NCBI RefSeq assembly: GCF_018143015.1
Contig: NC_054752.1
Coordinates: forward strand, 1,798,001 to 1,862,000
Length of the DNA stretch: 64,000 nucleotides
Source of the DNA: Lytechinus variegatus
Taxonomy: Eukaryota > Echinodermata > Echinoidea > Temnopleuroida > Toxopneustidae
Direction of reading: 5' to 3'
Every line of letters begins with the position of its first letter. Positions within the stretch are counted from its first letter, which is position 1. Shown here piece after piece: positions 1 to 64,000 of this stretch. The notes beneath the pieces are model-generated. The model was not told where the DNA came from and ran no database searches. It worked only from the letters and a program-made list of their open reading frames with translations. Both the position numbers and the translations under genes were made by a program.

Positions 1-429
1 ATTAAAAGCTCCGAAAAGAGTGCAAATGACGCAGCACGTGGGAACTTGCCAAAGACAAAACATCAGCCTAGTGGGTCTGGCAAGGGTTTCAATCCGAGAG
101 CTTCAAACCCTTCAATTAGAAAAAGTGATAGAGGCAAATCTCAACGGCGCGTTAACAAGTACCATGTCACCGTCACCAAACGGTTAGCTATTGTTGTCCT
201 GGCATTCTTCTTCTGCATGCTTCCTTTTGGTATCAATGTTGTTCTTCCTGACAGCGCCGACATGGCTGTTCCTTGGACTGCGTTACTCATGACCGTTAAT
301 AGTTGCATCAATCCTCTGATCTACGCCAGGACAATGCCAGAGTTTCGTAAGGTGATGTGGGCCATCATCCGGTGTCGCTTTCAAGAAATTCCGGAGCCAC
401 TCGCTTGCATTCGTCGTCAACGATTTTAA
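1..429 (+). CDS. Rhodopsin-class GPCR, C-terminal part (5' end outside window)
   Basis: The frame is open from base 1 to the TAA at 427-429 (142 codons), so the gene begins before the window. The visible part is a Ser/Lys/Arg-rich third intracellular loop (about residues 1-58), then TM6 with a CMLPF motif where CWLP is usual, a short loop, and TM7 ending in the class-A signature NPLIY. After it come a helix-8-like stretch (EFRKVMWAIIRC) and a short basic tail. No intron interrupts this part. The family role is to couple an extracellular ligand to G proteins at the plasma membrane. TM6-TM7 alone do not identify the ligand, and aminergic, peptide or orphan receptors all remain possible. The class is clear, the subfamily is not. 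Confidence 0.9.
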   Translation: MKSSEKSANDAARGNLPKTKHQPSGSGKGFNPRASNPSIRKSDRGKSQRRVNKYHVTVTKRLAIVVLAFFFCMLPFGINVVLPDSADMAVPWTALLMTVNSCINPLIYARTMPEFRKVMWAIIRCRFQEIPEPLACIRRQRF

Positions 430-719
430 GAGAGCATGATGACATTGTCAAAAAAGTTGAATAACACGAAGTATGCACTCTTGCCTAGAATTAAAATAAG
501 TTACTTTACTGCCGAACGATACATGATATAAACATTAAAAAACAATAATCGGCAACCCAACAAATATGACATAAGGGGAAAAAAAAGAAGCAAGTCACAA
601 AAAATTATTTGCTGTAAAGAAAACAAAATCAGCCCGCAATTAATGTGAACTTTTTAACTCAACTCACCCACGCACTAATCTCATTATGGTTTTAGTACTT
701 CTTAGCAGGAATTAAAGTG

Positions 720-725
720 AATAAA
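720..725 (+). other. Candidate polyadenylation signal of the GPCR gene
   Basis: This is the first AATAAA downstream of the GPCR stop codon, about 290 bases after it, in an AT-rich stretch without other features. AT-rich DNA produces this hexamer by chance, so the assignment is tentative. Confidence 0.35.
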
Positions 726-1107
726 ACTTAAGTATAACAGAATGAAATTCTAAAGGAAAGTACAAAACACAAACTACAGCTTAATGCCAAAGATTTAGTA
801 ATGTTTTAGTATATCAAGTATTGTCAGTATACGATTATACCTTTGTGTGATTGATACGTTGAAGAGGCGTAAATCATCAAAATCAGAAGGGATGGGTGCA
901 TGAATGGGCGGCGCGATCTCGCGAGTGTTGTGGAGGGGTGGGGGGGGGGGGATTGATAACAAAGGTACAATTTCTACAAGTTTATGATCAACCAATGAAA
1001 TTGAATGATTTTAGCGAGAAGTTTGATTTCAAATATTGCTCATTGTTATGATAATAATAAAACACATTTTCAGAATAATACAACATATTTTAAGTGCTGT
1101 TAAATGT

Positions 1108-1598
1108 AATTATTATTAGTTATTTATTGTAAAGCGCTTTGATCTTATTTTTGGTAAAGCGTTATGTAAGTACCTGTTATGTATGCATGTATATGCTTTA
1201 TACAGATCTATGTACCCCCAACAAATTATAATTATTTGTTTGGCGTCACCTGTGCCTGGGAGGCGAAAATCGAACTGAATCACTATGACCCGCAGGTCTC
1301 TCCTCCCGATATAACTGATTTGGGGGAATGCAGGTGGACCACTACACCGGCACTTATACGAATAGTTCAATGGGTTCTTAACGTGCAAAGGTGGTGACTC
1401 TCCTCTACACGGGGCCTCCATTTAACGTCCTATCCGAGGGACGGAGTGTTTTCCATTGTAACATAGCCTGCATCTATGAAACGTGGGAGAGACGTTTGCA
1501 CACAACGCACTGGCTTCAGTCATCCGCCCGGGGTGGACTCGAACCCACGATCTTTGGTTCGACGGGCAGACGCGTTACCGACTGAGCCAACACCGCTC
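1108..1598 (-). repeat. tRNA-derived SINE, full-length
   Basis: Read on the minus strand, the element starts near 1598 with a tRNA-like head. An A box (TGGCTCAGTCGG, 1578-1589) and a perfect B box (GGGTTCGAGTCC, 1534-1545) form an internal RNA polymerase III promoter. A body of about 350 bp follows, then a tail with AAAGCGCTTTAC and an ATT-rich end near 1110. A true tRNA gene is unlikely, because no matching acceptor stem closes the head and the transcript would run on into the SINE body. Confidence 0.8.
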
Positions 1599-1740
1599 TA
1601 ATTATTATTATTTATTTATTTATTGTAAAGCTCTGTGATCATAATTTTGGTAAAGCGCTATATAAGTACCTGTTATGTATGCATGTATGTCTGTATATGT
1701 TTTTATACAGATTTATGTAGCCCCCAAAAATTCGACTTAG
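1599..1740 (-). repeat. Truncated second SINE copy (3' tail only)
   Basis: This stretch repeats, in the same order, the tail of the neighbouring SINE: ATT-rich end, GTAAAGC..., then TAAGTACCTGTTATGTATGCATGTAT and a CCCCCAA-like stretch. The tRNA head is missing, so it is a 5'-truncated or interrupted copy directly abutting the full SINE. Confidence 0.65.
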
Positions 1741-2351
1741 GTAGTGTGATTTACCTGTATATCACCTTATTTTAATGAGTCGCCTGTACATCTTCTTCTT
1801 TTCAATGCTTTTTTTTGGTATTGAATATATATAATCAGATCAAGTGACAAATTCATTACATTGACTAAAGATCATTTTGTTGCATTTGTAGCAACATAGT
1901 TACTTTATTTTGCTCCTTCCTTAATTTGCTATCTAGGAATTTGGTCAATTTTTCAACTTTTATCATTTAACTTCTTTTGATCCCATCATATATAGATATA
2001 TTTTTGTATTCTGTTTGTAAAAAATACTTGTCTACTGAGTCACTTTTGTACCTTACTTTATCCATTGTATCCATCATATTTGTTAGGATTTGATATGTTT
2101 ATGCAGTATTTTCGTGTTATGAATGTTATATAAATGTCAAAAATACAAAATCAGTGGTCGGAGGTAACCAAAGAAAAGGTGAAAACGAAACGAAGAGACT
2201 AAAAATAGAGGTATGGCTCTCAAAGGAAGGGGGTGGACCTGATGTCTCTCAACCCACCACTTAGATCTGCCCTTCGTATGATTTTAAAGTAAGATACACA
2301 AATAATATGATCTGCACATTCTTACTAATATGCAGTAGCGTGTATCCTATT

Positions 2352-3025
2352 AACATGAATATACCACTGTGCTGCGGTCTTTAATACCACATGCAAATGG
2401 GAATCTAAGTGCAGTATAAAAGGGATGGTCCAGGCTGAAAATATCAAAATCAGATAACAAATAATGAAATGATTGAATTTAAAAAGTTTATCAATATTTT
2501 GTGAAAACAGTTACATGCACATCGTCATGAATATTCATTAGGTGGGCTGATGATGTCATATCCCCACTTTCCTTTTTGTTTTATTACATTGAAATCATAA
2601 TTGTTTCATTTTTTTCATACCAGTGTAAATGATGTGTCTCCATTATGATGAAATAAATTGCGGTAATAAATGATTAATGCACTTAGTCAGTTGTCAATCC
2701 AATAAATAGTTCTTGGTAGAAATTTGTTGAATAAACCCAATTTCATATAATAAAATACAAAAGAACAAGGGGAGTTATGACATCATCAACCCACCTAATG
2801 AATATTCATGAAGACATGCCTAAAACTGTTTCACCAGAATAATGCAAATCTTTAAAGTTCAATAAATTTGTTGTTATCCGATTTTGATCAAATTTTCAGC
2901 ACTTTGCTTCGTGAATTTTACACTATTTATTGAGGCATACATATCTCCAGCCTGGATCATCCCTTTAACATGAACTTACCACTGTGGTGCAGTCTTTAAT
3001 AGCACCATGGAACTGTGAATCTAAG
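2352..3025. repeat. Foldback MITE flanked by 59-bp direct repeats
   Basis: Outer arms match as inverted repeats: AAAGGGATGGTCCAGGCTG near 2418 against the reverse complement of CAGCCTGGATCATCCCTTT ending near 2964. The match extends inward to the CCCACCTAATGAATATTCATGA segment on one arm and its complement on the other (about 2530 and 2795). Immediately outside lie two imperfect direct repeats of 59 bp, 2352-2410 and 2967-3025, both containing ACCACTGTG and GAATCTAAGT. They are much longer than a normal target-site duplication. Confidence 0.75.
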
Positions 3026-3898
3026 TAAAGCATTAAGTCGCACATGTTAATCTGTTTAAACCCCCCTCCCCTGGTAGTACATTATTCATGCTTTCCAATG
3101 AATTCATATTAATTTTCTTTCAATTTTTTTTCTTATTCTGAAAGATACTAAACAAATAAAAAAACAACAATGGTTCCTTTCATATGATTCAATTTTATTT
3201 ACCCAAAACTAAGTTTTCAAACATTTTACACAATGATAATCTGTCCTTCAAACCACAATTTGTAATTTGAATTAATACCTGAGGGCCATGTGACAATCCT
3301 GTACACCATATTGATCAATGTCATAGATTTTTTTTTCTTTTTACATACATGTACAAATATCAGTATAAATTTCATACACCTGAGATCCTACCAGCATGCT
3401 ACATATTTACAGTTTTATTGATTTTTCCCCTCTTCACATCTTAGACTTTTCTGTCTTTTTATTAGTGTATGGGTAAACATCACGAATACTTTATCAAAAT
3501 TAAGATAAAGTGATATAAGAATTTATATATATTGCTTGAAGTGATGAATGAAATTTGATATACATTTTGACCACTGAAGGTATTAAAATTGATTGGCAGC
3601 AGGTGTTAAAAACACATATAAAGGTATTGAATAGTAATATTGGAAATGTAGAAAGCAAAACATTGAATCTTGCTTTATCATGATCAATGGTTTCTTATAC
3701 ATATTCTAGCTGTGCAAAACAGATTGACATCACAAATGATTTTTATGCTAATCATTACAAACTTCAAATTGGCAATATGATTATAACAAAATAAGTAGTA
3801 AAGAGCAAATTACCAATTTTTTTGAAAACTTTTGCTAATATCATTCATTTCGTTGTTATCTCACCCTTTCCCCCCAGAGTATGAAAGAGTAGAAGCTT

Positions 3899-4235
3899 AA
3901 AGGGGAAATTCACCCTGGAGAAAAGTTTGTTGTAAAATAGCAAAAATAAAAAATAATAAAAAATATATTAGTGAATGTTTGAGAAGAGTTAAGAAGATAA
4001 AGTTATTAGAATGTTAAGTTTTGGATTTGTGATGTCATCAACGAGCAGCTACCGCATATGTTATGTAATATAAAATGCATAAATTTACATTTTTTAGTGG
4101 TTCCTGGTGACTTTTTTACAATTAAAATTCTAATAACTTTTTTTATTCTTTGATGGATTTTTCTCACACCTGTGGCAACATTTCCATCATTTTTTGCGCT
4201 ATTTTTACAATAAAATTTTGTCAGGGTGAACTTTG
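3899..4235. repeat. Short foldback MITE (TTCACCCTG family)
   Basis: It starts AAAGGGGAAATTCACCCTG and ends with the inverted CAGGGTGAACTTT. The inner arms TTTGTTGTAAAATAGC and TACAATAAAATTTTG are also inverted. A longer relative lies at 25116-25632 with the same ends. Confidence 0.7.
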
Positions 4236-5898
4236 TTACCAATTTGAGGACCAATATCAGATTCAGCTTGAAATCCAAGTACCTCTATGGCTTAATAAAT
4301 ATTGATATAATTCACTGAACCATTCTTAAATGGCCTTGCATTACTCAGTTATTCTCCATGTAAACAATTACAAAAATTCCTCACTATGGGCTTATGTCAT
4401 TTCAAAGCTCTGCTTCAACATAAGAAAATATATATACTTCCAAGTCAGGAAAGCAACATAACAGCTCAGAAAAAAACAAGAAACATGTCCACAGTTCTTA
4501 GAAAACTTCAAATTAAAATCTTATGATGATTGCTGCTACAGTGCACCTCACATTTAGTTTATGAATGCCTATACTTATCTTTATAATTGAAAAATATTGA
4601 CAGACAAGAGCATCTGAAAGAATAATCTTCAAAAACGAGACATGAAAATTTTATACATGATATTCATTCTGCCATCCCATGACAAATAGAAGCAACTTTT
4701 TTTTTTTTTCAAAATTGACTCTTCTTGATTTTGGAGATTTTCTGGATGCTTGACATGATGCTCAGGGAATTGTAGTCACATAATCCCAATTTTTTAAATA
4801 TAGACATTTCAAAAGAAAATAACTATATGTATTTTTTTAATGGCACATTTTCTTCATTTACTTGTACTATAGAGCTGCTTCATTTTGTCATGAGATACAG
4901 CATAAGTGATCATTGTAGTAAAAAAATTCTTTTTTTTGGAAAAAAAAGTTGCTGCTTTATCAATATGGTTACTTGGCATGTTGATGCCACAGGTAAGAGG
5001 AGAGGTAAGAGATATTAAATGAGAAACAGAGAAATATGAGAGAGAGAAACCAAATATCAGCATTAGCGTGACAATTACAGAGAAAAGGCTACAAGAAACG
5101 TAAAAAACAAAAATTGTTTTTTGCGACTGTAGCGCAAGAAATTAATACTGAGCAAATAAAAATTAAACACGAGCACAACATATACAGTACAGACAAAAAG
5201 TTGCAAATAAACTAGTGCTGTAAACATCATAATTTATCAAAATTCAAATAAAAAAAAGCTATTTTCAATTAAATTCTGACATGATTGAATAGAGCAATTT
5301 CAATAATAGGTGGGATATCATTTTTGGTGGGATATATTTTGCAAGTATACCTATTGCCACTCAGGGAAATTGTCCCATTTTGGCAATCATAATCATATGT
5401 ATTTTCAGCACAATATGATAATCCAGTATAGTTAAAGCAAGTTTTTGGACCTGTCCTTTACACAAAAAAGATGCGACCAAATCTAAATCAAGTGTAAATG
5501 TAAGTCTATGATAAACCATGTACAATAAGTTTTACAATTGATTGTAATTAAAAATATCTCTTTGCATTACACCCTCCTGGGCCTCCGTCTTAGAAAGAGT
5601 TGTCATCGATCTGAACAACCAGAACTATGGAAAGCCATCAACATCTAAGCTGCATGTTTGTTCAAAATATTTTCCAGATATGTTTATTTATACATTCATT
5701 TTTTCTTGAAAATTAAGTGTGTTTCTCTATATTTACAAAGGACATAGTGCAAAATTCCTGTAGAAATTACGACATTGATGGATTTCCAAGTAGCTGAGGT
5801 AGATTGGATCAATCATAACTCTTTTTTTAAGATGGAGCCCAGATACTCTTATACAAAGCATGTGTCATTTGTTTCTTTCATGTGAAAGTTCGCATAGA

Positions 5899-6118
5899 GG
5901 GTGTTGCAAGAAAATATTTGCAATCAATTTCATTTTTTTGTTGTCGCTAATTTACAATTGATATATAAATCATAAACATAGCAAAATTGATTTTAACTTC
6001 TTGTTGCAAGGAGCAGATCAGTAATCAAGTGCAAATTTACTATAAATTGCAAAACTTATGATTGATTTGGGGACCCAATATTGACTTGCAATTGATTACA
6101 AGTTTCATGCAACACCCC
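5899..6118. repeat. Foldback MITE (GGGTGTTGCA family)
   Basis: The left end GGGTGTTGCAAGAAAA and right end TTTCATGCAACACCCC are inverted copies. Both arms continue with TTGCAATCAATT-like sequence. A second copy of about 214 bp with the same ends lies in calpain-7 intron 6 at 49647-49860. Confidence 0.75.
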
Positions 6119-7146
6119 ATTTAAAGAGGAAATTTCTTTGGTTCCAAATAAGATTTGACTTCTGGGCAAATTCAATACTTTCAGTCCTCTTAGTTAATTC
6201 TTACATAATCTTCAATAGGTAGAAACTAGAATATAACTACAATCGGCTACTTTATTGAAAATATATTCTATATGATCCATGACTACTCATATTTCATTTG
6301 CTCAATTCTGGCAGATTTGAATATTTGAGATACTGAGCTCTCTGAATACAATGGACTTACAATCACCATTACCTACATTTACATGTACCTAATCAGGCCA
6401 TAGTTGACACCATCTGCTGCTTAACAACCAATTTGGACACCATGTTAAGAGGACAAACAAGAACCTTGGCAACGCACCCTTTACCTGTGAATGCTAACAC
6501 TGGGCAGACAACATCGCTGCAGCATTCTGCTATTTGCTGCAAATCTATATCAAGTGCATGCATGCATTTATCACCTTTTCCCGCCAACATTTCTCAAGTT
6601 TATGGAAATATTTGCCATGATGCTGCTAAACTGTCGGTATGCAGTAGAAGGATAAGTCATTGTATTGATTACTGCAGTTTCAACATCCCACAACACTGCA
6701 AGGAGTAATAAGTCTAAACTCAATCGTAATTGCTCATGATGGGGTGAGAATGAATATTCTCTAACACCCTTGCTTGTCCTCTGAGGGCGTGCTTGGGTCT
6801 CTTAGGCCGTGTCACATCACATATACAGGGTCTAAGATGTATAAGACGGATGTTCCTTTGCATCTGCACAAAATTACTTTTTGGTGGTAAAAGGACATCT
6901 TTAAAAGACTTTAAAATCTGCCATTTGGTCATCAACAACTTATTCTACTTTCCATTTGGTCACATCCCACATGGTCCAATCCAAATTCATCTACAACCAA
7001 CTATGTCTATTGATCTTTGGTCCATTTGCCACTGGACTTGGTGCTTTTACCATTGTGTATAACTTCCTGTTAGTCTACTCCCATTTCATCTAATATCGAT
7101 TTGTTATTTGAACACCACTTAGTCTATATGATGGAATGAATCGGTA

Positions 7147-7433
7147 TTAAGGCTTGGTCCCACTGCCCTTACAGATTCAGAAAGGATGTAAAATGGAAAA
7201 GAATCTTGCCATCCGTTGCAAAACGTTAAATATCTATTATGTACTCTTTGCATACGTGTATCTTACGCTCTATATCCATTGAGCATCCATCCACTGTGAT
7301 TTCATTGTTTGCCCATTTTGTCCATTGTCTGGAGCGGATGAAAACAGATGGAGTCACCCTAAAATTTTGCTTGTCCGCTGTATCCGTTATCGGCACGTTA
7401 AGTGTCCGTCGGTCAGTCGGACCTGGCCTTTAA
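7147..7433. repeat. TTAA-flanked MITE
   Basis: The ends TTAAGGCTTGGTCCCACTG and CAGTCGGACCTGGCCTTTAA are imperfect inverted repeats bounded by TTAA on each side. TTAA target sites are typical of piggyBac and Kolobok transposons. It codes for no recognisable protein. Confidence 0.6.
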
Positions 7434-9565
7434 CTTAATTATAATTTGACAAAGTGCAAAGTAAATAGAGGAAGTCTAAATTAGACTGGGCATTGTAATA
7501 AATGACAATTCATACTAATAACACTTAGACCAAACGATAGGTTTAACCATGATGGTATTTGATGATCTATGACAATCTGCTGGTAGACCAGATGGATACA
7601 AACTTTCATGTTTCTGAAACGCAATAATTCACATCCATCATGAACTGGTCAATGGTGTCCTCTAGAAGTGGAAGCATTGTGACAAATGCGTTCCTGTGTA
7701 AAATACCAACATCAACCCCTTTTCAGGTACTAACATTCTGATATTGCTCCACCTATCAAACACCAGGGAATATATAATACTGAATACAAATGGTGCTAAC
7801 AGAGGTATATGAAAAATATCCTGATTTTTCTTCTTTGCATCTCACATTTTCATATTTCAAATATTGAGAAATTGTTTGTTAATAAAAAAAAACTAAATCA
7901 AAATACAAAAACTCACTCCCTGCAATCATTGTTATTGTTGAGAAGCATAGAGATACCCACCATGGCATGGGAACACAGAGAGTAGAAATAAATTGCAAAA
8001 CCTGCAGTGGCCAATCAAATTTGCTATTGCAAGCCTGTCTTGATAACAGACCCATAATCTACCAATCACATTCATTGTTTGAAAGTAGCAATTGATTGCA
8101 GACTCACATAGGCTACTGTTTAACATGTGTACATCTATCACTATAAAATATACTTTCATTAACATGATAAGTATTCCATCATGTGACCTTATTATCTCAT
8201 ATAATCTTCAGATACTCATCTTGATTGATGGCATTGTTGTTGGGTTTTTTATTCAAATTATCACACCAAACCCCTAAATTGATTTATGTGATAATGATCA
8301 AGCAAATGTAAAGCAGGAGGCAAAGATCTGTTGACCAATTGAACCTGACATCCTCAAACTAACAATTAAATGTTAATTTTGAGACTTTCATTGAGCTTCA
8401 GAAAACACATAGCTTTAAAATGATCTATAACTTGTCAATTACATGATTGAATGAAGAAGAAATTCAATGGGAGCTTCAAAGAATGATGAGAAAACAAGGT
8501 TTGAAATTTATGTTCACTCCAGCATGAGGTCTCAGTGAAACTAGGATGTGAAAGAAAAAAGGGTGTCAAAGAAATTCTTCATTCTCAGGTTTAATTCAAA
8601 GCCTATCTATAGTTTTGGTAAATTCCTCCAAAGTGCATGTCACTATTTCGCTAAAGACAGACTTTAACTTTACCAAATTTCAAATTTGACTGTAAATAGA
8701 GAAAGAATTATTCTTTCAGAAAAGCCAATTTTCTATTTTTTCCTCTTTGAAGACCATTCACTGGCTATTTATTCTTGGTTTGGGGTGGCCGATTGCCCGA
8801 TCATTATTAATGTGTTTATGACATAGCTTGAATATCTACATGAACGTGGCTATCAGTTAAAATATCCTTGAAAATGACAGTCAGAAGCTCTTCTTTTAAT
8901 AATATTACACTTCAACATAGCACTACTAATAAGAGGTCAAACTATGTTATATCATTTTTGCTCATAAAGCTATCATTATCCTAAATAAACTTAAGTCTTT
9001 TTCTGAAATTCTATTCTTAAGTTCAATCTTTAATACCCATTGTTTGTCATCCCAGATAATCTTCTTGTTCATTTTAATATGTCCATAAAATTAGAAATAC
9101 ATGCACCAGCTCATACATGTATGAATTAATATACATAATGCTGAATAGAAAATATATATATGGCATATATAAACACAATACATGTATTTCACAGAACGGC
9201 AGTATTTGGCAATTATCAAAATATAATTTACAAAATAGACAAGGTTATTTACATTTATTATCTAGACTGGATTCATTCAATACCCAATTCACACATTTGC
9301 ATTTAGCAACTAAGAAAAAATGATTTAAAAGGAAGCTTGGTCTTCAATCACATAAATGGGTCACAGGGAGTGAGCTGGACCCCGTCATACAAAGAGTTGT
9401 GATTAATCACTTTAATACAACTATGGAAAGCCAGCGATGCCAAAACTTCAAATGCAAACATCCCTTCAAATTATTTTAATGATGAATTCTCTTATTATTG
9501 CTATCTCTTTTGTTTTACAAAAGCACTTGCTACGTTCAGTGGGGCATTTCAACAAATAGTATGCA

Positions 9566-9776
9566 GGCAGAGCTGCCAACAAGAAAAGGAACATTTCAGT
9601 ATTTTTGAAGCTGAAAATCAGTATTTCGGTGAGGAAATCAGTATTTTCAAAAAATACCAAAGGACCACACATACAACTGAAACTTTAGAAATCAGTATTT
9701 TACATGAAACTATCAGTATTCTTCTCACTTTTCAGTACTAAATACTGAAAATCAGTACTACTTGGCAGCTCTGTGC
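9566..9776. repeat. MITE with internal CAGTATTT repeats
   Basis: The inverted ends are GCAGAGCTGCCAA and TTGGCAGCTCTGTGC. Between them the words CAGTATTT or CAGTACTA recur at least seven times in both halves, so the element is also a degenerate tandem repeat. Confidence 0.65.
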
Positions 9777-10045
9777 AGGGAGCTGCTTTTTTGGAAAATA
9801 CATTTTAAATTTCTAGGTATTTTTTAGGGGTAAATTCATCTTTTCTGAACTAAGAACTAGGACAAACTGTTTGTTGTATCTGCTTATTTTCTTGTTCTAT
9901 ATTGTACATCATCTAATTCACTGGTGATAGCACAACATGTCATGAATAGAACATACTCTTCTGCAAGTCTGAATTAGTATTATATGAACAAAATGCAAGA
10001 TATCATGAGTTTTCCCTGGGAAATACCAAAGTGACTTACAATTCT

Positions 10046-10051
10046 TTTATT
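10046..10051 (-). other. Candidate polyadenylation signal of the dehydrogenase gene
   Basis: TTTATT on the plus strand reads AATAAA on the gene's strand, about 590 bases after the stop codon at 10644. I saw no nearer AATAAA or ATTAAA on that strand. Tentative. Confidence 0.3.
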
Positions 10052-10643
10052 CTTTAAAAGCTTCAAATCTTGTACTCAGACAGATTTAGAGGAATTAGTA
10101 AAACATATTCATCAAAATGATAGTTCACGAACATTTGGAAATTGAAATACTGTAAAACAAAATCATATAACAAGCCTTCTCACTTTAGAGCTATGCCACT
10201 GGAAGTAAAGACTATACATCCAAAATGTGCAAAACTGGAAAACTTGGATAGGTAGACAAAACCCTTTCATGGTTTGCCTACAGCAGCTCTCCTACACGGC
10301 AGGAAAGTCAATCTAAACAGCTTGTTGAAAAATTGTAGCATGCAGCAGTTTTACAGTGCACCTTGATTGAGTGAATGCTTACGATGTCTCTCTCACTGTG
10401 ACGTTACTGTTGTGTTTATAGGGGAAGAATGTAGAGTCCACACACGATGACTGCAGAAGACAGCTCCATTCAAAGCACCCTCTTGTGAAGACTGGTTCAT
10501 GAAACAAACAACCAGTGATTTTTCACTGACGACTTGTTACAAGCTATTGAACTCCTTGCATCTGATTGGCTAAGAGAATTTCTGCAAGTAAAAATCCCTG
10601 ACAGAATGCTTCTTTACAGGACACTCCCTTGTTCAACATGTCA

Positions 10644-10864
10644 TCAATTCTTCTTAATGATAGGAAATCCACCCATACTAATCAGATAGTCACTGATGAA
10701 GTTTGGTACATAAGAAAGTGGTATCCAGATGTATTTAGCATCCCAGCCGACTCCATATCTCGTCTTCGGCCACTGACTAAAGAGGGCGTGCTCCATTGCG
10801 TCACTCACCAGGTGGAGTTTTGTTGAAGTCCGATTATCAAGCATGTTACATACGTTTTGACGTA
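10644..10864 (-). CDS. Dehydrogenase coding exon 5 (C-terminus)
   Basis: The acceptor is TTTTACTTACCAG before TACGTC. The exon encodes a helix, then VSDAMEHALFS and the conserved TRYGVGWDAKYIWIPLSY tail, and stops at 10644. The phase joins exon 4 without a break. Confidence 0.92.
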
Positions 10865-13800
10865 CTGGTAAGTAAAATGGAAAACAGTAAAAAGAGAATC
10901 CATCAATAATGTATTAATGAATAACCAGAGGAAAAATAGGAAAACTGGAAACTAAAAATGTGTTTTTTGAAAGTTTAAATGGTGAAGTGGTGGAATATTG
11001 AAGAGGATTATGATTCACTGTGGGATTGGTAACAAAAAGGACTAGGACGATGGACAGATGGATGACATTTGCCTATCACCTCCAGTGGGCAAGACATAGA
11101 CCACTTCTCATGCATGGAATGGGCTGAAAATTTCAGAATGTAAACTAAATAGTAAGTTACGTGCTTAAATTTCCATCATTTAGAAAATTAATAAACAAAC
11201 ACCTCACAATGAAAGCATTATATTTAAAAATACAAAATTAAAAAAGAGCTGATGAATTTAAAAACAAGGCAAATGCCAAGCGTTGTCTCGCCTGCATATT
11301 GCAGTCATAAAGAGACTGCATGTCAAAACTATAGGTCATGTCATTAGTGGAACAAACAGATGCAAAAAGCATCCGAACATACAGTAGCAGTCAGATATCT
11401 TTAATACCTGTTTCGAAGCTATAGAAAGTTATTGTGTGTACAACGCAGGACAGTGCCAGTCATGGAAAGTTCACTGAAGTTTGATCTTATTCAAATTCAA
11501 CTCACATTCAAACTTGACCTGCACCTTCAAAAGATGGACCTCTTGTATGAATTTGGCACTCCTACCTCGAAGATATAGAAAGTTATTGTGTGTACAGCAC
11601 AGCACAGTGCCAGTCATGGAAAGTTCATTGACCTTTGACCTTATTCAAATTCGGCTCACATTTGCACTTGACCGATACCTTCAAAAGATGGACCTGTTAT
11701 GAATTTGGCGATCTCACCTCGAAGCTATAGAAAGTTATTGGGTGTACAACACAGCACAGTGCCAGTCATGGAAAGTTCATTGACCTTTGACCTTATTCAA
11801 ATTTGACTCATATTCAAACTTGACCTGTGCCTTCAGGAGATGGACCTTTGGTATGAATTTGGTGATCCCACCTCGAAGCTATAGAAAGTTATTGGGTGTA
11901 CAACACAATTTTGCCAGTCATGGAAAGTTCATTGACCTTTGACCTTATTCAAATTCGACTCATATTCGAACTTGACCTGTGCCTTCAGGAGATGGACCTC
12001 TGGTATGAATTTGGTGATCCCACCTCGAAGCTATAGAAAGTTATTGGGTGTACAACACAACTGTGCCAGTCATGGAAAGTTCATTGACCTTTGACCTTAT
12101 TCAAATTCGACTCATATTCGAACTTGACCTTTGCCTTCAGGAGATGGACCTCTGGTATGAATTTGGTGATCCCACCTCGAAGCTATAGAAAGTTATTGGG
12201 TGTACAACACAATTTTTGACGACGACGACGCCGGACATAGTGATACCTATTTCTCGCTCCACTACGCAGGCAAGACAAAAAATTACAAGCCACCACACTT
12301 TACTCTATTAAAGGTATTTTTGCTTTGAAAAAGTACTCACACATTTGGAAGCCCTCTTCGATGTATTCTTCTTTTCTCTCAGGTTTGAGTCTTTCCCAGG
12401 CCTTGTCTAGATTATTTGTGAAGTTGTTTTTACTCGATATCAGAGTCCTGAAGAATCCTGGTTCTATAATAGCTACGTTGATGCCATAGTGAAACATTTT
12501 GGCTTCTCTCCTAAACAAGATAAATGAATGATACAAGGATCAAGCATCCATTTTCTATAACAGCTACATGTACGTTGATGCCGTAGTGAAACATTTTATC
12601 TTCTCTCCTCAAGGAAGAAGATAAAAGAGATAGTTACATGTAGGTAATATAATGTAGAAGTGTACAAGTGTATTGCGTGAATCGTTGAGGGGGGGGGGGC
12701 TTCCGAGGCAACCCCCCCCCAGCCTGGATAGGGTTAAAATGTTTATCATTTGTTGGATAGACATTAATCTTCATCAAAAGGAAATAGTGACTTGAATTGA
12801 ATTGTCTCACCTCTCAAGGTTTGTTTTTTCCTATAAAAATCCATTTTCGCCAGATATTTCAGTGATATCATAATTCCTGTCCTAAAATGGCCATTATACC
12901 ATCCTACACACATCCTAAAACATAGCCTTGTGGTTAAAGTGGTTTATGCTCCAATAAAGATTGAAATTAACAGGTGAACAAACTGAATCCTTATTTGGCA
13001 AAAAAGCCCTTTAATGACAGAGGCAGTTTATTATTGCAATATGATTTATCATTTTATCAATTGCACGTAACATAATTATTGTTGTAAGTGTGCGGCAGGC
13101 TTTAGAACTTTTAAGGACCAGAGTAGCCGGCCTGCACAAGACATACCTGACTGAATCTGAGAATGCCTCCACACCAAACTTAGAGACTGCATAGGCACCA
13201 CTAGGTAGAGCAAACCTTCCTTCCATACTAGCCACATTGACAATCCTTCCTTTAGCTTTCCTGATCAGTGGTAAGAATGTCACTGTCATGTCCATCAGTC
13301 CCAGAATGTTCACATCAAGAACTCTCTGATAGTCCTCTCTCGTGTGCCACTCTTGAAGACCACATGCTACTGATATACCTGCATTGTTTACTAAACCCCA
13401 AAGACCTGTTCAAAGCAAAATGAGATAATAATTATATACTTGTTTTATAAATACCGTGCTTTCAAACGCTCTCTTTTATCTATACAGTAATTCAGCATAA
13501 TTATCCTGGCTTTCGTAGCGCAGCTGTTACGCATGCTGCAAATTCTTGCCTGGTACCCATTACCCTTACCTGGGTTGAGTGCAACACGATGTGGGTAAAT
13601 TTCTTGCTAAACAAATTTACGCTATGGCTTGGGTTTGAACGCATGACCCGCAAGATGACACATGAGGAGCCTGAACAACAGTGTGTATATAAGAGTTTCA
13701 CTGCAGCTTTGGTTTGGCTTTGCAGGTATGAGACATTGGGAAAGAAAAGAAACTTGTGCAAACATGACTCTGACTTTATGCTATAAAAATTCACAATATT

Positions 13801-16800
13801 CAGGAACTTATTATAACCCAAAGCCAATATCTAAATTCTACATAAAATTGGCCTGTGGTTTTGCCCCCCCAAAAAAAAAAAATTTTAATTAGGCATTTTG
13901 TTTTCCTCAAGCGAGCCTGAACGTCATGTTCAGCTTCGCTGCATGGTGATCCGGGTTTTACTGCGACTTAAAAATCCTCAACAATTTTTGTTAACCAGCC
14001 AAACTCTAACTTCTAAGTCAAACTGTCTAGAAATGTTTGACCAACCAAAATCATTTTGTTCTTCAGCTCTGAATGGAAATACCCTATAAAAACTATCCTG
14101 TGAAACTTGAATATACATTGAATATTTTATGTTGAGAAACTAATGAAAATGAATCACTTTTTAGGAAATTTAAAAAACGCTGACACAGATGGAATTTAAA
14201 ATAAGTATATACAATTACAGATAAAAGTACAAAGTACATGGCTACCAATAAACCAGACTAGTGAGTAACAATAAATCGCAGACTTTGAGTGTAAATATAA
14301 TTATAAATGTCAACAACCATACATGTAGCCTACATACATCGTACATTAGAAATCAATGCACTTGTGTTGCTTCAAAACCACAAAGTTCCTGATATTGTTT
14401 TGAACACCCCAAAACCTTTAATCTATTGTGTGGGAGGAATTAGCATTTAATGTACCACAATACATTAACTGGGTGATGCACTCTACAAAAGTTTTTTTTT
14501 TATTTTTTTTATTTGTTTTTATTAAGAATCAGATCAAATTACAATATTTACAGTTATTCAATGAGATTGAAGAAATCACAAATAATCACATTTACAAGGT
14601 AAAAAAGAGAGAAAAAAAGGCACGAAATAAGATTAAAACAAATAATATGTTATAAGCAGTACCTATGTAAAGTTATAAGCCAGGTTTCATATACATAAAT
14701 TATCTTAAGTTTCAGCTATAGAGCAAACTCAATAGGTCGTATGAAGGATAGTCGATATTACATGTACGCTCTGGATATTACAGCGTGTTAAAGAAAACAA
14801 ACTTCATACTGAATGACCAGATGTACAAGGATGGCATTTGGAGTATAAGCTATCATAATAAACAAACTATCAACAGTGAGCTAAGTAAAATTAATATTGA
14901 AGAGGGAAGGAAGTACTCTGAAGTCTGAACATACATACACATAAAAATATATCACTCTACAAAAGTTCCATACGGCAGTGATTTTACTATTTTACAAATG
15001 TACCCCTTATACATCCATAACTACTGTGCAAAGGCAATGGTAAAGTCTTCTGACTAGTTCCCATTTGTTTTGAGTTTCAATAATTCACGGCGTTCACAGG
15101 AGGTATTGTTAGTGGGTGTACCATGGTTCCAACCCCAAAAACATATGTACCTGGGCATTGAATACTCAATATCAACAACCAGAGTAGTTAATTTTCTTTT
15201 ACAACAGGTCAGCTGGATAATCTGCTTTAATGTGCTGTTCAGAGTAATCTACAAAAAGCAAGTTTTCTATTTGCTGCATTTACATGTATTTAACAGAAGT
15301 AAATAAAAATGTTTAAAACCTATCATTTCTTGTTGAAGGTCAAGTCCACCCCAGAAAAATGTTGATATGAATCAATATAGAAAAATCAAACAAGCACAAT
15401 GCTGAAAAGTTCATCAAATTCTGAGGCAAAATAAGAAAGATATGGCACTTTAAAGTTTCCCTTATTTTTCACAAAACATTCAATTGCACAACTCAAGGAT
15501 ATGCAAATGACAGTCAATAACTGACCCTCTCATTCACTATTTCTTTTGTTTTTTATTGTTTTATAAATTTACAAATTTGGCAACAAAAACCAAATTGAGT
15601 GAACCACAAAATCTTAAAACAATGATTCCATATTCAGGGAGGAATAAAACGTTAACAGGTCAATGATGAGTAAATTAGGATATTTAATTTTCATACAATA
15701 AAACACAAAGAAATAGTGAGTGGATGATGTCATCAGTCCCCTCATTTGCATACCCACCAGGATGTGCATCTAAATGTTTTGTGAAAAATACGCGAATCAT
15801 AACTTTCATATTTTGCATCAAATTTTGATGAAATTTTCAGCGTTGTGCTTCTTTGATTTTTCTTGTTTTATTCAAATCAAGTATTTTGTTTGGGTGGACT
15901 TGTCCTTTAAATAGAGAGAAGTGTGAAAATATAAGTTACCCATGTGAGTCCCATACCTGTATTGCTGGGTAAGGATCTTTTAACTTCTTCCAATGCTGCT
16001 TCTATATGATCATGTTTTGTAACGTCTAGAACCAGTGCCTTCGTGCGTTCAGACGTCTCTTTGTCGATCTCTTCCGCTCCTTTAGCGTTCAGGCATGCAG
16101 CAAAGACGTGGACACCTTTGACGTCCAACTGCTTCACAAGAAGCTTGCCAAAGCCACTATCACAACCGGTTATAAGAACATATCTGGAAATTAAAATTCA
16201 GAGATCAAAGATACATTAAGTTCATCTTGTTGGCAAATTCTACAATGATCTATTTGTCATAGCATATTTTCCAGAACATCATTCTAACATCTCTGCTGAA
16301 AACATTTATAGGTGAAGCATACAAACATAATCCCTCCTTCTCCCCACCTCCTTTTTCCCTTTATAACCTTCTTCTCATTTGCATTCATCTAGGTATCAAC
16401 ATCTCCCTCTCCTCCTTTTTTCCTTCACCCCTCCTCCTCCCTCTTCTCTCCTCCTGCTAATTTTGTTAACCTACAAAACGAAAAAACAACAACAATATTT
16501 GTTTGCAGCTTTTTAACTTGGGATAAACTTCAAAACAATCTGATGCTCGGTTGCACAAATTGTGCATCATTCCTCCCAATTCAAAACATAGTCCATTGAA
16601 CTCTACTCAATGTTTTGTGAACAATGAAATAAGTATTTAGTTATTTTACACTGAAAGCAGATCTATTCAAAAGCTCTTAATTCTGTAAAATATCCAGGGT
16701 AGTCTTTAGATACAAGTTCAATGACATCTCACAAAACCGCTCAAGAGCATATTGACAGGATTCATCTGTGATCTCTCAGCTGCTTTTATTAAAGTAGAAC

Positions 16801-19800
16801 GCAAACCTATTGACTCACAAAATCAGACTACATGTACATGTATCCTATTTTTTCAAATATGTAATTTCTAGAGAAACAAGTGGAATGCCTCTGGCCGTCT
16901 CACCTGCATCACGCAGTTCAATATAGCAGCAGTGCTGACTTTGAAACTAATCTAACTCGCACAAGATGTTCAGTGATACATGGTTACTCTTATGTCCACT
17001 TTTTATGAACTAGACCAATAAACTTACAGAGATATGATGGTTATTCAACAAATACCCCCAACATGGCCAAAGTTCATTGACCTTACATGACCTTTGACCT
17101 TGATCATGTGACCTGAAACTCGCACAGGATGTTCAATGATACTTGATTACTCTTATGTACAAGTTTCATGAATCAGATCCATAAAATTTTAAAGTTATTA
17201 TGGGTAATTCAACAGATACACCCAATCCGGCCAAAGTTCATTGACCTTTGACCTTGGTCATGTGACCTGAAATGCGCACAGGATGTTCAGTGATACTTGA
17301 TTACTCTAATGTCCAAGTTTAACGAACTAGACCAATAAACTTTCAAAGTTATGATGGTAATTCAACAGATACCCCCAATTCGGCCAAAGTTCATTGACCC
17401 TAAATGACCTTTGACCTTAATCATGAGACCTGAAACTTGCACAAAATTTTCAGTGATGCTTGATTACTATTATGTCCAAGTTTCATGAATCAGGTCCATA
17501 AATATTCAAAGTTATGATGGGAATTCAACAGATACCCCCAACTCGGCCAAAGTTCATTGACCCTAAATGACCTTTGACCTTGGTCATGTGACGTGAAACT
17601 CATGCAGGATGTTCAGTAATACTTGATTAACCTTATGTCCAAGTTTCATGAACTAGGTCCATATATTTTCTAAGTTATGATGACATTTCAAAAACTTAAC
17701 CTCAGGTTAAGATTTTGAATTTGATGTTGATTCCTCAAACATGGTCTAAGTTCATTGACCCTAAATGACCTTTGACCTTGGTCATGTGACATGAAACTCT
17801 AAAAGGATGTTCAGTAATACTTGATTAACCTTATGGCCAAGTTTCATGAACTAGGTCCATATACTTTCTAAGTTATGATGTCATTTCAAAAACTTAACCT
17901 CAGGTTAAGATTTGATGTTGACGCCGCCGCCGCCGTCGGAAAAGCGGCTCCTACATGTATAGTCTCACTCTGCTATGCAGGTGAGACAAAAACAGATTTT
18001 ATGAAAACACAACATGATTGCAGCCATGTTGTATCACTCAAAGAAAACATTGATAACTTTGGATAATTTATGATTACAGAGTACATACAGTACATTCTTA
18101 CAAGTTACAATGCACAAGAATGTAGCACATTGGGCTTTGTACAGTTTTATTTGTCCATGCAAAATATTGATTTCAGTTTTTCTTCTTTGATTATTCTCCA
18201 AGTTCTGCTCCTTTTTAATCACTTCAAATATATGCAGAGTTTTAATAATATACTGGACTAATGCATAATCATTCAGTCTGACTGCAAAGTGCTACAGAAA
18301 TACATCCATGATCATTAGAAGCTTTTTATTACTTCAATATCAAAGTGAAATCAATTCTTGTCATTTAATCCCTATTAAAGCCTAAACTCAATCATCAAAT
18401 TCATTAGAATCCCTATAATAAAGTGTTGGAATGCAATTCAATATAACAAGCTGCCTGCGTCATCTCAAATTTCATTGAGCTATTCAAAATTTAGTTTGCC
18501 GTTGAGGTTTATTAAAAAGATATCTTTGTACATTAATCACATTATCAAAAGGTTAATACCATTATAAACACCGACACTCAACAAACATCGATCAGTAAAC
18601 TGAGAATTGTTATTATGATTTGTGGCCCAATAAAAAGTATGTTTAAATCTTTGTTATCCAAGCAAAAGCAACGCTTTAATAGGGATTTCCATGGAGCCAA
18701 AAATGTTTTGAACACCGGTCATTCACCGTCTCAACTATTTAAAATACAATAAATTTGAATGGCTTTTGTATTATGATGAAAAGTATGATCTACTTCTTCA
18801 AATGTTCATATGCAGTAAACAGCGTATAAAATAGGCAGTTCTTGTACATGTACATGTGTACAGCAAATATCACACCATGTACGCCCTATATGTACAAGGT
18901 ACATGTACATGTACTTGTCATAAAACATCCCAGCAAGAGCTTCTCACATTAATTTTTAATTAATCTTTTTAGCCTTTATAGCCACATGTACTTTACGCAG
19001 TTTACTTTGAAATAGTTGCCCACTGTATTGAGAGCTCTGGGCTTACGCGGGTTTGATATCAAATATCTTTTTAAAGTGCACATCGTAATGTGATGTAATG
19101 TGCTTCAAACAAAATTTGTTATGAAAACAAATAGCAAATATCATGAATTTCATGGATCTGGAAAGTGTATTGCCTCTTGAATTTTTGAATGAAATTTGCA
19201 ACAAAACAAAACTCTTGTTGGATTAGTGTCAATGGTTTATAAAGCACCAAGGCAAGCTACCATGTAGCAACATAACAAAGTTTTCTTCTTTTTTTTTAAT
19301 AGAGTAATATCCTGGTGGTACAGGAGCATGCGGCTTTGATGACCCCCTTTTTCAGACCTAATTTTCAGTTCAGCGCCCCACTCTCAAGACCTGTAATATC
19401 AAACTTTTCAGTTCCCAGGCCCTGTCTAAGTCGTCCGGCGCGAGCATCGCAAAGCTTGCATCTGCATGCACGGCTTCATATTTCCTCCATACCACAGTGC
19501 CATGCATGCACAGCGCTAGCGCGCACCACCTTAGTTCAGTTCCGGGTTTCCGCTCCGAAGACCCTGTTTTTCACACCGCCCGGTATATTTTTAGTTCCCA
19601 AGGCCCTGCATTTTACCCATGATGTAGTCAGTTCCTTAGACCCCCATTTCAGAATTTCATGAGGCACACCCCTATCAAAATATTATATGAGTGCCTCCCC
19701 CCCCCCTCCCCGAGTAATACATATGCCTACAGTGTACATACTTGTCCATGTAGAGTATAAGGTTAGGATACTGAACTCTTCATCATGTTTGACTACTCGG

Positions 19801-21669
19801 CACACCATATCAATAATTCAATTGTATTCTCTCAATAACTCTATACCCTTGTTCATTGTGAAGATGAAGAAGTTACACAATAAACAAGGCCAAACCTCAG
19901 ACTCTACATAGTACTATTCTATAGGAAGCCAGACATGTACATTAACTTCAGCATTTCTAATGTACAATATGCATTCCATCATGGGTCAACTGATTAAATG
20001 GTAAATTACACACTAAGGCATAGAATACAGTGAACGACATGTAGGGAAGGGGAAAGAAAGGGGGAAAACATGCTCCCAGACAGTCTGATTAAATAATTCA
20101 ATTTTAGGCTCTTATTTTTGAAGGATATTCAATAATTTTCACTTTGCAGTATTTGCAACATCTCTGAGGGAGGACGGGAGCGGATACTTAATACCAGGAG
20201 ACATTACAAATTATTCAAAAAATCGAAGGAAATAAAATTATACAGCACTCTCAATGTCAGCCTCACTCAAAGTCAAGTTAGAACTTTGTTTGGATTTTCA
20301 CATTGCTGGAGATATTACATGTAGTAGGCTTGAAAGCAAGAAAAGCAACAATCAACAGCCACCTACAGCCCTGACCTACACTGTCGATTTATAATTTTAG
20401 CAATAAAATATTCTTTGATTTAATTATTGTTCCTAATGTTTTATTTTCTTAATAGTTTTACGGACTGCAAAATAGGTGTGCAAAGACTGTCCAGTCAAGC
20501 TTGCTATAAAGTGCGTCCCAGAAAAAAAGAAACCAGGATTCCACATATACATTTTTTCTTCAAAGGCAAACAAATTATGATATCTCACATCATCGTACAA
20601 TTCAACTACATGTATTCCTCTACATTTTGATTCCTAATATGTGACGAACACTTCATTAATTGTGCAAGACGAGTTTGAAGTTATGACAAATCAGTTTGCG
20701 CAGAAAAAATGGAAAATATTGATTGGTGACATGACAGCCGTGCTTTTGACGATTGACTCATTAGCATTTCTTTTGTATTCTTTGTTAAGTTTATCTCGCT
20801 GATCCCTGAAACGAGTCTGGATTCGGATTAACACATGAGTTTCTACACAAATCATTTCTGATAGGCCTCAATATTCATTGTTTGCAACCTGCCATGAGTG
20901 AATGATTTGCTGAGATGTTGGTATCAAATTAAAGATGAGATTCCACTCTTAACGTACTGTACATGTAAGCATCAAATTCATGATAAAAACATGATTGTGA
21001 AATCTACCTCTGACAACGGGTTTCCTTTTTTTTTGTGGGACGCACTGTACAGTAGGCCTCTGATTATAGCATCCTGGAATCCACATATGAAGAGTTGTTC
21101 ATTATGAAGCTTAATCCAAAGTGACAGGTTTATCCCGTGATTGACCCCATTCATTTTCCATAAATATAACAGTACCCCCCCCCCAACATGACATGCACCT
21201 GTAATCCAAGATAAATGCAGGGAAAATGCATGAATTGAACCCTGCAATGCTCCTCCCCCCCCCCCCCCACTCTCCCTCTTTCCTCCATGGCTTTAACTAC
21301 AGAATAGGTCAACCAATTTTCCTGATTCTAAAACTAGATATAATTGTATATAAAAGGTTTAAAATATGAAACAAAACTTCCACTGTCTCATTGTGTTATT
21401 TTACTCTAAACCTTCAAGAAAGGATTATAAATCAATCAACATCCAGCAGAATTCTGTATTACTCTTCTAAGATTTGTATTGACTAGAGTTTCTGTCAGCA
21501 ACAGATTCAACATTCAACTTGGTAGGAAAAGCTAAATGTGAAAATAATAAGAGAGTACTTGCCTTTCTGTTAGTTTGTCCACATAAGGTTTCCTTAGATG
21601 CCTTTCAATCAGTCTGGCTATGATGGCAAAGACAAGAATGGCTGCAGCATAGTAGATTAGGCAACACAT
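10644..21669 (-). CDS. Retinol dehydrogenase / 17-beta-HSD6-like short-chain dehydrogenase (SDR9C type), complete, five exons
   Basis: Coding exons on the minus strand are 21669-21563, 16183-15957, 13405-13147, 12510-12341 and 10864-10644, stop included. They total 984 bases (327 residues) and every exon phase agrees. Residues 3-19 are a hydrophobic membrane anchor. The NAD(P)-binding motif TGCDSGFG is at 41-48 and NNAG at 118-121. The catalytic Ser171, Tyr183 and Lys187 are in place (VNVASM, YAVSK), followed by the family stretch IIEPGFF. The C-terminal exon carries the TRYGVGWDAKYIWIPLSY signature of RDH7/RDH16/HSD17B6 enzymes. Members oxidise or reduce retinoids or hydroxysteroids on ER membranes, and which substrate this one uses cannot be read from the sequence. 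BDH1-like enzymes are a more distant alternative. Introns are AT-rich and hold transposons, two of them with DR1 arrays. The 5' UTR is probably split, because an acceptor (TTCCTTACAG) lies just before the start exon at 21716. Confidence 0.93.
11284..12275. mobile_element. TIR element with internal 152-154-bp minisatellite, in dehydrogenase intron 4
   Basis: The ends are GTCTCGCCTGC (11284) and GCAGGCAAGAC (to 12275), imperfect inverted repeats. Inside, a unit containing GAAGCTATAGAAAGTTATTG starts near 11414, 11568, 11720, 11874, 12026 and 12178. Four units hold the perfect motif TGACCTTTGACCT (11629, 11781, 11933, 12085). A short GACGACGACGACGCC run precedes the right end. The element is noncoding. 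A relative with matching ends lies in intron 1 at 16896-17987. Confidence 0.8.
12341..12510 (-). CDS. Dehydrogenase coding exon 4
   Basis: It begins after TTATCTTGTTTAG and encodes the stretch after the active site, including IIEPGFFRT, then a charged helix (KPERKEEYIEEGFQM). It ends at AAATGT before GTGAGT, phase 1. The first part is duplicated at 12553-12609. Confidence 0.92.
12553..12609 (-). pseudogene. Partial duplicate of dehydrogenase exon 4
   Basis: On the minus strand this repeats the first ~50 bases of exon 4, including the acceptor-side AG and the codons for KMFHYGINV. It has a six-base insertion (a TACATG-like word) and then diverges before the conserved EPGFF. It lies 43 bases upstream of the real exon. 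It could act as a decoy acceptor but would not encode a working domain. Confidence 0.75.
13147..13405 (-). CDS. Dehydrogenase coding exon 3 (active site)
   Basis: It begins after GCTTTGAACAG. It encodes NNAG, the catalytic Ser (VNVASMEGR) and the YxxxK pair (YAVSK), ending FSDSV plus two bases before GTATGT. The split Arg codon is completed by exon 4 to give DSVRREAK. Confidence 0.94.
13507..13670 (-). repeat. SINE fragment (body with B-box-like head)
   Basis: On the minus strand, a B-box-like GCGTTCAAACCC (13632-13643) is followed by AAATTTACCCACAT, CACTCAACCCAGGTAAGG and ATGGGTACC. That central block resembles the SINE at 52720-53078 (AATCCACACTTTGCCACTCATGACC ... AATGGGTACCC in pieces). 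No A box was found, so the head is decayed. It lies in dehydrogenase intron 2. Confidence 0.5.
15336..15910. repeat. Foldback MITE (GGACAAGTCCACCCC family) in dehydrogenase intron 2
   Basis: The ends AAGGTCAAGTCCACCCC and GGGTGGACTTGTCCTTTAA are inverted. Arms of about 200 bp also match, for example the repeated CACTATTTCTTTTGT and its complement. It ends 46 bases from the exon 2 donor. A second copy is at 27141-27740. Confidence 0.8.
15957..16183 (-). CDS. Dehydrogenase coding exon 2 (cofactor-binding fold)
   Basis: It begins after TAATTTCCAG and encodes YVLITGCDSGFG, the glycine-rich dinucleotide loop, then the second beta-alpha unit to LPSNTG. It ends ACAG before GTATGG, phase 1. Joining to exon 3 gives the family sequence SNTGLWGLVNNAG. 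Confidence 0.93.
16896..17987. mobile_element. TIR element with internal minisatellite, in dehydrogenase intron 1
   Basis: The inverted ends are GTCTCACCTGCAT (from 16896) and ATGCAGGTGAGAC (to 17987). Inside is an array of about 154-198 bp units, each with CCAAAGTTCATTGACC and AAGTTTCATGAA. The perfect motif TGACCTTTGACCT occurs at 17088, 17242, 17405, 17568 and 17766. A GACGCCGCCGCCGCCG run precedes the right end. Ends and layout match 11284-12275. Confidence 0.8.
21563..21669 (-). CDS. Dehydrogenase coding exon 1 (start, membrane anchor, GC donor)
   Basis: It holds the ATG (21669) and 35 codons: a hydrophobic anchor followed by a basic stretch (ERHLRKPY). It ends GAAAG followed by GCAAGT, so intron 1 begins with GC, not GT. 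The phase (2) fits exon 2 exactly. The only nearby GT donor would be out of phase. The exon probably extends upstream as 5' UTR to an acceptor at 21716-21717. Confidence 0.88.
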
Positions 21670-23089
21670 GATGGTGAATCAACATTAGCAAAGCGATGGC
21701 TGTAACCTTTGAAATCTGTAAGGAAGAAATTCCAAACAGATTCAGTACAATAGAAGAGATGAATTGATATCTAGATTGCCTTCATAGATGGCCAAAGGGG
21801 CTTTTGGACTATAAAGCTTTTTGAGCGAGAGCAACTCAAAGAAAAAGAAAAGCCACAATGAGCTGAGCTACATGTAAGAGTAGTATTCAGCAATGGTTGC
21901 AAGAATCACATTGGGCAAAGGTTAATTTATAGCAGCATCTGGGTTTCTCATTCTGGTTGATATTATTACAGAGTTCAGCAACTTCGACTGGATCCTCTGA
22001 TGAAACTTTTTTCTCCCAAATAAAAAATAAAGACAGAATCAGAATCGCCTAGCTGAACAATGCAGAACATCAAACAAATTTGGAAGATAATGGTACAAAA
22101 TCCTCACTATGATTTTCAACATTTTCAAATCTTACAGAAGATGGAAATATACAATGAGTAGGGAGGCAAGAGTTCAAGCCCATTATAAAGTGTGTGCGTA
22201 CCTTGGAAAAATAAACGGATGACTAGCAATCACTGTATTTCTTTACACTGCTGCTTTTAAACTATCGTAGCCTAGGCTTCCCCATGATAACAAGATAGTG
22301 TCTCTCCTTTTAAAATGACATTAATACTAAAACAGTAGAAGCATGCCAAGTCGATGAACTTGCCTGCAATTGCTTCCCTCAATTGGCTGGCTGCTAACGG
22401 ATGGATAGTTGATCTGGCATTAATTCTCCTTCCTTCCTTTATGATGAAATGGCTGGGGTCAATGCCTTCATCGGGTCAAATGGTATTACACTTGGAAGCA
22501 ACACACACCCACGTTCATCGGTTGGCCTAATCAGTCATCAAGACGCCACTGACCATGACACCCTTTCACAAGTCATCACAGATTTGGCTGGGTATGATCC
22601 TGGATGAATTCAGAGAGAAAAGGAGGAGAGAATTGAGTGATTAGAGTGGAAGGTGACGGGCAATACATTGTAGATCCATCTCTACTGGGCAGCCAGTGTT
22701 TTCATATTATCCTGCTACTGTATTTCAGATTCGGCAAATGATAGTGATCAGAACAATATCAAGATTATTCAGAAAAGACACATTATTATCAAGATATTTC
22801 ATTGGAATAATTTAGCAATTGCAAAATCCAAGTAAAAATATAGAGCTAAATAATTGCTTACAGAAGATGCAGTGTATTTGGTTTGGGATAATTTATCCAT
22901 GGTACATACACACTCAAGTTTACACGTACATGTACGTCCCCCAACCCTCCTAATTTGGGTAGAGCTTCTTCAATCTCTCTTTTTATATGATCATGAATAG
23001 GGCGACTCGGGCAAGAATTCTGAAATGGAGCAAACTCCGGGCTGATAGAAAATCGGTATGAGAGCCAGAGATACAGAGCTCAAAAGCAA

Positions 23090-23580
23090 TGAGAGAGCAA
23101 AAAAGACGGACTAAAAAATGGAGAGAGACAGAGGGGGGCGGGGACAAGGGAGTGGAGAAATTGGAAAAGAAGGGGGAGGGCAAGGAAACAACTACATGTA
23201 CTGTACATGCAAAAATGAAAGTCAGAAGGGGGAGACTCAAGCGCGACAAAGGTAGGGTGAAAATCGCCCGTTCCTATTACGACGCTCCCAGTGAGGTAAA
23301 AGCAGAACTGTGTCGGGAAGGATTTTTTTTGGCCTGCTTCGACTAGCGTAGAAAAGGGGTAGAAAAACTCCCTCTCCCCTTTTCCTTCTGTCCCTTCTAC
23401 CTTTCTCTCTCTTTCCTTCTTTTCTGTCCTCTCTCCTTCTAAATTTTTTTTTCTTCCACTCTCCCCTGCCTTTATTTTCTTTCATCTTTTCTCTCTCTTT
23501 TTCCCCTTCCCTCCCCCTTCTCTCCTTCTTTATTTTTCTTTCTCCCTTTTTCTTTCATTTGCTTCTCACTCTGTAATATC
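23090..23580. repeat. Polypurine stretch followed by polypyrimidine stretch
   Basis: On the + strand 23090-23240 is strongly purine-rich (AGAGAGACAGAGGGGGGCGGGG-like pieces). Then 23360-23580 is about 220 bases of almost pure C/T (CTCTCTCTTTCCTTC-like). The opposite bias of neighbouring blocks allows hairpin or triplex structure. It lies about 1.4-1.9 kb upstream of the dehydrogenase start. Confidence 0.7.
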
Positions 23581-23584
23581 TATC

Positions 23585-23805
23585 TCTCTCTTTTTAGGGG
23601 GATCCATACCATGGAGACCTAGTCTACAAATGTAGACCCACATCTGCAGTGTGTGTACCTTTGCTGATTCAACGAGTCTGCATAGCAGACTAGGTCTACT
23701 GAGGCTGCAACTCGCTTCGCTCGCCCTTTCAGGCTGGTTTGCTTCGCAAACCAGTAGCAGATCCCACCTCATGAGCCATTCAGTCTGCATAGCAGACTAA
23801 TGGAA
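23585..23805. repeat. Repeat with palindromic AGTCTGCATAGCAGACT words
   Basis: AGTCTGCATAGCAGACT occurs twice (about 23679 and 23783). Between the two copies lie further small palindromes such as GGTTTGCTTCGCAAACC and a GCTTCGCTCGCC word. No coding content was seen. Confidence 0.5.
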
Positions 23806-25115
23806 ACCTTTACCAGGGTAGGATGTCTGTTGAGATGGAACACACACAGAGGCTCCTACTCGTGGAATTCTACCCCCTTTTTCTACACGCCCTCTGCCGG
23901 GGCACTGTCTATTAAAACGAGGCATCGGGTTCACAATGCAAATGTACAACGATAGGGGAAGACAGGTGAGAGCTTGAGAGATGGTAAAGTTGGTCTGCAG
24001 GTATGATACTATAAAGAAGGGCAAAGTAACGGGTGGGGGGGGGGGAGCAGTGCAAAAAGGGGGCAGAAAGAGAATGCATCAAGTTTTAATGTACAATCAA
24101 GGTGGCAGGTCAATTGGATGAACTGAGAATAGATTGAGTTGATTCAAGTGCAAGCATGGTAGTACAATCAAGGAAATATAAATAGTCCAACAGGAACAAT
24201 CACTGTGTGGGGGACGAGGGTTATAATTCAGAGAGGCCTGGATATCCAATAATACCCAACACCACCCATGCACATCAGACCACACAAAGCAGATATCCAC
24301 TTTTCATAATTCTCTCGAGGTGACAGAGAGTTCATCTGGAACAAATTCATAAGAAGGTTTCCAAACTGTTCATTATCCTGAATGACAAACATCCCAATTA
24401 CATCCATCTTACTGCAGCACTCAGTTACTTGTACTGTAGTCTAAGCAAGTCAAAGCAATGCGTTTTAGTTGGTATACACATGGGATGTCAGAGACTGTAA
24501 CCAGTCAGACACCGTTCTTATTACACTTTCTAAAACTAAACACTGGAAACCTGTTCAGGAAAGCAGTTTGGAAGATCGCTTTGCTAGCGTTCCCATTTGA
24601 TCACCCGAAAGTGGTTTTCAAAATCACTTCATGTAAAGCGATCTTGTTGCTATCGGAACGCTCTCAGTGGGGTGACATCTTTCGCGAGAAATTTGAGTTG
24701 CGTGCTCGAAATGTGCGAAGATCACTTCCCGAAGAACGGTTATGTCCTAACTTACATGGACGCTAGTTTAACAAGGCAAAGCAATCTTGAAAACTACACC
24801 GTGAGGTGGTTTTCTGAACCGGTTTGGAAGATCACTTCTACGATCGCTTCGACCATTCTCACTATAAAACTTGTTTCCACTATTAAAACTAGTTTCTAGT
24901 AAACTAGTTTAGGGATGGTAGTGAGAACTGTGTCTTTTTTTTTTAATTTACATGCTGTATGTGACCCTGCAATTCTTGGGTAAACAAATATTGTGGCAGA
25001 CAGTAAGGCTAAATCTAAAACCAAGGAACAGCCACCTAATATTCAAAATGTTCATTCACTGATTGGTTTTATTTGTGTGAGACCCAAAGACAAATTTCAG
25101 TTTTGACTCTGTTCT

Positions 25116-25632
25116 TAAAAAAGTTCACCCTGAAGATAAGTTTATTGTAAAAAAAAGCAGAAAAAAATCATACAAAATATTAGCGAAGGTTTGAGGAAAA
25201 TCCATTCAAGATTAACAAAGCTAATATTGTAGATTTTTAAGTTTTGGATTTGTGACATCATAAACGAGCAGCTGCCCATGTGTTATCTAATATAAAATGC
25301 ATGAATTTTGGTTTAACGGTTCCTGATGACTTACATACATTTATTTTTGTTTTCACTTCATGATTGGCTGTGAAATTATTTGTCTATTACGATAAAAAAG
25401 GTACAGTAGAAAGTTAGAAACCTATTCAAATGTTACATTATGAGAAAATGACATTTCATCATTTTTTTTGCCATTCGCAATGTAGGAATGCTGCTAGCAT
25501 TAAACGTCACCAATCACTTAAATATTATTCTAATAACTTTTTAATTCTTTCTGAAACCTTCGGCAATGTTTTTTATTTATTTTATCTATTCTTATGATAA
25601 ACTTTTTGTCAGGGTGAACTTTCCCCTTAAAG
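25116..25632. repeat. Foldback MITE (TTCACCCTG family), long form
   Basis: It starts AAAAGTTCACCCTGAAGATAAG and ends ATAAACTTTTTGTCAGGGTGAACTTT, inverted to each other in pieces. The CATCATAAACGAGCAGCT segment matches the copy at 3899-4235 (CATCATCAACGAGCAGCT). It is followed at once by a second repeat-like end, TTAAAGGGGCACTCCAG. Confidence 0.7.
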
Positions 25633-26439
25633 GGGCACTCCAGAATGAACTAAATTATGTCTGAATAAATAGAGTACTATTAAAATCATTAAAATGTCAT
25701 AAAATCCTTGTCCAATTTTGATGAAATTTTCAGTGTTATGTTTTATTGTTCTCTATTAGTCCAAATCATATTATTTCCGTTAACTGTTGCATGTGGATTA
25801 CACTTATGTGATTTGATTTTCACTTTTGAATGAAAACAATATGGGATTTTGAAAACCTTGGTTCTGTTACGCGTAGAAACATTTCAGTCATTTTCATTGA
25901 ATTCTTGCATTATTTTCAGTGATTTTTTTAAAGGAATCAACTGATGTCTTACAATTGGTGTTTTCTGATAAAACATTCCACATTTCAGATCCCCTACATG
26001 CAATTGTAGGGATGGTGATTTTTCATTTTACCAATAAATAAAAGAGGAAATTCTGTTTGGTTCTTATACTTTTCATGTATAAATTCATGGAATTTACCTT
26101 TGCAAAACGGAATTCAGGTCTTTGCTGTGTAGGTCTATATTTTCAGTGACAAAATGTAATTTCCATTTTTAGATCAAGTTGAAATGATTTTTCAGAATTT
26201 TCAGAAACGGTAAGGACCATTTTTTTAAAGGTAAATCCATAGAGCTATGCACTTTCAGAAGTACTAGACGATTATTGTCTTGCTCTATAATCATGGGTGA
26301 AGTACTGGAGATAATCAGTAAGAGCATGAGGATGTTTCCCATGAAATAAATTGTATACAAATGTTATCAGAAATGTATGTAATTTCAAAATGTCAAGGAA
26401 AGTTTCTTAAACAAAGGACTGGAAAGTGTTCTGTTTTGG

Positions 26440-27110
26440 CTAAAGGTTATTGCCCTTTAATACAGCCATCTTTTGAATGATAAATATTCTGTTCAGGTAT
26501 GGGGTATAAATACAGACCCAGACCTCAAGCCCATATGATACGTGTGGCTGAAGAAAAGCATTACATATAAAAATAGCATTTATTAACACAGGCTGTGGTA
26601 CATAATTTCTAATCCTGTAAAATAATTCTGACTTTCTTGCAAAGTAATAGGGGTAACCTTCTTGATACTGTATGTTCATTCTAGAGCAAATGTCTATCAA
26701 TAACACAGCGTCGACTCTCTCGAGGGTCTATCCCTTCAGGTCTACTGAACCCTCCGTAAAAATCACCTTCTTTTATTTTAATAGGGGTTTTATCACCATG
26801 TAGTTTGTTTTCTTTGTATTAATTGTGATTTTGTTTGCATCGCACCATTTGGTTACAAATTGTAAATTGTCTGTTTTTCAGTTAAATTCATTTTATTACG
26901 ATTTGAGCTTGAATGAATGAAAAATATTAGGGTCATCCCCAAATAATTCATAATCCCAATATTTTGATGCTTTCGGTATAAAATAAAGTTGGACTGAGAA
27001 CCGAGCCTTGCAGAACACCACACAAGATTTCTTTCAAAGATGATAGCATCATTATGCTGGACATCTTGTATCCAGTTTAACAGATAATTCCTGAATCAGG
27101 CAAGTGACAA
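26440..27110 (-). pseudogene. LINE (non-LTR retrotransposon) reverse transcriptase relic
   Basis: On the minus strand, in order, the translation shows VLQGSVLSPTLF (the QGS-P-LF motif), then LFGDDPNIF, corresponding to the catalytic F-ADD box with Gly for Ala. After that come YFARKSELFYRIRNYVP and VSYGLEVW...IQKMAV, typical of the thumb region. Stops and frame changes separate these pieces, so it is inactive. Its 5' side is cut by the MITE at 27141. The clade (CR1, L2 or Jockey type) cannot be decided from this. Confidence 0.75.
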
Positions 27111-27140
27111 ATCAATCATAAGTCTGCATTTTAGAAATGA

Positions 27141-27740
27141 TTAAAGGACAAGTCCACCCCAACAAAAACTTGATTTGAATAAAAAGAGAAAAATTCAACA
27201 AGCATAACACTGAAAATTTCATCAAAATCGGATGTAAAATAAGAAAGTTATGGCATTTTAAAGTTTCGCTTATTTTCAACAAAATAGTTATATGAACGAG
27301 CCAGTTACATCCAAATGAGAGAGTTGATGACATCACTCACTCACTATTTCTTTTGTATCTTATTATATGAAATATTTTTATTTTCTCATCATTGTCATGT
27401 GAAATGAAGTTTCATTCCTCCCTGAACACGTGGAATTCCATTATTTTAACATTGTGTGCTTCAGGCAAGGAGGTCCTAATCGTCAAATTCGTAAAAATTG
27501 AAATATTGTATAATTCAAACAATAAAAAACAAAAGAAATAGTGAGTGACATCATCGACTCTCTCATTTGGATGTAACTGGCTCGTTCATATAACTATTTT
27601 GTTGAAAATAAGCGAAACTATGAAATGTCATAACTTTCTTATTTTACATCCGATTTTGATGAAATTTTCAGCATTGTGCTTGTCTGATTTTTCTCTATTG
27701 ATTCAAATCAACATTTTTCTGGGGTGGACTTGACCTTTAA
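27141..27740. repeat. Foldback MITE (GGACAAGTCCACCCC family)
   Basis: The inverted ends are TTAAAGGACAAGTCCACCCC and GGGGTGGACTTGACCTTTAA. The arms are so alike that each, read outward-in, gives almost the same 60-residue translation, which is therefore not a gene. It is inserted beside, or into, the LINE relic. Confidence 0.85.
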
Positions 27741-29039
27741 CAATAATTTACATCCAATAATTTACATGTAGAGCTCATATTGAGACATTTGTATTTATTT
27801 TGGTTGAGTCAGTGCTCTGCAATAAGCATGTCTGTTGTTAGGGAGAGTAAGTGTAGGGGCTGAAGTGTGTGTGCGATTCTGGACCGTGACTGTGAGTTGA
27901 CCAAGAATTGTTCAGATCAACTTGATTCTGTCTTCCATATTATTTTATCTCAAATGTATACATGTTGTCATAGATGAAAATATCATTGTTTTAGATATTT
28001 TGGGGATTCTGCTTGGATGCCTTTTGGGTTATTTTTAGTGGTTGCTTTGTGATAATTAAAAAATAAAGATATCTTTATTGTTCGGCATTCGGCCGCTTGT
28101 GCAATGAAAACCTTGGCCCTCAGCGCATTTCAGCAGTCATGATGGAGCAAACAAATTTACTTGATTTTCCCGCCTTCAAATTTTGATGCATCGATGTTCA
28201 ATCGAATTAAAACTGTTACAAAATAATCAATATGCCTTTAATAGGCCTAACGCAAAATCATGTAACATACAATGTAACTGGCTCTCAGTGTTTACAACAT
28301 GTACATGACCAAAACAAATGCTGTGTACACGTGCATCAAAAATGGACTTACAAAACGGGCCTAGTCAAAAATATGGGGTAGAGGAGTCGCAATTAATAAA
28401 ACAACAGATTTGAGGAGAAAATTGTCAATCTCATTGTGACCTGAACTTTTCTTTCCTTCTGACTTATTCATGATACCAAAGTTTCCTCACAGTTGGTTGG
28501 GACATGAAATAATGAAGATGAGTTATGATTCCCAAGATAACTATCAAATTTAACATCAGTTGTCATAATACTTTCTGCTAATTTTTGTCCAATTTGAAAG
28601 AAGTACGAGTTAAATGTCTAAGCTATTTTTGAGGTTCTTCAGTGCGATTATTAGTCTCAGATTTGATTTTAATAATTTGTTGTGATTAACTGCTTCTGTT
28701 TAATGTTCTGTTGATTATTTTCCATGCATTTCTCATAAAGCTCGAATTGCAAAGTATAATTTGCTTGTCGCAGTGCATTGGTCAAAATGTTTTTATATTA
28801 GGTGTATTTACAAGAAAAGCTAAGACAATTTTCAGAATACCGTTAGTGGTCTAGTTAAAACAAGCCCCAAACAAAATTGGCGTCGTTGTGAAATTGGTAA
28901 CCAGTTCCTAATTTCCACCGAACACTTTTTCACAAGACATGACCTACATGTACCTACCTTTTCGAGCTAAATCAGTGAGGCAAAGTTTCTTTACATATCA
29001 TGGTAAAAGGAGGTACAAATTTGATTTGGTGACCTGGGG

Positions 29040-29650
29040 CCCGTTTGGTTAGTCATATCTTTATCCACCAACCACGGAGTTAGTTCCAATCTTTATACTA
29101 AACCTGTTTCTCAAAAGGCTTCCTAACTAGAATACCTTGATATCGATACTAACGGTAAAAAGAGCAGACGAGAGGTAGCCTTAGTCACAAAATACATAAT
29201 TTTCAAAAAGAAAAATTAAGAAAATTGCAAATATTGTGATGAATTGGGAAATACATCTTTTCAAAATAATAGCACAGGTAAATTATGCATCATACATATT
29301 TGGGCCATGAAGACTGGAGCAATCAATTGCTGGGAAAATTAAATTATGAATTTTCATTTCATGACTAAAAAATCACATATGGACGTTGAAATGGCTAGGC
29401 CTACGTTGGAGATATTCAATTTTAATAGTTTATGAAAGAAAGCCATAACGTTTTTCCTTGTAAAATGATAATTATACGGTATCGGTATTTTATGATTCCA
29501 AACATCATCAAAATATAGTTTAGCATAAACTTTTTAAATATTTGATACCGAAAAATACGATTTGACAAATTCTATGCATAAACTAGAGATAGAATTTATC
29601 CAAATGTTATAGGGGTCTGAAAATGACGAATACAAGTTCAGATATGGATG
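29040..29650 (+). repeat. Dispersed ~600-bp repeat, copy 1
   Basis: Its reverse complement occurs at 39960-40526. Shared landmarks, in inverted order, include TTTATCCACCAACC, AGAGCAGACGAGA, CATATGGACGTTGA and TGATTCCAAACATCAT. Coding content is absent. Confidence 0.75.
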
Positions 29651-29672
29651 GCCTGACGTGATAGAATCTTTT

Positions 29673-30395
29673 TCGTATTTGCTGGCGTATAGGCCGCACT
29701 ATTTTTTGATGAGAAAATGAAGCAAAGTCGGGGTGCGGCCTATACGTGACGATAGTCAAAAGCCGTGTCCCGCGGACGCTGAATACGTGGTCAAAACAGC
29801 ACGTATGCGTACGTATGGGACTACAGTGACGCTTCCATTGTAATGGTAGTTAAAACAGCACGTTTAGCGCCGACTTCATTAATAAAACATTGAAACACCG
29901 CCCGTGCTTATGTATTTATTCAACCTTATTTGTAAGAAAAGAAGACGTTAATTGAAAGAAATAAAATATATTCGCCGCGCTTGTTTACCGTCGCAGCGCT
30001 TGTTTATCTCCGCAGCGCTTGTTTACCTCCGCAGCGCTTGTTTACCTCCGCAGAGCTTGTTTACCTCCACAGCTCTTGTTTACCTCCGCAAGCAGCTCTT
30101 GTATACCTCCGTAGCATTTGGCCGCAGCGCTTGATTACCTCGGCCGCTTCTTCACGCCGATGGTGGATTATTTTCATTGCGTCGCCTTCCAGGAAAGACG
30201 AAATAGTAAGTTAGAAGAATTAAAGCATGCGTGTTTATTTCTTCCCATTCCGCGGCAATTGTTGAACAATATTCCAACCAAATTTTTTGTCCGACTTCGC
30301 CGGGAATTCTGTCATGCATTTTTTTTTTCAAAGATGATTCGCAAAATCGGGGGTGCGGCTTATACGCCGCCGCGGCCTTTACGCCGGCAAATACG
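29673..30395. mobile_element. TIR element with GC-rich ends and internal 19-bp minisatellite
   Basis: The ends CGTATTTGCTGGCGTATAGG and GCCTTTACGCCGGCAAATACG are inverted repeats. Each also carries an inner GGTGCGGC(C/T)TATACG word. At about 29976-30140 the unit CGCAGCGCTTGTTTACCTC (19 bp) is repeated some eight times with variants. The frames across it repeat a short peptide and are not a gene. Confidence 0.8.
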
Positions 30396-30669
30396 GTAAA
30401 TTATTTTACTGAATGGTTTTGTGGTCTCTTTGCATTACAATTATCATTAAATGCATTATCCCACTTATTTTGTGATGTAATTTCAACCTCTATGATTGAT
30501 TAGGTAATTGATTGCCTGCGTAAACATACCCATCGCACATCTGGCCAGTGCAACGCAGATGATGTGCTTGCGCCCATGTTACATGAAGAAAAATAAAATA
30601 AACTTAAAGAGGTTAGGGGCTTTTTTATCTCCATGACATTGATTTCACCAATATTTCTAGGTGAATGAA

Positions 30670-31077
30670 TTAAAGATAAATTCCAGTTCTGGTAACGATC
30701 TCAAAATGACTTTTTACAGAATCTAATTTAATGACCAGCCAAGTGTCTGTTTGTATGAATAAAATATATGTGCCAAAGGATTCCACAAGAAATTGTGTAA
30801 TTGCTGAGAAATAAGCAAAAGAAGCGCAGATTCGGTCACTTCCGTCGGGTCTTTGTTCCAGCAAAAATAATACACAGTCCCACGTGTGCCTATCTGTGTT
30901 GGCGATCTTCAGTGTGATCGTATTTCGGCTTAGATTTTATGATTTCACAAAGTTCAGTTTTGTAACTGTACCAGATCTAGATCCACGATGATATAATCAT
31001 ACTTAACCTTGGTTTTGCAGACGTTTTCACGAAATTAGTATTTTACTGCAACTAGCCTACTGATCATTTATCTTTAA
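30670..31077. repeat. TTAA-bounded MITE, copy 1
   Basis: The ends TTAAAGATAAATTCC and ATTTATCTTTAA are inverted. A diverged copy in the same orientation is at 59085-59482. They share ATCTCAAAATGA, ACAGAATCTAAT, GATTTCACAAAG and GTACCAGATCTA. Confidence 0.8.
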
Positions 31078-31950
31078 CCCCAAATGTTGACATGAAAATG
31101 AAGAAAAATAATATATTTTTTGAGAATAACACCATTATTCCTAATTCCTGTTCAATTAGGATACTTTTCCTGACTAATTTTGTCTTTGAAATGATGCTTG
31201 ATTTGAAATGATGCAATACAGACTTCGAAAAAAGATGAGAGTATTGTCATTTTTGTTTAAAAGAAATCTCTGTAAAGACATGCAAGCGTATTTTTGGATG
31301 AAGTTAATAGACGCAATCTCAACCTTTGCAACACTTCCTAGCGGAATGGATTTCAATTGGTTGAGTGACACATGAGAGAGCTACATATACAGTGTATTTA
31401 AAAGCGTGTTTCTAAATTGGATATTGATTAAAAAGTAAGTGTGCCTTACTTAGAGATAAAAAAAAATGTAGATAAAATTGTTCTCAGAATCGGAGGGATT
31501 TTAAGGGCATTTTATTTCACTGATTTCAACGGAGATAAATATTTTATTTCATCTGAGATAAAATGAATCTAATACCACCACAGTTCCCAATTGCACGGAA
31601 TGGCCGCAATATTACACAGCCGGACACAAGATGCCATTACCATAAACTATACACGCAAATCTTCTGCACATTTGTTCAATGGGAATAACACAATACCGTG
31701 ATAAAGACTATCGAATCGTACAGGGGTGAATTCACCATTTATATAGATTGTATGCCCACCTCAAAACTTTACTTAGCATCAAACTTCATCGCTTATCATC
31801 ATCATCATCGGCACAGCATCGGCATCTTCATCAAGCGCATGTCATCATACTTTAACACATCATGAACATCACTCAAGCTTATCATGCTCATTGTTGCTGC
31901 AGACACACACTCGTTTCATATACCTTTAAAACCTTGGTAGAAAATTCGTT

Positions 31951-31960
31951 TACTTACCTG
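31951..31960 (-). other. Strong orphan splice donor, minus strand
   Basis: On the minus strand TTTTCCAG is followed by GTAAGTAAAC, a near-perfect donor with the exon end at 31958. It is about 10 kb upstream of the dehydrogenase start exon, which has its own acceptor at 21716. It may be the end of a 5' UTR exon of that gene. Chance matches are common, so confidence is low. Confidence 0.25.
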
Positions 31961-32235
31961 GAAAATAATTTAGTGATGGCCTTCTCTCTCGTTCTCGATG
32001 TATCGGGCCACGAAACGAAGAAGCTACCTAGGCGCTAGGCTAGGCTAGCTAGCTATATATATATATGCAAGCAAATTAAGGCATCAATTAACGTAGAGGG
32101 CATGCATGCAACTTTTAAAGTAGAGCTAGAGTCGAGTACGAACTCGTACCCGTACCCCGTACTCCGTAGGACCAAGGAGATCTTCTTGGGAGGACTGTCA
32201 AAGTGATTTAGAGCATCTCTCTTTGAAGCAGACAG

Positions 32236-32530
32236 GGTGGATCCATGGAGGGGGGGGGCAAATCCATCCCGACCCCCCCCCCTTTGAGAGCCATAGTCAA
32301 TATTTTTATCCCCCCCCCTTTGAAAGTTATAGCATGTAAATTATTTTAATGGGAATGGGAATACATGCATGTCGTTATATGCACAAGTGAGGACTCTTTT
32401 TTTCCTTGTAAAAATTTTCGTGGAGGATATGATCTTCAATTTTGCGTGAAATCTTTCTCTTTTTTTTTGGCTCGTCAAATTTTCCTCGGGAAAATGTGCC
32501 CCCTTGGAAAACCTTGGATCTGCCCCTGGA
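32236..32530. repeat. Short repeat with GGATCC(A/C) ends and G/C runs
   Basis: The ends AGGGTGGATCCATGGAGGGG and GGATCTGCCCCTGG are loosely inverted, with runs of nine G and nine C just inside. The style resembles the ends of the 33616-35705 element (GGGCGGAAATCCC and GGATCCGCCCC). Confidence 0.45.
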
Positions 32531-33615
32531 AGCAAAGTTACATTTTCTTTTATTCCTTTGTTTTTTGTTTTGTTTTGTTTTTCATTATTCTGGGATCTAG
32601 CATAATGGACCTCCCATAACGTGTCATAAGTAGTACATAATTCAGAGGTTAGGTTCCTCTGAAATACTAGTATTCTCTAAAATAAAAAAAACCGTCTCTA
32701 TTGGCGAACAGAAGGTGGGGCTTGTATACATTAGGCATGGACTGGTTTTTTACGACCAAGAAAAATAGGGGCCTAAAGAAACTGAAAGGAAAGATGATAA
32801 AATATGATACTTTCTAAGTATATCAAAATGAATCAAAAATTTAGATTTCTGTATTGGAAAGTTCACAATTTTTTCTCGCTCACAGATTTTTAAAATATAG
32901 ACTTGGCCATAATGCTGTCGTGTGCATACCCCCCCCCCCCCCCTTAACCGCTGAGGCATTCACATTTTTCTTTCATTGTCAGTTTTTATAAGGGGGGGGG
33001 GTTAAACAGACGAAAAATGCTGATGACTTCTCTTCTTTTGTTTTTATGATTCAAAATGGAGTTGCAAGGCCTTATTTCATTTTGTATATAACCGATTCCA
33101 TATCAGTTCAATAAACAGGGTGGATTAGATTTATTCTTACAAACCCTAGTCTAGTATATCTCAATTCCTTATTGAGCGAAATATTGATTGAGAAGCGTTT
33201 CAAAATGTAAAAATCCCTCAGAATTTGATGATTTTTAAAATAAATATTTTATATATTTGCACAAACTCCCACATTACCCCCACCCCCCCAAAAAAAAAAA
33301 GATTAGTTTATGGGCATCTATTTGTGAGGTTATGTGTAGTTGCGGGAACATGACTGCCAAGTCGAGTAATATTAAATTGATTTTAAGAAATATTGCCACA
33401 TTTATTTTTGCTTTCGCCAGTAAAAATTAGCAATGTGTCTGCTCCTGTTATCCGACCAGATGCGCCAGGGGCAACAATATTGCAGAAGTATAATTTCCTT
33501 TTGTAAATGGTCAGTGAAGTCCGTAGTTAGGAATCTGTTGTCAAAAATCGGACAGTAAACATGGTAAAAGTCCAATGAAGCAAATTGGTTGGCGTATCCT
33601 CGCGGCATTGGTTCC

Positions 33616-35705
33616 ATTCATGGGCGGAAATCCCAGGGGGGGAGGGGGACGCGTCCCACCTACCCAAAATAGTAGGGGGACACAATATCAACTGTCCCTC
33701 CCCCCACTATTTTTGGTCTTTTATGATGGAAAGAAAAACATCATTAAAAATCGAAATAATACATGTAATTTAGAGGAGATGACCTAACTTTTTGAGGCCC
33801 CCTCCTATTGGCGGAGCCAAACAAAAATAGGAAAAGGGGGGAAGAAAGAAAAAAAGAAGAAAAAAAAGAGGGGAGAAAAAGAAGAGGAAAAATAATAGGA
33901 GGGTGACGGGTGAATAAAATAAGGTCAAGGGAAGACTTGTATTTCATATCAATTAAATTTTCGCTCGCGGCGCTTCGCGCTCACATAGCCTGTTCGATGA
34001 AATACATATCTTGCTCAATAGGCTGATATGTAGCTTAAAATATCAAGTTTTGAAATATACAATGCATATTTCAGCTCGGACATCGAGCTTTCATTATTTT
34101 GTTTGATTTACAAAAAGATTTTTGTTCGATTTACAAAAAGATTTTGTTCAAGTGCTCTGTAAAGTGTCCGTTTTATTGTGTATATATCATTTGCAGCTTT
34201 TTGCGCATGTGCGCTCGCATTATTTGATTTGCTAAGTAGGCCTACATATTGTCTTTGAGATTCTTTATATATCAATTCTACAACAAATTACTTAAAATCG
34301 CCCTTTTATGACAGTTTATCAAAAATTTCGTCTCAAGATTTGCGCTAACATTATTGTTGAAAATATATCAACTCATAAATCCTATTCATGATTACAAAAG
34401 TGCTTAAAATATCCAAATTTCACTCTCATTAGGCTTATAACATTAATAAATACGATAAATAAAATTTTCATGAATTCCTAATATCAAAATTGTCCCTTTT
34501 TCAGAAAGGAATATCGACAAGTTTCATATCGCGCTAGGGAAGAGAAATAGGAGGATAGTCATCATTTTCACAATGATGACAAAATGTAGGCCTATAGAAT
34601 GTCCAGGTCTCAGGTCAAAATAGTAATCACTCGCATCATTTATCATGTTTATTAAGTGCTATCCATATATCCACTTCACAATTTCCCTACACAGTGCTAA
34701 TAAATTCACTCTTTTCATACCGGAATATCAGTATTTATAAAGAAATAAATTTTATACTAAAATTATCCAGTTTCACATCAGAATGTCAAAAAATTTATGC
34801 TTGCGCTTTGCACTCACGTTATTAATGTAGGAAAAGATCAAATTTCCCCATCTTTTTTATGATTTAGAAAAAATGAATCGAGTGTCCCATTTTTAGGTCT
34901 GAAATCTCAATTTTTCCGCTAGCGCTTCGCGCTCGCATTAATTGTTTGGTTTTATACCTATACCGTTAAAGATTACAAAATGTGCTTAAGAACGTCAATT
35001 TTTAGGTCGGAATGTCAAAAAAAAAAAAAAATTCAGCTCGTGCTTCGCGCTCGCATAATTCAATAGTTGAAATATGTATCGTTTAATGGCTAACTGCAAA
35101 ACGTGCTTTCCAGGTCCCTTTTCGATCAAGCCAGAACCACTCGCAGCAATTATTCAAGTACATACGCATCTTTTTCAGGTTCACGAACATTGCCCAGAAT
35201 ATTCAATTATCAGGAAAAAATACATGAAATTCAAAAATTTTCAGCTCGCGCTTCGCGCTCGTGCTATTCAAATACTAGTAGGGCTTATGTGATTATTACA
35301 CTTTGTTATGTTGTTTTATAAGAATGAAGCTAAGAAATGATTGTTAGAACATCGGCGTTTTGCCGCCCCCCTCCCCCATTTTTCTTGACTAAGAAAAAAA
35401 GAGAAAAGGAAAGGGATAAGGGTGAAATATAGGCCTATTATTTTCCAAATGTCATGTCAACATCTATCACAGACTTTGATTTTTGTAATAATAATGTTTT
35501 TTTCCTCGCCCCTCTCGCTCGCAACTTATTAATTTACGTGATACGCCGTATCGAGCCCCCTCAAATTTTTTGGCTTATTACGCCACCGGGACAACCCCTT
35601 CAAAGAAACAAACAAAAGTCAACTTTGAGCAGCCGATCGGGGAGAATGTGGGTGAAAAAATTGCCCCCCCCCCCTATTGGCGGGAGCTGGATCCGCCCCT
35701 AGTCC
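33616..35705. mobile_element. Noncoding 2.1-kb element with periodic GCTTCGCGCTCGC motif
   Basis: The ends CATGGGCGGAAATCCCAGGGG and CTGGATCCGCCCCTAG are loosely inverted. Inside, the word GC(T/G)CGCGCTTCGCGCTCGCAT or a decayed form recurs at about 33962, 34200, 34335, 34530, 34800, 34918, 35038, 35245 and 35510. The same AT-rich filler (TTACAAAA-GTGCTTAAAAT...TCAATTTT-AGGTC-GAATGTCAAAA) lies between most copies. The spacing is near 120 bp or its multiples. No recognisable protein is encoded. Confidence 0.6.
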
Positions 35706-37760
35706 ATCCTACCTTCTGGGAGAGATTTCCGCCCTTGGCTCTCTTAATTTTGTTGGTTATTATCACGAAAGTATATCAAGTTCACTCAACATGTTCAACC
35801 TGTATATAGGCCTGGGTTACTATAAAAAGAAAAAGTTGTTGAAGTGTAATATCAGTGTTATCGCTCTTGTAATTTTAGGACGGGTTTTAGGAATGCTCAA
35901 CTCATTATTAATGAAATTAGACACATTTTGTTCCCTTCTTTAATTAATTTTAAAAGCCATGAAACCATTTTGAAACATTCAATGCAAAGCCTATAATATC
36001 CATCACAAATGCAATGAAAAGTTGCTAACCCAATTTTGTTTTTATTTGCAATTCAATTGTTTTATATTATTTTCAACAGAACAAAATAAAATGGTCGTAT
36101 GTACTTACAATGACAAATAAAATTTAAACAAAACAATCTAAATTGATATAGGCACAATGTAATATATTTTTCCATAAGCAAAACAAATTAAAGTAATAAA
36201 TAAAAGCAAATTATCATGAACATTAAAGATCTGTGAAAATGGAGGGAGTTACGAAAAAGCAAATGCTTGTAGAGTACGAACCACTTTAAATAATTATTGT
36301 AGAATAAACTATTTGTTTGAATCCCTCAGACAATTCTGTCATTAGACTCCAATTCTCCGGCTTTCGGTGGGAGATCTCCCGCCGAAAGCCCATTTTCGCA
36401 AAATCCCGTTCTCCCTCTCGAGATTTAATATCTCCCACTCAGGCTCTGCGTTCCCCCCTCAAGATTTCTTTTCTCCCGCTTTAAATTATCTCTCTCCTGC
36501 CCGCAATATGAAGTTAAGTAGAGCGTCTCGTAAATTCATAAAGGTATCGCAAGTGGTTTTGTATATAGATCATATATGTACATGTATAATAATAAGTTTT
36601 ATTAAGCCAAAATGTATGATTTGATTCTCTGAATTATTATTTACGTATAGTGCTATCATATTGAAAATTGGCATGAGATAGCACGAGAAAGCAACTAGAA
36701 CCCCGGCCGCTAGGGACTTCGCGCTTCGCGCACTTCAAATCTGAATCTACAGTTTGCTAGGTAATCCAGTCAGGCTCCAGATGAGAACGTGCTTGGGGTT
36801 GGAGTCTACTAGAGAATAACATGAAAGTGAACATAAAAATTAATGAGCAGTTGAGGCATTAATTAATAAGACTTCTCCTCTAAATAGTTACCTGTTTTAT
36901 TGTATGAACTACCGATATATGAAGAGTTTTATTATCATGATGGTTTTTAATGATTGATTTAAAAACATGAGCATAGCAGAGGGCTGAAGGGGGGCGGGGA
37001 GGGGCTGAAGCCCCCCACTTTCAAAAACGTTCCGCGGCCCCTGCATAGAACGATGATCGCGATCGCACCCTCCACTTTCATTATCTGGCATTATCTGGGT
37101 CTGGCTTTAAGTTGTGTGTATGTTTTTTTATATATAACTTCCTCATTAATCAGTTTGATTGAAGAGTATGGAGAATCTTAACTTGAGTTTTATATACAGA
37201 TTATAAGTTTATTTCCGTAATTTAGATTTTTGCTGTTGTACCCGGATTCTGTTCTGTATTTATCCCTTTGTGAGTATAAGTTGTTAAAGAAATGTGAGCA
37301 GATTAATTTTAAGTTTACATTTGAAGTTCATATATATTCCTTTTCTCACCATGTTAAAATGTTTATGTGTAAACTTGAAACAATTAAGTTTTAATGATGT
37401 CATGTTATATATATTTATTTTTTATATGTGATATGAGGAAGAAATAAATATGATTTGAAAAAAAATTATCATGACTATGTTCGACGATGGTACATCAGAG
37501 CAAGCCTGAGCAAGGAGATTTATTTTCCCTTTAATGACGCAACAATAAAATATGTTAGACATTATGTTTCATTGCTTATTTCTTGCAGATTAGACAAAAG
37601 ATTCCTACTAATTACAGACAAACAGCCTTTACAAAGTGAAACATGCTTTTGTAATGATAATTACTTTACGCTGCTTCTAGTTGTATAATATGTGCATACA
37701 CATTGCTCACTTTTACAGGGGACAGCAAAAATAAATGTTGCAATATTTGAAGAGTTTGTT

Positions 37761-37951
37761 GCAAAAGGGGTTAGGTCCACTCCAAGAAATCATTTTTTTT
37801 AAATATTCTTTTGATATTGTATTATTCTTATGCGAAATTTTCACGACATCCCATAATGAGAACATAAAATTGGGTATAAAAGAAATCTACCTGTCTTCGC
37901 ATTTTTCAAAATATTCTTTTCCCAAAAAATTATGGACCTAAACCCTTTTGC
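37761..37951. repeat. Short MITE upstream of calpain-7
   Basis: GCAAAAGGGGTTAGGTCCA at the left and TGGACCTAAACCCTTTTGC at the right are near-perfect inverted repeats of 19 bp. Two weaker partial copies of the end follow (GGACCTAATCCCTCTTG at 37965 and GGAACCAACCCCTGC near 38107). It lies about 500 bp upstream of the calpain-7 ATG. Confidence 0.75.
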
Positions 37952-38442
37952 AAATAAACTGAAATGGACCTAATCCCTCTTGAAAAAAGGGTGATTTTCT
38001 TTACCATTTTAGTTCACTTTTTAATGGGAATTTTCCTTCAGTATCACCTTATAGAGCTAATAAAATCTATACATTAAGAAAAAAAAAAAATTTATTTAAA
38101 AAAAATGGAACCAACCCCTGCAAGTGAGCTCTTCATTTCTTGAAATTTGATTTGAAATTAATAAAATGGCCGCATTTGGCCGCTGTTCTGACACATAGCA
38201 TCACAAATTTATACATTATAACATTAATTCTTTAGTCCTCCATGATCACTGCTGCTACATTTGGGCGCGCGGCTAGAATATGGGGAATTCCCGACAACCG
38301 CCATCTACAGTTGTCGAGACGTAAGTTGGCGATTCCCATGGGCATGGCAGAAAACCTTGTCAACTTCCGTACATAAATAGTTTGTTATGCCATATTCCTT
38401 GTACATTTATTTGAGTTAAAAGTTGAAATTCGATAGCTCTGA

Positions 38443-38721
38443 ATGTTTTGGTCTAGTTACAACCGTCTATATCCGGACAATTCGGGAGCGAGCGGCAGTT
38501 TTAGCAGCCAAATGACTGACGACTTCGGAGGATACGTGGTGGTGGACTACTCCGACTCGGCATCGAGCTCCGCCGGTGGAGGCGGCGGCGGGCATGGCGG
38601 GGGGAGCGGGGGTGGCCGAGGAAGGGATGAAGAGCTTCTCCGAGATGCATATGACTTTGCATTGAAAGCTACGGAACAGGATAGCTTGGGCGAATACAGA
38701 ACTGCTATATTTTATTATGTG
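38443..38721 (+). CDS. CAPN7: CAPN7 exon 1: N-tail and start of MIT1
   Basis: The ATG at 38443 directly follows an in-frame TGA. A second in-frame ATG at 38512 (MTDDFGG) is an alternative start, and neither has a strong Kozak context. Residues 1-63 are low-complexity with poly-Gly and no counterpart in the vertebrate protein, which begins at the MIT helix. The MIT domain then starts ([19 protein letters not shown]) and runs to FYYV before GTAAGT, phase 0. Confidence 0.85.
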
Positions 38722-41700
38722 GTAAGTATGGCAGTGCCTAGACAGCTGCCAGCCGGCAGCTGTCTGTTTCGAGAAGTTTTTTTTATTGACATTTAAAATT
38801 TTTTATTTTATTTTTTATTTCTCCTTTCGCCCCCGAGATTTTTACTTTCCTTCCAAATGATCTAGCCCTAAATAATGTAGATGGGATACAACTTCATTTC
38901 CGACATTTCTACGATATTGATTTCATTTTTAAACAAGAATTCATCAAAAAATCAAGAAATATATTATGAAAAGTCGGAAAACTTGCCACCGTGTTTACGT
39001 TGCCATCTTGATTTCATTGTCTTTTGCTTTAAGCACGCATATCGCGTGATAAGGGGTTACAATATGGGCCTAGGCCCTAGTATATCAAGATTGTCATACA
39101 AAATAGTGGTTTGACATGTAACATTGTCAAAAATGTTTTCCAAATTTGATTCAATTGCCATTAACAATACATGGAGTAACTTAACAATCCAATGTCATGA
39201 TTGGTTATGAAAGCATGGATACACACTGTAGTAGCATAACACTTTGTCATGACATTGGATTCTTAAGCTAACCCCAATAGGAGCAATAATTAACAGAGTA
39301 GACTGATTTGTGTCATTTGAAAGCTGGGGCCCATTTGTCAACACCGTCAATGTAAAAAATCTGACTTTTTTTATTAATAGGTTATAGTGAGCTATGAGTA
39401 CGTTAACCGTTTCATGAAGCCCTCTCTGTCAAGATTGGGAAAAGTGCTCTTGCTCTTAAAGCAAGAGGTACAATGTACAGAGCATCCTGCTTCGCTAAGA
39501 GAGGAGCATGTTTTTTTTTTTTTAGCTGCACTTACATGTAGTAACTTTGTAGAATCAATTAAAATGGCACTGTACATACTCCACACCAGACCTGCCAAAT
39601 ATTATAGTACAACAATACACCAGTCATTGGACTGTGCTTTATCAGAAGAAGAAGTCCCAACAACCAGACTGAATATTTATGACGCCTCCGAACATGTCAT
39701 AACTTCTTTCCTAATGACGTAGTGGCATCATGTCTAGGTAGACTACATTACAGTATGACATGCAAAAGTGCCTCATAATTTGAAAATTATAATCTTACGT
39801 AATCAATCATAGAAGTTCAAATTGCATTGCAAAACAAGTGGGATAGTCAATTAGTTATTCAATAATAATTGTAATGCACAGAAACTGTTAAAATTATTGG
39901 TAAAACACCACAAAACCATTCATTTTGAAGTAGTAAAATAATTGAAATGAAGATTCTGCCATGTCAGGCTATCCATAACTGGACTCGTATTCCTTGTTTT
40001 CAGACCCTTATCAACATTTTGATAAATTCTTTCTCTAATCTATGCATAAAATTTTTTAAATCCTATATTTCTGTATCTGAAGATTTAAACAATGTATGAT
40101 GTTTGGAATCATAAATACTGTAAATTATCAGGATTTTACAAAGGAAACCTACATGTATTATGGTTTACCTCTGTAAACTGTTAAAATTCAATATCTTGCC
40201 CGTCCCCGGGGTTACCCATCTCAACGTCCACATGTGATTTTTAGTCTTGAAATTAATTATTCATTTCATTTTCTCAGGAATTGAATGCTCCAGTCTTCAT
40301 GGTTTAAGTATGTATGATGCATAATTTGCCTCTGTCATTATTTTGATAAGATTTATTCCCAAATTCATCACAATAATTAAAAGTTTTATCATAATTTTGC
40401 TTTTTGAAAACTACATGTATGCCCTTTTGACTAAAGCTATGTCTCGTCTGCTCTTTTGGCCAATAGTATCAATATTAAGGGATTCTAGTTAAGTTCAGTG
40501 AGATTGGTTGGTGGATAAAGATATGACTGACTTGTCTGGGAGGCGTTTCATCAATATTTTCGTCCGACAAGTTGTCAGATCTGACAACTTTCCTGGATTC
40601 TGATTGGTTGAGAAGCACTGTTACTACATGTATAGTAGAGCATGATCGGTTAAGGGTTCGCATTGAGGTGAAAAAATTTTTTTAAAGTACTTTTATCAAA
40701 TTTGCTTTTGAAATAATCTTTGATATCTCAGGTTTCAAAAAACTAAGTTTCATGAAGATTGATGATTCCGAAAGTACTGGAATAGTCCATTTTATTCATG
40801 GGGGTGCTGCTACCTCTCATCACGGACGGACATTTCTACTCAAATTAAAATTCACTCTAGTTTTATTGTTTTTAAAGTTACTCTAATTTGGTTTGGATGT
40901 TCTTGGACTCTGAACATTACTCTATTATCATACATAATATAGTAGAAAAAAAATATTGGGAAGTAATTTTTTTGGTAGGTGTTAACATTTCCATTTTGAA
41001 ATTTCCGTCCGTGATGGAAAAAAAGATGAAAAGTTATTTTATTCTTTATCAGAATAGAAATAAAAAATAAAAAGGTTTAGAGGTATCTCTCTAAACGCTG
41101 TACATCATTTTATTTGAACATGGCAGAAATCCATACATTTTATCCATATCATAAACTAAATCAAAAATGATCACGGACGGACATTAATTTCATCACGGAC
41201 GGACAAAGTTAATTCACTCAAATGAATTTCACTCTAGTTTTGTTTTCAAAGTTACTCCAATTTTTTTTATGGTCTTGCACTCTGAACATTAATCTATCAT
41301 CAAACATAAATTAGTAGGAAAAAATATGGGAAGTAAACTTTCCTTGTAGGTTAACATTTCCGTCCGTCCGTGATCATTTTTATTAAGATAATGTCTATGG
41401 ATCCAGCTTTTTATTCTTTGTCAGAATAGAAACAGAAATAAAAGTGTGTAGAAGTATTTCACTGGGCACTGTACATCATTTTATTTGAACATTGCTATAA
41501 AAATCCATACATTTTATGCATATAATAAATCAATCAAAAATGATCACGGACGGACGAGTGAAATACTTGTGGAAAGATTTTTGTATGCAAATGAGAAACT
41601 TTGCTGAGCAGATTATGAATTTAATTTTAGCTTCTAATTGCAGTGAAAAATGGCTCTGAGAATTATTCAGAACTCAAATGGAATAAATCTACAACTCTTC

Positions 41701-44700
41701 ACAATTGTTTGTGATATCTTTGTTTGGCTGTTATTGGGGCTATATTGTTGTCAGGAAAAATTGTTAAACTTTGGAATGCAGATAGAGTTGAAAAGCTACA
41801 TGTACATGTATGCAAACAAAAGCGGGAAACAAAGTATGGCAAGAACAAGTGAGGTTCAAAGCTGTAGATTTCATCAATTCAAGCTTGCAGAAATTGATGG
41901 AGAAGAAGTAGAATGCAATGCATAATCTGATAAGCAGAAAAATCAATTTTTACATGTACAAATCTATGGATTCACAATGCTTCTAACAGAACATGACATC
42001 ACAGTGAGATCTGTGAAAATTACATGAATACCTTTTTTTGAAGTCCATTTTGGAGCTAATTTCAAGCAAATCGCTTATCTGGTAAACTGTGAAAATGCAT
42101 AAAGCTTGCACTGCAGTGTTCAGAAGTTTTAATAAGCTTTGGATTGGAATATTAATTTCAATTTTGGATTCGGTCAGGGCCTAAATACATGAGGGCTGTT
42201 GATGTTATGGGGTGTCTCCGCTTTGATGTGCAAAAGATGGATTTAAAGAGAGCCCCTGACAAGTATTCATCCAACAAACAAGCATAAGGATCAGCAACCT
42301 GTTGATCTTTTAGATTTAGTTTTTGGACCTTAAAAAAACATCTTTACTCTTGGAAAATTAATGCCTAAAAATCATCATGATCATAAAAATACTTGTATCA
42401 ACATGATCATTAATGAACTAGCTGTTGATTTTGAACCTACTAGTATTACACACCATTTAAAAAGACAATATTCTTTACATTTGATTTTGACAAGAACTGT
42501 GTTTTATAGAGCAATTGTATGTCTAGATTATACTGTGCATCTAGCATAGAAATCAAGTTGCTACATCTTAAGTCAAGTTGCAGCAACTTGACTGAAGTTG
42601 TACATGTAGCAACTTGATTGTGCAACTAATACTGTTTAATATTATTGAAATATGTACAAATCATCAATACAATAGCATTTGTTTACCCAAAAAAGTATTA
42701 AGAACTTCTTACAGAGTACTTCCATTGTATTTTAATTGTGTCCGTCCTGATGGAAAATATTTGCAATTCTCTCAGAAGTTTGATATTGGTTAAGAATTCA
42801 ATATGCTGAACATAGAAGCTAACATACCCGAGTATTAGTTTCATAAACAATTATTGGTCCATGTAAAGCTGTTTAGATAGAAACAATAAAAATGTACAAA
42901 AATTCTAAAAACCACATTTCTATCATGTCCGTCCGTGATATGGCACATTTAGTGGATACCTATGTTTGTAGGTAACCATGGCAACAAACTTTTTTCATCA
43001 TTCAGCATACTTTGTCCTACCCTTCACTATAAAACACAAAGGAACCTTGTTCATCTTATTCCTAATTTGTTACAAGCCTTCAAAACTTTCAAAATCTATC
43101 AAATGTCCGTCCATGATGAACTGATCATGCTCAGTACCGGTAACTGTCGGATGAAACAGGACTTGTCGGATAAAACGTCTGACAAGTCCTTTCATGAAAC
43201 GCTCCCCTTGTGTTGAGAAACGGGCCCCTGGGTAAGCACTGGGGGTAGGCCTACATGTATGACATGAACCATGCATTAGATCTATCAAATTCCTGTAGAT
43301 CACTGTGAATCTAGAAATCTCGCCTCAATATGAGTAGGAATAGATCTAGTCAATCTAGATCATACATTCATGTAAAACCCCCAAAGGTGAATTTATTTTT
43401 CTTGCTCTGAAAATATAGAGTTTACAAATTTGACTGATTTTGTATTGTTGATTAGTGTATGAAAAGAAAAAAAAAATAAGAATGCATGTTCACTTGCTCA
43501 GTGTAAATGCTTCTTTTTTTTGTTCAACCAGGAGGCTATACAAGCAATGTATAATGCTCACCTTGCTAACCCAACTAAGAATCTATCAGAAAAATATGCA
43601 GAGTATGCTGACAGAGTGAAGGCACTGAAAGATATAGGTAAGACATGCATGGTATTCTCCCGACCAAACTCGGAATTCTGATTTTTTTAAAATAATTTAG
43701 TTTTCTCCAGATTTTTTTTCACTATTTTTTTACCCGAAATCCTTTGTGCGAGAACATTCTCATGCTGTTTTTTTTCTTTATTTTTACTGTTTTCCTTAGT
43801 CAAATGGTAATGCTATCATGCAGACTTGCCTTGAAAAATCACCTTCGATTTTTTTGTTAATTATGCAAGAGCTTGTAACCCTGACCGGGGCGTCTCGGAC
43901 CTCGGCGGGGACTTAGGCACCCTTGGCTGCTTCTCAGATTTTTTTTTCAAGAGGGAATATCATGCGTGGTAAGAGTACATGAAAGTATGTATTAATTCCA
44001 AAAAGTTTTGCAATATTTGAAAGTATAAACAATTTGCTTCTTTTTTATGGGGGGTGGGGGGGGGGAAGTAATATTCATCCATGCATATTACACATAGCAC
44101 ATTGATAATGTCGGTGCATATGCGCATGTACATGTATGTCCTCCCCAACAGTGAGTTGGTTTGAGTAAATCGAGAATGAATAAAACAAACATAAAAATTT
44201 TATCATAATAGAATGCAAATAGATGTACAAGTGACATTTTCAAAGTTTCATTTAATAAAAAAATATTACAAAATGTAATATTGCCTATGAATAAGCAAAT
44301 GATGTCATATACTCAATATTTCTAATCGTTGCACAAACAGGCAGTTCCAGAAACAGATGGTATCATCGTCTCACCATTTTTCCTAAATTTATGATGTAAA
44401 GCATGGTTTGATTCAGGGTAGACATTAATTATTTTTTCAGGGGCTATTTTTCTGTCACCTTTAAAATTACTACCAAAACATCCATGTTTGTTCAGGTACT
44501 ATCTTTATTATTGATTCATATACCCTGTTTTATTACTTTTTTGTTATCCCAGCTTTTAATTCAGAGATAAAAAAAATAAGAAAAATGATTGAATGAATTT
44601 TCAAGACAGTACAGCAAACTGCTTTATTGTCTTGTTTAAGTTGTGTATTGATTGATACGTATGTTTAACATAAAGTGATGAATCATTGTCCATTTTAGTC

Positions 44701-47700
44701 AACAAGACGGCAGGTGGCAGTCATGTCGGTGCCGCCAGTGTTCAACCTACATGTAGAGTCAGCGAGGAAGCAGAGAGAGCTAGCTTTTTGATTTATCAGG
44801 CTTTTCAGTTAGAAGAAGAAGGAGGAGATGAGGAGGCAGCAGAACTCTATCTAAACGCTGCAGAGCTCTGCATCAAAGCTGTAAGTCGACCCCCCCCCCC
44901 TTTCCCTAGTCTGCTGGCGAAACCTTTCACTTTCACTATAGTGGTCTGAATATGCAGCCTAGGTCCTTGCCAATGACTTGTCTAATTGCTTACTCAGTAT
45001 TAAATCTAAGCAAGTTGTGTTTGTGCTAGTCTTGTGTAAAGACCAACTTGTTAATCAAAGTTTCAGTTAGGGGCTGTACCTGCATACTATTCCCCAGTAA
45101 GAAATACAGCTGGCAATCACAAAAACAATGTCTCTTCATTCAATTGAGTATATTTCTTTATGACTAGAAAATCATCTGCTTTAAGTCCCGATAGGTATGT
45201 TGACAAATTCTCTTTGTAACAATGCTGCAGGAAAAGATGTGCTGTATGAAACACAGAATAGATTGAATTGAAAGTAATACCAAAATGTAAGATTTCAATC
45301 TATTTTTTTTGTGTTTCATTTTGTCCCAGCTTCATTTTCTGTTCACCATTAAAAATTGCTATATGAATCCGTGCTACTGACCTACATATGGCACTTTTGT
45401 TTTCATAATAGACGTCTTTACAGTTAAATCTTCCATTTTTACATTTTGTGCACAAGAACTAACATATTGATGTGTAAATTTGCTTCTACTTTTTATTTTT
45501 TAACATTTCCTTTAACTGTTAATGTTCTTATCTTTATACTATTTTAGAGTAAAACAAGTAGTCCAGAACAGAAGACCAAGCTAAATAGACTAGCCAAGCA
45601 GGCCCTTGACAGGTAAATTAGATTTAAGAAAAGAGAGAATGTTGTTGGCAATATGTGACCAGGCATGACGAAACCCACAAAAAGTCACCATAAATGATTT
45701 TTTTTTTTTAGTTGAAAGAGAAATACAGTAATTTTAAGATGCTATGTATTGGATGTTCCTAAGCTTCATTCAAAAGAGGACACCACTGACTACCACAGAG
45801 TGTTACTTCTGAGAACCTAAAAGCTACAGCACTGACGTGGACAGGATACGGCCTTGTCTTAACTGCCGTGGTGCATTCAATTTTACCTCGAACTGGCCTA
45901 TTTAATAAAATGTTCTTTTCTTGATAGTTGTCGATATCGGTAAGATTATTTTTACCAATATATTGACAGAGAATTTTTTTTTTACTGATATTAACACTGA
46001 TTGGATGTTCCTAACCCTTATTCAAAAGGGAAAACTATTGACTACCACAGAATGTTACTTTTGAGAAAAGAAGGATTATAGTTGACACATCTATTAAAGC
46101 ACACTTACCCTCACAAGATTGTGCAAGATTATAAAAATAGTGGATTAGAACTCATTCAAATTATCTAAGAAGGGGTCATTACTAAATTGGATCCAACTTT
46201 GTTTCCCTTATTAAGCGCATCCATTTTTTAAACATCGGAGATATGTATGTAAATAAGGAAAATACTTTGGTTTTCAGGAAGAAGAACAAATGGCAAAATA
46301 ATCCAATATATTAGAATATCAATCTAAGGCTGATTAAAACTGTCAAAACAACCATTTTGGTTTTGTTTGGAACATCCCTTTTTCTGAAGTCAATAGAAAA
46401 CAAATACTCTTAAAAAAAATACTAGAAACTTTAATTTGACCCTTCTGACCAAACACACTTTTGATGTCCTTCTCCCGAGAATCTCACAGTACATGTTTTT
46501 GTTGGATTTTGGTGTGCCTGGTCGCATACATTTATGTTGGTATTTAAATTTCACAATTGGGTTTAATAGCAATGTACAAAACTCTATGGCCCATATTCTG
46601 AAGTCCGGTTTAACTTAGACCATGGTCTAACTCTGTACTAAAATTATGGGAAGCCAAAAGTGTCAAAATTTTTATTAATTTGTATGTTTCTTTTGTTTAC
46701 TGTGCTTTTTCCTGATTCATCATTGGTGAAGACAATCATCTATTTATACTTCCTACACAATTATGAATGATTTGAGAGACAAATGAATTAAAATATTATA
46801 TTTCAGTGTTAGTGATTTATGTAGCAATTGGCTATCCATACTTAAAGCACAACTTTAAACCTGAGTTTAAGTTAAACCCGACTATAAAATACGGGCCTAT
46901 GTTGTCCCATATTCTGAAGTCTTGTTTTTACTTAAATTCATGTCTACAGCTGTGGTTTAACTGGCTGACCAATTGTGACGCTACTTTCTAACAGTTCAGG
47001 GTCGATTTGTGCTCATATTTGTTAATCAATTCATTTATAAGTGTCTGGAAATAATCACAAAAATAGTTTTATTCACTATTTAATGAATGGGTTAACAACA
47101 CAGGTAATGCAAGGAACATACAATGTAAACAAAACGTTGACAGATTGGACTTCACATGATTTTAGCACGCAGTCCATGACCTAATTTAAACTGGACTTCA
47201 GAATAAAGAGGGGCCTTTGTTCTTGTTTATGTTCTTCATATCATCCTCCTCACCCTTCTTCGCCACTTCTCTTTTCTATCTATCTCACTAAATGTTCTTA
47301 TTCTATTTTCCAGTACCACCCCTTCTCTCATTGTCTGCTACCCCCAGGCCTTGGCTTATCTCTCTTTCCCTCTCACCTCCCATGTCATGGAATATACATG
47401 TATCTTGCAAGAAGATCTTATGTTATGATACAATACTGTAATTATGTTTTTGATCATTTGCTTTGTAATTATATTGTTATTCATGAATTGTTAATTTTCC
47501 CATTCAGTGTACTGTGCCTCTTTCATATACCAATAAATAAATTAAAAAAATTGATTAATTTTTTTTTTTTTTCAAGTTCATATTATGTTTCTTTACAAAC
47601 TGTTTACATGTAGATAATAAGCAGTTTGAGAACTGTGCTATCTCATAAATTTCAAACTTCAAGAACTTAGAATTAGATTAGAAGACATTGATGCTTGCCT

Positions 47701-50700
47701 TTCATGTACCTGGTAATATAGGAGTGCCTTGAGCACCTACATGTATTAAGGTGGATGCGTGCACGATACAAATCCTATATATTTATTTTATGTACTCAGG
47801 TATATTGCTCATTCAGGGAAGTAGTAGAATAATTTGAATATATGTTCTCTAATTTCAAATCTTAGAGCAGAGGCGTTGAAGAAGAAATCCGTCACCAGCA
47901 GTCTACCATCCCCTCCAAGGGACAAGCTTTCCACCAAGAACCAGAATCTACCAAACGATAATCCCGTTCTAAACCTCCCAGAAATACCCAATGACCTTCC
48001 CAGTCTAGACAATGAGACACCCTCCTCTGCTACTGGTAAAAACACCCCTAAGGAGAATGGAAGAGGCAGGAGTACTAGTGGATCTGCGGGCAGTTCCACT
48101 ACATCCGGTAGGGGTGGTGGTGGTGGTGGCAGTGGAGGTAGCAGTGGAGGAGGAGGTGGTGGTGGTAAATACACTCCAGAGGAAATCGCTGTTCTCAGGT
48201 AGGGACAAATCTAAATGAACAACAACAAGACATATCAGGTTAAGCATTATTTCCAGCCTTCGTGAAAAAAAGTTTGAATAGAAAAAGAAAAGAACAGCTC
48301 AAACGTCCTTATACATTGTACATTAATATGAAGATAATGATATAATAATAATAGAATAATAAGTACATGTACTACCTGAGTAAGTCTGGTTCTCATATCA
48401 CAGCATTTGGTTTATATAAACTGTATCAGATACTACATCAACACTCTATCTCATTTTTTTTACTTAAATTAAATTTCCTAACATTTGATCTTGATTTTTA
48501 AAGCCTCCATTGTTCATTGCTATTTCTTGAGTTTACTATAGCTATGAATTTAAATGTATATATACTTCCACCATTGGTAAAGCGTTTAATGGAAAAAATG
48601 GATTAACAACCAATGATATTAGCCTTTTTGAACTACTGAAATATAAAACTGAAAGTTTCAGTTTAATAGAGATTGCTCGTCTTTTAGATACTGTATGTTG
48701 TATAATATTGTATCCCTAGTTGTATTTGTTTCTCTTGGCCCAAAGTACTTGTCCTGATAGAAGAATGCAACTGTCTCTATTTCACAGAAAAACCTCTGAA
48801 ATCAATGGACGGTCGTATCTGCCATTTATATCTCAAGCAGACCTCAAGGAGAGATTTGCCTACCCTGTGCCTTTCACGTAAGTCATTCTCTATTATTTTC
48901 ACTTTTATAGCTTTCCAAGGGTTATTGAAGTCTACTGATGCCTGTGAAAGGAATATTTTTCAATTTCTTTCCCTATTGTACCACATAACACTCCAAGGAA
49001 TGAGATCTACCCCTATTCAGCAATCCAGAGTTTTAAATTTTATTGTTTCCTCGCGGATTGTAGATGGCGGGCTGGGTGTTTCATAAAGCTGTTCCTAAGT
49101 TAAGAGCGACTTTAAGAACGACTGGTGATCGTTTCTTATGGTAAATGGTATATTCGTTAGCGATGGTTTAGCGATGGTTTTCAAAAAGGATCACCAGTCG
49201 TTCTTAAAGTCGCTCTTACATGCAGCTTTATGAAACGGCCCCCAGGTTCATCTACTTCATTTCTCTTATACCTCCCTCTCTCCACATAGCACAATTCAGT
49301 GCATCCCCTTCGTCAACACAGACCTTGTAACTCTCCTCCTCCACTTGCTCCTTCCTAATCTTTCTGTCTTTCACCTTCACCTTAGAGAAATATTTTCACT
49401 TGACATTCACTCATTTCTTCCTAAAGAGGGATTGAAGCTGCTGAATCATATGTCTCAAAGACTTTTCACAAGTGTCTCGGTGCAAGGCAAAGGTTGACAA
49501 AATGTTGCCTTGATGCTCTCTGTCTATCCCTATTAACAAGTGGAATGCGTTTCCCATGAAACTTCCAGATTCTGTTTATATATATATATATATATATATA
49601 TGAGTGTTTTTTTGTGTGTGTGTTAGTAATTAAATGATTGTCTGAAGGGTGTTGCAAGAAGATGTTTGCAATCAATCACAATTTTTTAATGCAAATTTAC
49701 AAGTGATTTATCATTTTGACTAAGTCTAATCAATTTACACTTGTTGATGCAAGAAGCAGACTATCAATGCATTGCAATTTTTCATTAAAATACATAACTT
49801 TCAATTGATTTTTAACCTAACCTTAACTCTCAATCAATTACAGGTTTCTTGTAGCACCCCATTATTGTTTTCCCTCAATGTTTTCTTGTGTAGTTTTTGC
49901 TTATTAACATGTACGTACATATATTTCAACATAGGGATAAAGACGGCAAGCTTGTCTTGTGCACTAAACAGAAGGATAGGTTAGGGAAGTGGGTTCGTCC
50001 ATCTGATATTTGCAGTGATCCTAAACTAATCTACGCCGTATCAAGCTTCAGTGTCAGACAGGTAAAATGCAACATTCAAGTGCAATAAACTTTTCAAGTA
50101 CAAGTTAAGTTAAAGTTCACATTTTGAGTTTAAGATTTTTCAAATGATGTTTTGTGAATTCCTAAATCCTAAGAGCTAGCCATCTAGATCACCCATGTTG
50201 AGTGTAATGATATACCATCAGTACTGCCCTTTGATTTACCAGCCAAAGGGTCAAGGTACCTTTTTAAGAAAGTTACAAATTCCTTATAATTGTGTATAAA
50301 ATGGCAAATGGAAGTTTGTCCTTATCATTTGTCAGTTTGTCCTCTGATTTTATAATCTCCTCAGTACTATTTATCTTGTCGATGAAAGAGCGCCGTTAGA
50401 AAATGTTTTTTCGCTCGTGGTTCAGAAACGCCCTCACACAATGCCCTTATGTATGCTGCTAAGGGCGTTTTTGCATTCATGCAATGTACAAAAGTGTGGT
50501 GTTAAGGGTGTTCTTGTACCGATACAACGTATTATCCTTGGTAAGAAAATATCAAAATTGATTTCTCTCATACAGGAAGTATGCAGAGATGTTGATCTCT
50601 TGTCATTGGAATATCAAGTGGGTTGATAGTATCACTTATGCATTTGGAAACTTTGATAAAAAAAATAAAAATGAATCAGTTATTATCCACAACTCATCAA

Positions 50701-53700
50701 ATGTACAAAGGAAATGGGTAAATTATCTTTAATCAGTTTACTAGATCAGATATGAGTGTTTAAAGTAACTTCATAAAATTTCTTTTACAGACAATTGTTC
50801 AGGACTGTTCATTCCTTGCATCATTAGCAATATCAGCCAATTATGAACGAAGGTTCAAGAAACATCTACTTACAAAGTAAGTTTATTTTTGTCAACATCG
50901 CTCTTTCTTTCTCTCATTCTCCATCTCTATCCCCCTGTCTTACACACATATATATGCACACTCTCCCGTACATATTTCAATGATCATATCTGTTATACAG
51001 AGTTTCGGAACTGCTTATAATGCAAGTTATGTTTAACAAATTGTGTATTATAGATTTATCATGGAAAAGCCTTCCAGTCCTTACTTGGTTAAATGAGTCC
51101 CTGTTTCCCTTTGGGGCAGTATTATTTTACCCATATGCTTACGGTACTGAACCAATCTACAATCATTGTAAGAAGTTTGCGGCAATTGCTATGTCAATCA
51201 ATATCAATGTGTCTTTTACAACAATAGTTATTTCATTTCACTGATAAGATTTTTGTTCCACCCGTATCTTTGTGTTACAGCATTATATACCCCCAAGACC
51301 GTAGTCACAAACCAATCTACAATCCATGTGGGAAGTATATGGCTATTCTGTGGATCAATGGTGTCAAGAGAAAGGTAGAAATCCATGGATACCAAAGTAA
51401 CCTATCGTAGATATTTGTATATTGTTGTAGTGTAGCCTTGTTTGTTAGTTTTCAATAAAAACATACCCCCCCCTGGAACAAAAAAAGAAGGAAAAAAGGG
51501 ATTGCACAAATTATTCTGAAGGCTTTTTTTTATTAAATAGGTTCAATGATGGGAATTGGTTATGTTTTGAAACTGATTTAAGGAAGGAACTGTCTGAAAG
51601 TGATTGTCCCAAATAACTCTATCTTGCTGTGAGTCATATGCTATGCAATTGTGAGACTCTACAGAAATATTCAACCAAAACGTGCTAGCAGCATTGTCTG
51701 ATAAATTCAGTACAAGAGCATCTAAAGAGAAATCCTTCACATATCACCATTTTCCGTGAAGATGATAAAAGATATGATTGTTTTCACATCTCTCAACTAC
51801 AAAAATTTCCTTTTGGGAAATGAAGGTACGATAGCTTTAAACAAAGAAGCTACCACCAGGGACTTTTTTTTAGGAAAGAGTGATGTTAAGCTGCTTTCCT
51901 TTGTACCCATGTTCGACTCAGATGATGAGTTATGAGCTAATCTGCCTCTTTTAACCAGCTGGTTAGAAAGGTATGGCAGTTCAAAACCAAATGGAATGTT
52001 ATGAATCCTTTTTTTTTGCTTTAGTACCCATCAATGTTTCTTGCATTTTCTAGAGTTACAGCTCATCTCAACAATTTCCTGCTTCCATGCAGTTCCCTAA
52101 TCTCCTTGTGAAACATTTCTGAATATAAATAATGAATATATGTCTACTGTATTACTGTAGGTGATCATTGATGACTATCTTCCTGTGGACAAGCATGGCG
52201 ACCTCTTGTGTTCATTCTCTTCCAACCGCAATGAATTCTGGGTATCGCTGCTGGAGAAGGCATACATGAAGGTCATGGGAGGATATGATTTCCCAGGCTC
52301 TAACTCTGTAAGTTATGAGTCATTCAAATAGTAAATAAATTGGCAGGTTCAAAGATGACTCTCCTGGGCCCTGGTGCATATTGTATTAACTTTGCTATCC
52401 AAAGCTATTTTTAATGGAATCCTTGATTCTGATTGGCTGCTTGGCATTGTTGCCATGGTGGTTAGCATTGGATGGCAAAGTTACCGTAATAATGACTTTT
52501 ATGCAACTGGAAAATGGTTGGTGTTTCATACAGTTGTTTGTAATTTACCAGTGACTTAGTAGCTGACTACAGCACCTAATAAGAACATTTTCCAGCCAAG
52601 CATAAAGTGTATAAGACACCAACTTGTTATGTCTGGTGGTCTACCATGTCTAGCTCTGAAAGTTCAACCTTTTGATTAGATTTGATTTATTTATACCATC
52701 TCCACCCCTGCCCGTCATGGTAGACCCGTGGTGTAGTGGGTCTGACTCTTGCCTTATAAACAGAGGGTCGTGTGTGCGAATCCCACCGCGGTCTAGCGTC
52801 TTTTGGCAAGGTGTTAATCCACACTTTGCCACTCATGACCAAGTTGGTATAAAATGGGTACCCAGTAGGATTTGCAAGTCATTTTGCAGTGTACATGTAG
52901 CTTGTCCATTACTGTGTCCGCCTCAACGGCTACTGACTGGCGGATGTGCATTTATTGTATGCAGGAATGACTGATTGAATCCGATGACCGGGGAAATGAT
53001 ATATCTGTAAAGCGCTTAGGCACGTCATTCCGATGTAAAGCGCCATATAAAAGCGGATTATTATCATTATTATTACCCACCATCAAATTTCAAAGTACTA
53101 GTAACCTGTGGCATAGGAGAAGTATGCTGCATGCCTTTGGAAACAAAGAGTGGCACATAGACTTGTCAAGGAAATGATGCATGCATATGTAGAAATTGAC
53201 CAATTTTTATTCCCTGATTCAATAAGATTTTCACCCCTTTCATCTTTTAATCAGAACATTGACCTTCACGCCCTGACTGGTTGGATCCCTGAGAGAGTGG
53301 CCATTAGGATGAATTCTCCTGACTTTGATGCTGACAAGGTCTTCAAGAAGCTCTATGAGCGCTTCCACAGAGGGGACGTTCTCGCAACGGTTGCAACAGG
53401 GATGTTACCTGAGGCAGAGGCCGACCGGGCAGGACTTGTCCCTACCCATGCATACGCCATGCTAGACATTAGAGAGATACAGGTAAGTAGGTCTTTATGT
53501 GCTTAGGATTATCAAAGCTTTATCGATTGGAAGAGAATCTAAATACTTTGATTTAGAACTTATTTCAACATTGAAGTGAGGATAATTTCAACATTCTTGC
53601 AGCTTTAGCCATGTGAATGGCCATTCATGCATATCTTTAACCCTATATAGCCTGGGGCACTTATTATCCCCCCCCCCCTCGACATTTGTTTTGGTAATAT

Positions 53701-56700
53701 TTAACCTTGGATAGTTTGTACTATGATGTTTATTATTTTGTATATCAAGTCTTGCACAGTCATCAATTTCATGCTGTTCATGATCAGAATAGTGATCGCC
53801 AATGATTTCCATTGAAAATACTTATCACAATGTCAAGAATACTTGGGGTATTTAAAAAACCAAACTGCAATTTTGAAAGGAATTCTTTTTTTCTTAAAAG
53901 AATGTTTAGACCAAAATTTAGGATTTGTTTGCATATATGATTGACAGACAAATTGAGATTTTTTTATTTGATATCCTTGACAGGGAAAGAAGCTTCTTCA
54001 ACTCAAGAATCCATGGAGTCATCTTAGATGGAAAGGAAGATTCTCAGAAGCAGACACAAAGAACTGGACTCCTGAACTTCAGAAAGCTCTCAATTTTGAC
54101 CCTAAGAATGCACAGGAGTTTGATAATGGTTAGCCTGATTCTTTTACTTTTTAACACATATCACTTTATTATCTAACTTCTCTGTGCCCCTTTAAAGGAT
54201 ATTTAATGGTATTGCCCTGCCTTTGCTTAGCAAGGTATACTATATATGTAGAACACAAGCATTTTAAGGAATTCCTGCCAGGTTGGCTTACCCTTTTACC
54301 CTACCTGGGTCACATGTGTTTGATATACCATACTCTAGAGCCACCATAAGAATGAGACCAAATGGAAAGTAGACAGAGTGCCTGTGATTCAATGTAGACC
54401 TCCAGTAGTTTCTCAAATGAAATGATATGTCTCCTTTGCCATTTTATCTGAAGTTTCCTTCTTTCCACAGGTGTATTTTGGATTGATCTTGCCTCATTAT
54501 GCAACTTCTTTGATGTGATTTATATGAACTGGAATCCCTCCCTCTTTCCACATACCTATATAATGCATGGGTAGGTAGACTTCAGATTGTTATATCAAAC
54601 TGTTTGGTCCATATTCTGAATTCTAGTTTAATCTAAACCATAGTCTTAGTCTGGGAAACTTGTCTCTGTTCTTATACTGTAGCATCTTGGATAATACCTT
54701 GGATGTAGGCATTTAAAGTAATGGTGAAGAAAGTTATAGTTTTTTCCTCCAAACACGTATTGCACCTTCATTCAATGAATTGAATCGTATTGTGTTGTCA
54801 CCTGAAGCTGTGCAACGGTACTTTTTGGACAGTACAGAATGTTGCACATTCAGCCTGTCACTTGCTTGCGTACAACAAGCTAGGTAGGCGTTCAATAATA
54901 AATGCAGCATTTATTATGCACCATCTGTCTACTGAACTATTCTGAGGAAATGGGGGGGGGGGGGGGTGCTAAGGAAATACAGATAACAATGTTATAGAGA
55001 TTGTTTCAAGTTTGGCTACCCAATGTAAATAAACTATCAATGTAGACCATGGTTTGTGTTACACCAGAGTTCAGTATACAGGCCTTTGTTTGCTGAGCTA
55101 GAACCAGGTGAAAATAAGGACTATGGATCTTATGTGATGTTTCCTGTAAATTCTCCCCTAATACCTTTATGCTGAATTTGTTGAAAATGATTTTATTGGT
55201 CAGTTGTACTTCATAAGAATACAGATGCATGTATTACATTGAAATGATTTTATTGGTCAGTTGTACTTCATAAGAATACAGATGCATGTATTACATCGAA
55301 ATCTGTTGTTTTATACCTCAGTATGTGGTCAGCAGCAGAAGGCCCTAAGAAGGACAACATCAACATTGGTAACAATCCACAATATCGCTTAGAGGTCAAA
55401 GGTCTTGGTGCTATGTGGATTCTTCTCACAAGGCATATTACAGATAAAGTATGCATCAGTCAATAGTGAATTTTAGTTTTGTGTGTTAGCAACTCTGTTC
55501 TAGTTTAATGAGTACATTGTTAATATAAATAATTGACACAGTTGGGCTTACTAACACTGAAACCTTAGTTACTACATGGAGCTTGAATTTTGCCCCCTGT
55601 GATGAAATCAAACATTCACTATTTGGAATCTGTATTAATTTACTTGCTGAATCAAACATGATAAATGGATGGCATTTACATATAAATACCATTGTAGGTT
55701 TAGGCCACATATTCAAGACATGTTTGAGATTTCAAGGCATTCATTTCTGTGTTTCCATGTTTTTGTATCTTTAAACTTTGTTTTATACCCCACCCCCTCT
55801 TTCAATTTACGTTAGAATTAATTAATGCATCATATCCTTATCACATTCTTTTGCTAATTCAGGATGACTTTGCAGACAATAAAGAGTTCATTACTCTTCT
55901 GGTCTACAAAGGAGGAAAGAAGGTCTACTACCCAAGTAAGTTCAGGCACAAAATTTCTCTTTTTCAGTCAGAGATCATTTAATTTTCAATAAGTTTCAAG
56001 GCTGCTTTGACTAGAAATGATTTATTCAAGCTTCAAAAACTGTTATAATTTTGATATTGTCACCTTTGAACTGTTTAGATCAGTAGTTGTAACTTCAAAA
56101 ACAACGTTTTGATATTTCATGTGGAAATATTTATAGTTATTTGTACCAAAGAGATCTGTGTGTGTACATACAACTATTTGAGAATATCATTCTAACAAGG
56201 GCAATCTATTTGTATTACAGTAAATAAGACAATTAACATAATTGAACGTTTGTTGCATCACACAAACATGTAGTGGACTCGTATACTAAATTCAGTTTCA
56301 TATTATTTTTACACCATTCTATACAATGGAGGATTGAAACCGACCCTTCTTTCTGAAATGATTCTCTTTTTGAACTAATTGTAATTGACCGCCCACAAGT
56401 TGTTTTTTTCTTAGAGGCATTCACAATAAAGTTTGGAGAGGGGGTGCATTAAATTAATAATTTCTCTTTAAATACATGGGTTTTCGTAAGACTACAATTG
56501 ACAATAGAGCTGTTCTTTATGTTAAATGAAATTATATTTACCTTTACAATTCTAGTTTGTGCAAAAGCCATTGAAATAGTTTTTAAAAGTATCAAACTTT
56601 TAAAATTTACAATATTCAAACGTTATTTTCTGACTTTATCATACACATTCAGTGTTTAATACACACAGCTTGAATTTTACAAATATTCCTTAAAAATCGC

Positions 56701-59700
56701 AGAGAAAATACAAAATGCAAGATAAACAGTCTCATATTTGTTATTTGGAGTTGCGTGCTTGAAATGTTTTGCTTTGTCCTCTCTCCACCAACCAGATGAT
56801 CCAGGACCATTCATGGATGGAACCCGAATCAACAGCCCTCATTATCTGTGCAAGATGATAGTGAATGATAAGAGTTCATCAATCTATACCATCATAGTGT
56901 CACAGTTTGAGAAGAATAATACCATTCACTATACACTTAGAGTAAGTAAGATGATAGCAAATGAGAAGAGTTCATCGATCTATACCATCATAGTCTCACA
57001 GTTTGAGAAGAATAATACCATTCACTATACACTTAAAGTAAGTAAGATGATAGCAAATGAGAAGAGTTCATCGATCTATACCATCATAGTCTCACAGTTT
57101 GAGAAGAATAATACCATTCACTATACACTTAGAGTAAGTAAGATGATGGTGAATGATAAGAGTTCATCGATCTATGCCATCATAGTCTCACAGTTTGAGA
57201 AGAATAATACCATTCACTATACACTTAAAGTAAGTAAGATGATGGTGAATGAGAAGAGTTCATCGATCTATGCCATCATAGTCTCACAGTTTGAGAAGAA
57301 TAATACCATTCACTATACACTTAAAGTAAGTAAGATGATGGTGAATGATAAGAGTTCATCAATCTATACCATCATAGTCTCACAGTTTGAAAAGAATAAT
57401 ACCATTCACTATACACTTAAAGTAAGTAAGATGATGGTGAATGAGAAGAGTTCATCGATCTATGCCATCATAGTCTCACAGTTTGAGAAGAATAATACCA
57501 TTCACTATACACTTAAAGTAAGTAAGATGATGGTGAATGAGAAGAGTTCATCGATCTATGCCATCATAGTCTCACAGTTTGAGAAGAATAATACCATTCA
57601 CTATACACTTAAAGTAAGTAAGATGATGGTGAATGAGAAGAGTTCATCGATCTATGCCATCATAGTCTCACAGTTTGAGAAGAATAATACCATTCACTAT
57701 ACACTTAAAGTAAGTAAGATGATAGCAAATGAGAAGAGTTCATCGATCTATACCATCATAGTCTCACAGTTTGAGAAGAATAATACCATTCACTATACAC
57801 TTAGAGTAAGTAAGATGATGGTGAATGATAAGAGTTCATCGATCTATGCCATCATAGTCTCACAGTTTGAGAAGAATAACACCATTCACTATACACTTCG
57901 AGTAAGTAAGATGATGGTGAATGAGAAGAGTTCATCGATCTATACCACCAGTCAAATATATGTATATTGCTGTACACATGCATGATCCCAAAAAGGCAGT
58001 TAAAGGGGTGTTTTTTCAGTTTTGCATGTGGGCCGCAAATGTGTTTAAGGTATGTTTTTTCCCCAAGCTTTTTTCCCTTGGGCTTTTTTCTCGTTTCTGA
58101 AAAGTGTTCAGTTTCTTCCCGAGGGGGGGGCATACCCAGCATGAATATGGTTTTGTCTATTTTTAAGCTTATTGTAGGCAAGTAGACCATTACGTCAAAC
58201 CCATGTTAGGGGAAAGACCGCAGTTCAGACTGCAAACTGCGGTATTAGACCCCAAATTGTGTTTGAGATCATTTCCAAGCCCTGGGGGCCGTTTCATAAA
58301 GCTTTTCGTAAGTTAAGAGCGACTCTAAAAACGACTGGTGATCATCGCCAATGGTGTGTACCATTTACCGCTAGACAGGATCACCAGTCGCTATTAACTT
58401 ACGAACAGCTTTATGAAACACCCGCCTGATCAACCCCGCTTGGCCAGGTAATCCCGCTGTTTCAATTTCACCTCCACAGGCCAGATTATGAGCGATGAGC
58501 CAAGGATGAAATGATAAACAACAGCTATGCTATTACGTAAGACTTCTCTGCCTGTAGTAGGACCTTCGGAATGAAATTATTGTATTCGATATTTAATCAC
58601 GTTTTCAAAGGCATTTGTATTCAGAAATTCAATGTTAGTCCATTTTCAATTTTGAACGAAGAAAATCGACCTCGAAATAAGGAAAGTAAGTGAATAAAAA
58701 ATGGCGGCATGCTTTGCTGGGACCTTGCTCGGGCTGTTATGTTATCTTCGGACCGAGGTCAAGAAACAGGTGTTTTGATACTTACTTGGGCAGTAGGGTT
58801 TATCGTACTGGAGAAGAGAATTGAAAAACCATGGAGTAGGTCCATGGAAAAACTGGGGTATAGTGTTCTGAAACGGAGGTTTTCGTCATGCACAACTAGT
58901 TTAGGGTTCTTATTCTGGCGACAACTTGTTCAGCTTCCAAAAAATGGGTAAATGAAGCCCACAAAAAGCTTGTTTAGGGGGTTATTTTGTACACAGAGAA
59001 AAACTCGTATAGTGGGTGTTTGGAAATAATTTGGCCACGCGTGTGTACAGCAATACATTTGACCTCCCCCCCCTGGGCTTTACCATTAAAGATAAATTCC
59101 TGTTGTGGTAACAATCTCAAAATGAGTTCACACAGAATCTAATAAAGTTACCACCAAGTGTTTGTATGTATAAATAAAAAATATGCGCCAAGTGACTCTG
59201 GAAGAAAATGCATAGCTGCTGAGAACTGAGAAAAATAAGCACAGAATTCAATCGAATGCCATGTATTTTTCCAAGCAATATAAAAACACTGTCCCACATG
59301 TTTTTTTGTGTTGGTGGTCATCAGAATTATTGACTTTGAGCTAAGATTTCATGATTTCACAAAGATAAGTTTACAATAATGTACCAGATCTACATGTAGA
59401 TATATGATGATATGGTAAAAGCTTACCTTAATTTCAAAGACTTTTTCATGAAATAATTGTTTGCTGCAATTTTTATCTTTTACCTTTGAATTATCACAAT
59501 TTGAGTAGAATAACATGAGCACTATACACTAAGTGTAAGATTATGCAGATTATTTCACAGATGTCTTTTTTAGGGATGTAAGCTTAAGTTAAGAATAATT
59601 ATCCAACAAATTTCAGAGATGCAGCTTGATCATGTTTTTCCTGAAATATTGAATTTTCATATCGAGCAAACTTAAATAAAGATGAGGATAAACCTGCTCT

Positions 59701-62700
59701 TTTTATATACATCAAACATGGAAACCTGTGACTCTATGGGGCTTCAGAGATACAATCTCCAGATTGGAACCAAAGATTTAAACCTGGATTGGATCTCAAG
59801 CTGCTATAAACGAAAATATTGCATAAATTATATAGATAAGAAAATTGAGTTGTACATAAAAATAAATGCAGTTCTTGTATTGTTTTTTTTTTGCAGCTCA
59901 GGAGGTCTACGTGATTAGCTGTTCAAGTTCAAAGATAATTTTGATTCAGCCAGTTACTATTGAGGCACAAGAAACCATATCAGTGATGATGTTAGTACAG
60001 TGTCCTATTTTTTTCTTTTTTTTTCTTGTTAACTCACAGGCGTATGGAACATGTGAATTCAAGCTATCAAAGATCGTGGATCCTTACAAGTACACTAAGA
60101 ACGTAAGTCATAACAGACTTGTTATTTAGATATTTGAATATGCTTTACATGTACGTAAAGCATATTATGTTATTTTATGTTATAATAAAATTGAATAAGT
60201 TTAAAAAAAATCTTTTTACATTTGTGCTTGCATATAAATGAACTTTTGGATATGATTGTAATGATTATAACAAATATTTTAAGAAATATTGATTTTGAGA
60301 GAATTTTCATTTATTTGTATTTTTTGAATATTTTCTTCATGGAGTTTGATAACATGTTCTAAAAGGAGCACTAAGCTAGACCAGAGACCATTTATGTGTC
60401 TAGTGTGCAACACTACACAGTTACAATAATCTGAGATGTCCCAATAATTAGTTCTCTTCTTCACTTTTGTAGTATAGAAATGGTAGAAAAGAATGAAGGG
60501 TTCTTAAGTTAATTTTGAAAGTAATGAACAGTATTAACCCTAAAAAGACTGGGGGGGCTGATTCAGCCCCCCCCTTGACATTTTTCGCGATAGATCTGCC
60601 GCGCGAAATTTTTTGACCGCGTCCCTTGCTGACTTTTTAATTTCAAGTCTCGCGCAACTTTTGAGACCAAAATTGTGACCCCCGGGTACGCGGTTCTAAA
60701 ATTACGCAACATTTCGTAAGTGCATGCAGACCCAAAATTACTCAAAAACGTTAATTTGTGTACAAATCCAATGCAAATAGTGTTCTTAGCCAAAATTCAT
60801 AAATGTATCATTATTTTTCCTTTTACTGCTTAAAATCAATTAATTTTATCTTGTTTATGGTCAAAATAAAGTCCCTGACAATTTCCATTGAAAAAACAAT
60901 AAAAAACAAAAAGTCGAAAAACAAAGAAATACATAAGAAATTTAGAAAACAATAGAATACATAAGAAAATAAATGTGATTTTGAATTTTTTTAAATCAAG
61001 TCGATCAGATGCCTACTTACAGTATGTGAAACAAAAATTAGCATTTCAGGGGCATTATTTATTTAATTAGAGCAAACTTATGATTTTACGCATAAATTAG
61101 CATAATTAATGAGCAATGAGATTTTTGCAGAATTTGATGTTATAGTTTTGTAGATAATGCCATGGGTAACGCGTGTGCCAATTTTCGTCGCGATCGCGCG
61201 ATCGACGGCCGAGATCATAAGGGGGGGCTGAATCAGCCCCCCCAGTCTTCTTAGGCGTTGAAATAGCCCAGTCTATTTAGGGTTAATACTGCAATGGGAT
61301 AAAAAGAGAATAAGTGAAAATATCAATTATAAATTGTCATAATCATTTTCTTAAAGTTACTTCAATGTTTAACCCTAAAATGGCCGGGGAGTTGAATCAA
61401 CCCCCCTCAACATTTTCGCGATCATTCCGCTGCGCGAAGTTTTTTTATCGCGCCACTCGCAGAGTTTATACTTTCAAGTCTCGCGCATCTTTTGAGACCA
61501 AATTTATGACACCCGAGTACGCTGTTTCGAAATTACGCAACATTTCGTAAGTGCATGTCAGACCAAAAATTGTTCTAAAATGTGATATTGTGTAGAAAGT
61601 CAATGCAAATTGAGTTTTCTCATCTTATTCATAAAGATATCATTATTTTTACTTTAGACAGCTGAAATCAATTGATTTTAGCATAATTATGCTTCAAAAC
61701 GGTTGTGCAATAAATCTGGTGAAAAAAACAAAAGGTTGAAAAACAAAGAATACATAAGATATTCTTAAAACGATAAAAATCATAATTGATTTCCAAACTG
61801 AAGTTTTTTTAAATTGCGATTGTAGAATGCTACAAAGAATATTTTTACCAAAAATTAGCATTCTAGGAGTTTTAATTTGTGAATTAGAGCAAAAAATATG
61901 ATTTATGCATAAATTAGCATAATTAATGCATATAAAATAAAATCTCATTATTTTGGAAAATGCTACAATACAGTCTTTTAGATTACATCCCACACTACCA
62001 GCGTGCAAATTTTTGCGGCGCTAGTGCGATCAGCGGCCGAGATCTCAGGGGGGGTTGAACCCCCCGGTCACAGAACAGCCAAAAAAGCCCGGCCTAGTTA
62101 GGGTTAAGTTGTTCAAAATATTAGCAACAACATGTAGAGGGAATGTGAATTGAATTGAATTTATTAATTGTCTTCCACAAAACAAAAGTTACGTATGAAT
62201 CTTCGTATTGCTCACATCTCATAATACACATAAAATATATTAACCAAAAATACAAATAATCAAATATAAAAGAAAACAATTCGAAGGGCATCAAACTAAA
62301 CATTTCATATTTCTGTTGAGGTCCTGGAAGAGCAAGTTAAACATGTATGTTATTTGATGTCCCCTGGCCCTCATAGTAATGGACTTAAGCAATCAATTGA
62401 TTAAAAGTACATGACAACAATCATATGTATACATGTACATGTATATACAGTATATAAATCAGATGATTGCAATAAATTTGTGGAAAGACAGAGTAAAAAA
62501 AAAAAAATTAGATATTTTGTAATATCACTTTTGTGTTATTTGTGGCTACAACTGTACCAAATTAGATCGACCATACATGATAATACTGAAACATCAGCAT
62601 AATTGGTTTATAACAGATTACTGGTGAATGGAAGGGCAAGACGGCAGGAGGATGTGCTAATAACAGAGAAACATACGTCAACAATCCAATCTATCAAGTA

Positions 62701-63669
62701 TGCCTTCAAGATCATACCAGAGGAAACTCATTGCTTATAGACCTGAAAGGACCAAAGTAAGTCATAGAAGGTGGGACGGGTTATTGTTTTTAGGAGAATT
62801 TAAAAGGGATGGTGATCAAGTTGTTACGGGGGGCAACAGGGAGGGGGCTGTGAATACATTCGCCAACAATTCAGTCTACCAAATATGTTTTCAAGATTAC
62901 AGCAGAGAATACACATTGCTTATAGACTTCAAAGGACCAAAGTAAAAGTCATAGAGGGTGGGATGAGTGATTGGTTTGTGATCAGATGGGGGGGGGGGAG
63001 GCCTGGAGGGAGGGAGCTGTGAATACATTCACCAATAATTCAGTCTAATAAATGAATTTCAAGATTGCACCAGAGGAAACTCATTGCTTATAGACCTAAA
63101 AGAACCAAAGTAAGTCGTAGAGGCCTGTATGCTGATGTCTGGTTTAACTTTAACCATGTTCTAACTGTGGGCTTAAAGTATAAGAAGCTGACAATCTCAA
63201 AACTTTGTTAACACTGTATCGTTTACTGTGCTCATTCATCATGTTTTAATGATGAAGCAAACTGTTTAAGCTACATTTTACAGATATTAGTCGAGTGTCA
63301 TTCGAGCCAGCCTATTGAACCTGTACCATGAGAGATTTATTTCATAGTTGGCTTTCCATAGTTTAACCTCAACTTTAGACCACCATTAGAATATAGACAA
63401 TTTTTTTTCTAATGATGAGGATGATAGCAAAGTCAATGAAAATGACAAAAATGATGATGATGGTGCTGGGACAAAACTCCCTGTTGTTGAAATAATTTTA
63501 ATGATAATAATATGATGGCAGTAATGCATTGATGATAAGCTTCCTTATTCAATTCTTGATCATTTCTTATGATCCTTAGGAATTACCATGTAGGGTTTGA
63601 AGTTATATGTGTCTCGTCAGAAGGGAAAGGCAGCACACGATTTGAGAAGAAGATGAGTGGAGACTACCG
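38443..63669 (+). CDS. CAPN7: Calpain-7 (MIT-domain cysteine protease, PalB-like), 3' end outside window
   Basis: Nineteen exons are visible: 38443-38721, 43532-43637, 44699-44880, 45548-45612, 47866-48198, 48788-48877, 49935-50061, 50791-50876, 51281-51374, 52161-52307, 53255-53482, 53984-54128, 54471-54570, 55322-55448, 55863-55935, 56796-56941 (or later donors to 57901), 60040-60102, 62617-62756, 63580-63669. All phases agree, giving about 873 residues with the shortest exon 16. The order is a Gly/Ser-rich N-tail, two MIT domains (about 64-128 and 135-210) that in the family bind ESCRT-III tails, a poly-Gly linker, the calpain protease core (about 322-660), and C-terminal beta-sandwich domains. 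Cys400, His568 and Asn588 form the triad. As recalled, human CAPN7 (813 residues) has the same 168 and 20 spacing. There are no EF-hands, as expected for this atypical calpain. Family role: cytosolic/endosomal proteolysis linked to ESCRT and receptor sorting. Exon 16 carries an exceptional repeat. Confidence 0.96.
39960..40526 (-). repeat. Dispersed ~600-bp repeat, copy 2 (inverted to 29040-29650)
   Basis: The reverse complement of 29040-29650 runs through here. Landmarks are GGTTGGTGGATAAAGATATG, TCTCGTCTGCTC, CAACGTCCACATGTGA and ATGATGTTTGGAATCAT. It lies in calpain-7 intron 1 and directly abuts the next element. Confidence 0.75.
40527..43235. mobile_element. 2.7-kb foldback element with recurring CACGGACGGACA motif
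   Basis: The left arm (GGAGGCGTTTCATCAATA, TCCGACAAGT, GCATGATC) is matched in inverted order by the right arm (GATCATGC, ACTTGTCGGA, TTTCATGAAACGCTCC). Inside, TCACGGACGGACA or its complement occurs at about 40821, 41003, 41171, 41189, 41360, 41541, 42922 and 43105. The stretch 40815-41183 is directly repeated at about 41190-41555 (shared words TTTCACTCTAGTTTT, GCACTGTACATCATTT-like). It has no supported gene and is in calpain-7 intron 1. Confidence 0.65.
43532..43637 (+). CDS. CAPN7: CAPN7 exon 2: end of MIT1
   Basis: It follows GTTCAACCAG and encodes [11 protein letters not shown] ... [14 protein letters not shown], the second and third MIT helices. It ends before GTAAGA, phase 1. Intron 1 (4.8 kb) holds the repeats at 39960 and 40527. 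Confidence 0.93.
43638..44698. other. CAPN7 introns 2, 3, 5, 7-9, 11-12, 14-15: no further features
   Basis: This entry is placed on intron 2 and stands for the plain introns. They are AT-rich, with poly-T, short G or C runs (44052, 44891, 53672) and no recognisable genes or long repeats. The only exception is the exon 9 remnant in intron 8. Frames seen there are short and lack any family signature. Confidence 0.6.
44699..44880 (+). CDS. CAPN7: CAPN7 exon 3: MIT2
   Basis: It follows CCATTTTAG and encodes a short linker and the second MIT domain ([20 protein letters not shown], then [15 protein letters not shown]). It ends before GTAAGT, phase 0. A run of 10 C follows in the intron. Confidence 0.93.
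45548..45612 (+). CDS. CAPN7: CAPN7 exon 4: last MIT2 helix
   Basis: It follows ACTATTTTAG. The residues [20 protein letters not shown] fit the final helix of the second MIT domain. It ends before GTAAAT, phase 2. Confidence 0.92.
45748..46065. repeat. Repeat element with internal direct repeat, CAPN7 intron 4
   Basis: ATTGGATGTTCCTAA ... TTCAAAAG ... GACTACCACAGA(G/A)TGTTACTT occurs at 45748-45810 and again at 45999-46065. The rest of intron 4 up to 46580 shows nothing recognisable. Confidence 0.5.
46584..46899. repeat. MITE (CCCATATTCTGAAGTC family), copy 1
   Basis: The left end GGCCCATATTCTGAAGTC with GGTTTAACTTAGACC is inverted against the right end GTTTAAGTTAAACCCGACTAT and ATACGGGCC. 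It is followed at once by another copy. Confidence 0.7.
46906..47216. repeat. MITE (CCCATATTCTGAAGTC family), copy 2
   Basis: It starts CCCATATTCTGAAGTC and ends AAACTGGACTTCAGAATA...GGGCC, inverted. Two copies of one family lie head to tail in intron 4. Further diverged copies are near 54604 and at 63128. Confidence 0.7.
47866..48198 (+). CDS. CAPN7: CAPN7 exon 5: linker with poly-Gly tract
   Basis: It follows TTTCAAATCTTAG and encodes AEALKKKS, a Pro/Ser/Asn-rich linker, a Gly/Ser tract of about 25 residues, and then [10 protein letters not shown], the conserved lead-in to the protease. It ends before GTAGGG, phase 2. The Pro-rich frame on the opposite strand is only the antisense of the Gly codons. 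Confidence 0.92.
48788..48877 (+). CDS. CAPN7: CAPN7 exon 6: start of protease domain
   Basis: It follows CTATTTCACAG and encodes [14 protein letters not shown] ... [11 protein letters not shown], a conserved calpain-7 entry sequence. It ends before GTAAGT, phase 2. Confidence 0.93.
49074..49244. repeat. Palindromic MITE (TTTCATAAAGCTG family), copy 1
   Basis: GTTTCATAAAGCTGTTCCTAAG and TTAAGAGCGACTTTAAGAACG are matched by their complements ending GCAGCTTTATGAAACGGCCC. A related copy is at 58284-58425. It lies in intron 6. Confidence 0.8.
49576..49602. repeat. (TA)n microsatellite
   Basis: About 13 TA dinucleotides in intron 6. Confidence 0.9.
49647..49860. repeat. Foldback MITE (GGGTGTTGCA family), copy 2
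   Basis: It starts GGGTGTTGCAAGAAGAT and ends TTTCTTGTAGCACCCC. The TTGCAATCAATC and TCAATCAATTACAGG stretches are inverted. Same family as 5899-6118. It ends 74 bases before exon 7. Confidence 0.75.
49935..50061 (+). CDS. CAPN7: CAPN7 exon 7: protease core
   Basis: It follows TTTCAACATAG and encodes [20 protein letters not shown] and FSVRQ, immediately before the catalytic Cys exon. It ends before GTAAAA, phase 0. Confidence 0.93.
50791..50876 (+). CDS. CAPN7: CAPN7 exon 8: catalytic cysteine
   Basis: It follows TTTCTTTTACAG and encodes [20 protein letters not shown]. Cys400 is the nucleophile (codon 50806-50808). It ends before GTAAGT, phase 2. Confidence 0.95.
51130..51190 (+). pseudogene. 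Decayed partial duplicate of CAPN7 exon 9
   Basis: The sequence ACCAATCTACAATCATTGTAAGAAGT here matches, in pieces, ACCAATCTACAATCCATGTGGGAAGT of exon 9. The frame reads [10 protein letters not shown] against [10 protein letters not shown]. It lies 150 bp upstream of exon 9 and has no clear acceptor, so it looks like a non-functional remnant. Confidence 0.5.
51281..51374 (+). CDS. CAPN7: CAPN7 exon 9: protease core
   Basis: It follows TTTGTGTTACAG and encodes [20 protein letters not shown] and WINGVKRK. It ends before GTAGAA, phase 0. The same residues in part (a related [10 protein letters not shown] frame) appear upstream near 51147-51180, a decayed duplicate of this exon. Confidence 0.93.
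52161..52307 (+). CDS. CAPN7: CAPN7 exon 10: protease core
   Basis: It follows TATTACTGTAG and encodes [20 protein letters not shown], then the calpain hallmark [20 protein letters not shown]. It ends before GTAAGT, phase 0. Confidence 0.95.
52720..53078 (+). repeat. tRNA-derived SINE in CAPN7 intron 10
   Basis: The head has an A-box-like GTGGTGTAGTGGG (52728-52740) and a B-box-like GTGTGCGAATCCC (52771-52783). The body includes ACTCATGACC and ATGGGTACCC. The tail has GTAAAGCGCTTAGGC and TAAAGCGCCATATAAAAGC, then an ATT-rich end. The AAAGCGC tail is shared with the SINE at 1108-1598. The same strand as calpain-7. Confidence 0.8.
53255..53482 (+). CDS. CAPN7: CAPN7 exon 11: catalytic histidine
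   Basis: It follows CTTTTAATCAG and encodes [15 protein letters not shown] ... [14 protein letters not shown] ... [15 protein letters not shown]. His568 (53447-53449) is the triad histidine, 168 residues after Cys400. It ends before GTAAGT, phase 0. Confidence 0.95.
53984..54128 (+). CDS. CAPN7: CAPN7 exon 12: catalytic asparagine
   Basis: It follows TATCCTTGACAG and encodes [20 protein letters not shown]. Asn588 (54008-54010) is the third triad residue and the NPW motif is intact. It ends before GTTAGC, phase 1, a weaker donor than its neighbours. Confidence 0.94.
54471..54570 (+). CDS. CAPN7: CAPN7 exon 13: end of protease domain
   Basis: It follows TTCTTTCCACAG and encodes [20 protein letters not shown], then WNPSLF, the conserved close of the calpain core. 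It ends before GTAGGT, phase 2. Confidence 0.93.
54604..54730. repeat. Diverged MITE end (CCATATTCTGAA family)
   Basis: GGTCCATATTCTGAATTC and GTTTAATCTAAACCATAGTC resemble the left ends at 46584 and 46906. The right end could not be fixed, so the boundary is approximate. Confidence 0.4.
55186..55301. repeat. 57-bp tandem duplication beside exon 14
   Basis: TGATTTTATTGGTCAGTTG ... AGATGCATGTATTACAT occurs twice in a row, 57 bp apart, almost without difference. The second copy ends about 20 bases before the exon 14 acceptor, so it lies in the branch-point zone. Confidence 0.9.
55322..55448 (+). CDS. CAPN7: CAPN7 exon 14: first beta-sandwich domain
   Basis: It follows TTTTATACCTCAG and encodes [12 protein letters not shown] ... 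[11 protein letters not shown] ... [11 protein letters not shown]. It ends before GTATGC, phase 0. A 57-bp tandem duplication lies just upstream (55186-55301). Confidence 0.93.
55863..55935 (+). CDS. CAPN7: CAPN7 exon 15
   Basis: It follows TTGCTAATTCAG and encodes [20 protein letters not shown], then VYYP. It ends before GTAAGT, phase 1. Confidence 0.93.
56796..57901 (+). CDS. CAPN7: CAPN7 exon 16, with 11 alternative in-frame donors
   Basis: It follows CCACCAACCAG and encodes [18 protein letters not shown], then [20 protein letters not shown], matching one beta-hairpin of the second beta-sandwich domain. The ancestral exon end is most likely 56941, just before GTAAGT, phase 0. The last 96 bases with this donor are repeated, so the same donor recurs every 96 bp at exon ends 56941, 57037 ... 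57901. The frame stays open through all copies, so any end from 56941 to 57901 is possible. With 56941 the protein has normal family length. With 57901 it gains 320 residues. Confidence 0.85.
56852..57950 (+). repeat. 96-bp coding tandem repeat with embedded splice donors (11 full copies + 1 interrupted)
   Basis: Units start at 56852 and every 96 bp to 57908. Each encodes a 32-residue unit of type KM(I/M)(V/A)N(D/E)KSSSIY, then (T/A)[16 protein letters not shown](R/K)VS. The final VS and the next K are the donor bases GTAAGTAAG read as codons. Copies differ at only a few sites (IAN-E, MVN-D, MVN-E; T or A; R or K) in a mosaic order, implying recent unequal exchange or conversion. Copy 12 breaks off near 57950, and its 3' half is found in decayed form at 59490-59540. 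Confidence 0.95.
57951..59063. mobile_element. TIR element inserted in repeat copy 12
   Basis: The left end GTCAAATATATG with TATTGCTGTACACATGC and the right end GCGTGTGTACAGCAATACATTTGAC are inverted. It is about 1.1 kb, has no recognisable protein and contains a nested palindromic MITE (58284-58425). Confidence 0.7.
58284..58425. repeat. Palindromic MITE (TTTCATAAAGCTG family), nested copy 2
   Basis: CCGTTTCATAAAGC, TAAGTTAAGAGCGAC and GACTGGTGATCA are mirrored by TGATCACC-like, TTAACTTACGAAC and GCTTTATGAAAC. Same family as 49074-49244. Confidence 0.8.
59085..59482. repeat. TTAA-bounded MITE, copy 2
   Basis: Landmarks in the same order as 30670-31077 (TTAAAGATAAATTCC, ATCTCAAAATGA, CCAAGTGT, GATTTCACAAAG, GTACCAGATCTA). 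The right end is decayed (TTTTTATCTTTTACC). Confidence 0.75.
59490..59540 (+). pseudogene. Decayed 3' half of exon 16 repeat unit (copy 12)
   Basis: TCACAATTTGAGTAGAATAA ... CACTATACACT ... GTGTAAG aligns to the second half of the 96-bp unit. The Lys codon has become TAG and the donor is degraded. It starts almost exactly where copy 12 breaks off at 57950, so the 1.5 kb between them is inserted DNA. Confidence 0.7.
60040..60102 (+). CDS. CAPN7: CAPN7 exon 17
   Basis: It follows TTGTTAACTCACAG and encodes [20 protein letters not shown] in phase 0. This continues directly from the TLR end of exon 16, as in vertebrate calpain-7 (TVR then VYSAC). It ends before GTAAGT. Confidence 0.9.
60534..61286. 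mobile_element. TTAA-type nonautonomous transposon, copy 1
   Basis: It is bounded by TTAA with ends CCCTAAAAAGACTGGGGGG and ...CTATTTAGGG. The subterminal inverted GGGGCTGATTCAGCCCC and GGGGGCTGAATCAGCCCC form hairpins. It shares TTTGAGACCAAA and ATTACGCAACATTTCGTAAG with the next copy. It has no open frame of note and lies in CAPN7 intron 17. Confidence 0.75.
61369..62107. mobile_element. TTAA-type nonautonomous transposon, copy 2
   Basis: TTTAACCCTAAAATGGCC at the left and GGCCTAGTTAGGGTTAA at the right. Same order of internal landmarks as copy 1 (TCTCGCGCATCTTTTGAGAC, ATTACGCAACATTTCGTAAG, ATGCATAAATTAGCATAATT), same orientation, 83 bases downstream. Confidence 0.75.
62617..62756 (+). CDS. 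CAPN7: CAPN7 exon 18
   Basis: It follows GGTTTATAACAG and encodes [20 protein letters not shown], then [10 protein letters not shown] and LLIDLKGPK. It matches the WSGQSAGGC-N-PIYQ region of the family. It ends before GTAAGT, phase 2. Two decayed copies of it follow in the intron. Confidence 0.92.
62841..62943 (+). pseudogene. Duplicate of CAPN7 exon 18, copy 2
   Basis: The frame [20 protein letters not shown], then [10 protein letters not shown], aligns to the end of exon 18 ([24 protein letters not shown]). Its donor region is AAAGTAAAAG. The frame is open, but the first third of the exon and a convincing acceptor are missing, so it is probably not used. It is 185 bp from exon 18 measured at TTGCTTATAG. 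Confidence 0.7.
63010..63115 (+). pseudogene. Duplicate of CAPN7 exon 18, copy 3
   Basis: It is similar to copy 2 (AATACATTCACCAATAATTC, then CAGAGGAAACTCATTGCTT) and keeps the donor AAAGTAAGT. It has TAATAAATGA in the region that codes for VYQ in exon 18, so it cannot be translated. It is 167 bp from copy 2. Confidence 0.75.
63128..63398. repeat. Diverged MITE (CTGAAGTC family)
   Basis: ATGCTGATGTCTGGTTTAAC and TTAACCATG at the left are mirrored by CATAGTTTAACC and GACCACCATTAGAATATAGAC at the right. Related to 46584-46899. Confidence 0.5.
63580..63669 (+). CDS. CAPN7: CAPN7 exon 19 (last visible)
   Basis: It follows TTATGATCCTTAG and encodes [17 protein letters not shown] ... SGDY. It ends before GTAAGG, phase 2. 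By comparison with the family about 55 residues remain, in exon(s) beyond 64000. The window's final bases (TGATTACAG) could be the next acceptor. Confidence 0.92.
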
Positions 63670-64000
63670 GTAAGGACTCTCTCATATGTTACTCAAACTT
63701 GATGATAAATATGCTTGTACTTACATGTGTTTAAATTGATCTTAACCCTTAACGTGCCATGAACACATATCTGTGCATCCACTGGAGTGCCACGAACACA
63801 TTTTCGTGCAATGGTCATACAACTATTGTTATGCCTATTGCATTTTGAGGAGTGCATTGCATGCATGAGTGATTCCATTGTTCAGTTCAGCTTATGGTCA
63901 AGAGGTTTAACAGTATTGTCTCATGAGGGATTCTATTTTTTTAATAAATAAAACATTTAAATATAGACTCTTTGAAAAAAGTGGCACTCGCTGATTACAG

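Follow-up and report, generated by a model that had tools for sequence, protein, structure and literature searches.

How is a gene spliced when the end of one of its coding exons, together with the splice donor, has been multiplied into a series of near-identical donors that face a single acceptor? A calpain-7 gene in the 64,000-nucleotide stretch of DNA analysed here (the window, C13:1798001-1862000, whose first base is position 1) raises this question. It holds a tandem array with 96% matches and 0% indels by TRF (Table 1), in which the unit consists of the final 90 bp of the exon at 56796-56941 and its 6-bp donor, GTAAGT, repeated head to tail. The array starts 90 bp ahead of the donor at 56942, inside the exon, and runs across that donor. 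Alignment of the units placed the consensus donor GTAAGT in 11/11 full units at an exact spacing of 96 bp (56942, 57038, 57134, 57230, 57326, 57422, 57518, 57614, 57710, 57806, and 57902). An 11-fold, in-frame repeat of an exon end with its donor had been proposed by the first-pass annotation of this DNA, along with highly similar, mosaic copies, and both descriptions hold. The units fall into seven types in the mosaic order a b c d e f e e e c g, and units 2-11 differ by a mean of 3.7 bases per pair. The proposed unit required a correction: exon end and GTAAGT are indeed repeated together, but as 90 bp of exon plus a 6-bp donor and not as 96 bp of exon followed by a donor. The in-frame repeated splice-donor array in calpain-7 is real.

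Table 1. Features of the array, its flanks, and the neighboring exons (positions in the window).
Feature	Position	Strand	Details and basis
Calpain-7 exon (exon 16 of the first-pass annotation), shortest form, to donor 1	56796-56941	+	146 nt; phase 1 at the start and phase 0 at the end; splice sites and joined frame
Tandem array, period 96, 11.4 copies	56852-57947	+	TRF, unit alignment
Eleven GTAAGT donors	56942-57907	+	Unit alignment, U1 pairing, predicted hairpins
5' half of twelfth unit	57902-57947	+	Base identity to the 11 units
Stretch interrupting unit 12, read as one interspersed element	57948-59077	+	Both ends match L021:1197-1630
Second interspersed repeat	59085-59469	+	73% identity to 30669-31051
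Decayed 3' half of unit	59494-59545	+	Local alignment, translation
Next exon, 21 residues, phase 0 at both ends	60040-60102	+	Acceptor TTAACTCACAG; joined frame
Following exon, first full exon of distal beta-sandwich	62617-62756	+	Match to 2QFE
Decayed tandem copy 1, from the end of exon 62617-62756	62826-62942	+	Open frame, out of step with that of the exon; donor GTAAAA
Decayed tandem copy 2, from exon 62617-62756	63024-63110	+	Stops, gaps

Beyond the eleven full units lies the 5' half of a twelfth, which ends at unit position 46 and has 39 to 45 of its 46 bases identical to those of the 11 preceding 96-bp units. A genome-wide DNA search with the exon (869.6 Mb in 33 contigs, match counts being lower bounds) listed at least 12 matches, all of them within the array, that is, the exon, ten further units, and the partial one. 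Tandem arrays are classical sites of misassembly, and the copy number could be wrong or the expansion spurious. We consider such an error very improbable, as seven unit types in mosaic order, a partial unit at the flank, and an old, decayed copy of the unit farther downstream are unlike duplicated reads; the copy number itself may still be off. Tandem arrays are common in this genome: in a 200-kb sample made up of 20 stretches of 10 kb each, TRF gave 49 rows, some of them overlapping, at periods of 20 and above. In none of these 49 rows is GTAAGT present in more than one copy. The window also holds other minisatellites, at 11413-12211 and 16954-17913, with units of 152 and 163-198 bp (TRF).

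The few differences among the units indicate that the copies are recent or recently homogenized. The relic at 59494-59545, approximately 1.5 kb downstream, matches positions 51-96 of the unit and continues into the beginning of the following one. Its local alignment score was 50, versus a maximum of 31 in 500 dinucleotide shuffles, and it carries frame-breaking gaps, one in-frame TAG, and a degraded donor. The two halves of the twelfth unit are separated by 1546 bases, 779 of which match interspersed sequences elsewhere in the DNA compared (the window and L021, the stretch that holds the last exon of the gene). Within the interruption, 57948-58024 and 58904-59077 match one and the same relative, L021:1197-1630, and 58281-58423 matches a different repeat, at 49074-49246. 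The remaining middle of 57948-59077 had no match in the DNA compared, and we infer that it belongs to the same element. The copy at L021:1197-1630 shows clear terminal inverted repeats. At the left end of the element, the outermost bases of the relative's terminal repeat are missing, and a plain insertion is therefore unproven. The simplest reading of the sequence would be that old insertions broke the twelfth unit in two, after which its far half decayed while its near half continued to be homogenized with the array. The present copies have been homogenized recently; the ladder they belong to is older and comes from an earlier tandem duplication. The array had been described as young; this fits the present copies but not the ladder, given the relic and the split twelfth unit.

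The identity of the gene and the place of the array within it were assigned from domain and structure matches. The catalytic domain was recognized in the neighboring exons by a Peptidase_C2 match above its cut-off (E 1.1e-17), and the downstream exons matched the human calpain-7 structure 2QFE (E 2.4e-20), beginning at DPYKYTKN inside the exon after the array. The earlier assignment to calpain-7 agrees with these two matches. A Calpain_III match (E 2.7e-10) was obtained downstream of the array only. The exons at 38626 and 44761 look like candidates for the N-terminal MIT domains of calpain-7. 2QFE is the distal C2-like domain of calpain-7; since it aligns only downstream of the array, the array precedes the distal domain. 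The first-pass annotation had put the array in the second C-terminal beta-sandwich, which is wrong, as the alignment to the distal domain starts only at DPYKYTKN, after the array. The proximal C2-like domain presumably lies between the catalytic and distal domains, and the array exon falls there by position. From this position in the domain layout of calpain-7, we infer that the array forms the end of the first C-terminal beta-sandwich. The array exon had no usable PDB match: a search with it and its neighbor alone gave one match, at E 0.93.

Read in the exon frame, GTA AGT encodes V-S and runs into the next unit with no stop; the resulting V-S-K-M junction would occur only in proteins spliced from a donor past the first. 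All 11 exon ends are in phase 0, and no unit holds a stop codon. To assemble the reading frames, exon limits were taken from splice sites, and each of the 11 exon ends was joined to the exon upstream of the array (55863-55935) and to the exons that follow, namely 60040-60102, 62617-62756, 63580-63669, and the last exon in L021. The joined frames were open to one common stop codon for 11/11 donor choices and encoded 218 to 538 residues in steps of 32. These joins bear out the earlier statement that the donors are in phase 0, that the copies are stop-free, and that splicing from any of them to 60040 keeps the frame. Among the six frames over the array, its own is the sole open one, and the other five have 21 to 57 stops. 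Proteins differing by whole 32-residue steps, up to the 11 isoforms proposed by the first-pass annotation, could, in principle, be made from this gene.

Besides the acceptor at 60040, there is a further acceptor-like site ahead of it, TTTGCAGCTCAG (59902-60039), and the frame from this site onward to the 60040 exon appears open. From the site at 59897, a stop would be met at once. The best AG sites inside the unit (e.g., CTCACAG) are preceded by 62% pyrimidine, versus 75% at 60040, by what is a crude measure. Without any splice out of the array, the frame hits a stop at 57983. The exon measures 146 nt via donor 1 versus 242 to 1106 nt via the later donors. With the frame open throughout, the whole array could be included constitutively via the last donor, and the result would be a permanently enlarged calpain-7. 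This reading is the least credible of those considered here and extremely unlikely, as it calls for a 1106-nt internal exon that is spliced only at its end despite ten earlier near-equal donors, and donor 11, with a U1 pairing of -7.2 kcal/mol, is no better than the others.

The choice among the donors was examined through their predicted pairing with U1. Donors 1, 3, and 10 gave -8.0 kcal/mol and the other eight -7.2 kcal/mol; eight other donors of the gene ranged from -4.1 to -13.7 kcal/mol. Donors 3 and 10 equal donor 1 from -3 to +8, and the remaining donors differ from it by one exon base. The last three exon bases are AGA at donors 1, 3, and 10, CGA at donor 11 only, and AAA at the others. 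Donor strength was rejected as a selector, with only 0.8 kcal/mol separating the donors of the array. Donor 1 would be favored by its joint-strongest U1 pairing, by being transcribed first, and by defining the shortest exon. The same pairing and the same short exon are consistent with the array being intronic baggage, in which donor 1 is always used and the later ten stay silent because commitment to the first comes too early for them to count. When donors compete, complete silence of ten near-identical ones would be unusual, and here two of the ten match donor 1 exactly from -3 to +8 and the rest are one base away. We regard this reading as unlikely.

Around every donor, the RNA is predicted to pair with the beginning of the following unit in a hairpin that has the donor close to its tip (56912-57932). 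In 61-nt folds, donors 1, 2, and 9 have a weak hairpin (-6.4 to -7.2 kcal/mol) and the other eight a strong one (-14.1 to -15.0 kcal/mol). Three of the 11 were tested against shuffled sequences: donor 1 had a z of -2.0, donor 4 of -4.0, and donor 11 of -3.2. The mean unpaired probability of the donor bases was 0.78-0.79 at all 11 in the 61-nt folds, and it was 0.60-0.66 at donors 1, 2, and 9 versus 0.73-0.79 at the other eight in 121-nt folds. The donor bases are thus mostly unpaired and less free at donors 1, 2, and 9 in the longer folds, and a hairpin effect on donor use could go in either direction. The weak hairpin at donor 1 fits a preferred use of that donor; in these fold predictions, its lower freedom speaks against a hairpin that favors it.

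Coding constraint among the units was assessed over the 90 bases common to all of them, where 11 changes were found, 6 synonymous and 5 conservative (I/M, V/A, D/E, T/A, and R/K). Under simulated random mutation of all units, the synonymous count had P 0.019-0.047 and the mildness of replacement P 0.022-0.057; a score summing the two had P 0.003-0.011. With units 2-11 only, 5/10 changes were synonymous (P 0.05-0.10), and both criteria jointly gave P 0.004-0.013. As a control, the exon copy at 62856, which is spaced by 185 bp and is out of frame with its exon, gave P 0.003-0.014 on both criteria jointly. Its low P came from mild replacements alone, as 5/16 of its changes were synonymous (P 0.38-0.57). 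Two other exon copies gave P 0.26-0.42 and 0.08-0.12 on the joint criteria. Coding constraint as proof of translation was therefore rejected: an out-of-frame copy also passes the combined test, and the test was picked after the data were seen. For the same reasons, and as stop-free units are expected anyway (the chance of zero stops given 11 changes and no constraint is 0.58-0.76), we take the constraint signal as weak and non-specific. With that limit, the synonymous and conservative lean could reflect extra copies that are translated and constrained.

These results bear on whether the array is a working isoform ladder, in which several or all donors are substantially used, perhaps in a tissue-dependent manner, and selection acts on additional 32-residue units that are translated and fold. 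Such a ladder would account for donors that are intact in all 11 units, a unit of 96 = 3 x 32 with no stop and no indel, the synonymous and conservative bias, and donor bases that are mostly unpaired in all 11 predicted hairpins. We nevertheless hold it to be doubtful, if possible, because freshly homogenized copies would be intact anyway at the chance given above, because the out-of-frame copy scores as well as the array does, and because the split twelfth unit has decayed.

The 368-residue array exon alone was modeled with AlphaFold2 as a solenoid with a mean pLDDT of 90.3 and a pTM of 0.87. A Foldseek search with this model found no PDB match at E <=0.001, the best being 0.14. A control fold of the array's antisense frame, in which the 21 stops were treated as residues, gave a pLDDT of 83.7, a pTM of 0.80, and a similar strand pattern. 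The confident solenoid was rejected as evidence for a fold and is regarded as a repeat artifact, the control being nearly as confident; this agrees with PMC11795689. That the units form beta-hairpins is plausible.

Other exon ends of the same gene have been duplicated as well. The end of the exon at 62617-62756 and its donor occur in three tandem copies in all over 62671-63123, at spacings of 185 and 168. The end of the last exon and the sequence past the stop codon are duplicated in tandem with 80% identity (L021:730-893 versus 877-1038; 64730-64893 versus 64877-65038 in joined coordinates). A weak match at 51122-51187 is a possible decayed copy, upstream, of the exon at 51282-51374 (E 6e-4, 45% over 22 residues). 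Altogether, a nearby copy was found for 4/16 exon pieces tested, the array exon included. The decayed exon-end copies lie in introns or past the stop codon of the gene, which is what intronic baggage would look like and adds to the case for a donor 1 that is always used. Judging from these copies, exon-end duplications keep arising and are mostly lost. Together with the abundance of tandem arrays in this genome, the copies indicate that the process needs no special function. Two further duplications were seen in the region: a tandem one of approximately 370 bp in what is presumed to be an intron (40817-41182 and 41190-41555, 76%), and a direct pair of approximately 750 bp (60534-61286 and 61369-62107, 71%) with inverted relatives at L021:5138-5453, probably an interspersed repeat.

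On balance, we favor, with modest confidence, a minisatellite that grew from the coding end of an exon, with donor 1 used in most transcripts and a minority of longer, in-frame isoforms. As the sequence shows, a tandem duplication captured the final 90 bp of this calpain-7 exon together with the donor. Unequal exchange or conversion may then have multiplied and homogenized the unit. The last unit was probably interrupted, and the half beyond the break decayed as intron; this relic can be seen in the DNA, and the order of these events is our reconstruction. In the RNA, eleven near-equal donors would compete for the single acceptor at 60040. Donor 1, probably the most used, would yield the normal calpain-7, and a minority of transcripts would take later donors, which would extend the end of the first C-terminal beta-sandwich in frame by 32, 64, or more residues. 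By analogy with human IFI6, donor 1 would be expected to predominate, with a small number of longer forms. The decay of the far half of unit 12 indicates that the ladder is not wholly kept, and it may persist mainly because the frame renders a wrong choice harmless and not because all of its rungs are needed.

A more tentative idea, to which we give little weight, is that the array acts as a length dial. Donor choice and copy-number differences between individuals would together produce a graded calpain-7 series, each rung lengthening the protein by a 32-residue unit close to where the two C-terminal beta-sandwiches meet. The splice signal itself would code for the V-S linkers, and the hairpin at each donor would set the use of its rung. 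The locus is informative under either form of splicing. Eleven near-identical, in-frame donors facing one acceptor constitute a natural experiment on spliceosome choice, which is usually studied with constructs. If several donors are used, a minisatellite varies a protein by whole structural steps without frameshift; if only the first is used, the array gauges the strength of first-come commitment.

The closest known system is human IFI6 (6-16, G1P3), in which, as Turri, Cuin and Porter reportedly described in 1995, a minisatellite supplies multiple splice donors. The two loci share a minisatellite at an exon-intron boundary with repeated donors. They differ in scale, as the IFI6 unit is approximately 12 bp and adds a few residues, whereas the calpain-7 unit is 96 bp, takes up most of the coding end of the exon, and encodes 32 residues. 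Human calpain-7 (2QFE) belongs to the same gene family, and we know of no calpain, calpain-7 included, with an exon-end array. In IFI6, two downstream repeat units serve as donors and three mRNA species result, according to PMC4526556. Multiple donor use is thus reported there and would be a prediction for the calpain-7 array. The alternative tandem donors of the GYNGYN type (PMC1779574) likewise involve close competing donors and a subtle change in the protein; they are single donor pairs within one short motif, unlike the amplified array in calpain-7. Intron gain by tandem genomic duplication (PMC4974935) is similar in that a tandem duplication within a gene bears on exon-intron structure. 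It differs in that no new intron is evident in calpain-7, where each unit has a donor and the acceptor-like sites within units are weak. Among the matches listed from the openly licensed literature, no donor array with a unit this large and coding, or in a calpain, was found. We judge that the principle of a minisatellite supplying several donors is already known from IFI6, and that the larger, coding unit in calpain-7 is new.
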